The position numbers and the translations under genes are program-made. This document shows, in pieces, positions 1-44,703 of a stretch of DNA of 44,703 nt. Below the pieces are notes generated by a model. It saw only the letters and a list, made by a program, of their open reading frames with translations, was not told where the DNA came from and did not search any database. The stretch comes from a virus, in the IMG/VR virus record IMGVR_UViG_3300043811_000093, positions 1 through 44,703 of that record; one strand, written 5' to 3'. Each line of letters begins with the position of its first letter. Position 1 is the stretch's first letter.

Positions 1-427
1 CCTGCCGGCGAACGCGTTCGACGGCGCGGCCGGAACCAATCGTGGGATCACCGTCACCGCGCAGGGCTCCTTTGCCGTGACCGCCAACAATAAGCGCATC
101 AAGATCATCGTCAACCCGGCGACTGCGGTCGTTGGCTCGACCGTTGGCGCGGGCGGAGTCACGATCGCCGATACGGGCGTCGTTGCGACCAGTGGCGGAG
201 GCTGGTCTCTGCAGGGAAACGTTTTCAAGTATGGAGCGGCTGGGTCGAACACCCAGATCGGCCTTCACCAGCAGGCTCAAGTCGGCGCCGCCGTGGCCGC
301 GCTGCTCGCGCCCTCGCTCATCACCGCAACGGAGAACGGCCCCATTCTGATCGCGATCACCGGCAACGCGACGACCGCGACCACCGACATCGTGCTGAAC
401 TTCACCGAAGTCAACGCGATGAATTAG
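1..427 (+). CDS. C-terminal part of a virion-module protein cut by the left window edge
   Basis: The reading frame is open from base 2 to a TAG at 425-427 with no start inside the window. The protein is rich in Ala, Gly, Thr and Val with alternating beta-type segments (for example TTATTDIVLNFTEV near the end), as in small phage decoration or fibre proteins. The gene that starts at 44319 and runs off the right edge is of the same type, and its last residues would lead into this segment if the genome is circular with about 4, 7 or 10 bases missing at the seam. It lies directly upstream of the scaffold gene, in the portal-to-scaffold interval. The function is not recognised; a minor structural role is inferred from position only. 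Confidence 0.7.
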   Translation, partial: LPANAFDGAAGTNRGITVTAQGSFAVTANNKRIKIIVNPATAVVGSTVGAGGVTIADTGVVATSGGGWSLQGNVFKYGAAGSNTQIGLHQQAQVGAAVAALLAPSLITATENGPILIAITGNATTATTDIVLNFTEVNAMN

Positions 428-502
428 GCGCGGATTCCCGCGCCCCAAGTTTCGCAACAAATCGGCGTGAACGCGCCCTCGCCCCGCGCACAGGAGATAT
501 CC

Positions 503-1513
503 ATGCCCGAAGACGTAAATCCGGCAGCCCCGTCCACTGCCGAGCTGGACACCGCGCAGGATGCGGCGCTCGGCGCGAGCGATTATTCTCGCTACGCCGA
601 AGTCGAGAATGCGCGCGATCAGAACAAGGCGTTACCCGAGGCCCCGCCGCCCTCTTCCGTGAAACCCCCGGCCCCGGAACCCGGAACCGACAAATCCATA
701 CAGGAGAAACCGAAACCGAAGACCGGCGAGGACCGGAAGGCCGAGCTGCACGCCGAGATTCAGGAATTACTGAGGCAGCGCGCCGAGCTGCAGGGCAAGA
801 CGACGGAAACACCAGGCGAGAAAAAAGCGGATCCGCCGCCCGCAGCCGTCACGCCGCCCGCAACAGCGAAGCCCGCCGAGGCCGCCAAGCCAGGCGAAGC
901 TCCGATTGAGCCGAATCTCGACGACAAAAACGCCGACGGCACCGATAAGTTCTCGACCTACCCGGAGTATCAGAAGGCCGAGCGGAAATGGATCAGGGAC
1001 ACCATCGCGTTTGAAGCCAAGCAGGCGATCGCATCGAGTAATGCCGAGCGTGAGGCTGCCGCGGCGAACAAGGCCGCGGGCGATGCCTGGGTCCAAAAGC
1101 GCGACGCCGCGCACGTGGAGTTTCCCGACTGGTTCGAGGTGATCAACAGCAGTCCCGGCGATAACTTCATCACGCCGGTCATGCATGAGTTCATCCGCGA
1201 CTCAGAAAACGGGGCGCGCGTGCTTTATAAACTCTGCGAGAACGGCGGAATTGAAGGTAAGCGCGTCATGGGCCTCGCTCCCATGGCGGCCGCGCGCGCG
1301 CTGTTCGCGATCGAGAACGGACTGGCAACTCCGGCGGCAAAAACCGCTCCTGTAAAACGCATCACCACGGCCGCTCCCGCGCCCGCAACGGATCTCCGCT
1401 CCACCAACGCGGAACCGGCGGACGCGATTCAAGCGGCCCTCTCTCGCGGCGACGTAGGCGAGTACATGCGCCTCTCGAACGTCCGCGACTTAAAAGCACG
1501 GCGCGCGGCTTAA
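503..1513 (+). CDS. Scaffolding-protein-like (P22 gp8 position)
   Basis: 336 aa. The start at 503 is chosen because AGGAGA lies seven bases upstream; a GTG at 467 in the same frame has no such site. The composition is that of internal scaffolds: very rich in Ala, Pro, Lys and Glu, with a disordered Pro-rich N-terminal half, a charged helical stretch around residues 75-105 (RKAELHAEIQELLRQRAEL) and another around 160-205. The basic C-terminus (NVRDLKARRAA) resembles the coat-binding tail of known scaffolds. It sits between portal and coat, exactly where P22 places gene 8. Scaffolds diverge quickly in sequence, so the call rests on composition and order. Confidence 0.7.
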   Translation: MPEDVNPAAPSTAELDTAQDAALGASDYSRYAEVENARDQNKALPEAPPPSSVKPPAPEPGTDKSIQEKPKPKTGEDRKAELHAEIQELLRQRAELQGKTTETPGEKKADPPPAAVTPPATAKPAEAAKPGEAPIEPNLDDKNADGTDKFSTYPEYQKAERKWIRDTIAFEAKQAIASSNAEREAAAANKAAGDAWVQKRDAAHVEFPDWFEVINSSPGDNFITPVMHEFIRDSENGARVLYKLCENGGIEGKRVMGLAPMAAARALFAIENGLATPAAKTAPVKRITTAAPAPATDLRSTNAEPADAIQAALSRGDVGEYMRLSNVRDLKARRAA

Positions 1514-1538
1514 ATCCGCCGCCCGGCAAAGGACTCGT

Positions 1539-2774
1539 ATGGCAAACAACTTCGTTTTCGCGGACTGGGTCTGCATGGAGACCTTGCGGTCTCTCATCAA
1601 CAAGAGCCAGGTCGCGCAGTTTTTCAACACCGATTACAACAAAGAGTTCAAAAAGAACTGGGCCGTGGGCGACACCGTCCGCGTGAAATATCCGCAGCGC
1701 TTTTTGATCGTCAACGGCCTGGGCTATCAGGAACAGCCCATCGACCGGCGCTACACCACGGTGGCCGTCAACCAGGTGTTCGGCGTGCACTTCGGCTGGG
1801 ACGACATGGAAGCCGCGTTGAAGCTCGAACGCCCGAACGACGCGATCAAAAAGGAATACATCGATAAGGCCGCGGAGCAACTGTCCGCCGAGCTCGATGC
1901 CCGCTGTGGCCTTTGGGCCGCACAGAACACGAACAATATCACCGGCATTCTGGGCGTCACTCCCACGCAGCCGCAGACCTACCATGCCGCCAACACGCGC
2001 ATGCTCGAAAACTCGGCCCTCTCGGGCGAGCGCGGTCTGATCATTACCCCGCAGATGCAGGAGACCCTCGCGGTCAATGCACTGCCTCAGTTCAATCCCC
2101 AGTCCGATATCTCGAAGATCTGGAAAGACGGATCGCTCGGGAAATTCGCGGGCTTCGACAGCTACGTTTCTGTCAACGGCCTGTACTCGCAGACCGCCGG
2201 CACGATCGCGGGCGCCAACACCACCACCGGCGCGAACCAGTCCGGAGCCTCGCTGCTCATCACGGCAACGGCCGGCGACACCTATAACGTCGGGGACGTT
2301 TTCACCCTGGCGCTGGTCAATAACGCCAACCCGGTCAGCCGGCGCTCGGTCGGACGCCTGAAGCAATTCAGCGTCACCGTCGCGCTCACTTGCGTCGGAG
2401 GCGGCGCGGACCTCCTGCAATTCCTGCCCGCCATCGAAGGGCCCGGATCGCAGTATCAGAACGTCGACGCGCTGCCCGGCGCGCTCGCGGCCATGACCAT
2501 GTACCCCGGCACGACCTCGCCCAACGGCAAGAGCGGCATGCAGGGCCTGGCGCTCACCAAGAACGCGTTTGCACTCGTCGGAGTGCCGCTCGAAAAGCCC
2601 GTCTCGCAGGAGATGGCGTCTTCCATGCGCGATCCGGCAACAGGTCTTGCGGTGCGCTTCGTCAAGAGCTGGGATCAGCCCACCTCCAGCATGCGCCATC
2701 GCCTGGAAATGGCGATCGGCTTCGGAAATCTTTACAACGATCAAGGAGCGGTCCGCATTCTCTCGCAGGCGTAA
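1539..2774 (+). CDS. Major capsid (coat) protein, P22 gp5-like
   Basis: 411 aa, close to the 430 aa of P22 coat. An AAAGGA site precedes the ATG. The N-terminal part (WVCMETLRSLINKSQVAQFF) is the helix-rich arm typical of this family. It is followed by the segment GDTVRVKYPQRF, a helix with DDMEAALKLERPNDAIKKEYIDKAAEQLSAELDARC, and IITPQMQETL. The last ~60 residues match the family pattern of a conserved arginine/serine-rich end. It follows the scaffold gene and should form the icosahedral shell. The terminator at 3907 ends the transcript that contains it, which would favour high coat dosage. Confidence 0.88.
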   Translation: MANNFVFADWVCMETLRSLINKSQVAQFFNTDYNKEFKKNWAVGDTVRVKYPQRFLIVNGLGYQEQPIDRRYTTVAVNQVFGVHFGWDDMEAALKLERPNDAIKKEYIDKAAEQLSAELDARCGLWAAQNTNNITGILGVTPTQPQTYHAANTRMLENSALSGERGLIITPQMQETLAVNALPQFNPQSDISKIWKDGSLGKFAGFDSYVSVNGLYSQTAGTIAGANTTTGANQSGASLLITATAGDTYNVGDVFTLALVNNANPVSRRSVGRLKQFSVTVALTCVGGGADLLQFLPAIEGPGSQYQNVDALPGALAAMTMYPGTTSPNGKSGMQGLALTKNAFALVGVPLEKPVSQEMASSMRDPATGLAVRFVKSWDQPTSSMRHRLEMAIGFGNLYNDQGAVRILSQA

Positions 2775-2805
2775 GCGCATGGGACAGACAAGGACACCAA
2801 ACACC

Positions 2806-3891
2806 ATGAAAAACACGAATCGTATTTCGCTCGCTCTCGCGTTCGCGGCGGCATTATTGCTGCCCGCGATCGCACCCGCGCAGGTGCTCGTCAGCGGAGT
2901 CAACTCCTTCAACACGACCACTCTGTCGGCCGCGCAAAGCATGACCGCCACGTCTCTGGTCGTGGCCTCGGCCACCGGCTTCACCATCGGCGATGCGCTC
3001 TACATCGACGGCGAGGTGGAGATCATCGGCGGCAAGCTGCCGTATCCGCCTTATGCCGCTTATGCCGGCGGAACCACCGTTCCGGTCTTCCGCACCGGAA
3101 GCCAGGGCGGCGCGCAAGTCGGCGCGCATGTCTCGGGCGCGATTGTGGTCCGGGGACTGCCGCGCTACTTCAACGCGTTCAACCCGACCGGCGCCTGCCC
3201 GGTGCCGGTGACCAATGGCGGGACTACGCCGGCCACGGTGCCGACGTCGCCCTGGGTCAATACCAGGACGGGAGACATCTTCCGCTGCTACGGCACGCCC
3301 TCGCAATGGGGCAAGGTCGGAGTCTTCTTCGTGCCGGCCGGCCAGTGCAACTGGATTCCGACCACGTTGACGCAGACCACGACGTTCCCGGTCACCGGCC
3401 TCGGCGCCACGCTGTTCATGCCCGTCTCCAATTCGGTCACCAGCGCCGCCGCGGGCACCGACACGCTGAACTGCTGGTTTGTGGTGCCGTCCGAGGTGGG
3501 CCAGCTACGGACCGCCCTGCTCACCGATATCACCGTGGGCATCGGATCCCAGGTCGTGGCTCCGACTTCGCTCGGCACCGCGACGCTCACCTCGATCACG
3601 TTTCCCACGCCGGTGGCCACCACGCAGACTGCGACCACGCAGACCGTGACGGCCGCGGTGGGAGGCACCGTCACGCAGATCGGCCCGACCACGACCGTTC
3701 TGTCGGTGACCACGGCCGGCGATTTCCTGACGTTTAACTATCAGTTCTCGGCGCCGGTGGATCTGACCACGGATCTGCGAATGCTGAACTTCACGCTGCC
3801 GATTCTTCAATCGGCGGCCTCGGCGATGACGCTCAACACCAACGGTCTGTTCGTACACTATCTGACTCGACCGTCGGTCCTGAATCGGTAG
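2806..3891 (+). CDS. Exported virion-module protein with signal peptide, unknown function
   Basis: 361 aa. It begins with a textbook Sec signal: MKNTNR, a hydrophobic core SLALAFAAALLLPAIA, then PAQ, with likely cleavage before or after Gln. The mature part is beta-rich with many Thr/Val/Ser, an opening stretch SLVVASATGFTIGDALYIDGEVEI and four spaced cysteines (GACPVPV, FRCYG, GQCNW, LNCWF), compatible with disulfides outside the cytoplasm. It lies 31 bases after the coat gene and just before a strong terminator, so it is likely co-expressed with coat. In tailed phages this place usually holds a decoration or head-completion protein, but a Sec signal on such a protein is odd. The family is not recognised. 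Confidence 0.75.
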   Translation: MKNTNRISLALAFAAALLLPAIAPAQVLVSGVNSFNTTTLSAAQSMTATSLVVASATGFTIGDALYIDGEVEIIGGKLPYPPYAAYAGGTTVPVFRTGSQGGAQVGAHVSGAIVVRGLPRYFNAFNPTGACPVPVTNGGTTPATVPTSPWVNTRTGDIFRCYGTPSQWGKVGVFFVPAGQCNWIPTTLTQTTTFPVTGLGATLFMPVSNSVTSAAAGTDTLNCWFVVPSEVGQLRTALLTDITVGIGSQVVAPTSLGTATLTSITFPTPVATTQTATTQTVTAAVGGTVTQIGPTTTVLSVTTAGDFLTFNYQFSAPVDLTTDLRMLNFTLPILQSAASAMTLNTNGLFVHYLTRPSVLNR

Positions 3892-3906
3892 TCTTTTCCT
3901 CCCCTT

Positions 3907-3935
3907 GGGGGCGGCTTCCACCGCCCCCTTTTTTT
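3907..3935 (+). terminator. Rho-independent terminator after the coat unit
   Basis: A perfect 8-bp GC stem (GGGGGCGG 3907-3914 with CCGCCCCC 3921-3928), a six-base loop (CTTCCA) and seven T (3929-3935). It is the clearest intrinsic terminator in the window. It lies 16 bases after the stop of the 2806 gene and before the next ribosome binding site. Confidence 0.92.
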
Positions 3936-3960
3936 CAAAATCCATCCACAGGAGACAACC

Positions 3961-4236
3961 ATGTCTGAAGAATACGATCGCTCCGAGTTCATCGGCGCCG
4001 CCACCGCCGACACCGAGAAGGGCGCGACCAAGAAGGCGTATGTCCACAAGGACTGGCCTGCGCTGCGCTATGGCCCGGACGGCAAAGAGCGCAAGGTAAA
4101 CAACCAGAAGGAAGCCGATGCGCTAGGCCCGGATTGGCACGCGACGCCGCCCCTGCCCGAGAAGGAAGAGGACGCGGCCGGCCCCGCGCGCGAGGCAGAG
4201 GTTCGCACCAAAGCCGGCGAAAAACGGAAGAAATAG
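3961..4236 (+). CDS. Small charged protein, unknown
   Basis: 91 aa, with the good ribosome site CAGGAGACAACC before the ATG. It is highly charged and probably mostly disordered: Glu/Asp/Lys/Arg-rich, no hydrophobic core, no cysteine, ending in a Lys/Arg tail (AGEKRKK). The centre reads YVHKDWPALRYGPDGKERKVNNQKEADALG. It is the first gene after the terminator and is separated from the exported protein at 4243 by six bases. No family recognised; small proteins of this type often occur next to coat genes, but no role can be assigned. Confidence 0.75.
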   Translation: MSEEYDRSEFIGAATADTEKGATKKAYVHKDWPALRYGPDGKERKVNNQKEADALGPDWHATPPLPEKEEDAAGPAREAEVRTKAGEKRKK

Positions 4237-4242
4237 GCTGTC

Positions 4243-4962
4243 ATGAAGCGAACCTTCCGCGCGCTCGCTCTTACTCTCGCTCTCGCTCTGAGTCTCGCGG
4301 CTCAGAGCCTGAGCCCGATTTTCAACTCCCAGGACCAGCTCGCCTTCAATGCGGCTTATAAAGCCTCGCTGCCTCCGGACCTGGTCGCGTTCATGGCGCT
4401 GCCCTATGACGCCTCCGACTTCGGCGTCACAGCGTCGACCGCGACCCGCACCACGCCCGCGGTGCTGCTCGCGATCGCCAATAAATATGCCCTCGACACG
4501 CAGACCATGCTGTGGGGCTGGGATCCGTACACGACCGACCTGATCCGGATCGTTCAGGGCTATGCCTGGGTGCCGAGCTTCGGCCAGGCGAATATCGCCG
4601 TCGGGCCCGGCATCAGCACCGCGCTGGTCGCTCCGGCGGGGACTCCCGCCTATGACCCGGCGTCGCCGCCGCCTGGCTCGATCCTCATGCCGGCGGTTTC
4701 GGCGACGGGAAAGATGGCTTTACCCGCGCCGTATGCGGCTCCAGGCGCGCCGCCGGCGCCGGCGGCCGTTGACCCGGTCGGCTTCCTCGAAATGCCTTTC
4801 GGCGCGCCGAACGGCACGGGCGACTGGTACAGCGAGATCACCGGCGATCGCAGCGCGGTCGGAACGGTGGTCAGCGACTCACGCGGGACCTTCAAGCTCA
4901 CCCCGCAGGGACAGCGCAACATCATCACCGGCACGGTGAGCGTGTTCTGGGTCAAGCAGTAG
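4243..4962 (+). CDS. Exported virion-module protein, unknown
   Basis: 239 aa. N-terminal signal peptide: MKRTFRA, a hydrophobic run LALTLALALSLAA, then Q-S-L, with cleavage predicted around AAQ. The mature protein starts SLSPIFNSQDQLAFNAAYKASLPPDLVAFMALP and contains a Pro/Ala-rich linker (residues ~140-180) before a beta-type C-terminal domain ending NIITGTVSVFWVKQ. Unlike its exported neighbours it has no cysteine. The C-terminal region (GDWYSEITGDRSAVGTVVSD) looks like a small globular domain, but no family is recognised. It belongs to the run of signal-bearing genes 2806-11157. Confidence 0.75.
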   Translation: MKRTFRALALTLALALSLAAQSLSPIFNSQDQLAFNAAYKASLPPDLVAFMALPYDASDFGVTASTATRTTPAVLLAIANKYALDTQTMLWGWDPYTTDLIRIVQGYAWVPSFGQANIAVGPGISTALVAPAGTPAYDPASPPPGSILMPAVSATGKMALPAPYAAPGAPPAPAAVDPVGFLEMPFGAPNGTGDWYSEITGDRSAVGTVVSDSRGTFKLTPQGQRNIITGTVSVFWVKQ

Positions 4963-4966
4963 CGCC

Positions 4967-5155
4967 ATGCTCTACGACTCGTTCGGCCGGAAGATCCGGA
5001 AGCCGCACCTCTACGGCTTCGCGCGTGTTCCGGCCGTCGAGCCATCGCGCCGGATCCCGAAAGACGATCTGTGCGACGCGATCGGCTTCGCGGAAATTCA
5101 CGCCGAGGAAGCCCAGGAAGACGACAAACCACAGGAGATCCCCCATGCTTTTTAA
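4967..5155 (+). CDS. Small acidic protein, unknown
   Basis: 62 aa; it starts four bases after the previous stop without a clear Shine-Dalgarno site, so translation is probably coupled. The N-terminal half is basic and aromatic (MLYDSFGRKIRKPHLYGF), the C-terminal half acidic (EIHAEEAQEDDKPQEI). It overlaps the start of the 5145 gene by 11 bases, and that gene's ribosome site lies inside it. No function can be assigned. Confidence 0.6.
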   Translation: MLYDSFGRKIRKPHLYGFARVPAVEPSRRIPKDDLCDAIGFAEIHAEEAQEDDKPQEIPHAF

Positions 5156-5636
5156 ATTCGGCGCGGGCTTCGCGCTGACGCTGGCCATATTTGTGCAGCC
5201 GATGCTCGCGCAGACCATCAGCCCCCCGACTCTGAATCCCTTCATCGCGCGCTATCAGGCCAACGCCACCACGACGGCGCTGACGGTGCAGGGCACCGGC
5301 AAATCCGGAGAGGCTTATTTCGAGACTGCCGACGTCTACTGCGTCGCCTCGCAGAGCGTTTCCATTTCGATCAACGGCACCGCGGCGACGTCGACCACGC
5401 TCGCGCCCGTCGCGATCGGCGTGGCGGCGGTGACGACTCCGCTTACCTCCTGGACGGCATCGAACGCGGGCACCGGCACCACGCTCAAGACCTACGTGAC
5501 CGTGGCCGGGCAGACCATGATCCTCGACCGCGACATGGTCGCGTTCTATTTTCCGTCCAACGCGCCGGCCGCCACGAATCTCACCATCTCGTCGACCGGA
5601 AGCTGCACGATCCACATCCAATGGCGCGCTCTCTAA
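5145..5636 (+). CDS. Small exported virion-module protein
   Basis: 163 aa. The ATG at 5145 is preceded by CAGGAGATCCCCC and yields a clean signal peptide (MLFKFGAGFALTLAIFVQPMLAQ). Upstream in-frame starts would only add residues of the overlapping gene. The mature part is Thr/Ser/Ala-rich and beta-like, with one cysteine near residue 67 (DVYCVASQ) and one near the C-terminus (TGSCTIHIQW) that could pair after export. The end DRDMVAFYFPSNAPAATNLTISSTGSCTIHIQWRAL resembles a compact jelly-roll or Ig-like strand pattern. It overlaps the 5621 gene by 16 bases. Family not recognised. Confidence 0.75.
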   Translation: MLFKFGAGFALTLAIFVQPMLAQTISPPTLNPFIARYQANATTTALTVQGTGKSGEAYFETADVYCVASQSVSISINGTAATSTTLAPVAIGVAAVTTPLTSWTASNAGTGTTLKTYVTVAGQTMILDRDMVAFYFPSNAPAATNLTISSTGSCTIHIQWRAL

Positions 5637-7234
5637 AACTCCTTCTCCTCCTTGCCGGCCTGCTCGCACTGCCGCTCGCCGCGCAGCAGGACCGCCCTAT
5701 CCGTTATTTCCCGACGGATCCGCCCACGCCCTTGTGCCTGGTGATCACCGAATTCTGGAGCAACTGGAACCTCGGCAATTTGTGGCAATGCGTCGCGACG
5801 ACGGCGCCGGTACCGACGATTCCGCCTGGACCCGCGGGGCCCGCCGGACCGGCCGGACCCGCCGGCCCCGCCGGAACCACAGGATCTCCCGGCCCCACGT
5901 CCCTCCTTTCGGGGACGCTCGCCCTGATCCCGGCGAGCTGCACGGTGGGCGCGAACGTCTATCAGGCAATCGATCAGGCGATCAGCCGGCAGATCTATCT
6001 CTGCACCGCGACTAACACCTGGACGCTCCAGACCTATGTCGTCGGGGCCTCTCCTCCGGGGACTTGCACGGTCGGCGACGTCTTTTTCAAAACCGGCGTG
6101 ACCGCGGGCCAGAACGTTTATGGCTGTACAGCGACCAACACGTGGACGCTCGAAAGCGGGGGCGGCGGTACCGGCCTCGTGACCTGGCAGAACAACGGTG
6201 TGACGCAGGGCTCTCCGCGCGGCACGCTCAACGTGATCCCCGGCTTCGGGCTCCTAACGCCGCTACTCGACACCGGCAGCGTGATGGACTTCAGCCCGGC
6301 CGTCGACACGTCGGTCATTCCGAGCAAGGCCAACCTGCAAACCGGGTCCGCGCCGACGACCGTCACCAGCGCGAGCGGGAGCAATACGCACTATACGGCG
6401 AGCGGCACGCCGACTTTCACAACCTATTCGACCGGCCTGAGCCTGCGGTGGACCATCGACACTACCTCGACCTGCACGACCACCTGTGATTTGAACCTGG
6501 ATACGCTGGGAGCCAAGGGCGTCAAGGACTATCAGGGGTTCGCGCTGGTGGGCGGCGCACTGATCGGGGGCTCGACGTACACCGTCACTTACAACGGGAC
6601 GATTTTCCTCGTTTCCGAGCTGGGGATTTCGAGCGGCGGAAGCGTGAATTATCCGACCACCGGCTATCCCTATGCCGTGTTCGGGCAGACGATGGGAGGC
6701 GGCACCGGCACCACCGGAGTCAGCACGGCGAACTACCTCTCCTGTTTTTCGCACGTCTGGGAGATCGACGAAAAAGTCCAATACATCGAAGGGATCGAGA
6801 ACACGGGCGTGCTCTCGACGACCCATTATTCGGTGGCTTTTTATAACACGACCACCAATAACCTCATCGCGCAGACCGGCACCCAGGCGGGCCAGAACGC
6901 GACCACGCCGACCTTCAAGCTGACCTTCGCCTCGCCGCCCACGATCGCCAAGAATCAGGCTGTGGACGTGTGCCTCACGAGTGATGTAGGCGGCACGCCC
7001 CTGGTCATCTCGATCAACGAAAACAACTCGTTTCTGACCGGCAACCCGTGGGGCTATATCGTCACGCAAAACAATGCCATTTTGAACTTCATCTTTTCTC
7101 CCAACGCCACGGCTGTCTCCACGGGAACGAGCACTCTGACGTTTCCGGCGACGACCGGCACGAAGGCCAATGTGGCCAGCGGCTACGCCGGCGCGAATGG
7201 CCACTATCCCCTGATCGCGGCGATTGAACAATGA
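5621..7234 (+). CDS. Exported fibre-like protein with collagen-like repeats
   Basis: 537 aa. Signal peptide MARSLKLLLLLAGLLALPLAAQ. Residues ~68-93 form a Gly-X-Y run (GPAGPAGPAGPAGPAG, then GSPGP), a collagen-like trimer-forming stalk common in fibres. Next come two copies of a motif of about 35 residues (CTVGANVYQ...YLCTATNTWTLQ and CTVGDVFFK...YGCTATNTWTLE), each with a Cys pair. A large beta-rich C-terminal region follows, with another Cys cluster (STCTTTCDL). The paired cysteines fit folding outside the cytoplasm. It overlaps the next gene by ATGA. A trimeric surface or tail fibre that reaches the envelope by Sec export is inferred; receptor binding is possible but not shown. Confidence 0.75.
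   Translation: MARSLKLLLLLAGLLALPLAAQQDRPIRYFPTDPPTPLCLVITEFWSNWNLGNLWQCVATTAPVPTIPPGPAGPAGPAGPAGPAGTTGSPGPTSLLSGTLALIPASCTVGANVYQAIDQAISRQIYLCTATNTWTLQTYVVGASPPGTCTVGDVFFKTGVTAGQNVYGCTATNTWTLESGGGGTGLVTWQNNGVTQGSPRGTLNVIPGFGLLTPLLDTGSVMDFSPAVDTSVIPSKANLQTGSAPTTVTSASGSNTHYTASGTPTFTTYSTGLSLRWTIDTTSTCTTTCDLNLDTLGAKGVKDYQGFALVGGALIGGSTYTVTYNGTIFLVSELGISSGGSVNYPTTGYPYAVFGQTMGGGTGTTGVSTANYLSCFSHVWEIDEKVQYIEGIENTGVLSTTHYSVAFYNTTTNNLIAQTGTQAGQNATTPTFKLTFASPPTIAKNQAVDVCLTSDVGGTPLVISINENNSFLTGNPWGYIVTQNNAILNFIFSPNATAVSTGTSTLTFPATTGTKANVASGYAGANGHYPLIAAIEQ
5822..5899 (+). repeat. Collagen-like Gly-X-Y coding repeat
   Basis: Short GC-rich near-tandem 9-base units encoding Gly-Pro-Ala inside the 5621 gene. 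Such repeats change length easily by slippage. Confidence 0.8.
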
Positions 7235-10200
7235 AACGCTTCCTGCCCTTTTTCCTCGCGCTTCTGGTCTGGGCGGGGCAGAGCTTTGTCTTCAACTTCT
7301 CCACGCAGACCCTCTCGAACCCCTCCGCCCCGGCCCAGAACGGCGCGCTCATGGTCGAGTATTATTTCGACGTAACCCCCACCACGCTGGTCTCGAATCC
7401 CATCTTCCTCTCCTCGGCCGGATCGTACCCGTCGACCGGAATCTCGATCGAGCTCTCGAACGGATGTATCGGCGGGCTCTGCCTGAATGCGTCACTCCCC
7501 AACGAGACTCAGACGCTGGGGAACACCGTGATCGGAACCGGCGCGGGCTATCCGACCTCTGCTCTCGTGATGCGCGTACAGCGCGACGTCGCGGCCCTCG
7601 GCGCCGGCCATGGCGCTAACGATCGCTTCGAAATCTGGGGCTCGGACGCGATAAATCACTATCAGGTCACCGCGCCCTATAGCTCCTACGGGACCACCTC
7701 GAACGGCGCCGGCGTGAACGCCAACGCCGACGGCTTCCGCCTGGCCTTCATGCGCGAGTGCTCGGGCGCGGTATTACCCCTGGGCTCGAAAATGCCCACC
7801 ACCGCCGGCGGCTGCCCGGTGGGGACGCTGGTGTTCGAGTGGAAGTTCGAGGGGAATCTTAACGACTCTTCGACCAATGGCTACAACGCGGCGCTGAGCG
7901 GCGGCGGCTCGACCTCCTATGCGAGTTCTCTCTACCAGGTGCCTTACAGCATCACCCAGAGCTCGCCCGCGCCCTTCTGGTCGAACACCGTCTCCATGCG
8001 CGCGGGCCATCCTAACCCCCTGACGTGCGCGGCTTCGCTTTCACAGGCCGATTCTTCGAACGCCGGGACCTGCTACTGGCAGATCACGGCCTCACCGCTG
8101 ATAAACGGGTCGCCCTTCGTCCCGACGTTCAGCTCATATATGTCGACCACGGGATCTCCGGGCGTAACTCTGAGTCCGTTTGTCTTCGGGGATCACGCCA
8201 TCCAGCAGACCTTCGTCGATGCGAACGGCGCGAGCTCCGTGTCGAGTGTTCACATCGGAGCCGTGGCGACGGATTCTAACTTCGTCGCCATCCATGCCAG
8301 CCCAATAGCCGATCAGATTTTCGGCCCTCACATTATGTGGGGAAAGAACCCCTGGGGCGCGCAGGATTATCTCCAGAGCCAGGCGGTGACGCTTCGCTCG
8401 GCTGTCTATCAGGCCGGCGATCCGGGCATTCCTCCGTCCTGGGACGTCGCGCAACCGGGAACCGTAAGCTATCCCTTCCAGCCTCCGAACGGAACGACCG
8501 TTGCCACCGGCCACGCGGTGGGCGCGACGGATCAGACCATCACCGTCACCGATGCCACGCAACTGGATCTGCTCTCGTTTCCGACCATCATCACCCTCGG
8601 CTATTTCAATGGAAACGGCTACAACACAGGACAAGAGGCCGTCGTTATCTCCGGTTCGGCGGGGAACGTTCTCACCGTCGCCTATGACGGCAGAGGGTTC
8701 CGTTGCGGCACACAGAACCATTCGTGCGCGGCCGCATGGCCCGCCGGCGCCAACGTTCAGCAATTCAAAGTCACCGGCTCCGGAACCAACTTCCTTACCA
8801 ATATCAACCCTCTGGGCGCGGGCTGGTCCGGACCCGCGCTGCCAGGATTCACGGGCACCTGCGCGGTCACGGCGGGCAGCGCGGCGGTTGTTGGGACGAC
8901 CACGAACTGGTCTTCATCCCCTTCCAATTCGCAATACCTTCCCGGCTACGGAATCCAGATTCAGGGCACCAGCGCGACGTCCGTGGCTTTCAGTTTCTAC
9001 GCCTATGTTTCTTCGGTTGCGGACGCCACGCACCTGACGCTCAACCGAGTCTTCCCGGCCGACGCCACCGCTCCATTCTCGGGGCTCACCTGCACTCCGT
9101 TTCGGCCCGATTGGACCAGCATCGTGCTTCATTACGGACGATGCGGCTCCGGGGCTTATCCGGGTTGCCTCGCATACGCTTTTCCGCTGGACGGGCAAAC
9201 CTATTTCCAGACCGACGGCTGCCTCTCGAACACGGCCTGCTATCTCTACAACACGCACGACCCCAACTCCGTTCACCCGACATATTCCACGTGCCTGACG
9301 AGCCCCCCTTACCCGAACACGCAGATGCAGTGCGGCGTTCACTGGTCCTACATGGCGGGCTTCGGCTATGTCGGCGACAACGGGGGGACGAACTTTTACG
9401 ATGAGGGCCTCGCCTGGTACGACCACTATTTGCGCTCGGGGCTCGCCTCGTCGCTGGCTGCTTTCCGCATGGTGGAGGGCCAGGAAGGCACCTCGAACCA
9501 CGGCTATATGTGGTATCCCGAGCTCGCGCAGAACGACATCGGCACGCAGTCCCGCCGCGCCAGCGTGCTCGGAATGTGGGTGGCGTATTTGCTCGATGGC
9601 AAGACCTCCAACCTTTCAGGCCTGAGAAACTTCGCCAACTCGACGGCCACGACCTACATCGGCCCGAACTGTAACACCGACCTCCGCGAAGGCATTGCTT
9701 ATCCTCTGCACTGGCTCGCCGCCGCGGCGGTCTGGGATCCCAGCTCCGTCAGCCTGGGATACCCCACGACTCTGCAGACCTGGTACAACAATTACGCTCC
9801 CTGCCAGGTCACCTCGGGCTCGGCGCTCGTGCAGCACTCCTGGGCGAACAACTTTCTCTGGAATACGAATCAGACACCCGCGCTCACCGCAACCAATGGC
9901 TCGGCGGTCATCACCGGGACCGGCATCCCCTCCGACATTTGCGGGGCGGCGCCCGCGGGCACCGGCACGGCCACCGTCACGCAGAACTCGGACGTGGTCA
10001 CGGGCTCGGGGTTCGTCACCGGCGGCGGCAAAATTCTGTTCGAGGACCCGGGCATGGGGACGCTCACGTTCCGTTATATCTACGACTCCTCGGTCCAGAT
10101 ACATCTTTCGGGCCAATACCCCGGATCAACAGCCTCAGGCGTGGTGTGGTGGATCGACACCGACGCGACAAACAATGGCTCGGGCTTCGATTCGACACTA

Positions 10201-11157
10201 GTATTCGCCGTCAGCGGCGCTGACCCTCAACTCAGCAAGCAGTGGGTATGCACGGCGAGCGGCTCATCCCAGATCACCCTCGATCGAGCCTGGGACGGCC
10301 CGTCGACATCGGTGCTCTATGGCTGGCGCGGCGCCAAGGGCGGCGTCGGCGTGGCGGGAAACGGAACGGAAGTTTTCTACGTTGGCGGTGTCCTCAACCG
10401 GGGGCTCTATACCGCTTCGCTCATCGGCGGAGCCCTGGGGGCGAGCTTCACCACGCTCCAGAACAACGCCACAAATTGGGTCAAGACGTATGGAATCGAT
10501 CCGCTGACTGGGGGCACCTATTACGGCAGAATCTACCCCGGCTCGGAACCGCCCTATGCGGATTCCAGCCAGCCGCTGAACTTCTCCTATCGCAATCCCC
10601 AGGCCTCCTGGCCCGTTTCGTCCGGATCCCCCAACTACAACATTCAGTACTCGCGCTCGCAGCTCGGCGAGATCTCGACGACGTTCTGGTCGAACTACAA
10701 CTCGAATCAGACGGGCGCAAATCAGACCTTTTGGGATGGCGTCTATAAGAACATCTGGGACCTTACCCCCTACACCGCCGCCGGCTTCACCGGGGATGCG
10801 ATCGGGAGCCTCAACTGCAATCTGCAAACCAACTTCGCCGGCGGCAAATGGCCCGGCTTCTGTTTCGGCATCGGCCAGTCGTCCCAATACCCGGCCGGCC
10901 GCCTCGGCGGCCAGCTCGCCGCCATAAATCGCAGTGACGGAGTCGGTTTTTATCTCCCCGGCGTCCCCAACGCGACCAGCGTCAGCATGATCGTCACGGC
11001 GCCGACCGGCATTCCGACGACGACGAACTGCAGCTCGTCTCCCTGCGTGCTGCCGGCCGATGCGCGCCAGGGCGACCACACCCTCGTGATCCAGTACAAA
11101 AGCGCCGGCGGCGCCGTGCTCGCCCAGAGCGATCCGCAAGTCTTAGCCATCCGCTGA
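7231..11157 (+). CDS. Very large exported protein, probable fibre/adhesin or glycan-acting protein
   Basis: 1308 aa, the longest gene. The start overlaps the previous stop (ATGA) and gives a signal peptide (MKRFLPFFLALLVWAGQ). Residues ~195-235 (GTLVFEWKFEGNLNDSST) look like a LamG/concanavalin-type strand opening, and ~280-350 an Ig/PKD-like segment. Around residues 700-850 lies a helical, Trp/Tyr-rich part (EGLAWYDHYLRSGLASSL, REGIAYPLHWLAAAAVW) reminiscent of alpha/alpha-barrel glycan enzymes. Many cysteines come in close pairs (CIGGLC, CGTQNHSC, CGSGAYPGC, CLSNTAC), as in secreted proteins. A host-surface binding or polysaccharide-degrading tail component is inferred; no catalytic residues can be named. 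Confidence 0.72.
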   Translation: MKRFLPFFLALLVWAGQSFVFNFSTQTLSNPSAPAQNGALMVEYYFDVTPTTLVSNPIFLSSAGSYPSTGISIELSNGCIGGLCLNASLPNETQTLGNTVIGTGAGYPTSALVMRVQRDVAALGAGHGANDRFEIWGSDAINHYQVTAPYSSYGTTSNGAGVNANADGFRLAFMRECSGAVLPLGSKMPTTAGGCPVGTLVFEWKFEGNLNDSSTNGYNAALSGGGSTSYASSLYQVPYSITQSSPAPFWSNTVSMRAGHPNPLTCAASLSQADSSNAGTCYWQITASPLINGSPFVPTFSSYMSTTGSPGVTLSPFVFGDHAIQQTFVDANGASSVSSVHIGAVATDSNFVAIHASPIADQIFGPHIMWGKNPWGAQDYLQSQAVTLRSAVYQAGDPGIPPSWDVAQPGTVSYPFQPPNGTTVATGHAVGATDQTITVTDATQLDLLSFPTIITLGYFNGNGYNTGQEAVVISGSAGNVLTVAYDGRGFRCGTQNHSCAAAWPAGANVQQFKVTGSGTNFLTNINPLGAGWSGPALPGFTGTCAVTAGSAAVVGTTTNWSSSPSNSQYLPGYGIQIQGTSATSVAFSFYAYVSSVADATHLTLNRVFPADATAPFSGLTCTPFRPDWTSIVLHYGRCGSGAYPGCLAYAFPLDGQTYFQTDGCLSNTACYLYNTHDPNSVHPTYSTCLTSPPYPNTQMQCGVHWSYMAGFGYVGDNGGTNFYDEGLAWYDHYLRSGLASSLAAFRMVEGQEGTSNHGYMWYPELAQNDIGTQSRRASVLGMWVAYLLDGKTSNLSGLRNFANSTATTYIGPNCNTDLREGIAYPLHWLAAAAVWDPSSVSLGYPTTLQTWYNNYAPCQVTSGSALVQHSWANNFLWNTNQTPALTATNGSAVITGTGIPSDICGAAPAGTGTATVTQNSDVVTGSGFVTGGGKILFEDPGMGTLTFRYIYDSSVQIHLSGQYPGSTASGVVWWIDTDATNNGSGFDSTLVFAVSGADPQLSKQWVCTASGSSQITLDRAWDGPSTSVLYGWRGAKGGVGVAGNGTEVFYVGGVLNRGLYTASLIGGALGASFTTLQNNATNWVKTYGIDPLTGGTYYGRIYPGSEPPYADSSQPLNFSYRNPQASWPVSSGSPNYNIQYSRSQLGEISTTFWSNYNSNQTGANQTFWDGVYKNIWDLTPYTAAGFTGDAIGSLNCNLQTNFAGGKWPGFCFGIGQSSQYPAGRLGGQLAAINRSDGVGFYLPGVPNATSVSMIVTAPTGIPTTTNCSSSPCVLPADARQGDHTLVIQYKSAGGAVLAQSDPQVLAIR

Positions 11158-11197
11158 ATAACCGCCCGCTTCGAACGCGCGCGCAAAGGACCGATCC

Positions 11198-11890
11198 ATG
11201 CTCGTTTCCGACCTCATCTTTTTTTCGTTTCTCGACCTGGGCGCCGTCGCGCCAGGCGAGACGCTCACCGCGGCCGAGCAGGCCGATGCGTTCGCGCGTC
11301 TGAACATGATGCTATCGAGCTGGTCGACCGAAGGTCTAAGCGCGCCGTCGCTGTTTCACGGCTCCTTCGCACTCACCGCCGGCACCAATCTTTACACCCT
11401 CGGCGTCGGCGGCGCCCTCGTCACCGCTTTGCGCCCGATCCGCGTCACCGGCGCGCAGTCCGTCTCCGGCAATTTCCGGATGGGCATGAAGGTCATGAGC
11501 TTTGACCAGTTCGCGCAGCAGGTATCCGACCCGATCGCCTCGGCTTCGGTCCTGGCCGAAGTGCTCGCCGCGGACGGTTCTTTCCCGCTCATCAATCTCC
11601 GCGTTCACCCCATGCCGGCAGCCGCGCCGGGCACATTGTGGCTCGATTATTTCGCCGCGATCGCGCAATTCGTGACGGTGGGGGACACGGTGAACTTGCC
11701 CGACGGCTGGACCGATGCGCTGCATTTCAACCTGGCGATGGCCCTGGCCCCGCAATATGCGAGAGCCGGCGGCATCGATCCCACTCTGGAGGGCAAAGCG
11801 CAGACCAGCAAAGGGGCGCTCAACGCCCTCAACGCGGAGATTCTCGGGCAGCAGCAGGCGCCGCCGCCGCAGCAGCAAGGGGGCCAGTAA
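11198..11890 (+). CDS. Head-to-tail adaptor, P22 gp4-like (copy 1)
   Basis: 230 aa, with AAAGGA upstream. The N-terminal half has the gp4-type signature: an opening helix, then AFARLNMMLSSWSTEGL, then a beta segment FALTAGTNLYTLGVGG and the framework LRPIRVTGAQ. Later comes the family-typical LPDGWTDALHFNLAMALAPQYAR, and the C-terminus ends in a Gln/Pro tail. In P22, gp4 binds the portal ring and closes the DNA channel. Here the protein is longer than P22 gp4 (166 aa) because it includes the C-terminal domain seen in many relatives. The 11890 gene is a recognisable paralogue whose ATG overlaps this stop codon. Confidence 0.8.
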   Translation: MLVSDLIFFSFLDLGAVAPGETLTAAEQADAFARLNMMLSSWSTEGLSAPSLFHGSFALTAGTNLYTLGVGGALVTALRPIRVTGAQSVSGNFRMGMKVMSFDQFAQQVSDPIASASVLAEVLAADGSFPLINLRVHPMPAAAPGTLWLDYFAAIAQFVTVGDTVNLPDGWTDALHFNLAMALAPQYARAGGIDPTLEGKAQTSKGALNALNAEILGQQQAPPPQQQGGQ

Positions 11891-12633
11891 TGGCCGATCC
11901 TACCGCAACCTGCGCGACGCTCGTGGGCGCAGCCCTGCGCATTGCCGGTATCACCGGCCGCCCCGGCCGGGTCGCCGCGCCCGATCAGTCAACCGAGGCG
12001 ATCACCGTCCTGAACGAGATGCTCGGATCCTGGAACACCGACCCGCTGAAGATTTTCGAGACCTCGATCGATAGGTATGCGCTGACACCGTTCCAGACCA
12101 CTTATTTCATCGGACCGACCGGCAATTTCGTGGCGCCGCGGCCCTCGAAAATCGTGCGCGCGAACGTCGTGCTCACCGGCTTCACGCCGGAGCTGCACCG
12201 CCCGCTCGGACTGTACGAGGTGACCGACTGGGCCGGCCTCTCGATCCCCGAGCTGCCCGGCGCCTGGCCGCGGCGGCTCTATAACGATCACGCGATGCCG
12301 GACTCGCAACTGTATCTCTATCCGGTCGTTTCGATCGCGTCCGACCTGGAGCTGTTCACATTGCTCGCCCTCCAGCAGTTCGCCGCGCTCACCGACGTCG
12401 TGGTGCTTCCGGACGGATATCTGCGGGCCATCACCTTCAACCTGGCGCTGGAGCTCGCGGCCTACTATCCGCACGACGCGCAGGTCGCCGAGAACGCGCC
12501 GGGGATCGCGCGCGACTCGCTGGCCCTGATCGAGAGCCGCAACTCGCCGGTACCGCGAATGGTAAACGACGCATCCGGACTTAGCCGGCCGCGCGGCGGC
12601 GACTCGCAGTGGTGGCGGAGCGGAGGGTTCTGA
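11890..12633 (+). CDS. Head-to-tail adaptor, P22 gp4-like (copy 2)
   Basis: 247 aa; its ATG overlaps the upstream TAA (TAATG). The architecture matches the preceding gene: ITVLNEMLGSWNTDPLKIFE, YALTPFQTTYFIGPTGNF, PSKIVRANVVLTGF, and LPDGYLRAITFNLALELAAYY. The two proteins are clearly homologous but diverged. P22 has only one gp4, so this is a duplicated adaptor; one copy may contact the portal and the other the gp10-like hub. The C-terminal ~40 residues are Arg/Ser/Gly-rich and probably flexible. Confidence 0.8.
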   Translation: MADPTATCATLVGAALRIAGITGRPGRVAAPDQSTEAITVLNEMLGSWNTDPLKIFETSIDRYALTPFQTTYFIGPTGNFVAPRPSKIVRANVVLTGFTPELHRPLGLYEVTDWAGLSIPELPGAWPRRLYNDHAMPDSQLYLYPVVSIASDLELFTLLALQQFAALTDVVVLPDGYLRAITFNLALELAAYYPHDAQVAENAPGIARDSLALIESRNSPVPRMVNDASGLSRPRGGDSQWWRSGGF

Positions 12634-12635
12634 AC

Positions 12636-14087
12636 ATGAAATATCTGGCTTTTCTATTGGCGCTGGTCACGGCCGGGGCGCAAGTCGTCCCGCCGGTCGG
12701 CACGAACCCGCCGGGGGTCTGGCGGCTCATCTCGCAGGCGATCCCGGTGGTGGTGCCTCCGCAGGGCTATGTGGTCTCGACCACCTATGCCTATGCGGCG
12801 CAAACGCCGGGCGGAACGCTCACCGGCGGCTTCCCGGCAACCGCCATCCTGACGCCCTGCCCGGCGGGGGTCAGCGGAACCGACACTCTGATTCACTTCT
12901 ATATTTCGGGCGGCACGGGAACGGCTGAGGGCGTCACCTCGACCGGCGGAGGCACCTCGGGAACCACCTGCACCGTGAAGTTCACGCCGGCGAATAACCA
13001 CACCGGCGCGTGGACCATCCAAAGCGCTTCTCAGGGCATTTATGAGGCCGTGGCGGCCAACCCCGGAAAGCAAATCTATATGCCCGCCGGCGTTTATACG
13101 ATGCGGGACTGCATGTCCTTCAATCCCGATCTGCCGCTGAGTCTGACCGGAGCCAATTCCGGGAGCACGGGCACCACCACGTTTTTGAGCTTCGGAGGCG
13201 TCACCAACATCTGCAACGCGATCACCATCAGCGATACGGCGATCAACAGCACGGAGCCGAAATTATTGAGTCATTTCCAGATGCAGGGCACGGGCACGAG
13301 CACGGGGGGAAGCGGCATCAAGCTGAATAACGTGGTGCGCGTGACGCTCGACGGCGTGCAGGTCAACAGCTTCGCGCTCGACGGCGTGGTCATGACGAAC
13401 GCTTTCGAAACCCTGATCACGGGCGGGTGCCAGTTCATCTACAACGGCCACTGGGGCGTCGACATGGTGGGAACGCTGAATCTCAACCGGATCGAGCACT
13501 CTTATTTCGGCCAAAATTCCCGGTCGAGCGGCTTCGGAAATATTTCGATCATTGGGACGAGTTCCACCTCGGGGGCGGAATCGGTCGTCCTCGACGGCGT
13601 GGATGTGGAGGGAGCGGGGACGCTTCCGTTTACTTCAGTCGCGACGGCCTATGGCCTCTTCGTCCAGAACGTCCTCGCCTTTACGCTCGCGAACTCCTAC
13701 CTCGAAGGGAATCTCACCGACGCGGTTCTCTACCAGGGCGGCGTCAGCGGATTGACCGAGTACAACAACTGGATCAACACGTCGGGAATCATCTACGCCT
13801 CGGGAACCGTGAGTGTGAAGAGCTGGAACAACACTTTCGTGAGCGGCGCGACGCGCACGGTTACCGGCGTCGACCTGAGCACCTGGGAAATCGGTCCGGA
13901 CTCCTGCGTGGGAGGCACCACGGAATGCACCCAGCATCCGCGCACCCTGGCGATGTATGGCTCGACCGGGGCGGGCTCGGCGCTCCTGGGGACCAACTCC
14001 CCGGCGTCGACTCTCACGGCGCCCTATACGTGGCTCAAAATGCTAGCACCGGACGGGAGCGTAGTCTATCTCCCGGCCTGGAAATGA
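12636..14087 (+). CDS. Exported beta-helix tailspike-like protein
   Basis: 483 aa. The start at 12636 gives a signal peptide (MKYLAFLLALVTAGAQ). From about residue 140 there is a right-handed parallel beta-helix pattern of repeated short strands with turns: GKQIYMPAGVYTMRDC, IKLNNVVRVTLDGVQV, MTNAFETLITGGCQF, LNLNRIEHSYFGQN, VVLDGVDVEG, TLANSYLEGNL. This is the fold of phage tailspikes and pectate lyases. Several cysteines (TPCP, TTCTV, DSCVGGTTECTQ) fit an oxidising compartment. It lies between the adaptors and the gp10-like gene and probably binds or cleaves a host surface polysaccharide. Active-site acids cannot be assigned by eye. Confidence 0.78.
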   Translation: MKYLAFLLALVTAGAQVVPPVGTNPPGVWRLISQAIPVVVPPQGYVVSTTYAYAAQTPGGTLTGGFPATAILTPCPAGVSGTDTLIHFYISGGTGTAEGVTSTGGGTSGTTCTVKFTPANNHTGAWTIQSASQGIYEAVAANPGKQIYMPAGVYTMRDCMSFNPDLPLSLTGANSGSTGTTTFLSFGGVTNICNAITISDTAINSTEPKLLSHFQMQGTGTSTGGSGIKLNNVVRVTLDGVQVNSFALDGVVMTNAFETLITGGCQFIYNGHWGVDMVGTLNLNRIEHSYFGQNSRSSGFGNISIIGTSSTSGAESVVLDGVDVEGAGTLPFTSVATAYGLFVQNVLAFTLANSYLEGNLTDAVLYQGGVSGLTEYNNWINTSGIIYASGTVSVKSWNNTFVSGATRTVTGVDLSTWEIGPDSCVGGTTECTQHPRTLAMYGSTGAGSALLGTNSPASTLTAPYTWLKMLAPDGSVVYLPAWK

Positions 14088-15826
14088 AAATTCCGCTGGT
14101 CGGCCAGGATTTCACGTCGCGCTCGCCGGCCGTGTCGGGGCAAACCTGCATCAACGTTTACCCCTCGCCGATCGACGATCCGAACGAAGCTTCGACGATC
14201 GCGACGGCGACGGCCGCCGCGCGCGGCAAGAACAAAGCGGTGCTCTATGGCTGCCCCGGCAAGCACACCATCGGCACCTACTCGTCGCAGTTGCGCGGCC
14301 TGTGGAGTGGAGGCGGCCGCTGCTTCATCGTCATCTCGACCGGCTTCATTCTCGAGATCAGCTCGGCGGGCGCGATCATCAGCTCGAACGCGTTTCCCTC
14401 GTGGACCGACAACGGCCTGCCGGTCCAGATGTTCGCGAACGGCACGCAACTGCTGATCATCGCCGGAGGCCTGGCCTACTGCGACAATGGCGCGGGGCCG
14501 GTCGTCTGCACCGTCGACAATTATGCCGGCGCGGTCAACGTGTTCGGCTACGGCGTGTCCTGGGTCTCGGGCGATATGTTCAACGCCGACGGATCCTGGG
14601 TCGGGCGGAACATCGTCATCAACGGCTCGAATTACACCATCTCAGGCACCGATCCGGGCGGCTTCGCCGGCAATGTGAGCCCGCCCACTCCCACGCTGTT
14701 GTTTGTCACCACCGTGGTCGCGGTGACCTCGCCGCCATCCTATGCCTATAGCGCGCTCGGCACCACGCTCACCGCCGTTGCGGGCGCGGTGCTCGATGGG
14801 ACCTTCTTCGTGCAGCGGCCGGCGCTCTCGGGAATCGGCGGGACCTATGACACCGGCCGGCAAGTGAATTTCTCGGCGGTGCTCGACGGCACGACCTGGA
14901 ACGGGCTCGATTTTTTCTCGAAGGAAGGCTATCCCGACTATTTGCGGTCCATCCAGAGCGATGGCGTGCAGCTCTATCTGTGGGGCACGGAAACCTTCGA
15001 AGTCTGGCAGGCGGATCCGAACGCGGTGCCCGGCGGAAATCCCTTCGTCGAGCTGATCGGCGCCGGCGGGCGCTATGGGAATATCTCGACCTTCGCGCAG
15101 GGCGCGATCGACGGCCACATCTATTTCCTGGGCGGCGACGATCGCGGCCAGATCTGCGCCTATGTCATGAACGGCTACAGCCCGGTCCGGATCTCGACCC
15201 ACGCCCAGGAGGCGAGCTGGCAGGCCAACGCGATGGGCGCGAACGCGGTCTCCTATACCTACATGGAGGAAGGCCACTCGTTCTGGTGCATTAATTTCGG
15301 CGGGCAAACCTGGTGTTTCGATCCGGAGACCGGCGCCTGGCATCAGCGCTACAAATGGACCGGCTCGGCCTTCGCGCCCTATCAGACCAATTTGCACACC
15401 TTCATCCCCGAGTGGGGCGCCGGCGGCATGCACGTCACCGCATGGACCGGCGCGGCCGGCGTCTTCCAGTCGAGCACGCTGTTTTACGACGACGTCGGCA
15501 CCGACATGGCCTGGCAGCGCGTGCTGCCCTACATCTACAACGACGGCAAGTGGCAGTATTTCGGGCGGCTCGATCTCGAAATGGAAACCGGATCCGCGCC
15601 GGCCGGGCTTCCGGCGATCACGCTCGATTATTCGGACGACCGCGGCGTCACGTTTCAAAATCCGCGGGTGGCGACGGTCGCGGCGCCGATCGATGCGTCC
15701 TCGACGCGCGTCTTCTGGAATCGTAACGGCAAATCGCGCGGCCGGCTTCCGCGGCTCTCCGGAGCCGGCCAGTATCGCGTGGCGCTGATTGACGCCGACT
15801 GGGACATCACCCTGGGGACGGTATGA
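14084..15826 (+). CDS. Packaged-DNA stabilisation protein, P22 gp10-like
   Basis: 580 aa, longer than P22 gp10 (472 aa). ATGA overlap with the upstream stop. Family features are clear: the opening MKIPLVGQDFTSRSPAVSGQ; the segment DGTTWNGLDFFSKEGYPDYLRSI; LYLWGTETFEVWQ; AQGAIDGHIYFLGGDDRG; the late strand LDYSDDRGVTF; and the end GRLPRLSGAGQYRVALIDADWDI. In P22 this protein forms the hub that attaches below gp4 and carries tailspikes and the needle. It is followed by the needle-position gene, with an ATGA overlap. Confidence 0.85.
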   Translation: MKIPLVGQDFTSRSPAVSGQTCINVYPSPIDDPNEASTIATATAAARGKNKAVLYGCPGKHTIGTYSSQLRGLWSGGGRCFIVISTGFILEISSAGAIISSNAFPSWTDNGLPVQMFANGTQLLIIAGGLAYCDNGAGPVVCTVDNYAGAVNVFGYGVSWVSGDMFNADGSWVGRNIVINGSNYTISGTDPGGFAGNVSPPTPTLLFVTTVVAVTSPPSYAYSALGTTLTAVAGAVLDGTFFVQRPALSGIGGTYDTGRQVNFSAVLDGTTWNGLDFFSKEGYPDYLRSIQSDGVQLYLWGTETFEVWQADPNAVPGGNPFVELIGAGGRYGNISTFAQGAIDGHIYFLGGDDRGQICAYVMNGYSPVRISTHAQEASWQANAMGANAVSYTYMEEGHSFWCINFGGQTWCFDPETGAWHQRYKWTGSAFAPYQTNLHTFIPEWGAGGMHVTAWTGAAGVFQSSTLFYDDVGTDMAWQRVLPYIYNDGKWQYFGRLDLEMETGSAPAGLPAITLDYSDDRGVTFQNPRVATVAAPIDASSTRVFWNRNGKSRGRLPRLSGAGQYRVALIDADWDITLGTV

Positions 15827-16959
15827 ACGCTCCGCGGGTTCCGACGCAGTCGACGGCGCCGTTCGACGGGCCCAGCCAGCCGCTTTTCAATAAGCCGTGG
15901 TGGGGCTTTTATGAAGAGCTGACCAGGGGACTCGGGCTGTCTCTGCATACGTCGACGTCGGGCACGCACGCGGCGCGCCTGGCGACGGATCCCACCCAAT
16001 TTCCGTTTCCGCTGGGAGCGCTTTTTGCCGAAACGGATCGCGCGGTCTATCAGATTCGCGTGGTCACCTCGCCGGGCGGCTCGCCGGCGCCGACCTGGGT
16101 TTATGCCTATGGCGAGATGGCGGCGCCGATCGCTTCGCTGCCGGCCGATCTCTCGATCAATGACTCGGGCTTTCTGTTCGACGCGACCGACTATGGGCAC
16201 AAGCTGCGCTGGAACGTCCTCGAGATCACGGCCGCAAGCTGGGCGGGCGGCGTCGCGAGCATCACCGTTCCGGGGCATTCATACTTCGTAGGCCAGAGCA
16301 TCACCATCGCCGGCGCCGAGGCGATTGGGTTCAACACGACGGCCGCCATCACGGTTGTCGCGGGGAGCGTCATCAGCTATGCGCTCGCGTCGAATCCCGG
16401 CGCATACATCAAGGCGGGCTTCGCCTGCGGGTGGGGCTGGGCGCCTGGCGAAGAAGGCTCGGGGCGCATGGTCGTGTTCGAGGTGGATCCGACCGGCGCC
16501 GGCTGGCACCTCTACGACGGCACCGTGGGCGTCGTTTATCTCAAGGCCGACGGAACCACCGGCCTTGTCACGCTTCCGGATCTGGTCTCGACCACGGCCA
16601 AAGCGGCTTATCTCAAAATGGGTAGTCCGGATGCCGGAGTCGTCGCGGCGATCGCTCCGGTCGCCACCGGCGCCGCCGGCGTCATTGCGGTCGCGGTGAC
16701 CGGCATCAGCAACCCGGCCGCGACCGGCTCGGCGGGCTCTCTCAATACCGGCAACGATAGCGCGACCAAGATCGTAGCCTCCGGAACCGGCGCCACGGTG
16801 GCAGCGGATCCGCACACTCACCTGGCGGCCGCCCACACGCACACGATCGGCGCGCCCACGGATCCGGGCCACACGCATACGTTCACGCCGACGCAGCCCA
16901 CGATCTCGGCGACGGGCGAGCCGCAGAACCTGGTGCGGCGGCCCTGGTTTAGACAGTGA
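15823..16959 (+). CDS. Virion protein at the tail-needle position, with His-Thr-His tail
   Basis: 378 aa, overlapping the gp10-like stop by ATGA. It starts MNAPRVPTQSTAPFDGPSQPLFNKPWWGFYEEL, and the N-terminal region may dock it on the tail hub. The middle is beta-rich (residues ~150-230). The C-terminal third is Ala/Gly/Thr-rich and ends with spaced His-Thr-His groups (ADPHTHLAAAHTHTIG and PGHTHTF), the kind that binds metal ions at the tips of phage fibres. P22 has its needle gene 26 here, but no long trimeric coiled coil is visible, so this may be a short fibre or plug instead. Confidence 0.65.
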   Translation: MNAPRVPTQSTAPFDGPSQPLFNKPWWGFYEELTRGLGLSLHTSTSGTHAARLATDPTQFPFPLGALFAETDRAVYQIRVVTSPGGSPAPTWVYAYGEMAAPIASLPADLSINDSGFLFDATDYGHKLRWNVLEITAASWAGGVASITVPGHSYFVGQSITIAGAEAIGFNTTAAITVVAGSVISYALASNPGAYIKAGFACGWGWAPGEEGSGRMVVFEVDPTGAGWHLYDGTVGVVYLKADGTTGLVTLPDLVSTTAKAAYLKMGSPDAGVVAAIAPVATGAAGVIAVAVTGISNPAATGSAGSLNTGNDSATKIVASGTGATVAADPHTHLAAAHTHTIGAPTDPGHTHTFTPTQPTISATGEPQNLVRRPWFRQ

Positions 16960-16969
16960 GAACGCGGCA

Positions 16970-17383
16970 GTGACCTTCGAGCGCTCGACCGATTACGCGC
17001 TCATTCGCGAAATTCTGACCGAGCCTCGGTGCTGGCGGAGGATGCAGGGCGCCGCGCGCCGGGCGCCGGGCGCCAGTTTCGAAGTCGGACCGCGCGAGGG
17101 CATCGAGTACGTTTTGGCGTTTGATCAAGAAACCCCCGCTGCCGTGTTCCTGATCGTGGGGGGCACGGAGATACACTTCTGCTTCGTCCCGGCCTTCTGG
17201 GGCCGCTCTGAGCCCATCGCGAGGGGTTTTATCGCCTGGCTGTGGGAAAACTCTTCCGCTCGTCTGTACAAAGGTCCGGTGCCAGTCCATAACCGGCTCG
17301 CTCTGCAACTTGCTAAGCGCGTAGGGTTTACGGAGCAGGCGCCGGGCGAAAACATCGTAATGCTCGAAATCAGGAAACCATGA
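16970..17383 (+). CDS. GNAT-fold protein at the P22 gp14 position (DUF2824-like)
   Basis: 137 aa, GTG start. The C-terminal half has the acetyltransferase-like order GGTEIHFCFVPAFWGRS, then ARGFIAWLWENSSARLYKGPVPVHN, then LALQLAKRVGF, which in GNAT proteins covers strand 4, the acetyl-CoA helix and the final helix. P22 gene 14 occupies the same place and has been put in a small GNAT-like family (DUF2824). The glycines of the usual acetyl-CoA loop (Q/RxxGxG/A) are not clearly present, so catalysis is doubtful. It overlaps the next gene by ATGA. Confidence 0.7.
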   Translation: MTFERSTDYALIREILTEPRCWRRMQGAARRAPGASFEVGPREGIEYVLAFDQETPAAVFLIVGGTEIHFCFVPAFWGRSEPIARGFIAWLWENSSARLYKGPVPVHNRLALQLAKRVGFTEQAPGENIVMLEIRKP

Positions 17384-18678
17384 TCCGATTCACCGACAAT
17401 CCGCTCGACCTGCCCATCGGCGGACCAGCTCGCGACGAGTCTGGCGCCTGGCGCCCGGCGCGCGGCGCCCTCTTCAACCCGATCTCCGCGATCACCTCCG
17501 TGATCGGCGGCTTCGTCGGCGCGAACGCGGCCAACAGCGGCGCCAACACGATCAATAACGCCGACAAGACCGCGGCCTCGAACACGCTCGCCACCACCGC
17601 GGCCGTCAATCCGAATATCACCGCCGCGGCCGGTACCGCCGGCACGAATGCCGAAACCACGGCCGCCGGCGCCGGAACGGGCGCCATCACGGCGGCCACG
17701 ACTTCCGGCCAGGCCGCGATCGATGCGGCCACCGCCGCGGGCAAGGGCGTCACGACGGCCGCCGGCGCGGCAGCCTCCGGAGTCGCCGGCGCGACCACTA
17801 CCGCGAATCAGCTCCTCGATCCTTACGCGCAGTCGGGCGCCGCGGCGAATACCACGCTCGCGGCCGGCATCGCGCCCGGCGGGCAGTTCGACTCGACTCC
17901 GACGCTCGCCCAACTGCAAATGGATCCGGGCTATGCGTTCCGCTTGCAGCAGGGATCTACCGCGCTCGATCGCTCGGCCGCGGCGCGCGGCGGCGTGACC
18001 TCGGGCGGCAACATCAAGGCGCAGACCGATTACGCGCAGGGCTCGGCCTCGCAGGAATATCAGAACGCTTTCAATCGCTACGAGACGGCGACGCAGAACA
18101 ACTATGCCAACGTTTCGGGCGTCGCGAATCGCGGCATGGCGGCCGCCGGCACCGAAGGCGCGAACCTCATCAACTCGTCGACCTACGGCGGCAATGTGAA
18201 TCTCGCCGGCCAGGAATACGCCGGCACCGCCAACACGAACGCGGCTCAGTATGCAGGCAACCTCAATACGAATGCCGCGCAGTACGCCGGCAACGCCAAC
18301 ATCAACGCCAGCCAGTACGCCGGCACGGCCAACATCAACGCGGCGAACCTGACCAGCGCGAACACCATCGCGGCCGGCAACACGGCCAACAACTACAACG
18401 TGAGCGGCGCGACGGCGATCGCGCAGGGCAAAATGGGCGCGGCCAACGCCTGGACCGGCGCGCTCAACGGCGTCGGCAACGCGGCCATGTATGGCGGGAT
18501 GGGAGGCATGTTCGGCGGGGGCGGCGGAGGATATCTGCCGAGCATGCCGGGAGTGCAGGGCGCTGGAGGCGGCTGGGGTAACTGGAACGCGCCGAACCTC
18601 AGCTCCGGCAGCGATCCCTTCGGCGGCATGAACCCCTACACCTCGACCGCGCCGCAAGTGATGCCGTACCCCGGCTAA
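17380..18678 (+). CDS. Ejection/DNA-transfer-like protein (P22 gp7 position)
   Basis: 432 aa. Ala/Gly/Asn/Thr-rich. Residues ~145-235 contain the block seen in proteins called phage DNA-transfer protein: LLDPYAQSGAAANTTLAAG, LQMDPGYAFRLQQGSTALDR, SAAARGGVTSGGNIKAQTDY, and QGSASQEYQNAFNRYE. It is followed by a degenerate repeat of ~11 residues with core NAAQYAGN (residues ~275-320) and a Gly-rich tail. Such proteins are packed inside the head and leave with the DNA to build a conduit through the envelope. ATGA overlap with the upstream gene. Confidence 0.72.
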   Translation: MIRFTDNPLDLPIGGPARDESGAWRPARGALFNPISAITSVIGGFVGANAANSGANTINNADKTAASNTLATTAAVNPNITAAAGTAGTNAETTAAGAGTGAITAATTSGQAAIDAATAAGKGVTTAAGAAASGVAGATTTANQLLDPYAQSGAAANTTLAAGIAPGGQFDSTPTLAQLQMDPGYAFRLQQGSTALDRSAAARGGVTSGGNIKAQTDYAQGSASQEYQNAFNRYETATQNNYANVSGVANRGMAAAGTEGANLINSSTYGGNVNLAGQEYAGTANTNAAQYAGNLNTNAAQYAGNANINASQYAGTANINAANLTSANTIAAGNTANNYNVSGATAIAQGKMGAANAWTGALNGVGNAAMYGGMGGMFGGGGGGYLPSMPGVQGAGGGWGNWNAPNLSSGSDPFGGMNPYTSTAPQVMPYPG

Positions 18679-18687
18679 GGAAAACCC

Positions 18688-20313
18688 ATGCACCCACAAG
18701 ACACTTCTTTCCTCGTGAACGGGTTCAAGCCCACGGTGGCGGCGGCGGATCCGCGCGATGTGATCGCGTTTAAAACTAATCAGGCGCTCGGCCAGCAGCA
18801 GCTCCAGGCCGGCGCGATCGATTTGCAGCAGAAGAATATCGATTTGCAGGACCAATCGATTTTCTCGGGAGCGATGCGCGATGCGGCGGGCGATCCGCAG
18901 AAGGCCTTCATGCTCGCGGCGCAGCGCGGGGCGTCGGGCAAAGGGCTCATGGGCATGCAGCAGATGCTACTCAAGAATCGCGAGACGCAATCGATCATTG
19001 GAAAGAACCAGGCCGATGCAGCGAGCGCGCAAACCTCGGCGCAGGAAAAAAGTAATGCGATGGTGGTGGGGACGACAGGAGCGCTGCTCGACCTTCCTCC
19101 CTCACAGCGCGCGGACGCCTATCCAGCCGCGATGCGGAAGCTCGCGGCGGACATGAATGTGGATCCGGCTACCCTGCCGCAAGACTACGCCTCGTTCGGC
19201 GGGGACGCGGCTCTGCATCAGTTTCACGATCAGCACATGACGAATCAGGAGCAGCTCGCCACGCTCAAAGCGGGACAGGAGAAAGATGCGGCGGCGCTGA
19301 AGCTGCAAACCGACCGGGCGGAGGAAGCGCGCAAAGCCGCGCTCGCGCCAAGCTTGCAGAAGAAAGCTGAAAACGAGGCCGTCACCACTCTTCCAAACGC
19401 GGCGGGCCTGACGCCGGCTGCCGCGCAGGAAGCCAAAGACCGCGCCGCGGCGCTGGCCCAGAAGACTGCGAACGATAACGCGCAGCGCGGCATCGAAGCC
19501 GGCAAGCTGCGAATCGACCAGAAGAAGTTCGACGCGACGTTCGGGCAGGGCCTCGATGCCAACGGCCGCCCGCTCTCGGCCGAGGATCGCAAGGCGGCCG
19601 CTATGATGGATCCCACGGCGGTCGCGCAGGCGAACTATCAGATACCGGGCCCGTCCCCGCTCCGGATCACTCCCATCGGCCAGGCGCAGATGGCGAAGAT
19701 TCTGGCGATCAATCCGCAATATGACGGCATGAAATACGCCGAGCGGAACAAAATCGCGCAGGATTTCTCGGCCGCCGGCGATTCGGGAAAGAAGATGACC
19801 AGCACCGACACGGCGCTCGCGCATCTCGATGCAGTTCGCAGGGCCGGCGACGCGCTCAGTCAGCAGGATCCCAGATTCATCAACGCGATCGCTAACGAGT
19901 TCGGTGTCCAGGTCGGTTCGACTCCGAAGAACACCTACGACGCGATCGTCAATATGGTCTCGCCGGAGATCTCGAAGGCCGTGATCGGGGACGCTGGCGG
20001 CCAGAGCGAGCGCGAAGAATTCAAGAAGCCTTTCAGCTCAAGTGCTAGCCCCGCCCAGCGTGAGGCAGCGGTGGCCGCGACAGCCGGGCTACTCGGCGCG
20101 CGCTTTCATAAAATGGCGCAGGCCTATGAATCGGACATGGAGAAGCCGCTCGAACGGAAACTCAGTCCGGAGTCGCAGGGCATGCTCGATAAATACACTG
20201 GGGATGGCGGAGCGCGGCCGGCCCTGGCCGCGCCCAAAGTCGGAGCGATTGAGGACGGACACGTCTTCCTCGGCGGCGACGCCAAAGATCCGAAGAACTG
20301 GAAGAAACAATAA
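18688..20313 (+). CDS. Ejection-like internal virion protein (P22 gp20 position)
   Basis: 541 aa. Mostly long helices and coiled coil: residues ~30-115 are Gln/Ala-rich (QALGQQQLQAGAIDLQQKNIDLQDQ), and ~185-285 are charged heptads with many Lys, Glu and Ala. The C-terminal third (from about residue 330) is more globular (PQYDGMKYAERNKIAQDF, DTALAHLDAVRRAGDALSQ). The next gene starts one base after its stop codon. Position and composition match the second of three ejection proteins; the sequence itself is not diagnostic. Confidence 0.65.
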   Translation: MHPQDTSFLVNGFKPTVAAADPRDVIAFKTNQALGQQQLQAGAIDLQQKNIDLQDQSIFSGAMRDAAGDPQKAFMLAAQRGASGKGLMGMQQMLLKNRETQSIIGKNQADAASAQTSAQEKSNAMVVGTTGALLDLPPSQRADAYPAAMRKLAADMNVDPATLPQDYASFGGDAALHQFHDQHMTNQEQLATLKAGQEKDAAALKLQTDRAEEARKAALAPSLQKKAENEAVTTLPNAAGLTPAAAQEAKDRAAALAQKTANDNAQRGIEAGKLRIDQKKFDATFGQGLDANGRPLSAEDRKAAAMMDPTAVAQANYQIPGPSPLRITPIGQAQMAKILAINPQYDGMKYAERNKIAQDFSAAGDSGKKMTSTDTALAHLDAVRRAGDALSQQDPRFINAIANEFGVQVGSTPKNTYDAIVNMVSPEISKAVIGDAGGQSEREEFKKPFSSSASPAQREAAVAATAGLLGARFHKMAQAYESDMEKPLERKLSPESQGMLDKYTGDGGARPALAAPKVGAIEDGHVFLGGDAKDPKNWKKQ

Positions 20314-21807
20314 ATGGCTGAACCGGCCTCGGGACCATGGACCAAATATCAAACCGCGGCGCCGGCGCCGGCGGCTGATTCTGCTGGCCCGTGGACGAAA
20401 TATGCCAACAGCGCACCAGCTCCCTCCTGGCTCGACGACGTCCGCGACACTGTGAAGCAGTATTGGGATAAAGTGAATCCCATCTCGCAGGCGCAGGGCG
20501 TCGCGGACATCGCGCAGCACCCGCTCGATGCAGCGAAATCTTATGGCGCTGCGAACCAGCAGCTCGCGCAAAAGGCCGAGGACGCCTTCAAGGCAGGGAA
20601 TTACGCCGAGGGCGTGCGCCACTCACTCAGCTATTTACTGAACGGCATACCAGGCATGGGCTCGGCGCTCGATGAGGCCGGCAATAAGGCCGGCTCCGGA
20701 GACGCGAAGGGCGCGATCGCGGACACCGCGGCGCTCGCGACGAATCTGCTCGCGGCGAAGGTCGGACCCAAGGTTGTCAGCGCCGCGGCCCAGCCTGGCG
20801 CGATCCCGGCCGCACTCGCGAAGGTGGCCCCGGATGCCCTGACGGCCGCAGTGAAGGCGGGCGGAAAGGACATTGCTGCCGGCGCCCTGAAAACCGGAGC
20901 TGGATACAGCGTTATTCATCTCGACCCGGCCGGCGAAGTCGGGAGCGCATTGGTGGGCGCTCCGGTCCTGAAGGCAGGCCTCAAACAAATGGGGGGAGGC
21001 TTGAAAGCAGCATACGCGGCCGGCAAAGAATCGCTCTTCCCTCCGATCCCCGAGCCTGCGCCCATCGCTCCCACCGGCCCGAACCCGCTCGCCGCCGGCG
21101 TCACCAATGCATCGACATTTGATCCTGCGACGGGCCAGCCGGCCCCGCAGGCCCTCGCCCCTGCAGCGCCCCCGGCCGGGAACGCGTCCCAATACGCCAC
21201 AGGCACCCTCCCGGTCCCGCAGCCCGCGCCAGTAGCAGCGCCGCCGGCAGTCCCCGTGGAAACACCCGCCCCCATCACTCCAGTTCAGCCCGCAGCCGCG
21301 CCAGGCGCGCCCGAAGGCGCGAACGCCAAGCTCTCGCCGCAAGAGGCGGAATGGCTCAAAAAACGCTCCGCGGACACCGCGGCGAAAGACGACGTCGTCG
21401 CGCAGTATGCGAGCGACAACGGCATGACGAAGATCGAAGCGGGGCAACCCTACGCCGATCTCATTAAGTCGGTCAACCAGGCCAACAAGGACGCGGGCAT
21501 CCCCAAAAAATATAAGCTGCCCGACATCACGAATGACGCGCACCTGAAACGCGTCGACGCCGTGAACGCGTTGCTCGACTCGAAGAACGCGGCGGCCGCC
21601 ACCGCGAAAACGGCGGCGAATCTCAGCGCGCAAGGCGTCACGTCGGCCATGCCCGAGAGGTTCGGCGTGACGGATCCGACGGAGGTGCAGGCCATGCGCG
21701 GGGCGCTCTTGAAGATCGAGGGCGCGAACACTGCGCAGGCCGCGCCGAGTCTCGCGGATCAGCTCCAGGCCTCGATCGATGCGGCGCGAGCCGCGAAGAA
21801 GCCCTAG
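20314..21807 (+). CDS. Ejection-like internal virion protein (P22 gp16 position)
   Basis: 497 aa. The N-terminus has two copies of GPWTKY (near residues 7 and 26), a short linear motif also seen at the start of other large phage virion proteins. A helical segment (WLDDVRDTVKQYWDKVNPIS...KAEDAFKAGNYAEGVRHSL) follows, then an Ala/Gly-rich amphipathic region (residues ~110-230) that could insert in membranes, a long Pro/Ala linker (~245-345) and a charged C-terminal helical domain. It is the last virion gene; its stop overlaps the stop of the opposite gene (shared CTAG). The role in DNA delivery is inferred from order. Confidence 0.62.
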   Translation: MAEPASGPWTKYQTAAPAPAADSAGPWTKYANSAPAPSWLDDVRDTVKQYWDKVNPISQAQGVADIAQHPLDAAKSYGAANQQLAQKAEDAFKAGNYAEGVRHSLSYLLNGIPGMGSALDEAGNKAGSGDAKGAIADTAALATNLLAAKVGPKVVSAAAQPGAIPAALAKVAPDALTAAVKAGGKDIAAGALKTGAGYSVIHLDPAGEVGSALVGAPVLKAGLKQMGGGLKAAYAAGKESLFPPIPEPAPIAPTGPNPLAAGVTNASTFDPATGQPAPQALAPAAPPAGNASQYATGTLPVPQPAPVAAPPAVPVETPAPITPVQPAAAPGAPEGANAKLSPQEAEWLKKRSADTAAKDDVVAQYASDNGMTKIEAGQPYADLIKSVNQANKDAGIPKKYKLPDITNDAHLKRVDAVNALLDSKNAAAATAKTAANLSAQGVTSAMPERFGVTDPTEVQAMRGALLKIEGANTAQAAPSLADQLQASIDAARAAKKP

Positions 21808-22010
21808 TGGCGCGTCGTTATTGGAGATGCAACCTCCAAGGGTTTAAGCTCGGCGGGCTCGATCGTCTGCTGGTATGACCACTTCAGAAAATCCATCATG
21901 CTCATCGTCGACGGGCGCGCCTCGCGATTGTGATACAGATAGTCGGCGAGCAGCTCATCAAAATGCTGGTGGAGCATCACGTGGCGCGCCTTGTGCTCGT
22001 CGCGGGTCAT
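21804..22010 (-). CDS. Small protein, unknown
   Basis: 68 aa. The ATG at 22010 is chosen since the upstream gene's stop is two bases away; an earlier in-frame ATG at 22061 would overlap that gene. The protein opens MTRDEHKARHVMLHQHFDELLADYL and ends with a helix MDFLKWSYQQTIEPAELK. This pattern (basic start, then LHxxFDELxADYL, then MDFLKWSYQQT) is familiar from small phage hypothetical proteins without known role. It converges with the ejection gene on the other strand. Confidence 0.7.
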   Translation of the reverse strand: MTRDEHKARHVMLHQHFDELLADYLYHNREARPSTMSMMDFLKWSYQQTIEPAELKPLEVASPITTRH

Positions 22011-22012
22011 CC

Positions 22013-22420
22013 TCAGAACCCAAAAAACAGGTCTTCTAGCGCCTTCCGGCACACCTGCCACAGCTTGACTGGCTCGGACTCTCCTTCAACCTGGACGAGG
22101 CACTCGCCGTCCTGGCTGAAAGCCGGCGCGAAAGAGAACAGGGGTTTGCGCTCGTTCATATTCTTGCTGCCCGCGGTTACCCTGATTTTGCCGGCTCGCA
22201 CTTCGAAGGTGACCCCGTCAGTCTCGCTCACTCCCCCGAGGTCGCGATCCCTGGTAACGATGAGCTTGGTATCGACCTCTTTGCTGAGGCTGAATTTCAC
22301 GCCCCTCCGGTTCAGCGCCTCAGCCTCTTTTACGTCGGTGTCGACCATTTCGCCGAGGATCTGAAAGACGCGCTGGATCGAACACCCGGCCCGGTTTGCT
22401 ACCCAATTCACGCTCTCCAT
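22013..22420 (-). CDS. Hypothetical protein with possible HTH start
   Basis: 135 aa. The first ~25 residues (VNWVANRAGCSIQRVFQILGEMV) could form a short helix-turn-helix. The rest alternates short strands (KLIVTRDRD, VTFEVRAGKIRVTAGS) and ends EDLFFGF. No known family recognised. It precedes the 22010 gene by two bases and follows the exported 22897 gene by about 40 bases, so the three probably share one transcript. Confidence 0.62.
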   Translation of the reverse strand: MESVNWVANRAGCSIQRVFQILGEMVDTDVKEAEALNRRGVKFSLSKEVDTKLIVTRDRDLGGVSETDGVTFEVRAGKIRVTAGSKNMNERKPLFSFAPAFSQDGECLVQVEGESEPVKLWQVCRKALEDLFFGF

Positions 22421-22459
22421 TCTAAGCCGCCTAGCCTCATTTTCCCGCCTTCTTCGCGC

Positions 22460-22897
22460 TCACTTCGCTGGCGCGGCCTTGGGCAAGGCAAGACGCCGCG
22501 CCTCGGCTGCGTGCGCGGATTGCTCTTCGGGCGTAGATCCTTCAACCTTCTCGCGGAACAGCCTGAGCGCGGCCACTATTGGCACGGCGGCATTCGCCGG
22601 CTCTCCGTAGAATCTGTCGACCCCGATCTCGATCTCGGCAAATGTACTGGCAGCAAAGAGCAGGCTCAATGTGTCATACGGCTTCGCGGGAGGGTGAGGA
22701 CCGATCGCTGCGACAGCGTTGGCATAAAGATCGGCGCTGCCCAAACCGTCGGCCATACCGATCAAGTAATAGGTCTTCCCGGTTGAACTCAGTCCTGCCC
22801 ACCATCGACCATTCTTTAGGGTGAAAGTGAGCTGATTCTCGGGGATCTGAGCAGCCAGGGCAATTCCGGCCAACATCAAAATCGCAATTTGTTTCAT
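22460..22897 (-). CDS. Exported protein, unknown
   Basis: 145 aa with signal peptide MKQIAILMLAGIALAAQ, again ending in Ala-Ala-Gln like the virion-module proteins. The mature region begins IPENQLTFTLKNGRWWAGLS and contains YYLIGMADGLGSADLYA and a helical end (NAAVPIVAALRLFREKVEG). No cysteines. It overlaps the upstream gene's stop by four bases (ATGA). A periplasmic or secreted role is inferred from the signal only; the region GRWWAGLSSTGKTYYLIGM resembles short Rap1a/Tai-type immunity proteins, but this is too weak for a call. Confidence 0.7.
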   Translation of the reverse strand: MKQIAILMLAGIALAAQIPENQLTFTLKNGRWWAGLSSTGKTYYLIGMADGLGSADLYANAVAAIGPHPPAKPYDTLSLLFAASTFAEIEIGVDRFYGEPANAAVPIVAALRLFREKVEGSTPEEQSAHAAEARRLALPKAAPAK

Positions 22898-23124
22898 TTC
22901 CCCGCCTTCCTTTTACCCACCGTCTTTTTCTTCGCCCTCGGCTTCCTGCAATGCACCCATGCTGCGCGCGCGCTCGGCTGAACCTTTCCACACCGCTCGC
23001 ATGGCGTCGGCTTCGGCACCGCGGCGCCCGATAGGGGGATCTCTCCCGCCCTTCGCCGAGCGGCAGTCGCCTTGCCCCCACGCCTTCCGGCCTCAGTAAC
23101 ATCAACCTTCACCATGCCCGCCAT
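22894..23124 (-). CDS. Small basic zinc-ribbon-like protein
   Basis: 76 aa; ATG at 23124, or 23115 where GGCGGG lies just upstream. N-terminal part is basic (EAGRRGGKATAARRR), a pattern like short DNA-binding arms. The middle has CERCGK and a later single Cys (HCRKPR), a possible zinc knuckle, and the tail is almost all Lys/Arg (KPRAKKKTVGKRKAGK). DNA or RNA binding is likely. It is the first gene of this leftward group and reads away from the dyad at 23178. Confidence 0.65.
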   Translation of the reverse strand: MAGMVKVDVTEAGRRGGKATAARRRAGEIPLSGAAVPKPTPCERCGKVQPSARAAWVHCRKPRAKKKTVGKRKAGK

Positions 23125-23177
23125 GTTAACACCGAATCGCTTCCGTTTAAAATAGTTCGCGCTTCAGTCGTCTTTTG

Positions 23178-23208
23178 TATTGACACGGTAGCAGCTACCG
23201 TGTCAATA
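23178..23208. promoter_or_regulatory. 31-bp perfect dyad between divergent genes: operator over a two-way promoter
   Basis: Two 15-base arms (TATTGACACGGTAGC and its exact complement) around a single A at 23193. Each arm contains TTGACA, so both strands carry a consensus -35 box (23180-23185 plus; 23206-23201 minus) facing the other arm, with weak -10-like sequence at 17-18 bases. No T-run follows on either side, which argues against a terminator. It separates the leftward 23124 gene from the rightward 23250 operon; a phage repressor or activator site is the simplest reading. Confidence 0.75.
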
Positions 23209-23249
23209 TGGTTCCAGGTCAACACACACCGGCCCACAGGAGAAACCAG

Positions 23250-23468
23250 ATGACTTGCAGCGAAACCGGATACCGCCAGAATTACGACGAACACGAAGAC
23301 GATCTTTGCATGTGCGAATCGGATAAGCGATGCGCCGCCTGCGAGGCCGCTCTCGCGCGTTACCGCGACATGCGCACGTACGTCGCGCCGCAGCCGGCCC
23401 CCCGCCGGGCCCCAGGCGTCGCCTCAATCGGCAACGGCCTGTTCGTTCGAGTCGGGAGGCGCGCATGA
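23250..23468 (+). CDS. Small Cys-rich protein, unknown
   Basis: 72 aa. The ATG at 23250 has AGGAGA seven bases upstream; the in-frame ATG at 23208 lies inside the dyad and has no ribosome site. The first half holds CMCESDKRCAACEAAL with five cysteines counting the first (MTCSETG), suggesting a metal site. The second half is Pro/Arg-rich. It is the first gene of the rightward operon, with ATGA coupling to the next gene. Confidence 0.72.
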   Translation: MTCSETGYRQNYDEHEDDLCMCESDKRCAACEAALARYRDMRTYVAPQPAPRRAPGVASIGNGLFVRVGRRA

Positions 23469-24046
23469 ACCCCTCCGCGGCAAACGAAACCCTCAAATTC
23501 CAGGCCGGCGAAACCTACACCATCGCGCTCCAACAGCTCACCGGCAAGCCGTGCACGTCGCGCTTCACCGGCGACCAGCTCCTCTATTCGCTGGTCCCGA
23601 GCGCGGAGTCCCCCTGGCTGCGCATGTTCGTCGAGCCTTACGTGCAGGACCGCATCCGGAGCGCGGGCATCGCGCCCGGCGAGTACTTCCAGATTTCAAA
23701 GGCCGAGAGTTTCGCCGGGAATCGCAGAGTGGTTTCGATGGAGGTGAGGAAGGCGGGCGCTGTTCAACGGACGCCCGCCCCCGTCGTCACTCAAGCAGTA
23801 CACACGGTTGCTCCTCATCCTACTCCCGCGCCGCAAGCGCCGCAACCGCCGCCGTTGCCCCAAATGCCGGTAAACGGGGCAGGGCAGTCGCATGCCGATC
23901 TGTATGTCGAGTGTTTCCGCGAGGCGGTCCGGATCGCCCCCGTCCTGGTGGAGATCGCCAAGGGGCAGGGCTTCGTGATCTCGCCCGCGTTCGACGATAT
24001 CCGCTGCATCGCGACGCATCTGTCGATGTCGAGGAGTGGGCGATGA
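23465..24046 (+). CDS. Hypothetical protein with Pro-rich linker, operon with nuclease
   Basis: 193 aa, ATGA overlaps on both sides. N-terminal domain (residues ~8-95) is small and beta-rich: LKFQAGETYTIALQQLTGKPC, YVQDRIRSAGIAPGEYFQISKAE. A Pro/Ala linker follows (~105-145), then a helical C-terminal part (HADLYVECFREAVRIAPVLVEIAKGQ). This layout, small beta domain plus linker plus helical tail, is common among phage proteins encoded beside Cas4-like nucleases. Binding of single-stranded DNA is possible but not shown. Confidence 0.65.
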   Translation: MNPSAANETLKFQAGETYTIALQQLTGKPCTSRFTGDQLLYSLVPSAESPWLRMFVEPYVQDRIRSAGIAPGEYFQISKAESFAGNRRVVSMEVRKAGAVQRTPAPVVTQAVHTVAPHPTPAPQAPQPPPLPQMPVNGAGQSHADLYVECFREAVRIAPVLVEIAKGQGFVISPAFDDIRCIATHLSMSRSGR

Positions 24047-24141
24047 CGCCCACCCTCCAAATGTTGTGTTGGGCGGTCCTTTTTCTGGTGGTCATCGCGC
24101 TGGGGCTCGCCTGGGGAATCTTTATGGGGGCGACGCGATGA
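24043..24141 (+). CDS. 32-aa single-pass membrane peptide
   Basis: Starts by ATGA overlap and ends by ATGA overlap with the nuclease gene, so it is held in a coupled operon. One hydrophobic helix (MLCWAVLFLVVIALGLAWGIFM) covers most of it. A possible ribosome site GAGGAG lies 7 bases upstream. Function unknown. Confidence 0.6.
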   Translation: MTPTLQMLCWAVLFLVVIALGLAWGIFMGATR

Positions 24142-25037
24142 TCCCCACCCTCGAAGACCAGCTCAGCCAATCGATCGAGATCGCCAAGGAGCGCATGGCC
24201 GCGCTCGATCATGCCGATAGGCAGAATGTGGCGAATCTCTTCCTGATGCCCAAGCCGCCGCCGCCCGCCGACTCGGAGGTCCCCGCGATCCTCAGCCCGT
24301 CGAGCGTGAACTGTTTTTTCGATTGCTCGGCGAAGTGGTATTACCGCAAAGTTTTGAAGCTCCCGGAGAAGCGCACCGGCGCGCTCATCTTAGGAACGGC
24401 CGTCCACCATGCGCTCATCGAGAATTTCCGCCAGAAGATCGAGACGAAGCAGGACCTCGACTGGATCGTCGTGCGCACGATGTTCCATAAAAACCTGCTG
24501 GACCAGATCGAGGTCGACCGGCCGCCGATCCCCGAGTGGGACGATCTGCGCGACGCCGGCTTCGCGATGGTGCGCGTGTACATGGAGCAGGCCGCGCCCG
24601 CGATCGAGCCGGCCGCGGTCGAGGAGCACGTCGAAGGCGTGATCGCCGGCGTGCCGGTTCATGGCTACATCGACGTGCGCGACGTTCGCGGCCGCATCAT
24701 CGACATCAAGACCGCGAAGAAGAAGCCGGCGGGCATCACTGCCGCGCAGCGCCTGCAGGTGGCCACCTACGCGATGCTTCACCCGCAGGCCTCGGGCGAG
24801 GTGCAAATCGCCACGCTGACCAAGACGCGGACAGTCGCCCTGCACACCGAGAGCGCTACGATCGCGCCTCCGGACCGCAAGCTGACCGGGCATCTGTACT
24901 CGATCGCGCGCGATCAGATGCACACCGGCCTGGTCGTCCCGAACCGCGCGAGTTTTTTATGCGGGAAAAATTGCTCCTACAAGGCCCGGTGTTTGAACGA
25001 TTACGGCGGCGTGTTCGCGCCCGAGGTGTCCGAGTGA
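24138..25037 (+). CDS. PD-(D/E)XK nuclease, Cas4/RecB-like, with Fe-S cysteines
   Basis: 299 aa. The nuclease motifs are in order: GTAVHHALIE with His90; GYIDVRD with Asp179; IIDIKTAKK with Asp189 and Lys191; and RLQVATYA with Gln207 and Tyr211. Cysteines at 59 and/or 63 (NCFFDC) and 275, 279 and 285 (CGKNCSYKARC) match the 4Fe-4S cluster of Cas4 and AddB nucleases. Such phage enzymes resect DNA ends for recombination or replication. No cas1/cas2 or CRISPR array is present, so a CRISPR role is unlikely. It overlaps its neighbours on both sides by four bases. Confidence 0.88.
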   Translation: MIPTLEDQLSQSIEIAKERMAALDHADRQNVANLFLMPKPPPPADSEVPAILSPSSVNCFFDCSAKWYYRKVLKLPEKRTGALILGTAVHHALIENFRQKIETKQDLDWIVVRTMFHKNLLDQIEVDRPPIPEWDDLRDAGFAMVRVYMEQAAPAIEPAAVEEHVEGVIAGVPVHGYIDVRDVRGRIIDIKTAKKKPAGITAAQRLQVATYAMLHPQASGEVQIATLTKTRTVALHTESATIAPPDRKLTGHLYSIARDQMHTGLVVPNRASFLCGKNCSYKARCLNDYGGVFAPEVSE

Positions 25038-25147
25038 CGTCGCACATGATCGGCGCGGCCCTGCTCATGGCGGGCGCCGCCTGGCTCATTCCCGCCGGCA
25101 TCTATGCGTTTCGCGAGCTGCTCCGGATGGCCCGGACGAAGCGTTAG
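25034..25147 (+). CDS. 37-aa membrane peptide
   Basis: GTG at 25034 overlaps the nuclease stop (GTGA); an ATG at 25046 is the alternative. One hydrophobic helix (MIGAALLMAGAAWLIPAGIYAF) and a basic tail (RELLRMARTKR), so a small inner-membrane protein with cytoplasmic C-terminus. Function unknown. Confidence 0.55.
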   Translation: MTSHMIGAALLMAGAAWLIPAGIYAFRELLRMARTKR

Positions 25148-25257
25148 CGCGACGCGCCCTGCGACTGGCCCATGTCGACGATGGACTGATTCCCCCAGAA
25201 CACGCTCTCGCGCAGCGCAATGAACGCCTCGGCCACGCACCAGGCTGCAGGGAACAA
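25144..25257 (-). CDS. Possible 37-aa gene or gene remnant
   Basis: From a TTG at 25257 to a TAA at 25146-25144, which overlaps the opposite stop. G/C dominates third positions, and the peptide (AAWCVAEAFIALRESVFW, then GNQSIVDMGQSQGASR) reads like real protein, yet there is no ATG and a stop lies a few codons upstream. Either a short gene with weak start (TTG, or GTG at 25236) or the end of a broken one. Confidence 0.35.
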   Translation of the reverse strand: MFPAAWCVAEAFIALRESVFWGNQSIVDMGQSQGASR

Positions 25258-25262
25258 ACCGC

Positions 25263-25322
25263 GTGAGCGACGAGACCATCATAGAGGTACACCCGGAGGA
25301 TTTCTTCAATGGCCGAGCATAG
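25263..25322 (+). CDS. Possible 19-aa leader before the recombinase
   Basis: GTG at 25263 to TAG at 25320-25322 encodes an acidic peptide (SDETIIEVHPEDFFNGRA). It overlaps the first codons of the recombinase, so its translation could help open that start. AGGGAA lies about 11 bases upstream. No other support. Confidence 0.3.
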   Translation: MSDETIIEVHPEDFFNGRA

Positions 25323-25938
25323 GACCGTCACCGCCGCGATCTATGCGCGCGTGTCGACCAAGGACAAGGGGCAGGACGTCGAGAACCAGCTCGTGCAGCA
25401 GCGCCGCTATGCGCGGTCGCAGCGGTGGGAGATCCGCGAGTTCGTCGATCACGAAACCGGCAAGCACTCCGATCGCGCCGCCTTCCAGCGGTTATTCGAA
25501 GCCGCGTCGCGTCGCGAAGTGAACCTGGTGCTAGTGTGGTCGCTCGATCGTTTCACGCGCGAGGGCGTCGCAGAGACGTTCCTCCACATCAAGAAACTGC
25601 TCGACTACGGTGTACAGTTTGAAAGTCTGACTGAGCCACACTTTCGCACCACCGGGCCTGCCGGCGAGCTCATGATCGCGATCGCGGCATGGATAGCGAA
25701 GCAGGAGCGGATCCGGATCTCGGAACGGACCAAGGCTGGGCTTGCCGTGGCGCGCGCGAAGGGGAAAACGCTCGGACGGCCGTTCAAGATATTCCCGCGC
25801 GATCGCGCCGAGAAGCTGCGCCGTGAAGGGGTCAGTTGGCGGAAAATCGCCTCGGAGCTCGGCATTGGCGAGTCGACCATCCGGCATGCCCTCAAGGGTG
25901 CGCAACAAACGTCTCCCAGGAAACGGGCGAAATGCTAG
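25309..25938 (+). CDS. Small serine recombinase (resolvase/invertase family)
   Basis: 209 aa, normal for this family. Catalytic domain: AAIYARVSTKDKGQDVENQL with nucleophile Ser16, then LVLVWSLDRFTREG (the conserved S-LDR-R element), GELMIAIAAWIAKQERIRISERTKAGL (end of the domain and long E helix). The C-terminal HTH (EKLRREGVSWRKIASELGIGESTIRHAL) binds DNA. The Arg triad and hydrophobic core look intact. Candidate site DNA with a 13-bp inverted repeat lies at its 3' end. In the absence of an integrase this may resolve multimers, invert a segment or integrate the phage. Ribosome site GGAGGA upstream. Confidence 0.9.
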   Translation: MAEHRTVTAAIYARVSTKDKGQDVENQLVQQRRYARSQRWEIREFVDHETGKHSDRAAFQRLFEAASRREVNLVLVWSLDRFTREGVAETFLHIKKLLDYGVQFESLTEPHFRTTGPAGELMIAIAAWIAKQERIRISERTKAGLAVARAKGKTLGRPFKIFPRDRAEKLRREGVSWRKIASELGIGESTIRHALKGAQQTSPRKRAKC

Positions 25939-25998
25939 GCAAACAAAAGCGACAAGTTACCTGGTTTTCGCGGTCCGTATACGGTCGTTTGTTGCGCA
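25899..25998. repeat. 13-bp inverted repeat spanning the recombinase 3' end
   Basis: TGCGCAACAAACG at 25899-25911 is exactly complemented at 25986-25998. Between them is a less GC-rich stretch with the palindrome CCGTATACGG (25975-25984), and just after them a repeated GCATTTG. The left arm lies within the last codons of the recombinase gene. It could be a recombinase site or an RNA structure. Confidence 0.55.
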
Positions 25999-26063
25999 AT
26001 TTGGGGCTGAAAATGCTCGCATTTGCTGGCATTTGTACAGCGTTTTCCATTACGCGAGCGTGA
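25932..26063 (+). CDS. Possible 43-aa membrane-associated peptide
   Basis: ATG overlaps the recombinase stop (ATGCTAG). The peptide is basic with one short hydrophobic run (LGLKMLAFAGICTAFSI). Third-position bias is weak and the sequence overlaps the inverted repeat, so it may be non-coding. Confidence 0.35.
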   Translation: MLGKQKRQVTWFSRSVYGRLLRNLGLKMLAFAGICTAFSITRA

Positions 26064-26130
26064 GTGCTGGCCTCATCGGCGCCGTCCCCCGCGCACGAAA
26101 GTCCACCCGCAGAGCCTGCCTGGAAACTTC

Positions 26131-26331
26131 CTAATAGCGCGAAAGGCCGCGTTTCTGCCGCTCCGCTTCGCGCTCATCTTCCTTTTGACGCCGGAGCGAG
26201 TCACCCTCGATTTCGAGCTTATTCCAGTGCTTCATGTGCTCCCGCACAATCATGAGCACGATCTGGAGCCTGAACGCGATGCCGAGGCCCATGGCAAAAA
26301 GATATTCGATCAGTTGCACAGGTGTGATCAT
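26131..26331 (-). CDS. Small membrane protein with charged tail
   Basis: 66 aa, ATG overlapping the upstream stop (ATGA). One hydrophobic N-terminal helix (LIEYLFAMGLGIAFRLQIVLMIV), then a highly charged helix (HMKHWNKLEIEGDSLRRQKEDEREAERQKRG). The layout resembles inner-membrane spanins or holin-associated proteins, but the tail is very short for a spanin. It is the last gene of the leftward early block. Confidence 0.6.
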   Translation of the reverse strand: MITPVQLIEYLFAMGLGIAFRLQIVLMIVREHMKHWNKLEIEGDSLRRQKEDEREAERQKRGLSRY

Positions 26332-26603
26332 CGCGCCCGCTCTTCGGCCGCCGCGATTTTCTCGGCCAGGTCCGCATCGGCTGCGTCACGCCGGCGGCGC
26401 GCCTCGATCACGTCCGGATCGGCAGACGCATCGGCATGCGCGATTCCCCTCTGATAGCGGGCGAGTCTGAATACAAAAGCCGCGGCCAAGTTCATATCGC
26501 CGATCTTGAACTCGGTCTGCACCCATTCGTTCTGCTCCCGCGTGAATTGGACTATTTGGCCGTCATCCATTCTGGCGGTCATTGCATCGTTGTCGAAGTT
26601 CAA
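26328..26603 (-). CDS. Hypothetical helical protein
   Basis: 91 aa from a TTG at 26603, or 84 aa from an ATG at 26582. The N-terminal half is strand-like (ARMDDGQIVQFTREQNEWVQTEFKIGD), and the C-terminal half is a charged helix (EARRRRDAADADLAEKIAAAEERAR). No family recognised. ATGA coupling to the membrane protein downstream. Confidence 0.55.
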   Translation of the reverse strand: MNFDNDAMTARMDDGQIVQFTREQNEWVQTEFKIGDMNLAAAFVFRLARYQRGIAHADASADPDVIEARRRRDAADADLAEKIAAAEERAR

Positions 26604-26616
26604 ACGGTGCGGGCCT

Positions 26617-26733
26617 CTACGCCGCGTTCTTCGCGGACTTGGCCTTCGCCGCTTTACCCACGGCTGTGGTCGGCTTCTTCGCGCCCTTGGGCGTGGGCTT
26701 CGAGGAGGCGGGTTTTTTGGGTTTGGTGCTCAT
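26617..26733 (-). CDS. 38-aa Lys/Ala/Pro-rich basic peptide, histone-H1-like
   Basis: ATG at 26733, TAG at 26619-26617. About one third of the residues are Lys (STKPKKPASSKPTPKGAKKP, then VGKAAKAKSAKNAA), with nothing acidic, as in histone H1 tails and small bacterial DNA-binding proteins. It is too short for most gene finders. G/C dominates third positions. Non-specific DNA or RNA binding is inferred. Confidence 0.55.
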   Translation of the reverse strand: MSTKPKKPASSKPTPKGAKKPTTAVGKAAKAKSAKNAA

Positions 26734-26784
26734 GTAAGCGAGTATGCACCCGCGCGCGCCGGCGACGCAACGAAAAAAGCTCAT

Positions 26785-27003
26785 TCAATCCACGGACACG
26801 GCGTAGAAGAACAGGGTCACCGGATCGACGTAGCTCACGTGTCCGCCCTGCGCTTCCCACTCCGCGCGCGTGGCCTCGCGTAGAATATACATCGGCTGCG
26901 TCGGGTCTATTAGCTCGTTTTCGCACCAGCGATATGTTGGGGTACGACAAATCGAGCCGACGGTTTGCGGCTTTTCGAAGGCCCAGATTTGTTCGTCCGT
27001 CAT
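26785..27003 (-). CDS. Hypothetical protein
   Basis: 72 aa, ATG at 27003 overlapping the upstream stop. It reads EQIWAFEKPQTVGSICRTPTYRWCENELIDP, then MYILREATRAEWEAQGGHVSY and a strand-like end (PVTLFFYAVSVD). Two cysteines. Compact and globular-looking, no family recognised. Confidence 0.6.
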   Translation of the reverse strand: MTDEQIWAFEKPQTVGSICRTPTYRWCENELIDPTQPMYILREATRAEWEAQGGHVSYVDPVTLFFYAVSVD

Positions 27004-27143
27004 CGCCGCTCCGCCCGCTCGATCGAGCGGAAAAACTCGCGCAGTTCCTCGCGATCGCGGCGCGGGCGCAACAGGAGCGAGGCGATCGCGCGCATGAACA
27101 GGCCGAACAGGCAGCCGGCGAGGAAGACGAGGGCGAGCTTCAT
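27000..27143 (-). CDS. 47-aa membrane protein
   Basis: ATG at 27143. One hydrophobic helix (LALVFLAGCLFGLFMRAIASLLL) followed by a basic/acidic tail (RPRRDREELREFFRSIERAERR). The signal-like start includes a Cys (LAGC), which resembles a lipoprotein box, but the hydrophobic stretch continues beyond it, so a membrane anchor is more likely. Confidence 0.55.
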   Translation of the reverse strand: MKLALVFLAGCLFGLFMRAIASLLLRPRRDREELREFFRSIERAERR

Positions 27144-27144
27144 C

Positions 27145-27354
27145 TCATACCTCCAAACATGCCGAGCACAGCGTCGGCGTGACCCAATGGCACGGCAACC
27201 CGTCCGCGCCGATACATGCGTCGCCCTCGGTGCAGCCGCAGTGCGCGCACAGGCGCGGCTGCATCGCCACGCGGATCGTCTCATCGACAAGCAGCACGTC
27301 CTCGTCGTCGTCTTCGGGGTAATCGTCAAACGGATCAAACGCCGGCATTGTCAT
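27145..27354 (-). CDS. Small zinc-ribbon-like protein
   Basis: 69 aa. The ATG at 27354 has AAGGAG seven bases upstream; an ATG two codons later is possible. The N-terminal part is very acidic (FDPFDDYPEDDDEDVLL). The C-terminal half has LCAHCGCTEGDACIG, PCHW and LCSACLE, six to eight Cys/His that could bind zinc. It overlaps the HNH gene by 20 bases. Unknown function. Confidence 0.65.
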   Translation of the reverse strand: MTMPAFDPFDDYPEDDDEDVLLVDETIRVAMQPRLCAHCGCTEGDACIGADGLPCHWVTPTLCSACLEV

Positions 27355-27796
27355 CGTTGCTCTCCTTCGTCTCGCGCGGCGCGCACGTCCCGCCCTCGGC
27401 GAGTTGTTCGAACATCGCTCCCCACTGCCACGCCTCGGCCAGCAAGGGCCGGGCCGCGTCTTTCCGCGCTTGCCGCGTGAGCCGATGGAACGGCGCATCG
27501 CGGTGCAGATGGCACCCACGGCAGAGCCAGGCGAGGTTCTCCGGCGCGTTGTTCGCCGGGTTATTGTCGAGATGCGCGCAGCCGCACTGGATCTGGATCA
27601 GCAAATACATCGTGCCCTTGGGCAGCACGCGCCCGAGCCCCAGGCGCACGAACTTGCCGTCGACCTTCCAGCCGATTTCGCGATTTCCGCCGCCGCACTG
27701 CTCGCACTTGTCTTGAGCTCGTTCGCGGCATGCCGCGCGCGCGGCTTTGTACTCGGGCGTTTTGTAGAGATGGCGGAGTTCCCTACGAATCGGCAT
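27335..27796 (-). CDS. HNH endonuclease
   Basis: 153 aa. Zinc-bracketed HNH: CEQCGG (residues ~31-36), then IQCGCAHLDNNPANNAPENLAWLCRGCHLHRD with the His of the first H, the central Asn pair (N, DNNPANNAPENL) and the final CxxCHxxxD. The opening MPIRRELRHLYKTPEYKAARAACRERA is a typical phage HNH lead. It may nick DNA during packaging or replication, or be a homing-type element. It lies in the early block, not beside the terminase. Confidence 0.8.
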   Translation of the reverse strand: MPIRRELRHLYKTPEYKAARAACRERAQDKCEQCGGGNREIGWKVDGKFVRLGLGRVLPKGTMYLLIQIQCGCAHLDNNPANNAPENLAWLCRGCHLHRDAPFHRLTRQARKDAARPLLAEAWQWGAMFEQLAEGGTCAPRETKESNDDNAGV

Positions 27797-28022
27797 GGGG
27801 CACCTCCGATAAGACGAAGCCGCGTTCGGCGAGCGTGTCGTCGATCGTCCTCAGGTTTTCAGCGAAGGTCTGGTTGTGATCGTGACCCAGTACCCAGCAG
27901 AGGACGTCGAGCGCCGCTGTAACGCTTTCGGTGTTGGCCGTCCATATGGGAACCTCTCCGAGCACGATGGCCGTGAGGCGATCATGCGCGGCCTGGATTT
28001 CGGACTCTTTACGAATGGGCAT
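27783..28022 (-). CDS. Hypothetical helical protein
   Basis: 79 aa. The start at 28022 has GAGGAGG about seven bases upstream and is preferred to 28037. The protein opens MPIRKESEIQAAHDRLTAIV and is helical throughout (ESVTAALDVLCWVLGHDHNQTFAENLRTIDDTLAERG). Small phage proteins with this start are frequent and uncharacterised. It overlaps the HNH start by 14 bases. Confidence 0.65.
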   Translation of the reverse strand: MPIRKESEIQAAHDRLTAIVLGEVPIWTANTESVTAALDVLCWVLGHDHNQTFAENLRTIDDTLAERGFVLSEVPHADS

Positions 28023-28281
28023 GCGCGGCCTCCTCATCGAGCGCTCGCATTATCTTTTGCGCGCGCTTCCAGATTCTGCGGGACCGCAGGACCTCGCGTG
28101 CCGTTTGTGCATCGTTGCGAGGTAGGTCCCCATCGATCGTCGTTCCGCTCTCGATCCAGCTTTCTTCGTGCTCACACAGGCGGTCCAGCAGATACGGCAG
28201 CGCGCGCTGATCCTCAGGCGTTATTGGCACGTAGGCCTCGTGCGAGCTCGCCTCCGGTTTTCGCTCGCCGGCGGCCGACAA
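28009..28281 (-). CDS. Hypothetical protein
   Basis: Up to 90 aa from 28281; a GTG at 28230 would give 73 aa and cut the overlap with the upstream gene from 68 to 17 bases. The conserved-looking part is ITPEDQRALPYLLDRLCEHEESWIESGTT and REVLRSRRIWKRAQKIMRALDEE, mostly helical. No family recognised. Confidence 0.55.
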   Translation of the reverse strand: MSAAGERKPEASSHEAYVPITPEDQRALPYLLDRLCEHEESWIESGTTIDGDLPRNDAQTAREVLRSRRIWKRAQKIMRALDEEAAHAHS

Positions 28282-28507
28282 ACGTGGCCCGCACGTTGCG
28301 CGCGACGCAAAACAGATCCCGCGATCGCGAGACGGGCGGCGCGCCTGGCGCGGTCACCTCCGTCGCCCACAAGAGAGCGCCCCCTTCGAGACGGTACTCG
28401 ACGATGAGGCCGTTCTCGTCGCCGGAATACCTCCGGCACGCGAAGTAGTCGCCGAAGGCCTCGTGCTCGCTGAAATAGAAATCGCGGCGCGGTTCACGTT
28501 CGCTCAT
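28214..28507 (-). CDS. Hypothetical protein
   Basis: 97 aa from ATG 28507. It reads REPRRDFYFSEHEAFGDYFACRRYSGDENGLIVEYRLEGGALLWATEV: a beta-type fold with several aromatics. The C-terminal ~35 residues are basic (RDLFCVARNVRATFVGRRRAKTGG). Overlaps neighbours on both sides. Unknown function. Confidence 0.55.
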   Translation of the reverse strand: MSEREPRRDFYFSEHEAFGDYFACRRYSGDENGLIVEYRLEGGALLWATEVTAPGAPPVSRSRDLFCVARNVRATFVGRRRAKTGGELARGLRANNA

Positions 28508-28709
28508 CGAGCACCTGCCCGCGCGTTGTGCGCTCATGTTCGGCGAGGAGGACCTGCACATCCCCGGGCCTGTAGTTGCGGCTGCGCGCCGCCTCTAAAA
28601 CCGCGTCGCAGAGGAATCCCACGTGGATATGCTCGCGGATCTTGTCGATGGTGTCGCGGCGAGCGAGATTCGCGACCAACAGCTCGCGGTCGGTGAGTGG
28701 CGCGGGCAT
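28494..28709 (-). CDS. Hypothetical helical protein
   Basis: 71 aa; its ATG overlaps the upstream stop by one base (TGATG). It is nearly all helix: PLTDRELLVANLARRDTIDKIREHIHVGFLCDAVLEAARSR. No motif recognised. Confidence 0.6.
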   Translation of the reverse strand: MPAPLTDRELLVANLARRDTIDKIREHIHVGFLCDAVLEAARSRNYRPGDVQVLLAEHERTTRGQVLDERT

Positions 28710-28975
28710 CAGTTCAACTCCGATTTCGGGAGACACGAAACGGTGAGCGCGCGCGGATCGTCGGGCCTGCCCGCTGCCGTGATCCAAACTGTGAACGGAC
28801 ATTTCCGGCAGCTCGCGAAGAACATGCCGCACTCGGGAGCGGGGTAGGGAAACTCAATGGTGCATACCGGGCCAGGCCCCGTTCTCGCATCCATTCGAAC
28901 GCCTTCGGGAAACTCCGGATCAGCCGGGCATTGAGCTTTCCCGCGTCCGGATGCCTTAAAGAATATTTCGAACAT
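28709..28975 (-). CDS. Small Cys-containing protein
   Basis: 88 aa; ATG at 28975 overlaps the upstream stop (TGATG). Cysteines at KAQCPADPEF, GPVCTIEF, PECGMFFASCRKCPF and VSCLP suggest a metal-binding or structural cluster. Unknown function. Confidence 0.6.
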   Translation of the reverse strand: MFEIFFKASGRGKAQCPADPEFPEGVRMDARTGPGPVCTIEFPYPAPECGMFFASCRKCPFTVWITAAGRPDDPRALTVSCLPKSELN

Positions 28976-29187
28976 CACGCGCCGCCTTTCTTCGCGTCGA
29001 CGGCCTTGCGGTGACACGGCGCGCACATGTTCACCGGCTTGCCGGTTTCCTTGCGGCACATCTCGCAGTTGCAGCAGCACTGCCCGCACACCGTGCAGTA
29101 GCCCGCCGCCGCGATATCGGTGATAGTCCGCGTCCCCATCGTCTGGTGGCCCGGAATCAGGTTCGAGCTGGTTGTTTCACACGCCAT
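28975..29187 (-). CDS. Cys-rich zinc-binding protein
   Basis: 70 aa. The ATG at 29187 has a near-perfect ribosome site (AAGGAGG), so longer starts at 29247 or 29229 are rejected. It has a dense cysteine block: CTVCGQCCCNCEMCRKETGK, then MCAPCHRK, consistent with two zinc fingers or a zinc ribbon. The N-terminus (ETTSSNLIPGHQTMGTRTITDIA) is polar. Probably a small DNA- or protein-binding factor. Confidence 0.68.
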   Translation of the reverse strand: MACETTSSNLIPGHQTMGTRTITDIAAAGYCTVCGQCCCNCEMCRKETGKPVNMCAPCHRKAVDAKKGGA

Positions 29188-29336
29188 ATTTGCCTCCTTG
29201 ACTTCTTGCGGTTTGCGAGTCTCCACCATGCGCGCGCCTCGGCCCACTGCCCTTCGTACCAGGGCGCGGTGAGGGCGCAGAAAAGAGCGAGGACGCGCAT
29301 TTGCATGCGCGTCGCGAGGGAAAAATGATGCTTCAT
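29157..29336 (-). CDS. 59-aa hidden gene, membrane-associated basic protein
   Basis: ATG at 29336 overlaps the upstream stop by four bases (ATGA), and the frame runs to TGA at 29159-29157, overlapping the start of the 29187 gene. The first part is hydrophobic after a basic start (MKHHFSLATRMQMRVLALFC, then ALTAPWYEGQWAEARAWW), the rest basic (RLANRKKSRRQIWRVKQPART). Coupling and a fully open frame are good support, but no ribosome site or family is visible. Confidence 0.5.
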   Translation of the reverse strand: MKHHFSLATRMQMRVLALFCALTAPWYEGQWAEARAWWRLANRKKSRRQIWRVKQPART

Positions 29337-29596
29337 TGCGGCGGCCTCATTTGTTTGAAGCCCTCGATCAGGGCGTCACCGATTGCTGCCGAATTGTCCC
29401 TGAGCCATGCCGCGGCGTCCTGGTCGGAGGAGTCCAGAATGAACAGCAGTTGCTCCAGTTCCTTGGCTGTATGCTCGCGTCCCAGGTCCTTGAGCATCGG
29501 CAGGAGGGGCCGCGCAAACGCGACGATCGCGTCCGCGTTTTTCGCGTGGGCGGCACTATCCGCGTCCATTTTCATCATCACTTCGCGACATGTCAT
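29333..29596 (-). CDS. Hypothetical helical protein
   Basis: 87 aa, ATGA overlap with the initiator gene. It opens TCREVMMKMDADSAAHAKNADAIVAFARPLL and continues with LKDLGREHTAKELEQLLFILDSSDQDAAAWLRDNSAAIGDALIEGF, all helical. No motif recognised; co-translation with the initiator suggests a replication-linked role. Confidence 0.6.
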   Translation of the reverse strand: MTCREVMMKMDADSAAHAKNADAIVAFARPLLPMLKDLGREHTAKELEQLLFILDSSDQDAAAWLRDNSAAIGDALIEGFKQMRPPQ

Positions 29597-30885
29597 CCAT
29601 CACCTCCTGCGGAATTTGACAATTCGCCGCCCTCGATCCGCTTGCGGTCGCGGCGCAACCGCTGCTCCACGTGCTGCCAGTACCCCTCGCCGGGGTCTGG
29701 ATCGAGCGCGAGGACCTCCTCTATCACGCCCTCGAAAAAGGCGAGGCTGCGAATAGGTGTGACCCGAGCGCCCTTTTCCGCCGGCGTCAGATGTCGCAAT
29801 GAGCCGAGTAAAAGTGCGTGGCGCATGGTCGCCACGGATATGCCCCGCGCATGCCAGGCGCGCGCTGTGGCTTTGTCGGGGGGGCCGAAGGCCATACCGG
29901 CGTCCTGCGCTGTTTTTTGGACCTCGGTAACGTACGCGTCGGCGGTGGCGGCGGGAGTGCCGTGGTCCCCCGATTGCTCACCGCCCATCTTGGAAGGGTT
30001 TGCCGTTTGCCGCCGCGGGTTTTCGGCGGCGGCCATATCGGGAGGCAGCGGATTCAGGATCTCAGCGACCTTTTGCTGTCCTGGGTTTTCGGTCTGCGGC
30101 TGTTCGCGGCCCGCGTCGCCACTACCTTTTGATGATGTTGATAAGACACTCTGGGGTTTCTCTGCAGGCAATAAGGTTGCGGGGGTATGTGCAGCCCCAT
30201 TTTCCGGTGTGTGCTCACGGGTGTGTATAAACTCCAGAAGCTGGGGAGGCGCGATGGCGGACCTGCGCGCGGGCTGCTCGATATGGCGAAGGTCTAGCCC
30301 GAAACGCGTTTTGATGTTATCCTTCACCGGTGCGCAGAAATCCCGCTCCCGGCCCGTCGCTTCCGCAATGCGGGCTTGTTCGTAATCGTGCACGGCGTTC
30401 CAAAGCCGCTGGAACTCCTCGCGCTTCTCTTTTGGCCAACCCTTTATTTTCAATAGTTCAGCTCGGGTCAAAAGGTGTGTGCACACCTTTTTTTGCTCTT
30501 TCTTCGCCTCGTTAATTTGCACCTCTTTCACCTCCCCGTTGAGCCATAGCTTGCCGCTCTCGCGCCGCCAGATCCCGAGTTCTTCCCCGCGTTTCCACGC
30601 CTGGCGCACATTGCTCGCGTCCTCCTCTCCCAGTAGCTTCGCCAGCCCCACCACAGTCAGCGGCGAGACGCCGTCGTCCTCGGTCGCGTAGGGCGTGGTG
30701 ACGAGCCGGTTGCCGATGAGTCGCGCGCGTATGCTGCACGCGCAGAGCACGCTCCAGATGCGGTGAACCATCGGCTCACCTTCTGCCCGCTGCCACTGGT
30801 GCTGGTCGGTGGGCATCGGATCGTACTTTTTAACCCCCATCGCCTTCATGAGGGTCACGTTCGTGTAGTTCGGCGGCGCGCTCAT
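29593..30885 (-). CDS. Replication-initiator-like protein with winged helix
   Basis: 430 aa from ATG 30885. Residues ~1-110 read as a winged-helix domain (MPTDQHQWQRAEGEPMVHRIWS, GVSPLTVVGLAKLLG, DASNVRQAWKRGEELGIWRRESG). A charged, Pro-rich middle follows. The C-terminal ~100 residues have the helical domain of phage/plasmid initiators: TARAWHARGISVATMRHALLLGSLRH, then TPIRSLAFFEGVIEEVLAL and YWQHVEQRLRR. It is preceded by an 8-codon leader overlapping its start, as in some plasmid rep genes. It likely opens the origin and loads host helicase; no phage polymerase or helicase gene is seen. Confidence 0.75.
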   Translation of the reverse strand: MSAPPNYTNVTLMKAMGVKKYDPMPTDQHQWQRAEGEPMVHRIWSVLCACSIRARLIGNRLVTTPYATEDDGVSPLTVVGLAKLLGEEDASNVRQAWKRGEELGIWRRESGKLWLNGEVKEVQINEAKKEQKKVCTHLLTRAELLKIKGWPKEKREEFQRLWNAVHDYEQARIAEATGRERDFCAPVKDNIKTRFGLDLRHIEQPARRSAIAPPQLLEFIHTREHTPENGAAHTPATLLPAEKPQSVLSTSSKGSGDAGREQPQTENPGQQKVAEILNPLPPDMAAAENPRRQTANPSKMGGEQSGDHGTPAATADAYVTEVQKTAQDAGMAFGPPDKATARAWHARGISVATMRHALLLGSLRHLTPAEKGARVTPIRSLAFFEGVIEEVLALDPDPGEGYWQHVEQRLRRDRKRIEGGELSNSAGGDG

Positions 30886-30908
30886 AGCTCGCGCCTGGCG
30901 GTTTTCAT
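30882..30908 (-). CDS. 8-aa leader peptide (MKTARREL) coupled to the initiator
   Basis: ATG at 30908-30906, stop TGA 30884-30882; the stop and the initiator ATG overlap (ATGA). A strong purine ribosome site (GAAAGGGGG) lies about ten bases before the leader ATG, while the initiator itself has none, so initiator synthesis probably depends on reading this leader. GGG/CCC pairing around the ribosome site could regulate access. Confidence 0.55.
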   Translation of the reverse strand: MKTARREL

Positions 30909-30943
30909 GATGGGAGAAAACCCCCTTTCTTTTTTCTGGGCTC

Positions 30944-31591
30944 TCATGTCCGCACGCTTTTAGGAGTCTCGGGAGCCACCTCGAGCACTCCATTCGTGGC
31001 CATCCAGTCGCGGCAGTACTGGATGTGCCGGGCGTACTCGGCGACCTCGGCGGCGCTGTAGCCTTCGCGCCGGCCCACCGCCGCGTAATGTTCCTCCCAC
31101 CATGTCAGTGGATGGTGCAGGCACCCGATGGTCATGAAGCCGGGGGTCCTCACGATGATCCAGTGTTGTGAGCCGCTGAGCTGCAGAGGAATGATGCCGT
31201 TGGGCAGCAGTCCTTTCGCGCCCCTCAGATTCGCGCCCCTCAGATACGCGCCGCTCAGATCCGCGCCCCTCAGATTCGCGCCCCTCAGATACGCGCCCCC
31301 CAGATCCGCGCCCCCCAGATACGCGCCCTCCAGATGCGCGCCCTCCAGATTCGCGCCCCTCAGATTCGCGCCCTCCAGATTCGCGCCCCTCAGATTCGCG
31401 CCCTCCAGATTCGCGCCCTCCAGATTCGCGCCCTCCAGATACGCGCCGCTCAGATCCGCGCCCCTCAGATACGCGCCCTCCAGATTCGCGCCCTTGGCGA
31501 CGGCCTGGACGACCGCCGCCGGCAAATCGGCGCAGTCCTCGCTGTGATAAAGCACAGCCCGGGTCAAGCGATGCAGTATGTCGAAGCTCAT
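30944..31591 (-). CDS. Pentapeptide-repeat protein
   Basis: 215 aa. Residues 35-124 contain 18 uninterrupted pentapeptides of form A(N/D/Y/H)L(E/R/S/G)G, which fold as a right-handed quadrilateral beta-helix. The N-terminal part ([33 protein letters not shown]) and the C-terminal domain ([54 protein letters not shown]) recur in other phage pentapeptide proteins. Known relatives such as Qnr and MfpA mimic DNA and act on gyrase; here the role is unproven. A weak ribosome site GAAAGAG precedes the ATG. Confidence 0.88.
31220..31489. repeat. Tandem 15-bp repeat encoding the pentapeptides
   Basis: Eighteen 15-base units (plus-strand pattern ending CCCTCAGATTCGCG with variants) in a 270-base array. 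The high unit identity also makes other frames look open; unit copy number can change by slippage. Confidence 0.85.
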
Positions 31592-32445
31592 GATGGGAAC
31601 TCTTTCTTTTTTTTGTGAAGGTGGGTGTTGCTTTTTCGGGCGGATTGCCTAAAAATGGAAGGAACCAAACCGCGAGTCGCCGGAACACACGTCGGGCCCG
31701 CGCTTGGTGCTTTTCGTTGTTTGTGGCCTTTTTCGCTGCTTTTCCGTCGGCCAAGATGAAGCGGCAGCGTGAAGGAGTGAACGATGGGAAGGCTAGGATC
31801 GCCTCTGGCGAGCCCTACCGGGGAGCATCCCCGGGTCCGGGGTACTTCCGATAACACATATTTTGTCTCCTGCATTTTTCGCAGGTTCGACACGTGTCCG
31901 AAAAGCCACGCCCGCGGCCTTCGCGTCGCGTTCTTCAAGCTCGCTGCTGCGTCGTGAAAATCAAACGGCCTCCAGACATCGACCGAAAGAGATTGAGTCG
32001 GGCGACGGTCGATGTCCCATCGCGTTTGGCACGATGGAGCGCCGCCCGAGCTCAAATCCTTGTTGCCAACCCTGACGACTGCGCAGAAGCCAAGATCAAC
32101 GCGACTGTAACAGGTGTCGAGGCGGAATGCAAGCCTCTCGTAGAGACCAGCGGCAGGCCGGATTGTGGGCCCTCCCATCATGGGCGCAGGCGCGGCTCCT
32201 TTTCGGAACGCGCCATCATCGCGTCGGCGCATTCCTAAAAACGCGCGTGTTTCGAGACTACTACAAAAGAATCTTCGGCGAGCGTCCAAAAGTGAACAGG
32301 AGAAGACGGGGTGAATTACGTTATACTTTCGCTGAGACGCGCGAATTCAGGAACGGTGCGGGCTGGGCGCCCATCACGCTCAGCCCGTACCGGGCCGCTC
32401 CCCGAACCCACACGAGAGCCAGGGAACGCGACTCAAGCATACACC
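31592..32445. other. 854-bp stretch without convincing genes; several inverted repeats
   Basis: No frame here has coding-like third-position bias; the open frames found are low quality. Sequence features seen: a hairpin CCGGGGA-GCA-TCCCCGG (31818-31834), a CCTGC/GCAGG hairpin near 31870-31885, the palindrome GACACGTGTC (31889-31898), and a perfect 11-bp inverted repeat GACATCGACCG (31975-31985) / CGGTCGATGTC (32006-32016) with a 20-base spacer. The base mix is less GC-rich than the genes around it. Possible content: replication origin, operator sites, or a decayed gene. No tRNA is recognised. Confidence 0.6.
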
Positions 32446-32997
32446 TCACGCGCACAGCCGGGCTGCGAATGCATCGTGCAAGACTCCCAGGACCTTGATG
32501 CGGTGAAGTGGCTCTAATGGCTTCAGCTCGGCATCGAGAAATAGCGCGATGCGGCCCGCGATCGCCGGGAAATCCGGCATGATCTCTAAATTGGCCCCGC
32601 GCGCCTCGCGGAGCGCGCGCACAGCGATCGGACGTAGCTCGACGGCCCATTCCCAGGCGCAGGAGGCGGCGCGCCCCAGCTCGCGCCAGGCGTTCGTATC
32701 GTCGTCATAGCGCCACAGAATGTAGACGTAATCGGACCGGCGGTGGCCGGGGATGCCGTAGGCGGGCCCGCGAAAGAATTCGAGCACGATCGGCATGAGC
32801 GGAAACGCGTCGGTGGGCCGCAGCTCGGCGTCGGTGAGAACCGTCCCCGGCCGGAAAAACTTGCCTTCGAAGCCGAAGGCGTGTTCGGCCTCCGCATCGA
32901 CCGAGGAGAGCAGCTTCAGATATTTCTCGCGGATGTTGCGGGGTGCGCTCGCAGGCAATCGGACGCCGCCGCGCACGATCGTGTCTTCAGGAGGCAT
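32446..32997 (-). CDS. Hypothetical protein
   Basis: 183 aa from ATG 32997; a TTG at 33039 would lengthen it by 14 residues, and neither start has a clear ribosome site. It reads VRLPASAPRNIREKYLKLLSSVDAEAEHAFGFEGK, then TDAFPLMPIVLEFFRGPAYGIPGHRRSDYVYILWRYDDDTNAWRELGR, EWAVELRPIAVRALREARG and a helical end. A mixed alpha/beta fold with conserved-looking aromatics is likely. Similar proteins occur as hypotheticals in other phages. It ends the leftward group that starts at 34033. Confidence 0.65.
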   Translation of the reverse strand: MPPEDTIVRGGVRLPASAPRNIREKYLKLLSSVDAEAEHAFGFEGKFFRPGTVLTDAELRPTDAFPLMPIVLEFFRGPAYGIPGHRRSDYVYILWRYDDDTNAWRELGRAASCAWEWAVELRPIAVRALREARGANLEIMPDFPAIAGRIALFLDAELKPLEPLHRIKVLGVLHDAFAARLCA

Positions 32998-33045
32998 ACA
33001 CCGCGCGGCAAGTGTGCGCGACGGTTCACTCTTTTGCAAGGGCTA

Positions 33046-33059
33046 AAGTACCGGTACTT
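33046..33059. promoter_or_regulatory. 14-bp perfect palindrome between two leftward genes
   Basis: AAGTACCGGTACTT, centred between the stop of the 33058 gene and the start of the 32997 gene. It is large enough for a dimer binding site. It could be a regulator site controlling the last gene, or chance. Confidence 0.4.
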
Positions 33060-33270
33060 ACTCAGGCACCGCGTAGGGCGTCCAGTGCGGGTTTCCCTCG
33101 TCGTAGGGATATTCGATGATGGAGTTCGTGAGGCGGATCATTTTCGCGAAACCCTTGGACGTATCCTCGCGCGCCGACTCCAGGCACGCATATCCGAGGG
33201 CTAGCCGTAGCTGCCGCCACTCGTCCTCGCTCAACTCGATCACGACGCGCCCGCCCTCGCGGCGCGTCAT
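33058..33270 (-). CDS. Hypothetical small protein
   Basis: 70 aa; the ATG at 33270 overlaps the upstream stop (ATGA). It reads TRREGGRVVIELSEDEWRQLRLALGYACLESA, then FAKMIRLTNSIIEYPYDEGNPHWTPY, alpha/beta. The piece SIIEYPYDEG also appears, slightly changed (SIIEYPDDKE), at the end of the 33509 gene next to it, so the two may share a duplicated segment. Unknown function. Confidence 0.62.
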   Translation of the reverse strand: MTRREGGRVVIELSEDEWRQLRLALGYACLESAREDTSKGFAKMIRLTNSIIEYPYDEGNPHWTPYAVPE

Positions 33271-33509
33271 GACGCGGCCTCGCTTCGCTCCCCCTCGATC
33301 AGCCAAAACTCCTTATCGTCGGGATATTCGATGATGGACCCATTCCCGCCGTCCCACAGCACGCCGACATGGTCGCGAACGGGCATGTGCCGGTGGACCG
33401 GGTTTCCCACTTCCTCCGCGAAGCTCTCGCGGTGAACCGTGCCGACCCGCGCGAAGCGATCGCGGACGCGGGTACCGGTGGCCAAGGTTCCGATTTCGAC
33501 GCGCGTCAT
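33267..33509 (-). CDS. Hypothetical small beta-rich protein
   Basis: 80 aa; ATG at 33509 overlaps the stop of the HTH gene (ATGA). Sequence: RVEIGTLATGTRVRDRFARVGTVHRESFAEE, PVHRHMPVRDHVGVLWDGGNGSIIEYPDDKEFWLIE. Looks like a short beta-barrel (SH3-like) protein. The end resembles that of the next gene. Unknown function. Confidence 0.62.
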   Translation of the reverse strand: MTRVEIGTLATGTRVRDRFARVGTVHRESFAEEVGNPVHRHMPVRDHVGVLWDGGNGSIIEYPDDKEFWLIEGERSEAAS

Positions 33510-34033
33510 TCCCCACGCTCCAAATCCCCGCGAAAGAAACGCCACCGGCCGCCGCGCGCGTGCTTGCCCATGTCGCGGATCTCGAGCATCGGCACGACGG
33601 ACGAGGCCTGGGCGAGCAGCCAGCCCTTCGTTAGTCCCGAGAATTCCGCGGCTTCGTCGAGCGTGAGCCAGGCGCGCGGGGACCTCCTGGTCTCGGCGAT
33701 ACGGTTGAGCGCGGCGGTCGCCTCAACCCACTGGCGCATCAGATCGCCGGAAGCTTGCGGCTTCGGCACGATCGCCAGCGCGTTGGGCGGATTTGCCGGG
33801 GCTTCGGGCTCCATTACCGCGTGTTGATTCGGGGTCCCCGCCGCAAGGGCTTCCACGTCACGCCTCGCGTACACCACGCGTGCTTGACGTTCGTTCGGGA
33901 GCCGTGGCAGCGGGCGTTTTTCGATATAGCCCTGCTCGGCGCGCTTCTGCACCTGGCGCACGTTCACGCCGAGAATCTTCGCGGCCTCTTCTTTCGTGAT
34001 CCACTCGGATTTACTCTCTTTTGGGTGAGCCAT
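33506..34033 (-). CDS. DNA-binding protein with two helix-turn-helix domains
   Basis: 175 aa; ATG at 34033 with AAGGAG nine bases upstream. N-terminal MerR/excisionase-type HTH: EWITKEEAAKILGVNVRQVQKRAEQGYIEKRPLPR then VVYARRDVEAL (residues ~10-65). C-terminal second HTH: AWLTLDEAAEFSGLTKGWLLAQA...MGKHARGGRWRFFRGDLE (~120-172). The middle is a Pro/Ala linker. Such double readers bind paired sites. It faces away from the sigma-factor gene across a 110-base region with palindromes, so it probably controls that divergent promoter and may be the lysogeny/early switch. Confidence 0.75.
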   Translation of the reverse strand: MAHPKESKSEWITKEEAAKILGVNVRQVQKRAEQGYIEKRPLPRLPNERQARVVYARRDVEALAAGTPNQHAVMEPEAPANPPNALAIVPKPQASGDLMRQWVEATAALNRIAETRRSPRAWLTLDEAAEFSGLTKGWLLAQASSVVPMLEIRDMGKHARGGRWRFFRGDLERGE

Positions 34034-34143
34034 TTGTACGATCTCCTTATTGCATGCATCACGCATGCGTTATCGCGTGCAGAGCACACTCGTACAGACT
34101 ACTCGACGTCGCCGCGCTGGTCAATAGGGCTCATACTCGGAGC
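34034..34143. promoter_or_regulatory. Divergent regulatory region between HTH and sigma genes
   Basis: Contains the palindromes TGCATGCA (34051-34058) and ACGCATGCGT (34061-34070), the hairpin GCATGCG/CGCGTGC, and the distant pair TGTACGA/TCGTACA. For the leftward gene, TTGACC (34124-34119) and TAGTCT (34101-34096) are spaced by 17 bases, a fair promoter. No consensus promoter is clear for the rightward sigma gene. Confidence 0.55.
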
Positions 34144-34761
34144 ATGCAGATCACCCCATCGGTCTTGCTCCATCTGAAAGCCCGCCCGCCGCCGGCCGTA
34201 GTTTCTATCGATTCCGGCGGCCACCGCGCCCGTTTCCTCGCTAAACGCGATGCGCTGGTGGAAGCTCACATGCACCTGGTCCCTCCGATAGCCAACCACA
34301 TTTTTCGGCGGTTGCCCCCCTCCTTCGACCTCGACGACCTCCTCGCCACGGGTTATTTAGCGTTAATTCACACGGCTACGCGCTACCGGCCGCGCGAACA
34401 CGGCGGAGCCCCTTTCTCGGCATTTGCCCGGCCTCGCATCCGCGGCGCGATCCTCAATTCGTTCCGGCGCGCGAATTGGGAAGAGAACACGCGGCCGCCC
34501 ATCACGTTTGACGGGCCAGGCGCTCATACGCCTGAGCCCGCCACGGACCCGCGTGTTGAAATAAATACATCGGTCGACGAGCGGTCATTGAGGAAACGCC
34601 TCCTGCGCGCCATCAGAGACCTTCCAGCGAATCCGCGTGACCGGGCCGGGCACTTCCAGAGCCTGGCCGCCAAACTCGCCGAGATTCACGAATGGCGCGC
34701 GGCGGCGGGGCACGTCGAGGCGATCGCGGAACTAAGACGGCAGCTCGGGCGGGCGTCATGA
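34144..34761 (+). CDS. Phage sigma-70-family factor (FliA/WhiG-type)
   Basis: 205 aa; ATG at 34144 with CGGAGC upstream. Region 2 is clear at residues ~35-105: AHMHLVPPIANHIFRRLPPSFDLDDLLATGYLALIHTATRYRP (2.1-2.2, core-binding), then SAFARPRIRGAILNSFRRANW (2.3-2.4, -10 reading). The rest is shorter and less typical for regions 3-4 (SLRKRLLRAIRDLPANPRD). It should bind host RNA polymerase core and direct it to phage promoters. It is followed by a coupled small gene and, farther on, by the duplicated 18-bp motif. Confidence 0.82.
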   Translation: MQITPSVLLHLKARPPPAVVSIDSGGHRARFLAKRDALVEAHMHLVPPIANHIFRRLPPSFDLDDLLATGYLALIHTATRYRPREHGGAPFSAFARPRIRGAILNSFRRANWEENTRPPITFDGPGAHTPEPATDPRVEINTSVDERSLRKRLLRAIRDLPANPRDRAGHFQSLAAKLAEIHEWRAAAGHVEAIAELRRQLGRAS

Positions 34762-34967
34762 AACACGCCCAATGGTCCGACGGCCGCCGCCGCACGCCGA
34801 AACAAGTGGAGCTGGTGCGCGTGAAACAAGCGGAGCTGGTGCGCGCGACCGAGGAATGCGCGAAGCCTGAGGAGGACGGCGAAAAGGCGCGGCTCGAAGC
34901 CGAGAACGAGGTTATGCGGCGGGAGCTTGAAGCGATCGCGCGGAACCGTCTGCGGCTGGCGGCGTGA
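34758..34967 (+). CDS. Small coiled-coil protein coupled to the sigma factor
   Basis: 69 aa; ATG overlaps the sigma stop (ATGA). Basic start (MKHAQWSDGRRRTPKQ), then a long charged helix (VELVRVKQAELVRATEE, EDGEKARLEAENEVMRRELEAIA). It might help or restrain the sigma factor, but nothing shows this. Confidence 0.6.
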   Translation: MKHAQWSDGRRRTPKQVELVRVKQAELVRATEECAKPEEDGEKARLEAENEVMRRELEAIARNRLRLAA

Positions 34968-35011
34968 CACCGTAAGGCGCGGCGGTTCATAGCAAATTTG
35001 TGATATTACGC

Positions 35012-35110
35012 GAGACGCCTCGCCCTATGGCTTCCCTCGCAAAGCGAAGCGTCTCACGCCTCGGCGGTGGGGTTAGAAACCGCCTAAGATCCTGGGGCGC
35101 GGGCTGCCCC
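35012..35110 (+). other. Three tandem hairpins upstream of the 18-bp motif (possible structured RNA)
   Basis: GAGACGC/GCGTCTC (35012-35018 with 35049-35055), GGCGGT/ACCGCC (35063-35068 with 35079-35084) and GGGGC/GCCCC (35094-35098 with 35106-35110). No T-runs follow, so they are not ordinary terminators. No open frame is convincing in 34968-35130. Candidates: small RNA, processing site or antitermination signal. Confidence 0.45.
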
Positions 35111-35111
35111 T

Positions 35112-35129
35112 GTGGTGACTATATCAGTG
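35112..35129 (+). promoter_or_regulatory. 18-bp motif copy 1 (GTGGTGACTATATCAGTG), one base before an ATG
   Basis: Identical to 35856-35873. TATATC (35120-35125) would be a -10 box, with TGA just before it as an extended -10, placing transcription start at or near the A of the ATG at 35131. It may be a promoter for the phage sigma factor with a leaderless transcript. Confidence 0.6.
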
Positions 35130-35130
35130 T

Positions 35131-35532
35131 ATGGCCACACCGAAACCCGCCAAGCCCATCTTAGCCCAATTCGCACCGCTCGCCGACGAGCTCGGCGCCC
35201 TCGTGAAAGAGATGGCGCCCTACGCGCAAAAGCTTTCCCGCATCGAGGCGCTCAAGAAAGCGCTGCGCGCCGGCTGCACCGCGAAAGCCACCGAACAGTG
35301 GACGGTCGAGGGCGCGCACTTCGTTGCCGTGCTCGGCCCGTGCGCGAACAGCCGAGTCATCGACGTGAAGCTGCTGGTCAAGAAAATCGGCGCCGTCATG
35401 TTCGCGAGCTTTTCGGGCTGCACCTTAAAAGATCTGGAAGAGCACGTCGCGCCGGCGATCGTCGCCGCGGTGGTGACGGATGAGCCCGCCGGTTCGCGCA
35501 GCCTGAAGACGTTCGAGAAGGCCGGCGCGTGA
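35131..35532 (+). CDS. Hypothetical protein
   Basis: 133 aa, starting one base after the motif and without a normal ribosome site. The N-terminal half is helical (FAPLADELGALVKEMAPYAQKLSRIEALKKALR). The C-terminal half contains WTVEGAHFVAVLGPCANSRVIDVKLLVKKIG and AVMFASFSGCTLKDLEEHVAP, alpha/beta. No family recognised. Its stop overlaps the GTG of the next gene. Confidence 0.65.
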   Translation: MATPKPAKPILAQFAPLADELGALVKEMAPYAQKLSRIEALKKALRAGCTAKATEQWTVEGAHFVAVLGPCANSRVIDVKLLVKKIGAVMFASFSGCTLKDLEEHVAPAIVAAVVTDEPAGSRSLKTFEKAGA

Positions 35533-35855
35533 CATTCCCGGAAAAGGTGGAACTCGCGAAGGCCTGCGGGGCGGTGTTCGCCGCTCTCGGCGCGGGGATC
35601 GCCAGCGTCGTCGGTTTCATCAACCGTAAAAAGATCTCCGAAATTCACGTGCTGATCAACAGCCGCCTGGATCAGCTCCTCTTGGCGACGCTCGACAAGG
35701 GCAGAATTCTGGAGCGGTCCGAGATCGCGAGCGGGGCCATTGCGCCTCCGGACACCCCGGCCGTGAGGGCCGCCGCCGACCTGGTCATCACCACCGCGGC
35801 GGCGACGGCCGAGAAGCTTGTTTCCACGGCCGCCGAGCCCTCCGCCAAAACGTAG
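35529..35855 (+). CDS. Small membrane protein, holin candidate
   Basis: 108 aa; GTG at 35529 overlaps the previous stop. One hydrophobic segment (ACGAVFAALGAGIASVVGFI) followed by NRKKISEIHVLINSRLDQLLLATLDKGRILERSEIASG. Phage holins and holin-like proteins often have one such helix and a charged tail; this gene is also near the lysis module. A holin role is inferred. Confidence 0.6.
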   Translation: MTFPEKVELAKACGAVFAALGAGIASVVGFINRKKISEIHVLINSRLDQLLLATLDKGRILERSEIASGAIAPPDTPAVRAAADLVITTAAATAEKLVSTAAEPSAKT

Positions 35856-35873
35856 GTGGTGACTATATCAGTG
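35856..35873 (+). promoter_or_regulatory. 18-bp motif copy 2, one base before an ATG
   Basis: Exact copy of 35112-35129. The ATG at 35875 is in frame with the NusG-like gene, but the 42 codons between it and 36001 have weak coding bias and include a strong hairpin GCGGCC-GTA-GGCCGC (35908-35922), so this may instead be a structured leader. Confidence 0.6.
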
Positions 35874-36000
35874 CATGCTGCTTTGCGCACACAACCGTGT
35901 GACCGATGCGGCCGTAGGCCGCCCGGTTCTTAACCCCATCCGGCCCGGCCACGCGGCAGCGGTTCCTGCTCTTCACAGTAGAGCCGCTGCCGATGTTCCC

Positions 36001-36534
36001 ATGACAGGCGATCCCGTTGGGATCACCTCCGGAGTCCCGCAATGGTTCGCCCTGCGTCTCCGTTCGAATCGCGAGTTTCAGGTTCGCGCCGCTCTTGAGG
36101 GGCTGTCGATTGAGACGTTCCTGCCGACCTGGTCCGAGGACGTGCGCTGGTCGGACCGCCTGAAGCGCACTGAGCGCGTCCTGTTTCCCGGTTACGTATT
36201 TGCGCGCCTGGCGCCGGGCCGCGACGTCTATGCGGCCATCGTCACGCGCGGAGTGGTTCAACTTTTGCCCAGCTCGTTCAAGCCCACCCCCATCGACGAA
36301 GCCGAGATTGAGAATGTCCGGCTCGTGATCGCGTCCCGCCTGGTATCGACGCCCTGCGACTTCACCGCCGGCGAGCTGGTCACGATCGACAGCGGACCGC
36401 TCGCGGGCGTGTCGGGCGTGGTCAAGAAAACGAAAGGCGCGCTGCGCGTCGTGGTTTCGGTCGAACTGCTCCGGCGCTCGATCGCGGTGGAGCTGGACGC
36501 GGACACGTTGATCAAGAAAGTGGTGGCCGCATGA
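36001..36534 (+). CDS. NusG/RfaH/UpxY-type transcription factor
   Basis: 177 aa from ATG 36001 (219 aa if the ATG at 35875 is used). NGN domain: QWFALRLRSNREFQVRAALEGLSIETFLP...LFPGYVFARLAPG...VTRGVVQLLPS. KOW domain: FTAGELVTIDSGPLAGVSGVVKKTKGALRVVVSVELLRRSIAVEL. This is the specialised NusG branch (RfaH, UpxY, LoaP) that keeps RNA polymerase reading through long operons, often exopolysaccharide ones. It stands at the head of the lysis-packaging-virion genes and likely prevents termination there. ATGA overlap with the lipase gene. The start is uncertain. Confidence 0.82.
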   Translation: MTGDPVGITSGVPQWFALRLRSNREFQVRAALEGLSIETFLPTWSEDVRWSDRLKRTERVLFPGYVFARLAPGRDVYAAIVTRGVVQLLPSSFKPTPIDEAEIENVRLVIASRLVSTPCDFTAGELVTIDSGPLAGVSGVVKKTKGALRVVVSVELLRRSIAVELDADTLIKKVVAA

Positions 36535-37178
36535 TCACGCACGCCGCGATCGCCGGGCTGCTCGTCGACTTATATGCCGGCGCGCCCGTCTTCGATAATC
36601 TCGCGCCCGGCATCGGCCCGAGCGGCATCTGCTGGGCCTCGAAGCGCGTCGAGAACGTCGACGTGATTCTACTGCGCGGCTCGGTCACGTTCTGGGACTG
36701 GTTTAAGGATTTTCTGGCGCTGGCCACGCCCTTCGGGCATGAGACGCTCGGTCCCATTCATCAGGGCTTCGGCCTGGGCATGGATCGCGCCTGGCGCGAT
36801 ATCAGCGACGCCACCAAGGGCCCGTACATCGTGGCCGGCCATTCGCTCGGCGCCGGACGCGCGGCGATCCTGACGGGCATCATGCTAGAAAGCGGGATCA
36901 CACCACTCAAACGAGTGGTGTTCGGCGAGCCCAAGCCAGGCTTCGCGCGATTGAAGGAATACATCGCCGGCGTGCCCGGGTTCAGCTACCGCAACGGCGA
37001 CACGCACGCCCACGACCTCGTGACGGACGTGCCGATCACGTTTCTGCTCGAAGAATATGAGCACCCGACGCCGCTCATCGAGGTGCTGGCGACGCCCGCC
37101 GCCGACGCTCCGAACGGCGTTTTTAAATGGCACAGCATGGGCCTCTACGCGACCGCCCTAAAAGGACTCCCAGCATGA
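36531..37178 (+). CDS. Class 3 lipase/esterase
   Basis: 215 aa. Signature of lipase class 3: VILLRGSVTFWDWFKDFLA, PIHQGFGLG, YIVAGHSLGAGRAAI with Ser105, then FGEPKPG, HDLVTDVP with candidate Asp162 or Asp166, and FKWHSMGLY with His201. No signal peptide. Phages of mycobacteria use such enzymes (LysB) to cleave the outer envelope lipid layer; here it may help lysis of the outer membrane or host lipids. It is ATGA-coupled on both sides, in a probable lysis module. Confidence 0.82.
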   Translation: MITHAAIAGLLVDLYAGAPVFDNLAPGIGPSGICWASKRVENVDVILLRGSVTFWDWFKDFLALATPFGHETLGPIHQGFGLGMDRAWRDISDATKGPYIVAGHSLGAGRAAILTGIMLESGITPLKRVVFGEPKPGFARLKEYIAGVPGFSYRNGDTHAHDLVTDVPITFLLEEYEHPTPLIEVLATPAADAPNGVFKWHSMGLYATALKGLPA

Positions 37179-37480
37179 CCCCAGCGATTTTACTCGCGAT
37201 TATCCAGGCGCAGATCGACCTCATGTCGAAGCTGATCGACTCGCAGACGCCGGCTCAGAAGCTGCTCATGTGGGATCGGTACATCACGCTGACCGCTCCC
37301 ATACACGCGCTGCTGATGCGCATCGAGAAGGTCACGCCGGCCGAGATCGCCGCGACCAACGCCGAGACGGTGGCGGCGCTCGCGCCGGCGACCACGAACA
37401 CCGTGCTCGTGTCGCCGTCGGGGAACACCAACGCGCAACTCAACATGCCGAGCATGCCCAGCACGCTCACAGGAAAATAA
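37175..37480 (+). CDS. Hypothetical small protein, lysis-module neighbour
   Basis: 101 aa; the ATG at 37175 overlaps the lipase stop. The N-terminal helix (MTPAILLAIIQAQIDLMSKLIDSQTPAQKLLMWDRYITLTAPIHALLMRI) is amphipathic to hydrophobic; the C-terminus is polar with Ala, Thr, Asn and Pro. It might be a membrane-associated lysis helper. Unknown. Confidence 0.62.
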   Translation: MTPAILLAIIQAQIDLMSKLIDSQTPAQKLLMWDRYITLTAPIHALLMRIEKVTPAEIAATNAETVAALAPATTNTVLVSPSGNTNAQLNMPSMPSTLTGK

Positions 37481-37481
37481 A

Positions 37482-37613
37482 ATGAAGTTGAAGTTTCTAT
37501 GCGACGTGCGGCACTGGGAGCTGGGCTGTTACTTCTCGCCCCTGTTTCTTCGCGTGAGCCTGCTGTTCTTGATCTGGGAGATTTTCCCGGCGGGGAGCGA
37601 AGCGTGCTCCTGA
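37482..37613 (+). CDS. 43-aa membrane peptide overlapping the lysozyme start
   Basis: ATG at 37482 with AGGA upstream; TGA at 37611-37613. The peptide (MKLKFLCDVRHWELGCYF, then SPLFLRVSLLFLIWEIFPAG) has one hydrophobic helix. Third positions are almost all G/C, while the competing frame from ATG 37499 has many A/T thirds, so this frame is probably the true gene. A holin or lysis helper is possible. Confidence 0.6.
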   Translation: MKLKFLCDVRHWELGCYFSPLFLRVSLLFLIWEIFPAGSEACS

Positions 37614-38002
37614 CGTCAGTCCAGATTTTTGAGTTCATGCGCGGCGCCGGTTTCCCCGGCCCGGTGGCCGTCACCATGACGGCGATCGCGCTGCGCGAGT
37701 CCGGAGGCGATCCGAACGCGTTCAACGGCAACGAGAAGACGGGCGACCGCAGCTACGGCCTGCTGCAGATCAATTGTCTGGAGCTGGGCCCGCGCGCGCT
37801 CACCTTGTTCGGCATCACCGACGAGAAGCAACTGCTCGACCCCGCCACCAACGCGCACGCCGCGTTCGTGCTGTGGGACGGCAAGAATTCGAACCTCGAA
37901 GTCGCCTGGTACATCAACAAGCCGGTTTATCAGGCGCGCTATGAGATGCACTTGCCGGCCGCGCAGGCCGCGGCGCTCGAATCGCCGATGGGGCTCAATT
38001 AA
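37604..38002 (+). CDS. Lysozyme-like transglycosylase (SLT fold)
   Basis: 132 aa from GTG 37604, with GGGGAG about seven bases upstream and coding bias starting there; a longer ATG at 37499 would add a signal-like start but with poor codon bias. Hallmarks: MTAIALRESGGDPNAFN with catalytic Glu, then YGLLQINC and NAHAAFVLW, the order of the soluble lytic transglycosylase/lysozyme fold. It should cut peptidoglycan at lysis, or act as a virion muralytic enzyme. It has no export signal in this form, so a holin is needed. Confidence 0.78.
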   Translation: MLLTSVQIFEFMRGAGFPGPVAVTMTAIALRESGGDPNAFNGNEKTGDRSYGLLQINCLELGPRALTLFGITDEKQLLDPATNAHAAFVLWDGKNSNLEVAWYINKPVYQARYEMHLPAAQAAALESPMGLN

Positions 38003-38280
38003 TGCCTTGGCTCTCGAACGCGTCATACAAACGGCTATCGCGGGAAGCTGTCTCGAACGCGTTCGACAACACGCGATACGAGGATAAGATGGCGAATGCC
38101 GAACTGTGCGAAAAGAACGCGCGCCTCTCGGCTCGCGCCCGCTCGGCCGAACGCCGCGTCCAGGAATTGACGCTGCTCCTCGGCATGAAGGGCTACGCCG
38201 TCGAAATGACGCCCGACACGCCTGCCACGCCAGCGATACCGGGCGTGCTCACGCTGACGAAAATCTCGAAAGGAAACTAA
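38002..38280 (+). CDS. Hypothetical coiled-coil protein
   Basis: 92 aa; the ATG overlaps the lysozyme stop (TAATG). A basic N-terminus, then a charged helix (YEDKMANAELCEKNARLSARARSAERRVQELTLLLGMKG), and a Thr/Pro end. No membrane segment, so not a typical spanin. Unknown. Confidence 0.6.
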   Translation: MPWLSNASYKRLSREAVSNAFDNTRYEDKMANAELCEKNARLSARARSAERRVQELTLLLGMKGYAVEMTPDTPATPAIPGVLTLTKISKGN

Positions 38281-38281
38281 A

Positions 38282-38557
38282 ATGCAAAACCAAGTGAAAC
38301 TCGACATGCTGCAAGCCGCGACCGATCTTCGGACCGGCGACGGCCTGGCGCAGTCCGCGATCAACCGCCTCAGCGGCCTGATCCAAGGCCCGGCTTATCA
38401 GCCGTTCGCCGACGAGCTCGCAGGCCTGCAAGGGCGCGACAAGGACGGCAACCAGATCCAGGGGCAAGGCCTCGAGGCGGCGGCCGACAAGATCGTCGTG
38501 CTCGCGAATGCGCTGCCGGACACGCTGCCGGATCCGGAGAGCGGCAGTGCGAACTAA
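38282..38557 (+). CDS. Hypothetical helical protein
   Basis: 91 aa. Helical throughout: MLQAATDLRTGDGLAQSAINRLSGLIQGPAYQPFADELAGLQGRDK, then GLEAAADKIVVLANALPDTLPDPE. AGGAAA precedes the ATG. No family recognised. Confidence 0.6.
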   Translation: MQNQVKLDMLQAATDLRTGDGLAQSAINRLSGLIQGPAYQPFADELAGLQGRDKDGNQIQGQGLEAAADKIVVLANALPDTLPDPESGSAN

Positions 38558-38633
38558 GAAGCCGAAACCGGCGCCCGCGCCGGTGCCGTTTCATCCGCCG
38601 ACGCCTTTGCCGGACGCGCCGAGAGGCGAGTAA
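38547..38633 (+). CDS. 28-aa Pro-rich peptide
   Basis: GTG at 38547 overlaps the previous stop region; TAA at 38631-38633, four bases before the next ATG. The peptide RTKKPKPAPAPVPFHPPTPL is about 40% Pro. Fits the gap in the operon exactly, but there is no family. Confidence 0.4.
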   Translation: MRTKKPKPAPAPVPFHPPTPLPDAPRGE

Positions 38634-38636
38634 AAC

Positions 38637-39131
38637 ATGAAGGCCTTCACTTTCTTGCTGTTCGCGCTCACCTGCGGGGCGCAGATCAATTCGCAGTATG
38701 TCCCGCACGCGGTCATGGTGGACGGCCTGCAGTTCGAGGTCTATATCAATCCCATTCCGTCGTGGTGCTCGGTCGAGGACTATGCGCACTCACGGTGTAA
38801 CGTGACTCCGCTCGCGACCAACGAGGCGAAATCGCGCGGCATGGCGTGGTTCGTGGTGAAGCAACCGGGTCGATACGGCGAGCGAGTATGGGGGCCGGAT
38901 GAGGATTCCTGGTTTCTGGCGCAGTTCGATGCGCCGGAAGGCTCCAACCTGGACGACGTCGTCAGACGGGCTGTTCTGGACTCGCATAAACGGGTCCGGC
39001 TGCCGGGCGACGCGGACTCAATGAATAAGTTTGCGGGCCTCTATAACGCCTATCTCGACGGCCTCCGGGCGGGTATTTCGGACGTGAAGCAGTGGGCGCG
39101 GGTCGAGGCGGCGTGGCAGACGCTTAAGTGA
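38637..39131 (+). CDS. Exported hypothetical protein
   Basis: 164 aa with signal peptide MKAFTFLLFALTCGAQ, again ending Gly-Ala-Gln. Mature region: INSQYVPHAVMVDGLQFEVYINPIPSWCSVEDYAHSRC with two cysteines, then AKSRGMAWFVVKQPGRYGERVWGP and a helical end (NKFAGLYNAYLDGLRAGISDVKQWARVEAAW). A periplasmic or virion-surface role is inferred from the signal. Located between lysis and packaging genes. Confidence 0.68.
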   Translation: MKAFTFLLFALTCGAQINSQYVPHAVMVDGLQFEVYINPIPSWCSVEDYAHSRCNVTPLATNEAKSRGMAWFVVKQPGRYGERVWGPDEDSWFLAQFDAPEGSNLDDVVRRAVLDSHKRVRLPGDADSMNKFAGLYNAYLDGLRAGISDVKQWARVEAAWQTLK

Positions 39132-39337
39132 TCCTGCAGCTCAGCCCGACGGTCCCGCTCGATACACCGAAAGGCCCAGCCTTCGCGCACGTCCTGATCG
39201 ATCCGGGGCAGGAGCATCATCTGCAGTGGGTTTGCTTTATCAGCGAAACGGGCGAGTGCTGGACGTTTCAGAATCCGGACGTGAAGCTCGGGCGGAACGC
39301 AACCATGGGAATCAGGAATCCACATGGCCAGCCTTGA
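39128..39337 (+). CDS. Small conserved-looking phage protein
   Basis: 69 aa, GTG start overlapping the previous stop. It reads KGPAFAHVLIDPGQEHHLQWVCFISETGECWTFQNPDVKLG, a pattern familiar from uncharacterised proteins near phage terminases. Probably a small beta-barrel; function unknown. Confidence 0.65.
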   Translation: MILQLSPTVPLDTPKGPAFAHVLIDPGQEHHLQWVCFISETGECWTFQNPDVKLGRNATMGIRNPHGQP

Positions 39338-39515
39338 ACTGAGCACGGAGGAACTCGAAGAACTGGAACGCTCGCAAATCGTCGGCGTCGTTGCCGTACG
39401 TTTGCTTCGGGCACTCACGCCCGGCGAGAACCGTGTCGGGCCTCTCGGGCGCGGCCAGCCGCGCGACAAGTTCGGTAAATTCGTCGGACGCAAAAGGGCA
39501 AATGAACGAAAGTGA
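39324..39515 (+). CDS. Small protein, unknown
   Basis: 63 aa, overlapping both neighbours. Acidic helical start (LELSTEELEELERSQIVGVVAVRLLRAL), basic tail (GQPRDKFGKFVGRKRANERK). No family recognised. Confidence 0.58.
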   Translation: MASLELSTEELEELERSQIVGVVAVRLLRALTPGENRVGPLGRGQPRDKFGKFVGRKRANERK

Positions 39516-39693
39516 ATTGCTCGATTTAGGGAAAAAAGAAATGCTCCTCCTGATCATCTGCCTGCTCCTGATCTTCGGCGGCGGCGGCGGATACGCCTAC
39601 AACACGTGGCCGCAGTATGGCGGCGGCATCGGGCTCGGCACGGTGCTGATTATCGTCGTCCTGTTTCTCCTGCTGCGCGGCAGCTTGCGTTGA
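39502..39693 (+). CDS. Two-helix membrane protein, DUF3309-like
   Basis: 63 aa from 39502; an internal ATG at 39541 would give 50 aa. Two hydrophobic helices (MLLLIICLLLIFGGGGGYAY and GLGTVLIIVVLFLLLRG) flank a TWPQYGGGIG loop, like the short DUF3309 proteins of many bacteria. In a phage near lysis and packaging genes it may be a holin-like protein. It ends where the terminase small subunit starts (TTGA). Confidence 0.62.
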   Translation: MNESELLDLGKKEMLLLIICLLLIFGGGGGYAYNTWPQYGGGIGLGTVLIIVVLFLLLRGSLR

Positions 39694-40130
39694 GCGGGAA
39701 CGCGAAGGCCCGCGCCTTCCTCGCGGCCTATCGCATCACCGGCAGCATCGTGCTCTCGGCCGCAGCGGCGGGCGTCGAGAAAACCATTCATTACCGCTGG
39801 AAAAAGAACGAGGCCTATGCGCGCGATTTCGAAGAGGCCGACAAGGAGTTCGGCGACGTGCTCGAAGCATGCGCCATCGGCCGCGCCAAGGACGGCGTTT
39901 TAGAGGCCGTGTTCTATCAGGGCTCGCCGTGCGGCGCGATCCGCAAATATTCGGACGGGCTCATGGTGCATCTGCTGAAGCGGTTCAAGCCGAACGAGTA
40001 TGCGGCGCGCGTGCAGGCCGACGTGAACGTGACCGGCTCGCTCGACCTGGTCGAGCGGCTGAAGGCCGCGCGCAAACGAGTGGCGCCGAAAACAATTGAC
40101 ACCAGCGATTCAGAGGAAGGCGAATCTTGA
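39690..40130 (+). CDS. terS: Terminase small subunit
   Basis: 146 aa from TTG 39690, overlapping the previous stop by TTGA. N-terminal HTH: NAKARAFLAAYRITGSIVLSAAAAGVEKTIHYRWKKNEAYARDFEEAD; then the oligomerisation core with VFYQGSPCGAIRKYSDGLMVHLLKRFKPNEYA, a common TerS pattern; and a polar C-terminus. TerS rings bind the packaging site and feed DNA to the large subunit. A longer ATG frame upstream has no support. Confidence 0.85.
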   Translation: MSGNAKARAFLAAYRITGSIVLSAAAAGVEKTIHYRWKKNEAYARDFEEADKEFGDVLEACAIGRAKDGVLEAVFYQGSPCGAIRKYSDGLMVHLLKRFKPNEYAARVQADVNVTGSLDLVERLKAARKRVAPKTIDTSDSEEGES

Positions 40131-41595
40131 CCTGGCCGACTTCGTCGGCACGTTCTACGCGGATCCGCTCGGCTTCGTGCTGGCCTGCTACCCGTGGGGC
40201 GAGCCGGGCGAGCTGGAGGATGAGGACGGTCCGGACGCGAACCAGCGCGAGTTTCTCACAGCTTTAGGTAAAGAAGTCGTCGCGCGCAATTTCGACGGTC
40301 ACACGCCGGTTATGCCCATCCGCATGGCCGAGACGTCGGGCCATGGAACGGGCAAGAGCGCGATGGGCGCCTGGCTTGCCAACTGGATCATGTCGACCAG
40401 GCCGCAATCGATCGGCACGGTGACCGCAGGAACCGCCGCGCAGCTCGAAGATAAGACCTGGGCCGCGATCCAGAAATGGACCAAGCTGTGCATCACCCGC
40501 GACTGGTGGGAGGTGCAATCGCGCGGCATTTACGCGCGCCAGGAAATTCTCTCGGCCGGGCAGACGCCGGAGGATTGGAAGCTGTCGGCCGAAACGTGCA
40601 AGCCCGAGAACGCGCAATCATTCGCCGGCCAGCACGCGCGGACGTCGACGAGCTGGTATCTGTTCGACGAGGCCTCGACGGTAGCGGACCAGATTTGGGA
40701 AGTGGCTTATGGCGGCCTCACCGATGGCGAGCCGATGTTTTTCGCCTGGGGGCAGCCCGAGCGCAACACGGGCGAGTTTCACCGCGTGTGCTTCGGCGAC
40801 CTTCGCGATCGCTGGAATCATCGCACCGTCGACAGCCGCACGTCGAAATTCACGAACAAGGAACTGATCGCCGAATGGATCAAGGATTACGGCATCGATT
40901 CGGACTGGGTCAAGGTTAGGGTGCTGGGCATCTCGCCCTCGGCCTCCGAGTTGCAGTTCATCGACTCGGCGCGCGTCGACCAGGCGAAAAAGAACCCCGG
41001 CGTCCCGCTCTCCGATGATCCGCTCATCGCGGGCTTCGACGTCTCGGGCGGCGGCAAGGCCTGGAACGTGATCCGCTTCCGCAAGGGCTGCGACGGGCGC
41101 ACGATTCCGCCGATCCGGATCACGGGCGAAGCGGGCCGCGATCGCCAGTTACTCGTCGCCAAGGCCGCGCAGGTTTTGAACGATCGCGAGAATTACGTCA
41201 CGATGATGTTCGTCGATTCGGCCTTCGGCGCGCCGATCGTCGAGCGGCTGCACATGATGGGCTTCGAGGAGCGCGTCATGGAGGTGACCTTCGGCGGCGC
41301 ATCGCCCAATAGCCACCAGGCCAACATGCGGGCTTATATGTGGAACGCGACGAAAGAATGGTTGAGAACCGGCGCGATCGGCAAGGACGACACGCGGCTG
41401 CACGCCGACTTGGTCGGGCCCGGCTACCACCTGAACAATAAAAGTCAGCTCGTGATCGAGTCGAAAGAAGACATGCAGAAGCGCAATATCGCGAGTCCGG
41501 ACGACGGCGACGCGCTGGCGCTTACGTTTGCACAGCCGGTGGCGGCTGTGAAGTTTGTCCGGCGTCCGACGGCGCGGCCTGGGCTTTGGAGCTGA
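40096..41595 (+). CDS. terL: Terminase large subunit (packaging ATPase-nuclease)
   Basis: 499 aa from TTG 40096, overlapping terS by 35 bases. Walker A GHGTGKSA at residues 82-89, Walker B SWYLFDEAS with Asp191/Glu192, coupling motif AWGQPERNTGEF around 218-228. RNase-H-like nuclease acids: Asp315 (IAGFDVSGGG), Asp374 (MMFVDSAFGAP) and Asp residues in SPDDGDALALTFA near the end. It cuts and pumps DNA into the capsid. The 41522 gene on the other strand overlaps its last 74 bases. Confidence 0.92.
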   Translation: MTPAIQRKANLDLADFVGTFYADPLGFVLACYPWGEPGELEDEDGPDANQREFLTALGKEVVARNFDGHTPVMPIRMAETSGHGTGKSAMGAWLANWIMSTRPQSIGTVTAGTAAQLEDKTWAAIQKWTKLCITRDWWEVQSRGIYARQEILSAGQTPEDWKLSAETCKPENAQSFAGQHARTSTSWYLFDEASTVADQIWEVAYGGLTDGEPMFFAWGQPERNTGEFHRVCFGDLRDRWNHRTVDSRTSKFTNKELIAEWIKDYGIDSDWVKVRVLGISPSASELQFIDSARVDQAKKNPGVPLSDDPLIAGFDVSGGGKAWNVIRFRKGCDGRTIPPIRITGEAGRDRQLLVAKAAQVLNDRENYVTMMFVDSAFGAPIVERLHMMGFEERVMEVTFGGASPNSHQANMRAYMWNATKEWLRTGAIGKDDTRLHADLVGPGYHLNNKSQLVIESKEDMQKRNIASPDDGDALALTFAQPVAAVKFVRRPTARPGLWS

Positions 41596-41815
41596 CCGCG
41601 ACCGGCCAGGTCCACTCGTTCACGCCTTCGCCCTCAGTCGATCGCTCGATCAGCATGTGACCGCGCGGGCCGAACACGAACAGCTTCAGCGAGCCGTCCG
41701 GATTCACGGACTGCACCACGGCGGGATATTGCTCCGGCTCCGGATGGCCGTGGCCGCGGTAGACCACCATGCGGCAGATGGACGGAATTTGCGCGTTCGC
41801 TTTGGAAGGATTCAT
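41522..41815 (-). CDS. Reverse-strand accessory (moron-like) protein
   Basis: 97 aa from ATG 41815. It contains CRMVVYRGHGHPEPEQYPAVVQSVNPDGSLKLFVFGPRGHMLIE and WTWPVAV, a beta-barrel pattern (AAVVxxV...LxVFxPxG...WxWP) seen in small phage hypothetical proteins. It is alone on the minus strand inside the late region and overlaps the terL end, so it may be expressed separately, for example from a prophage state. No clear ribosome site. Confidence 0.6.
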   Translation of the reverse strand: MNPSKANAQIPSICRMVVYRGHGHPEPEQYPAVVQSVNPDGSLKLFVFGPRGHMLIERSTEGEGVNEWTWPVAVSSKAQAAPSDAGQTSQPPPAVQT

Positions 41816-41839
41816 GGCCGGAGTATGGCAGGGAACGGA

Positions 41840-42082
41840 ATGGAAATCAAGACAGATCGCCTTCGCGCTTCGATGGTCACGCTCACGTGCTCGAAATGCA
41901 CGCGGCAAGCGCGTTTCGGCTATTCCGATGCCGCGGACGGCGAAAAAGCCGTCGCGCGCGCCGGCTGGATCCAGCGCAGCGGGCTAACGATTTGTCCGCG
42001 CTGCCCGCAGACGCGGGCCGAGATCACCGCGCGGGTCAAGGTCGCGCATCCTCCTGAGACCGAGGTCGGCGTTGCCGGATAA
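41840..42082 (+). CDS. Small zinc-ribbon protein
   Basis: 80 aa; ATG at 41840 with AGGGA six bases upstream. VTLTCSKCTRQARFGYSDAADGEKAVARAGWIQRSGLTICPRCPQT holds two Cys pairs (CxxC...CxxC), a zinc ribbon. Small ribbons like this lie beside portal genes in some phages; the role is not known. It overlaps the portal start by 11 bases. Confidence 0.68.
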   Translation: MEIKTDRLRASMVTLTCSKCTRQARFGYSDAADGEKAVARAGWIQRSGLTICPRCPQTRAEITARVKVAHPPETEVGVAG

Positions 42083-44291
42083 CGAGACGCTGCTCGAAGA
42101 AATCCGGGAGCGCTTCGACGACTATCTGCGCGAGTGGCAGGACATTCGCGAGGCCGGCGACCTCGATATGCGCATGATCGCCGACGGCCCCTGGCCCGAG
42201 GAAGAGCGCAAAGCGCGCGCCGACATAGACAATCCGCGCCCGTGCGAATCGTTCGACGAGCTGGGGCAGTATTTGAACCAGGCCATCGGCGATATGCGCC
42301 AGAACAAGCGCGCCGTCAAGGTCACGCCCACCGGCAATGGCGCGAACGACGTCACCGCCGAGAAGCGCGCCGGCATGATCCGGCAGATCGAATACGATTC
42401 GAACGCGCAGACGGCCTATCAGACCGCCTGCGAGAACATGTTCAAGCGGTCCTACGGCTACATAAAGCTGGGGTCGCGCTACGAGGATCCGGCCCGTGGC
42501 TTCGATTGCGAGCTGTATGTCGGCACGGTGCCGAACCCGAACACCATTCTGGTCGACCCGTATGCGAAGGAGCCCGACTGGTCCGACATGGCGGGCGCGT
42601 TCGAGTTCGAAACATACTCGGAAAAAGAGTTCATGAAAAAGTGGCCCGACGCCGAGATACACAGCTTCGGCGCGGAGGAAATGGAGCTCGCGCCGGCCTG
42701 GATCAAAGGCGATCGCATCCAGGTCGCGAGCTACTGGCAGCTCAAGAAAACGGAACGCCGGCAGGTCCAGATCGATATAGGCGAGGGCCCGGTCGACGTG
42801 TTTCTCGACGAGCTTCCCGGCGCGAAGGTAAAGGGCGATCAGCTCATTTTGGGCTCGGGCTCGGTCAAGGTGCTGAAGGATCGCCAGACCGAGGAGCCGG
42901 TGGTCACGCAGTACGTCACCAACGGTCTCGAAATCCTGGAAACGAAGCCGCAGAAATGGATCGAGATCCCGATCATCCCGCTGTTCGGCCCCGAGGAGTG
43001 GGTCGACGACGGCGGCGGCTCGAAACGCCGGCTGCTCTCGATGGTGCGCAAGGCGCGCGGCGCCTATCTCGGTTATTGCTATGCGCGCAACGGCGAGCTC
43101 GAAGCGCTCGGCCGCGCTCCGAAGATCCCTTACGGCGGGTACGAGGGCCAGTTCAACACCCAGACGCCCTGGGACAAGATCAACAAGGTGAGCCTGACCT
43201 ATTTCGAGGTGAAGGCCAAGACCACGGCGACCGGCGACGCGCTTCTGCCGATTCCCGTGCGGCAGGATTATGACCCGCCGATTCAGTCCTACGAAATGGC
43301 GGCCGCCTCGTTTAAGCTCGCCATCCAGACCGCGATGGGCGTCTCCGGCCTGGCCAACGGCAACCGCTCGCAGAATCAGGACGCGAAAAGCGGCAAGGCG
43401 ATTGAGGCGCTCGACCGCCAGGAAAACCAGGGCACCTTCGTCTACGTGTCGAATTATGAGCGCGGCCTCGAACGCTGCGGCCGGATGCTCGAACAGGGGC
43501 TCACCTGGTGCTACGACACGCCGCGCGAAGTGGGCTCGCGCGCTCCGGACGACACCTATTCGAGCGAGAAGATCAATCAGCCCGTCCAGGACGCGCAAGG
43601 GCAGACGACGCAGTTCAACACGGCCGACGGCGATCACGGCACCACGATTTCGGTGGGCCCATCGGAGCAAAGCGATCGCGACGCGGTCGACGATTTTATC
43701 GAGACGCTGTTCACGATTCCGAACCTACCGCCGAAGATTTACGCGCTGGCGGTGCGGCTGAGACACCTCGGTCCGATCGGCGATGAGATCGCGGAGGCCT
43801 TCGATCCCAAGGGCCCCGATCCGAAAGCGGCCGCGCAGCAGGTGCAGGTCCTGCAGACGGAACTCGCGAAGACGCAGGGCTTCGCGCAGAAACTGCACGA
43901 GGAGGCCGAGCGGGAAACAGCGAAGCTCGCCAACCAGCTCGAAATCGCGCGGATGCAGGAAGAGACCAAACGCACGATCGGACTCGCGGCGATCGACGTC
44001 AAGGACGCGCAGACGAAGTTTATGGAAGAGCTCGGCATCGTCCACAAGAAAATGGACCAGTCCCACGCGCTGACCCTGCAGCTCGCCAAGCACCTGCAGG
44101 CAAAAGATCTGCAGGCCGGCGCGCAAGCTCACGAAGCGAGCGAGGCCGCGAAGGCGCAGGGCGCCGACCGGCAGTCGCAGGACAGCGCCCAGACGCACCA
44201 GGCCGAGCAGGCGACCCAGGCGCAGGGCGCCGCGGCGGAGTCGCAGGAAAGCGCGCAAGAAGCCGACGCGGCCGCGCGGCCCGAAGCCTAG
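42072..44291 (+). CDS. Portal protein, P22 gp1-like
   Basis: 739 aa from TTG 42072, near the 725 aa of P22 portal. Family features: start LLEEIRERFDDYLREWQDIREAG; DIDNPRPCESFDELGQYLNQAIGDMRQNKRAVKV; YGYIKLGSRYEDPARGFDCELYVGTVPNPNTILVDPYAKEPD; IPIIPLFGPEEW; QTAMGVSGLANGNRSQNQDAKSGKAIEALDRQ; and the long Ala/Gln/Lys C-terminal helix (~residues 590-735) that forms the barrel in P22. Twelve copies form the DNA channel and dock scaffold, terminase and gp4. Confidence 0.92.
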   Translation: MPDNETLLEEIRERFDDYLREWQDIREAGDLDMRMIADGPWPEEERKARADIDNPRPCESFDELGQYLNQAIGDMRQNKRAVKVTPTGNGANDVTAEKRAGMIRQIEYDSNAQTAYQTACENMFKRSYGYIKLGSRYEDPARGFDCELYVGTVPNPNTILVDPYAKEPDWSDMAGAFEFETYSEKEFMKKWPDAEIHSFGAEEMELAPAWIKGDRIQVASYWQLKKTERRQVQIDIGEGPVDVFLDELPGAKVKGDQLILGSGSVKVLKDRQTEEPVVTQYVTNGLEILETKPQKWIEIPIIPLFGPEEWVDDGGGSKRRLLSMVRKARGAYLGYCYARNGELEALGRAPKIPYGGYEGQFNTQTPWDKINKVSLTYFEVKAKTTATGDALLPIPVRQDYDPPIQSYEMAAASFKLAIQTAMGVSGLANGNRSQNQDAKSGKAIEALDRQENQGTFVYVSNYERGLERCGRMLEQGLTWCYDTPREVGSRAPDDTYSSEKINQPVQDAQGQTTQFNTADGDHGTTISVGPSEQSDRDAVDDFIETLFTIPNLPPKIYALAVRLRHLGPIGDEIAEAFDPKGPDPKAAAQQVQVLQTELAKTQGFAQKLHEEAERETAKLANQLEIARMQEETKRTIGLAAIDVKDAQTKFMEELGIVHKKMDQSHALTLQLAKHLQAKDLQAGAQAHEASEAAKAQGADRQSQDSAQTHQAEQATQAQGAAAESQESAQEADAAARPEA

Positions 44292-44318
44292 TCACACATT
44301 TCGTAAGGAGAAATCAAA

Positions 44319-44703
44319 ATGCCAAGTTTTCAAGTGGACGGCGGCATCCTCAGCCAGGCTGAGCTGAACGCGCTCAATACCTCGACCGCCGGATGCCTCG
44401 CCAATTTAATCGCGACCACGGATCCGCTGGTCACCAGCGATTCATCGCTCGGATATGCCGCGGGCAGTGTATGGCTCAACACCACGCTGAACCGCGAGTG
44501 GGTCTGTCTTTCGGCGGCCATCGGCGCGGCCGTCTGGTCGTTCGGGGGCGCCGCCTACGCCAATGGCGGCTACAATCCCCCCGGCGAGGTGACCCAGCTC
44601 GGCGCATCGCTCGCGCTGATGGCCGAAGAGGGCAATATCAACCGCCAGATCAGCGCTGCCGGCATCACTCCCGGCGCGACGGCGGCCGACAACGTACTGG
44701 CCG
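44319..44703 (+). CDS. Start of the virion-module protein cut by the right window edge
   Basis: At least 128 codons from ATG 44319, with AAGGAG upstream, open to the window end. Beta-rich and Ala/Gly/Thr/Asn-rich (TSDSSLGYAAGSVWLNTTLN, WVCLSAAIGAAVWSFGG, LMAEEGNINRQISAAGI). It follows the portal gene. The gene segment entering at the left edge is its most likely continuation, with 3n+1 bases missing. Role unknown; decoration or minor capsid protein inferred. Confidence 0.7.
   Translation, partial: MPSFQVDGGILSQAELNALNTSTAGCLANLIATTDPLVTSDSSLGYAAGSVWLNTTLNREWVCLSAAIGAAVWSFGGAAYANGGYNPPGEVTQLGASLALMAEEGNINRQISAAGITPGATAADNVLA

Follow-up and report, generated by a model that had tools for sequence, protein, structure and literature searches.

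Tailed phages are usually taught to assemble wholly in the cytoplasm. Why, then, do six genes in the virion region of a P22-like podovirus appear to encode proteins with Sec signal peptides (SPs), and what may become of these proteins during infection? The DNA analyzed here, referred to as the window, is a virus record of 44.7 kb (44,703 nucleotides), assigned to the P22-like podoviruses by profile and family matches. Its structural genes follow the P22 order, from portal (PF16510, 1.5e-85) and coat through a gp4-type adaptor and a gp10-type closure protein to an ejection protein (phrog_598), and the six genes sit between coat and gp10 (Table 1); no SP is present on the genes for the core of the head or for ejection.

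Lysis-type genes lie at about 37–40 kb, including an SLT lysozyme at 37604. The last gene (44319-44703) seems to be resumed at 1-427, one frame off, so that the genome is probably circularly permuted and nearly complete in this record, apart from a small gap or error. The two gp4-like adaptor genes are mutually diverged; the pair is also present in L005 and L006, and most other relatives have a single copy. Other genes observed were a NusG/RfaH-like transcription factor, unusual in a phage (36001-36534, +; PF02357, 1.8e-15), whose best plasmid matches are below 36% identity, a class 3 lipase-like alpha/beta hydrolase adjoining the lysis region (36531-37178, +; PF01764, 3.8e-10), a serine resolvase/recombinase that may reflect a temperate lifestyle or an inversion function (25309-25938, +; PF00239, 1.5e-35), and a pentapeptide-repeat protein (30944-31591, −; PF00805, 3.4e-52).

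Table 1. Genes of the structural module and further SP genes of the window, with predicted signal peptides and cleavage sites
Feature	Position	Strand	Predicted SP	Before cleavage	After cleavage	Mature Cys	Remarks
P22-like major coat protein	1539..2774	+	none				PF11651 4.8e-13; phrog_283 8.7e-45
2806 family SP protein	2806..3891	+	2806-2880	MKNTNRISLALAFAAALLLPAIAPA	QVL	4	directly 3' of coat; mature from Q26 (2881-3891)
SP protein, 239 aa	4243..4962	+	4243-4302	MKRTFRALALTLALALSLAA	QSL	0	
SP protein, 163 aa	5145..5636	+	5145-5210	MLFKFGAGFALTLAIFVQPMLA	QTI	2	
SP protein, 537 aa	5621..7234	+	5621-5683	MARSLKLLLLLAGLLALPLAA	QQD	10	
SP protein, 1308 aa	7231..11157	+	7231-7278	MKRFLPFFLALLVWAG	QSF	24	ATGA overlap with 5621
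Two tandem gp4/Ad3-like head-tail adaptors	11198-11890 and 11890-12633	+	none				family matches
SP protein, 483 aa	12636..14087	+	12636-12680	MKYLAFLLALVTAGA	QVV	7	possibly beta-helix, spike-like
gp10/Hc3-like head-closure protein	14084..15826	+	none				phrog_578 2.2e-48
Needle- or fibre-like protein after gp10	15823..16959	+	none				phrog_9998, weak; C-terminus His-Thr-His-rich
Small SP protein, 145 aa	22460..22897	−	22850-22897	MKQIAILMLAGIALAA	Q	0	opposite strand
Small SP protein, 164 aa	38637..39131	+	38637-38681	MKAFTFLLFALTCGA	Q	2	near lysis genes

Signal peptides in the structural module

All six open reading frames were found at the starts proposed in the sequence-only reading, and by inspection and a rule-based detector each has the full anatomy of a Sec SP, with a basic n-region, a hydrophobic core and, overall, small residues at −3 and −1. 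That reading had described the cleavage sites as A-x-A-Q or G-Q, which holds for 2806 and 12636 (strict A-x-A-Q) and for 7231 (A-G before Q), but not for 4243, 5145, and 5621, which have L or M at −3; the three-residue sites of these three proteins and of 7231 are less canonical yet plausible. Cysteines were indeed present in five of the six mature proteins, and the small proteins 22460 and 38637, said to share the same signal type, both have a predicted cleavage before Q and both pass the detector. Among the 43 predicted genes the detector called the six and 38637, 22460 having passed in a separate test, and its lone extra call in the window, 39690, is weak and probably false. The detector makes false calls on 3% of shuffled N-termini and 1% of internal segments, and its strict version undercounts, missing charged c-regions and late starts and scoring only three proteins in the window. 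On sequence grounds, we consider it very probable that the export signal of the six proteins works.

Phage genes with dual starts exist, and the ATG at −3 in 5145 would suit a scheme in which each gene yields a longer exported product and, from an internal start, a shorter cytoplasmic one that enters the virion. Internal restart was rejected as an explanation, since the six genes do not consistently offer a restart codon close to the cleavage site, and 4243 and 7231 offer none; such dual products seem to us extremely improbable.

The protein encoded downstream of the coat gene

Relatives were taken as the best 80 of 180 viral contigs matched by a coat alignment, and in about 50 of these 80 a 2806-type protein is encoded directly after the coat. 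An SP was called by rule in 39 of 43 members of this family and was recognized by inspection in all members with an intact N-terminus, versus none of the portal (0/51), scaffold (0/63), coat (0/59), and gp10 (0/44) genes of the same contigs; gp4-like genes gave 0/49 and 1/20, and ejection genes none, in counts that ignore the kinship between contigs. The predicted SP on the post-coat protein is a trait of the lineage. A search for a 2806 homologue in phage isolates gave none that was convincing.

Among 37 family members the n-region is net positive in every one, position −3 is mostly a small residue and −1 is A or G, the Q at +1 in this set being a product of the site-picking rule; in an alignment made independently of the cleavage site, +1 is Q in 41/42 sequences and −1 is A in 36/42. 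The hydrophobic core is degenerate, with an identity within the family of 0.21 in the h-region versus 0.40 at the mature start, and the window protein is 22–30% identical to the other members. Mature proteins of the family have exactly four (n = 32) or two (n = 4) cysteines, and never an odd number. Three members (L063, L093, and L027) have an A-C-G stretch in the leader that could be a lipobox, and some of the family may therefore be lipoproteins.

A hydrophobic N-terminus could instead be a peptide that anchors the protein to the particle, as for RcGTA head fibres, which attach via a hydrophobic N-terminal peptide (PMC7296036) with an Ile/Leu-Gly repeat, and one tail on many different appendages would suit a common socket. 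However, the conserved part of the 2806 family N-termini consists of signal peptidase I features, namely the A or G at −1 and the Q at +1 of the independent alignment, whereas the core has degenerated; the conservation is that of a cleavage signature and not of RcGTA-type anchoring residues. Moreover, a separate docking domain already follows in relatives, as described below, and the small genes 38637 and 22460 share the signal outside the virion module. Anchoring appears quite improbable as the role of these N-termini.

The N-terminal beta domain of 2806 was modelled with confidence by AF2, and Foldseek gave phage virion proteins as its top matches, weak in the PDB; the family profile matched a minor tail protein (8vjh, 2.6e-9) and tip attachment protein J (8rk3, 5e-5) in the PDB. 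The protein thus has a domain in common with phage tail proteins. A 2806-type domain was also observed in L088, in an SP-less protein of 114 aa encoded between portal and scaffold (6162-6506).

Spike and fibre candidates

A domain of about 100 aa is common to 19 proteins, one of them a duplicate, and its alignment (A7) matches 7eeq_A, 'Tailspike head-binding domain' (3e-14), and the tail spike 9vyg (3e-13). In 12 SP proteins of the relatives this domain comes immediately after the predicted cleavage site, the SP having been called by rule in nine and by eye in L119, L078, and L096, which break the detector rule. In six comparator P22-like phages (Rhodoferax P26218, DSL-LC05, a Manatee Spring phage, Vibrio VvAW1, Pseudomonas PAE2, and Vibrio 1.211.A), several of whose proteins are clear tail proteins, it begins at residues 3–7 with no SP. 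At least two cysteines are found within the domain in 12/12 SP versions versus 0/6 SP-less ones, each of which has at most one (Fisher 5.4e-5, in a test that ignores phylogeny). The domain was not detected in the SP proteins of the window, where the best candidate was 7231, with an unconvincing E of 0.0016 in a search of 19 proteins, and the head-binding argument is therefore one of analogy with the relatives.

Near-complete relatives encode large SP proteins either behind the ejection genes or in the gp4–gp10 interval, with lengths of 512, 1405, 800, and 613 aa in G013, 485, 402, 787, and 1303 aa in G018, and 668, 2134, 577, and 659 aa in G002; such large, cysteine-rich proteins occupy the places of spike and fibre genes. 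By the strict rule, SP proteins of at least 300 aa number 19 in 12 genomes of the group (window included) versus none in seven other P22-like phages. Further SP proteins have tail-fibre or tailspike domains, with PF21882 above the cut-off in L015, PF12708 together with tail spike PHROGs in L005, and tail fiber PHROGs in L019 and L108. Large SP proteins are absent from G010 and some other relatives, and L006 has an SP-less spike-like protein in the corresponding slot, so that members of the clade can do without export.

Several of the relatives' SP proteins also contain domains that are characteristic of proteins secreted by bacteria (CHB_HEX_C_1, HYDIN-type Ig, and RHS repeat), and these would suit two other explanations. 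The exported proteins might never join the virion and instead affect the cell that makes them or its environment, whether by excluding superinfecting phages, by serving as receptor decoys or surface adhesins, or as soluble enzymes that loosen the capsule or matrix ahead of lysis, much as known exported phage proteins such as T4 RI (PMC8385771) and spackle gp61.3 (PMC7650644) act in the envelope. We find this unlikely, because a virion-docking domain is kept right after the cleavage site in 12 proteins of relatives, the SP genes are mixed in among head-tail genes (12636 is flanked by gp4 and gp10), their products of 140–2134 aa are unlike small exclusion proteins, and in G013 the large ORFs observed after the ejection genes are of SP type, leaving no other obvious spike candidate. 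Alternatively, spike domains may have been fused to host surface-protein genes whose leader is tolerated but unused, and the A-Q sites, like those of Granulicella (Acidobacteriota; small numbers), would agree with such an origin. The SP is kept, however, in essentially all of the diverged 2806 family while its core drifts, and the cysteine content of the head-binding domain varies together with the SP, so that unused leaders are very improbable. Pfam and PHROG scans of the window proteins matched no family of the T4 RI or spackle type. A further SP protein, of 1303 aa and with a weak RHS repeat match, was observed in the phage tail region of L120 (2298-6209, −).

The A-Q usage was compared between 20 SPs of one Granulicella plasmid and those of two further plasmids (8 and 13 SPs); it hints at an Acidobacteriota host, from a sample too small for a conclusion. 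Two genome scans for a prophage relative of the window, as a clue to the host, found none.

Returning to the spikes and fibres, family searches with the six window proteins gave weak matches at most. The 5621 protein has a short collagen-like Gly-Pro-Ala stretch, of the kind found in many tail fibres, to which its weak match to phrog_366 tail fiber (5.6e-4) is limited. The 12636 protein matches Beta_helix (Pfam) below the cut-off, and the fold matches of its low-confidence AF2 model, phage tailspikes and polysaccharide lyases, lend modest support. Its last 41 aa are 71–76% identical to the tips of SP-less tail fibres, one of which has a collagen-like stretch; a search of this tip against the phage collection gave no match. 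An SP is present in all homologues of 5145 (L005, L057, and L061) and in the 12636 homologues of L126 and L121. The former of these two (4134-6380, +) has different neighbours, by eye a terminase-like gene and other large genes, and exported spikes may thus extend beyond P22-like phages. Searches found no relatives of 4243, 5621, or 7231; the orphan status of 4243 and 7231, and the odd number of cysteines in 12636, count against regarding these proteins as appendages. Nevertheless, there is good support for the earlier proposal of export signals on the receptor-binding apparatus, given that the SPs of relatives precede the head-binding domain or tail-fibre domains and that 12636 ends in the tip of an SP-less fibre. 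The six proteins are probably virion appendages, and it is rather likely that they are exported appendages of a P22-like particle.

A possible assembly route

From features that are read directly in the sequences, namely the presence and conservation of the signal peptides, the even cysteine numbers of the 2806 family, and the position of the SP before the head-binding domain in relatives, we infer actual export, disulfides, presence in the virion, and a moment of docking. Spike and fibre proteins would be made with cleavable Sec signal peptides and would cross the inner membrane during infection, the host signal peptidase cutting between A and Q or G and Q, and the mature appendages would acquire their fold and their disulfides in the periplasm. 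The building and filling of heads, with the signal-less portal, gp4, gp10, and ejection proteins, would meanwhile take place in the cytoplasm. Once the inner membrane is opened by the phage lysis proteins, the two pools would mix, and the appendages would then dock onto the tail, completing at lysis a virion drawn from two compartments. P22 tailspikes are reportedly added last, and their addition to heads is said to be possible in vitro.

As for the other half of the earlier proposal, attachment outside or at the envelope, the sequences taken alone would fit docking at lysis, an outer-membrane location, or action apart from the virion; as relatives keep the docking domain, docking at lysis is favoured, and we lean slightly towards it, although dilution must compete with docking after lysis. 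That virions of a widespread tailed-phage lineage are completed in this manner, from cytoplasmic heads and Sec-exported, disulfide-bonded receptor-binding appendages docked at lysis, seems to us an evenly balanced proposition. If spikes and fibres are exported first, periplasmic disulfide chemistry becomes usable, the appendages stay separated from heads until lysis, and they might also act on the cell envelope in the meantime. For environmental data the search rule is simple, as a signal peptide that precedes a docking domain flags such phages, and annotators should bear in mind that a large phage ORF whose product is secreted and rich in cysteine may encode a receptor-binding protein.

Comparison with known systems

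Exported phage lysis and exclusion proteins are already known (PMC6116005, PMC8385771, PMC7650644). The fOg44 endolysin, which has a signal peptide, T4 RI, and spackle gp61.3 likewise leave the cytoplasm during infection, but they are lysis or exclusion proteins, unlike spikes and fibres with virion-docking domains. In searches of a library of open-access papers we found no report of signal peptides on the tailspikes or fibres of tailed phages, and the two-compartment route would be, as far as we found, one not described for them. P22-like tailspikes, with a 7eeq-type head-binding domain and an Sf6-like beta-helix, share that domain with the SP proteins of the relatives, and the 12636 protein may resemble a beta-helix spike. 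The comparator tailspikes start directly with the domain and have no signal, whereas in the relatives an SP precedes it and a cysteine pair lies within it. The RcGTA head fibre also has a hydrophobic N-terminus on a fibre protein, but one with no described cleavage-site signature, while here conservation falls on the features of a signal peptidase site.

The coat proteins of filamentous phages are made with signal sequences. The route proposed here would resemble theirs in passing virion proteins through the export machinery, with the difference that filamentous virions are assembled in the inner membrane and extruded from it, whereas the present particle would be tailed and of the lysis-released type.
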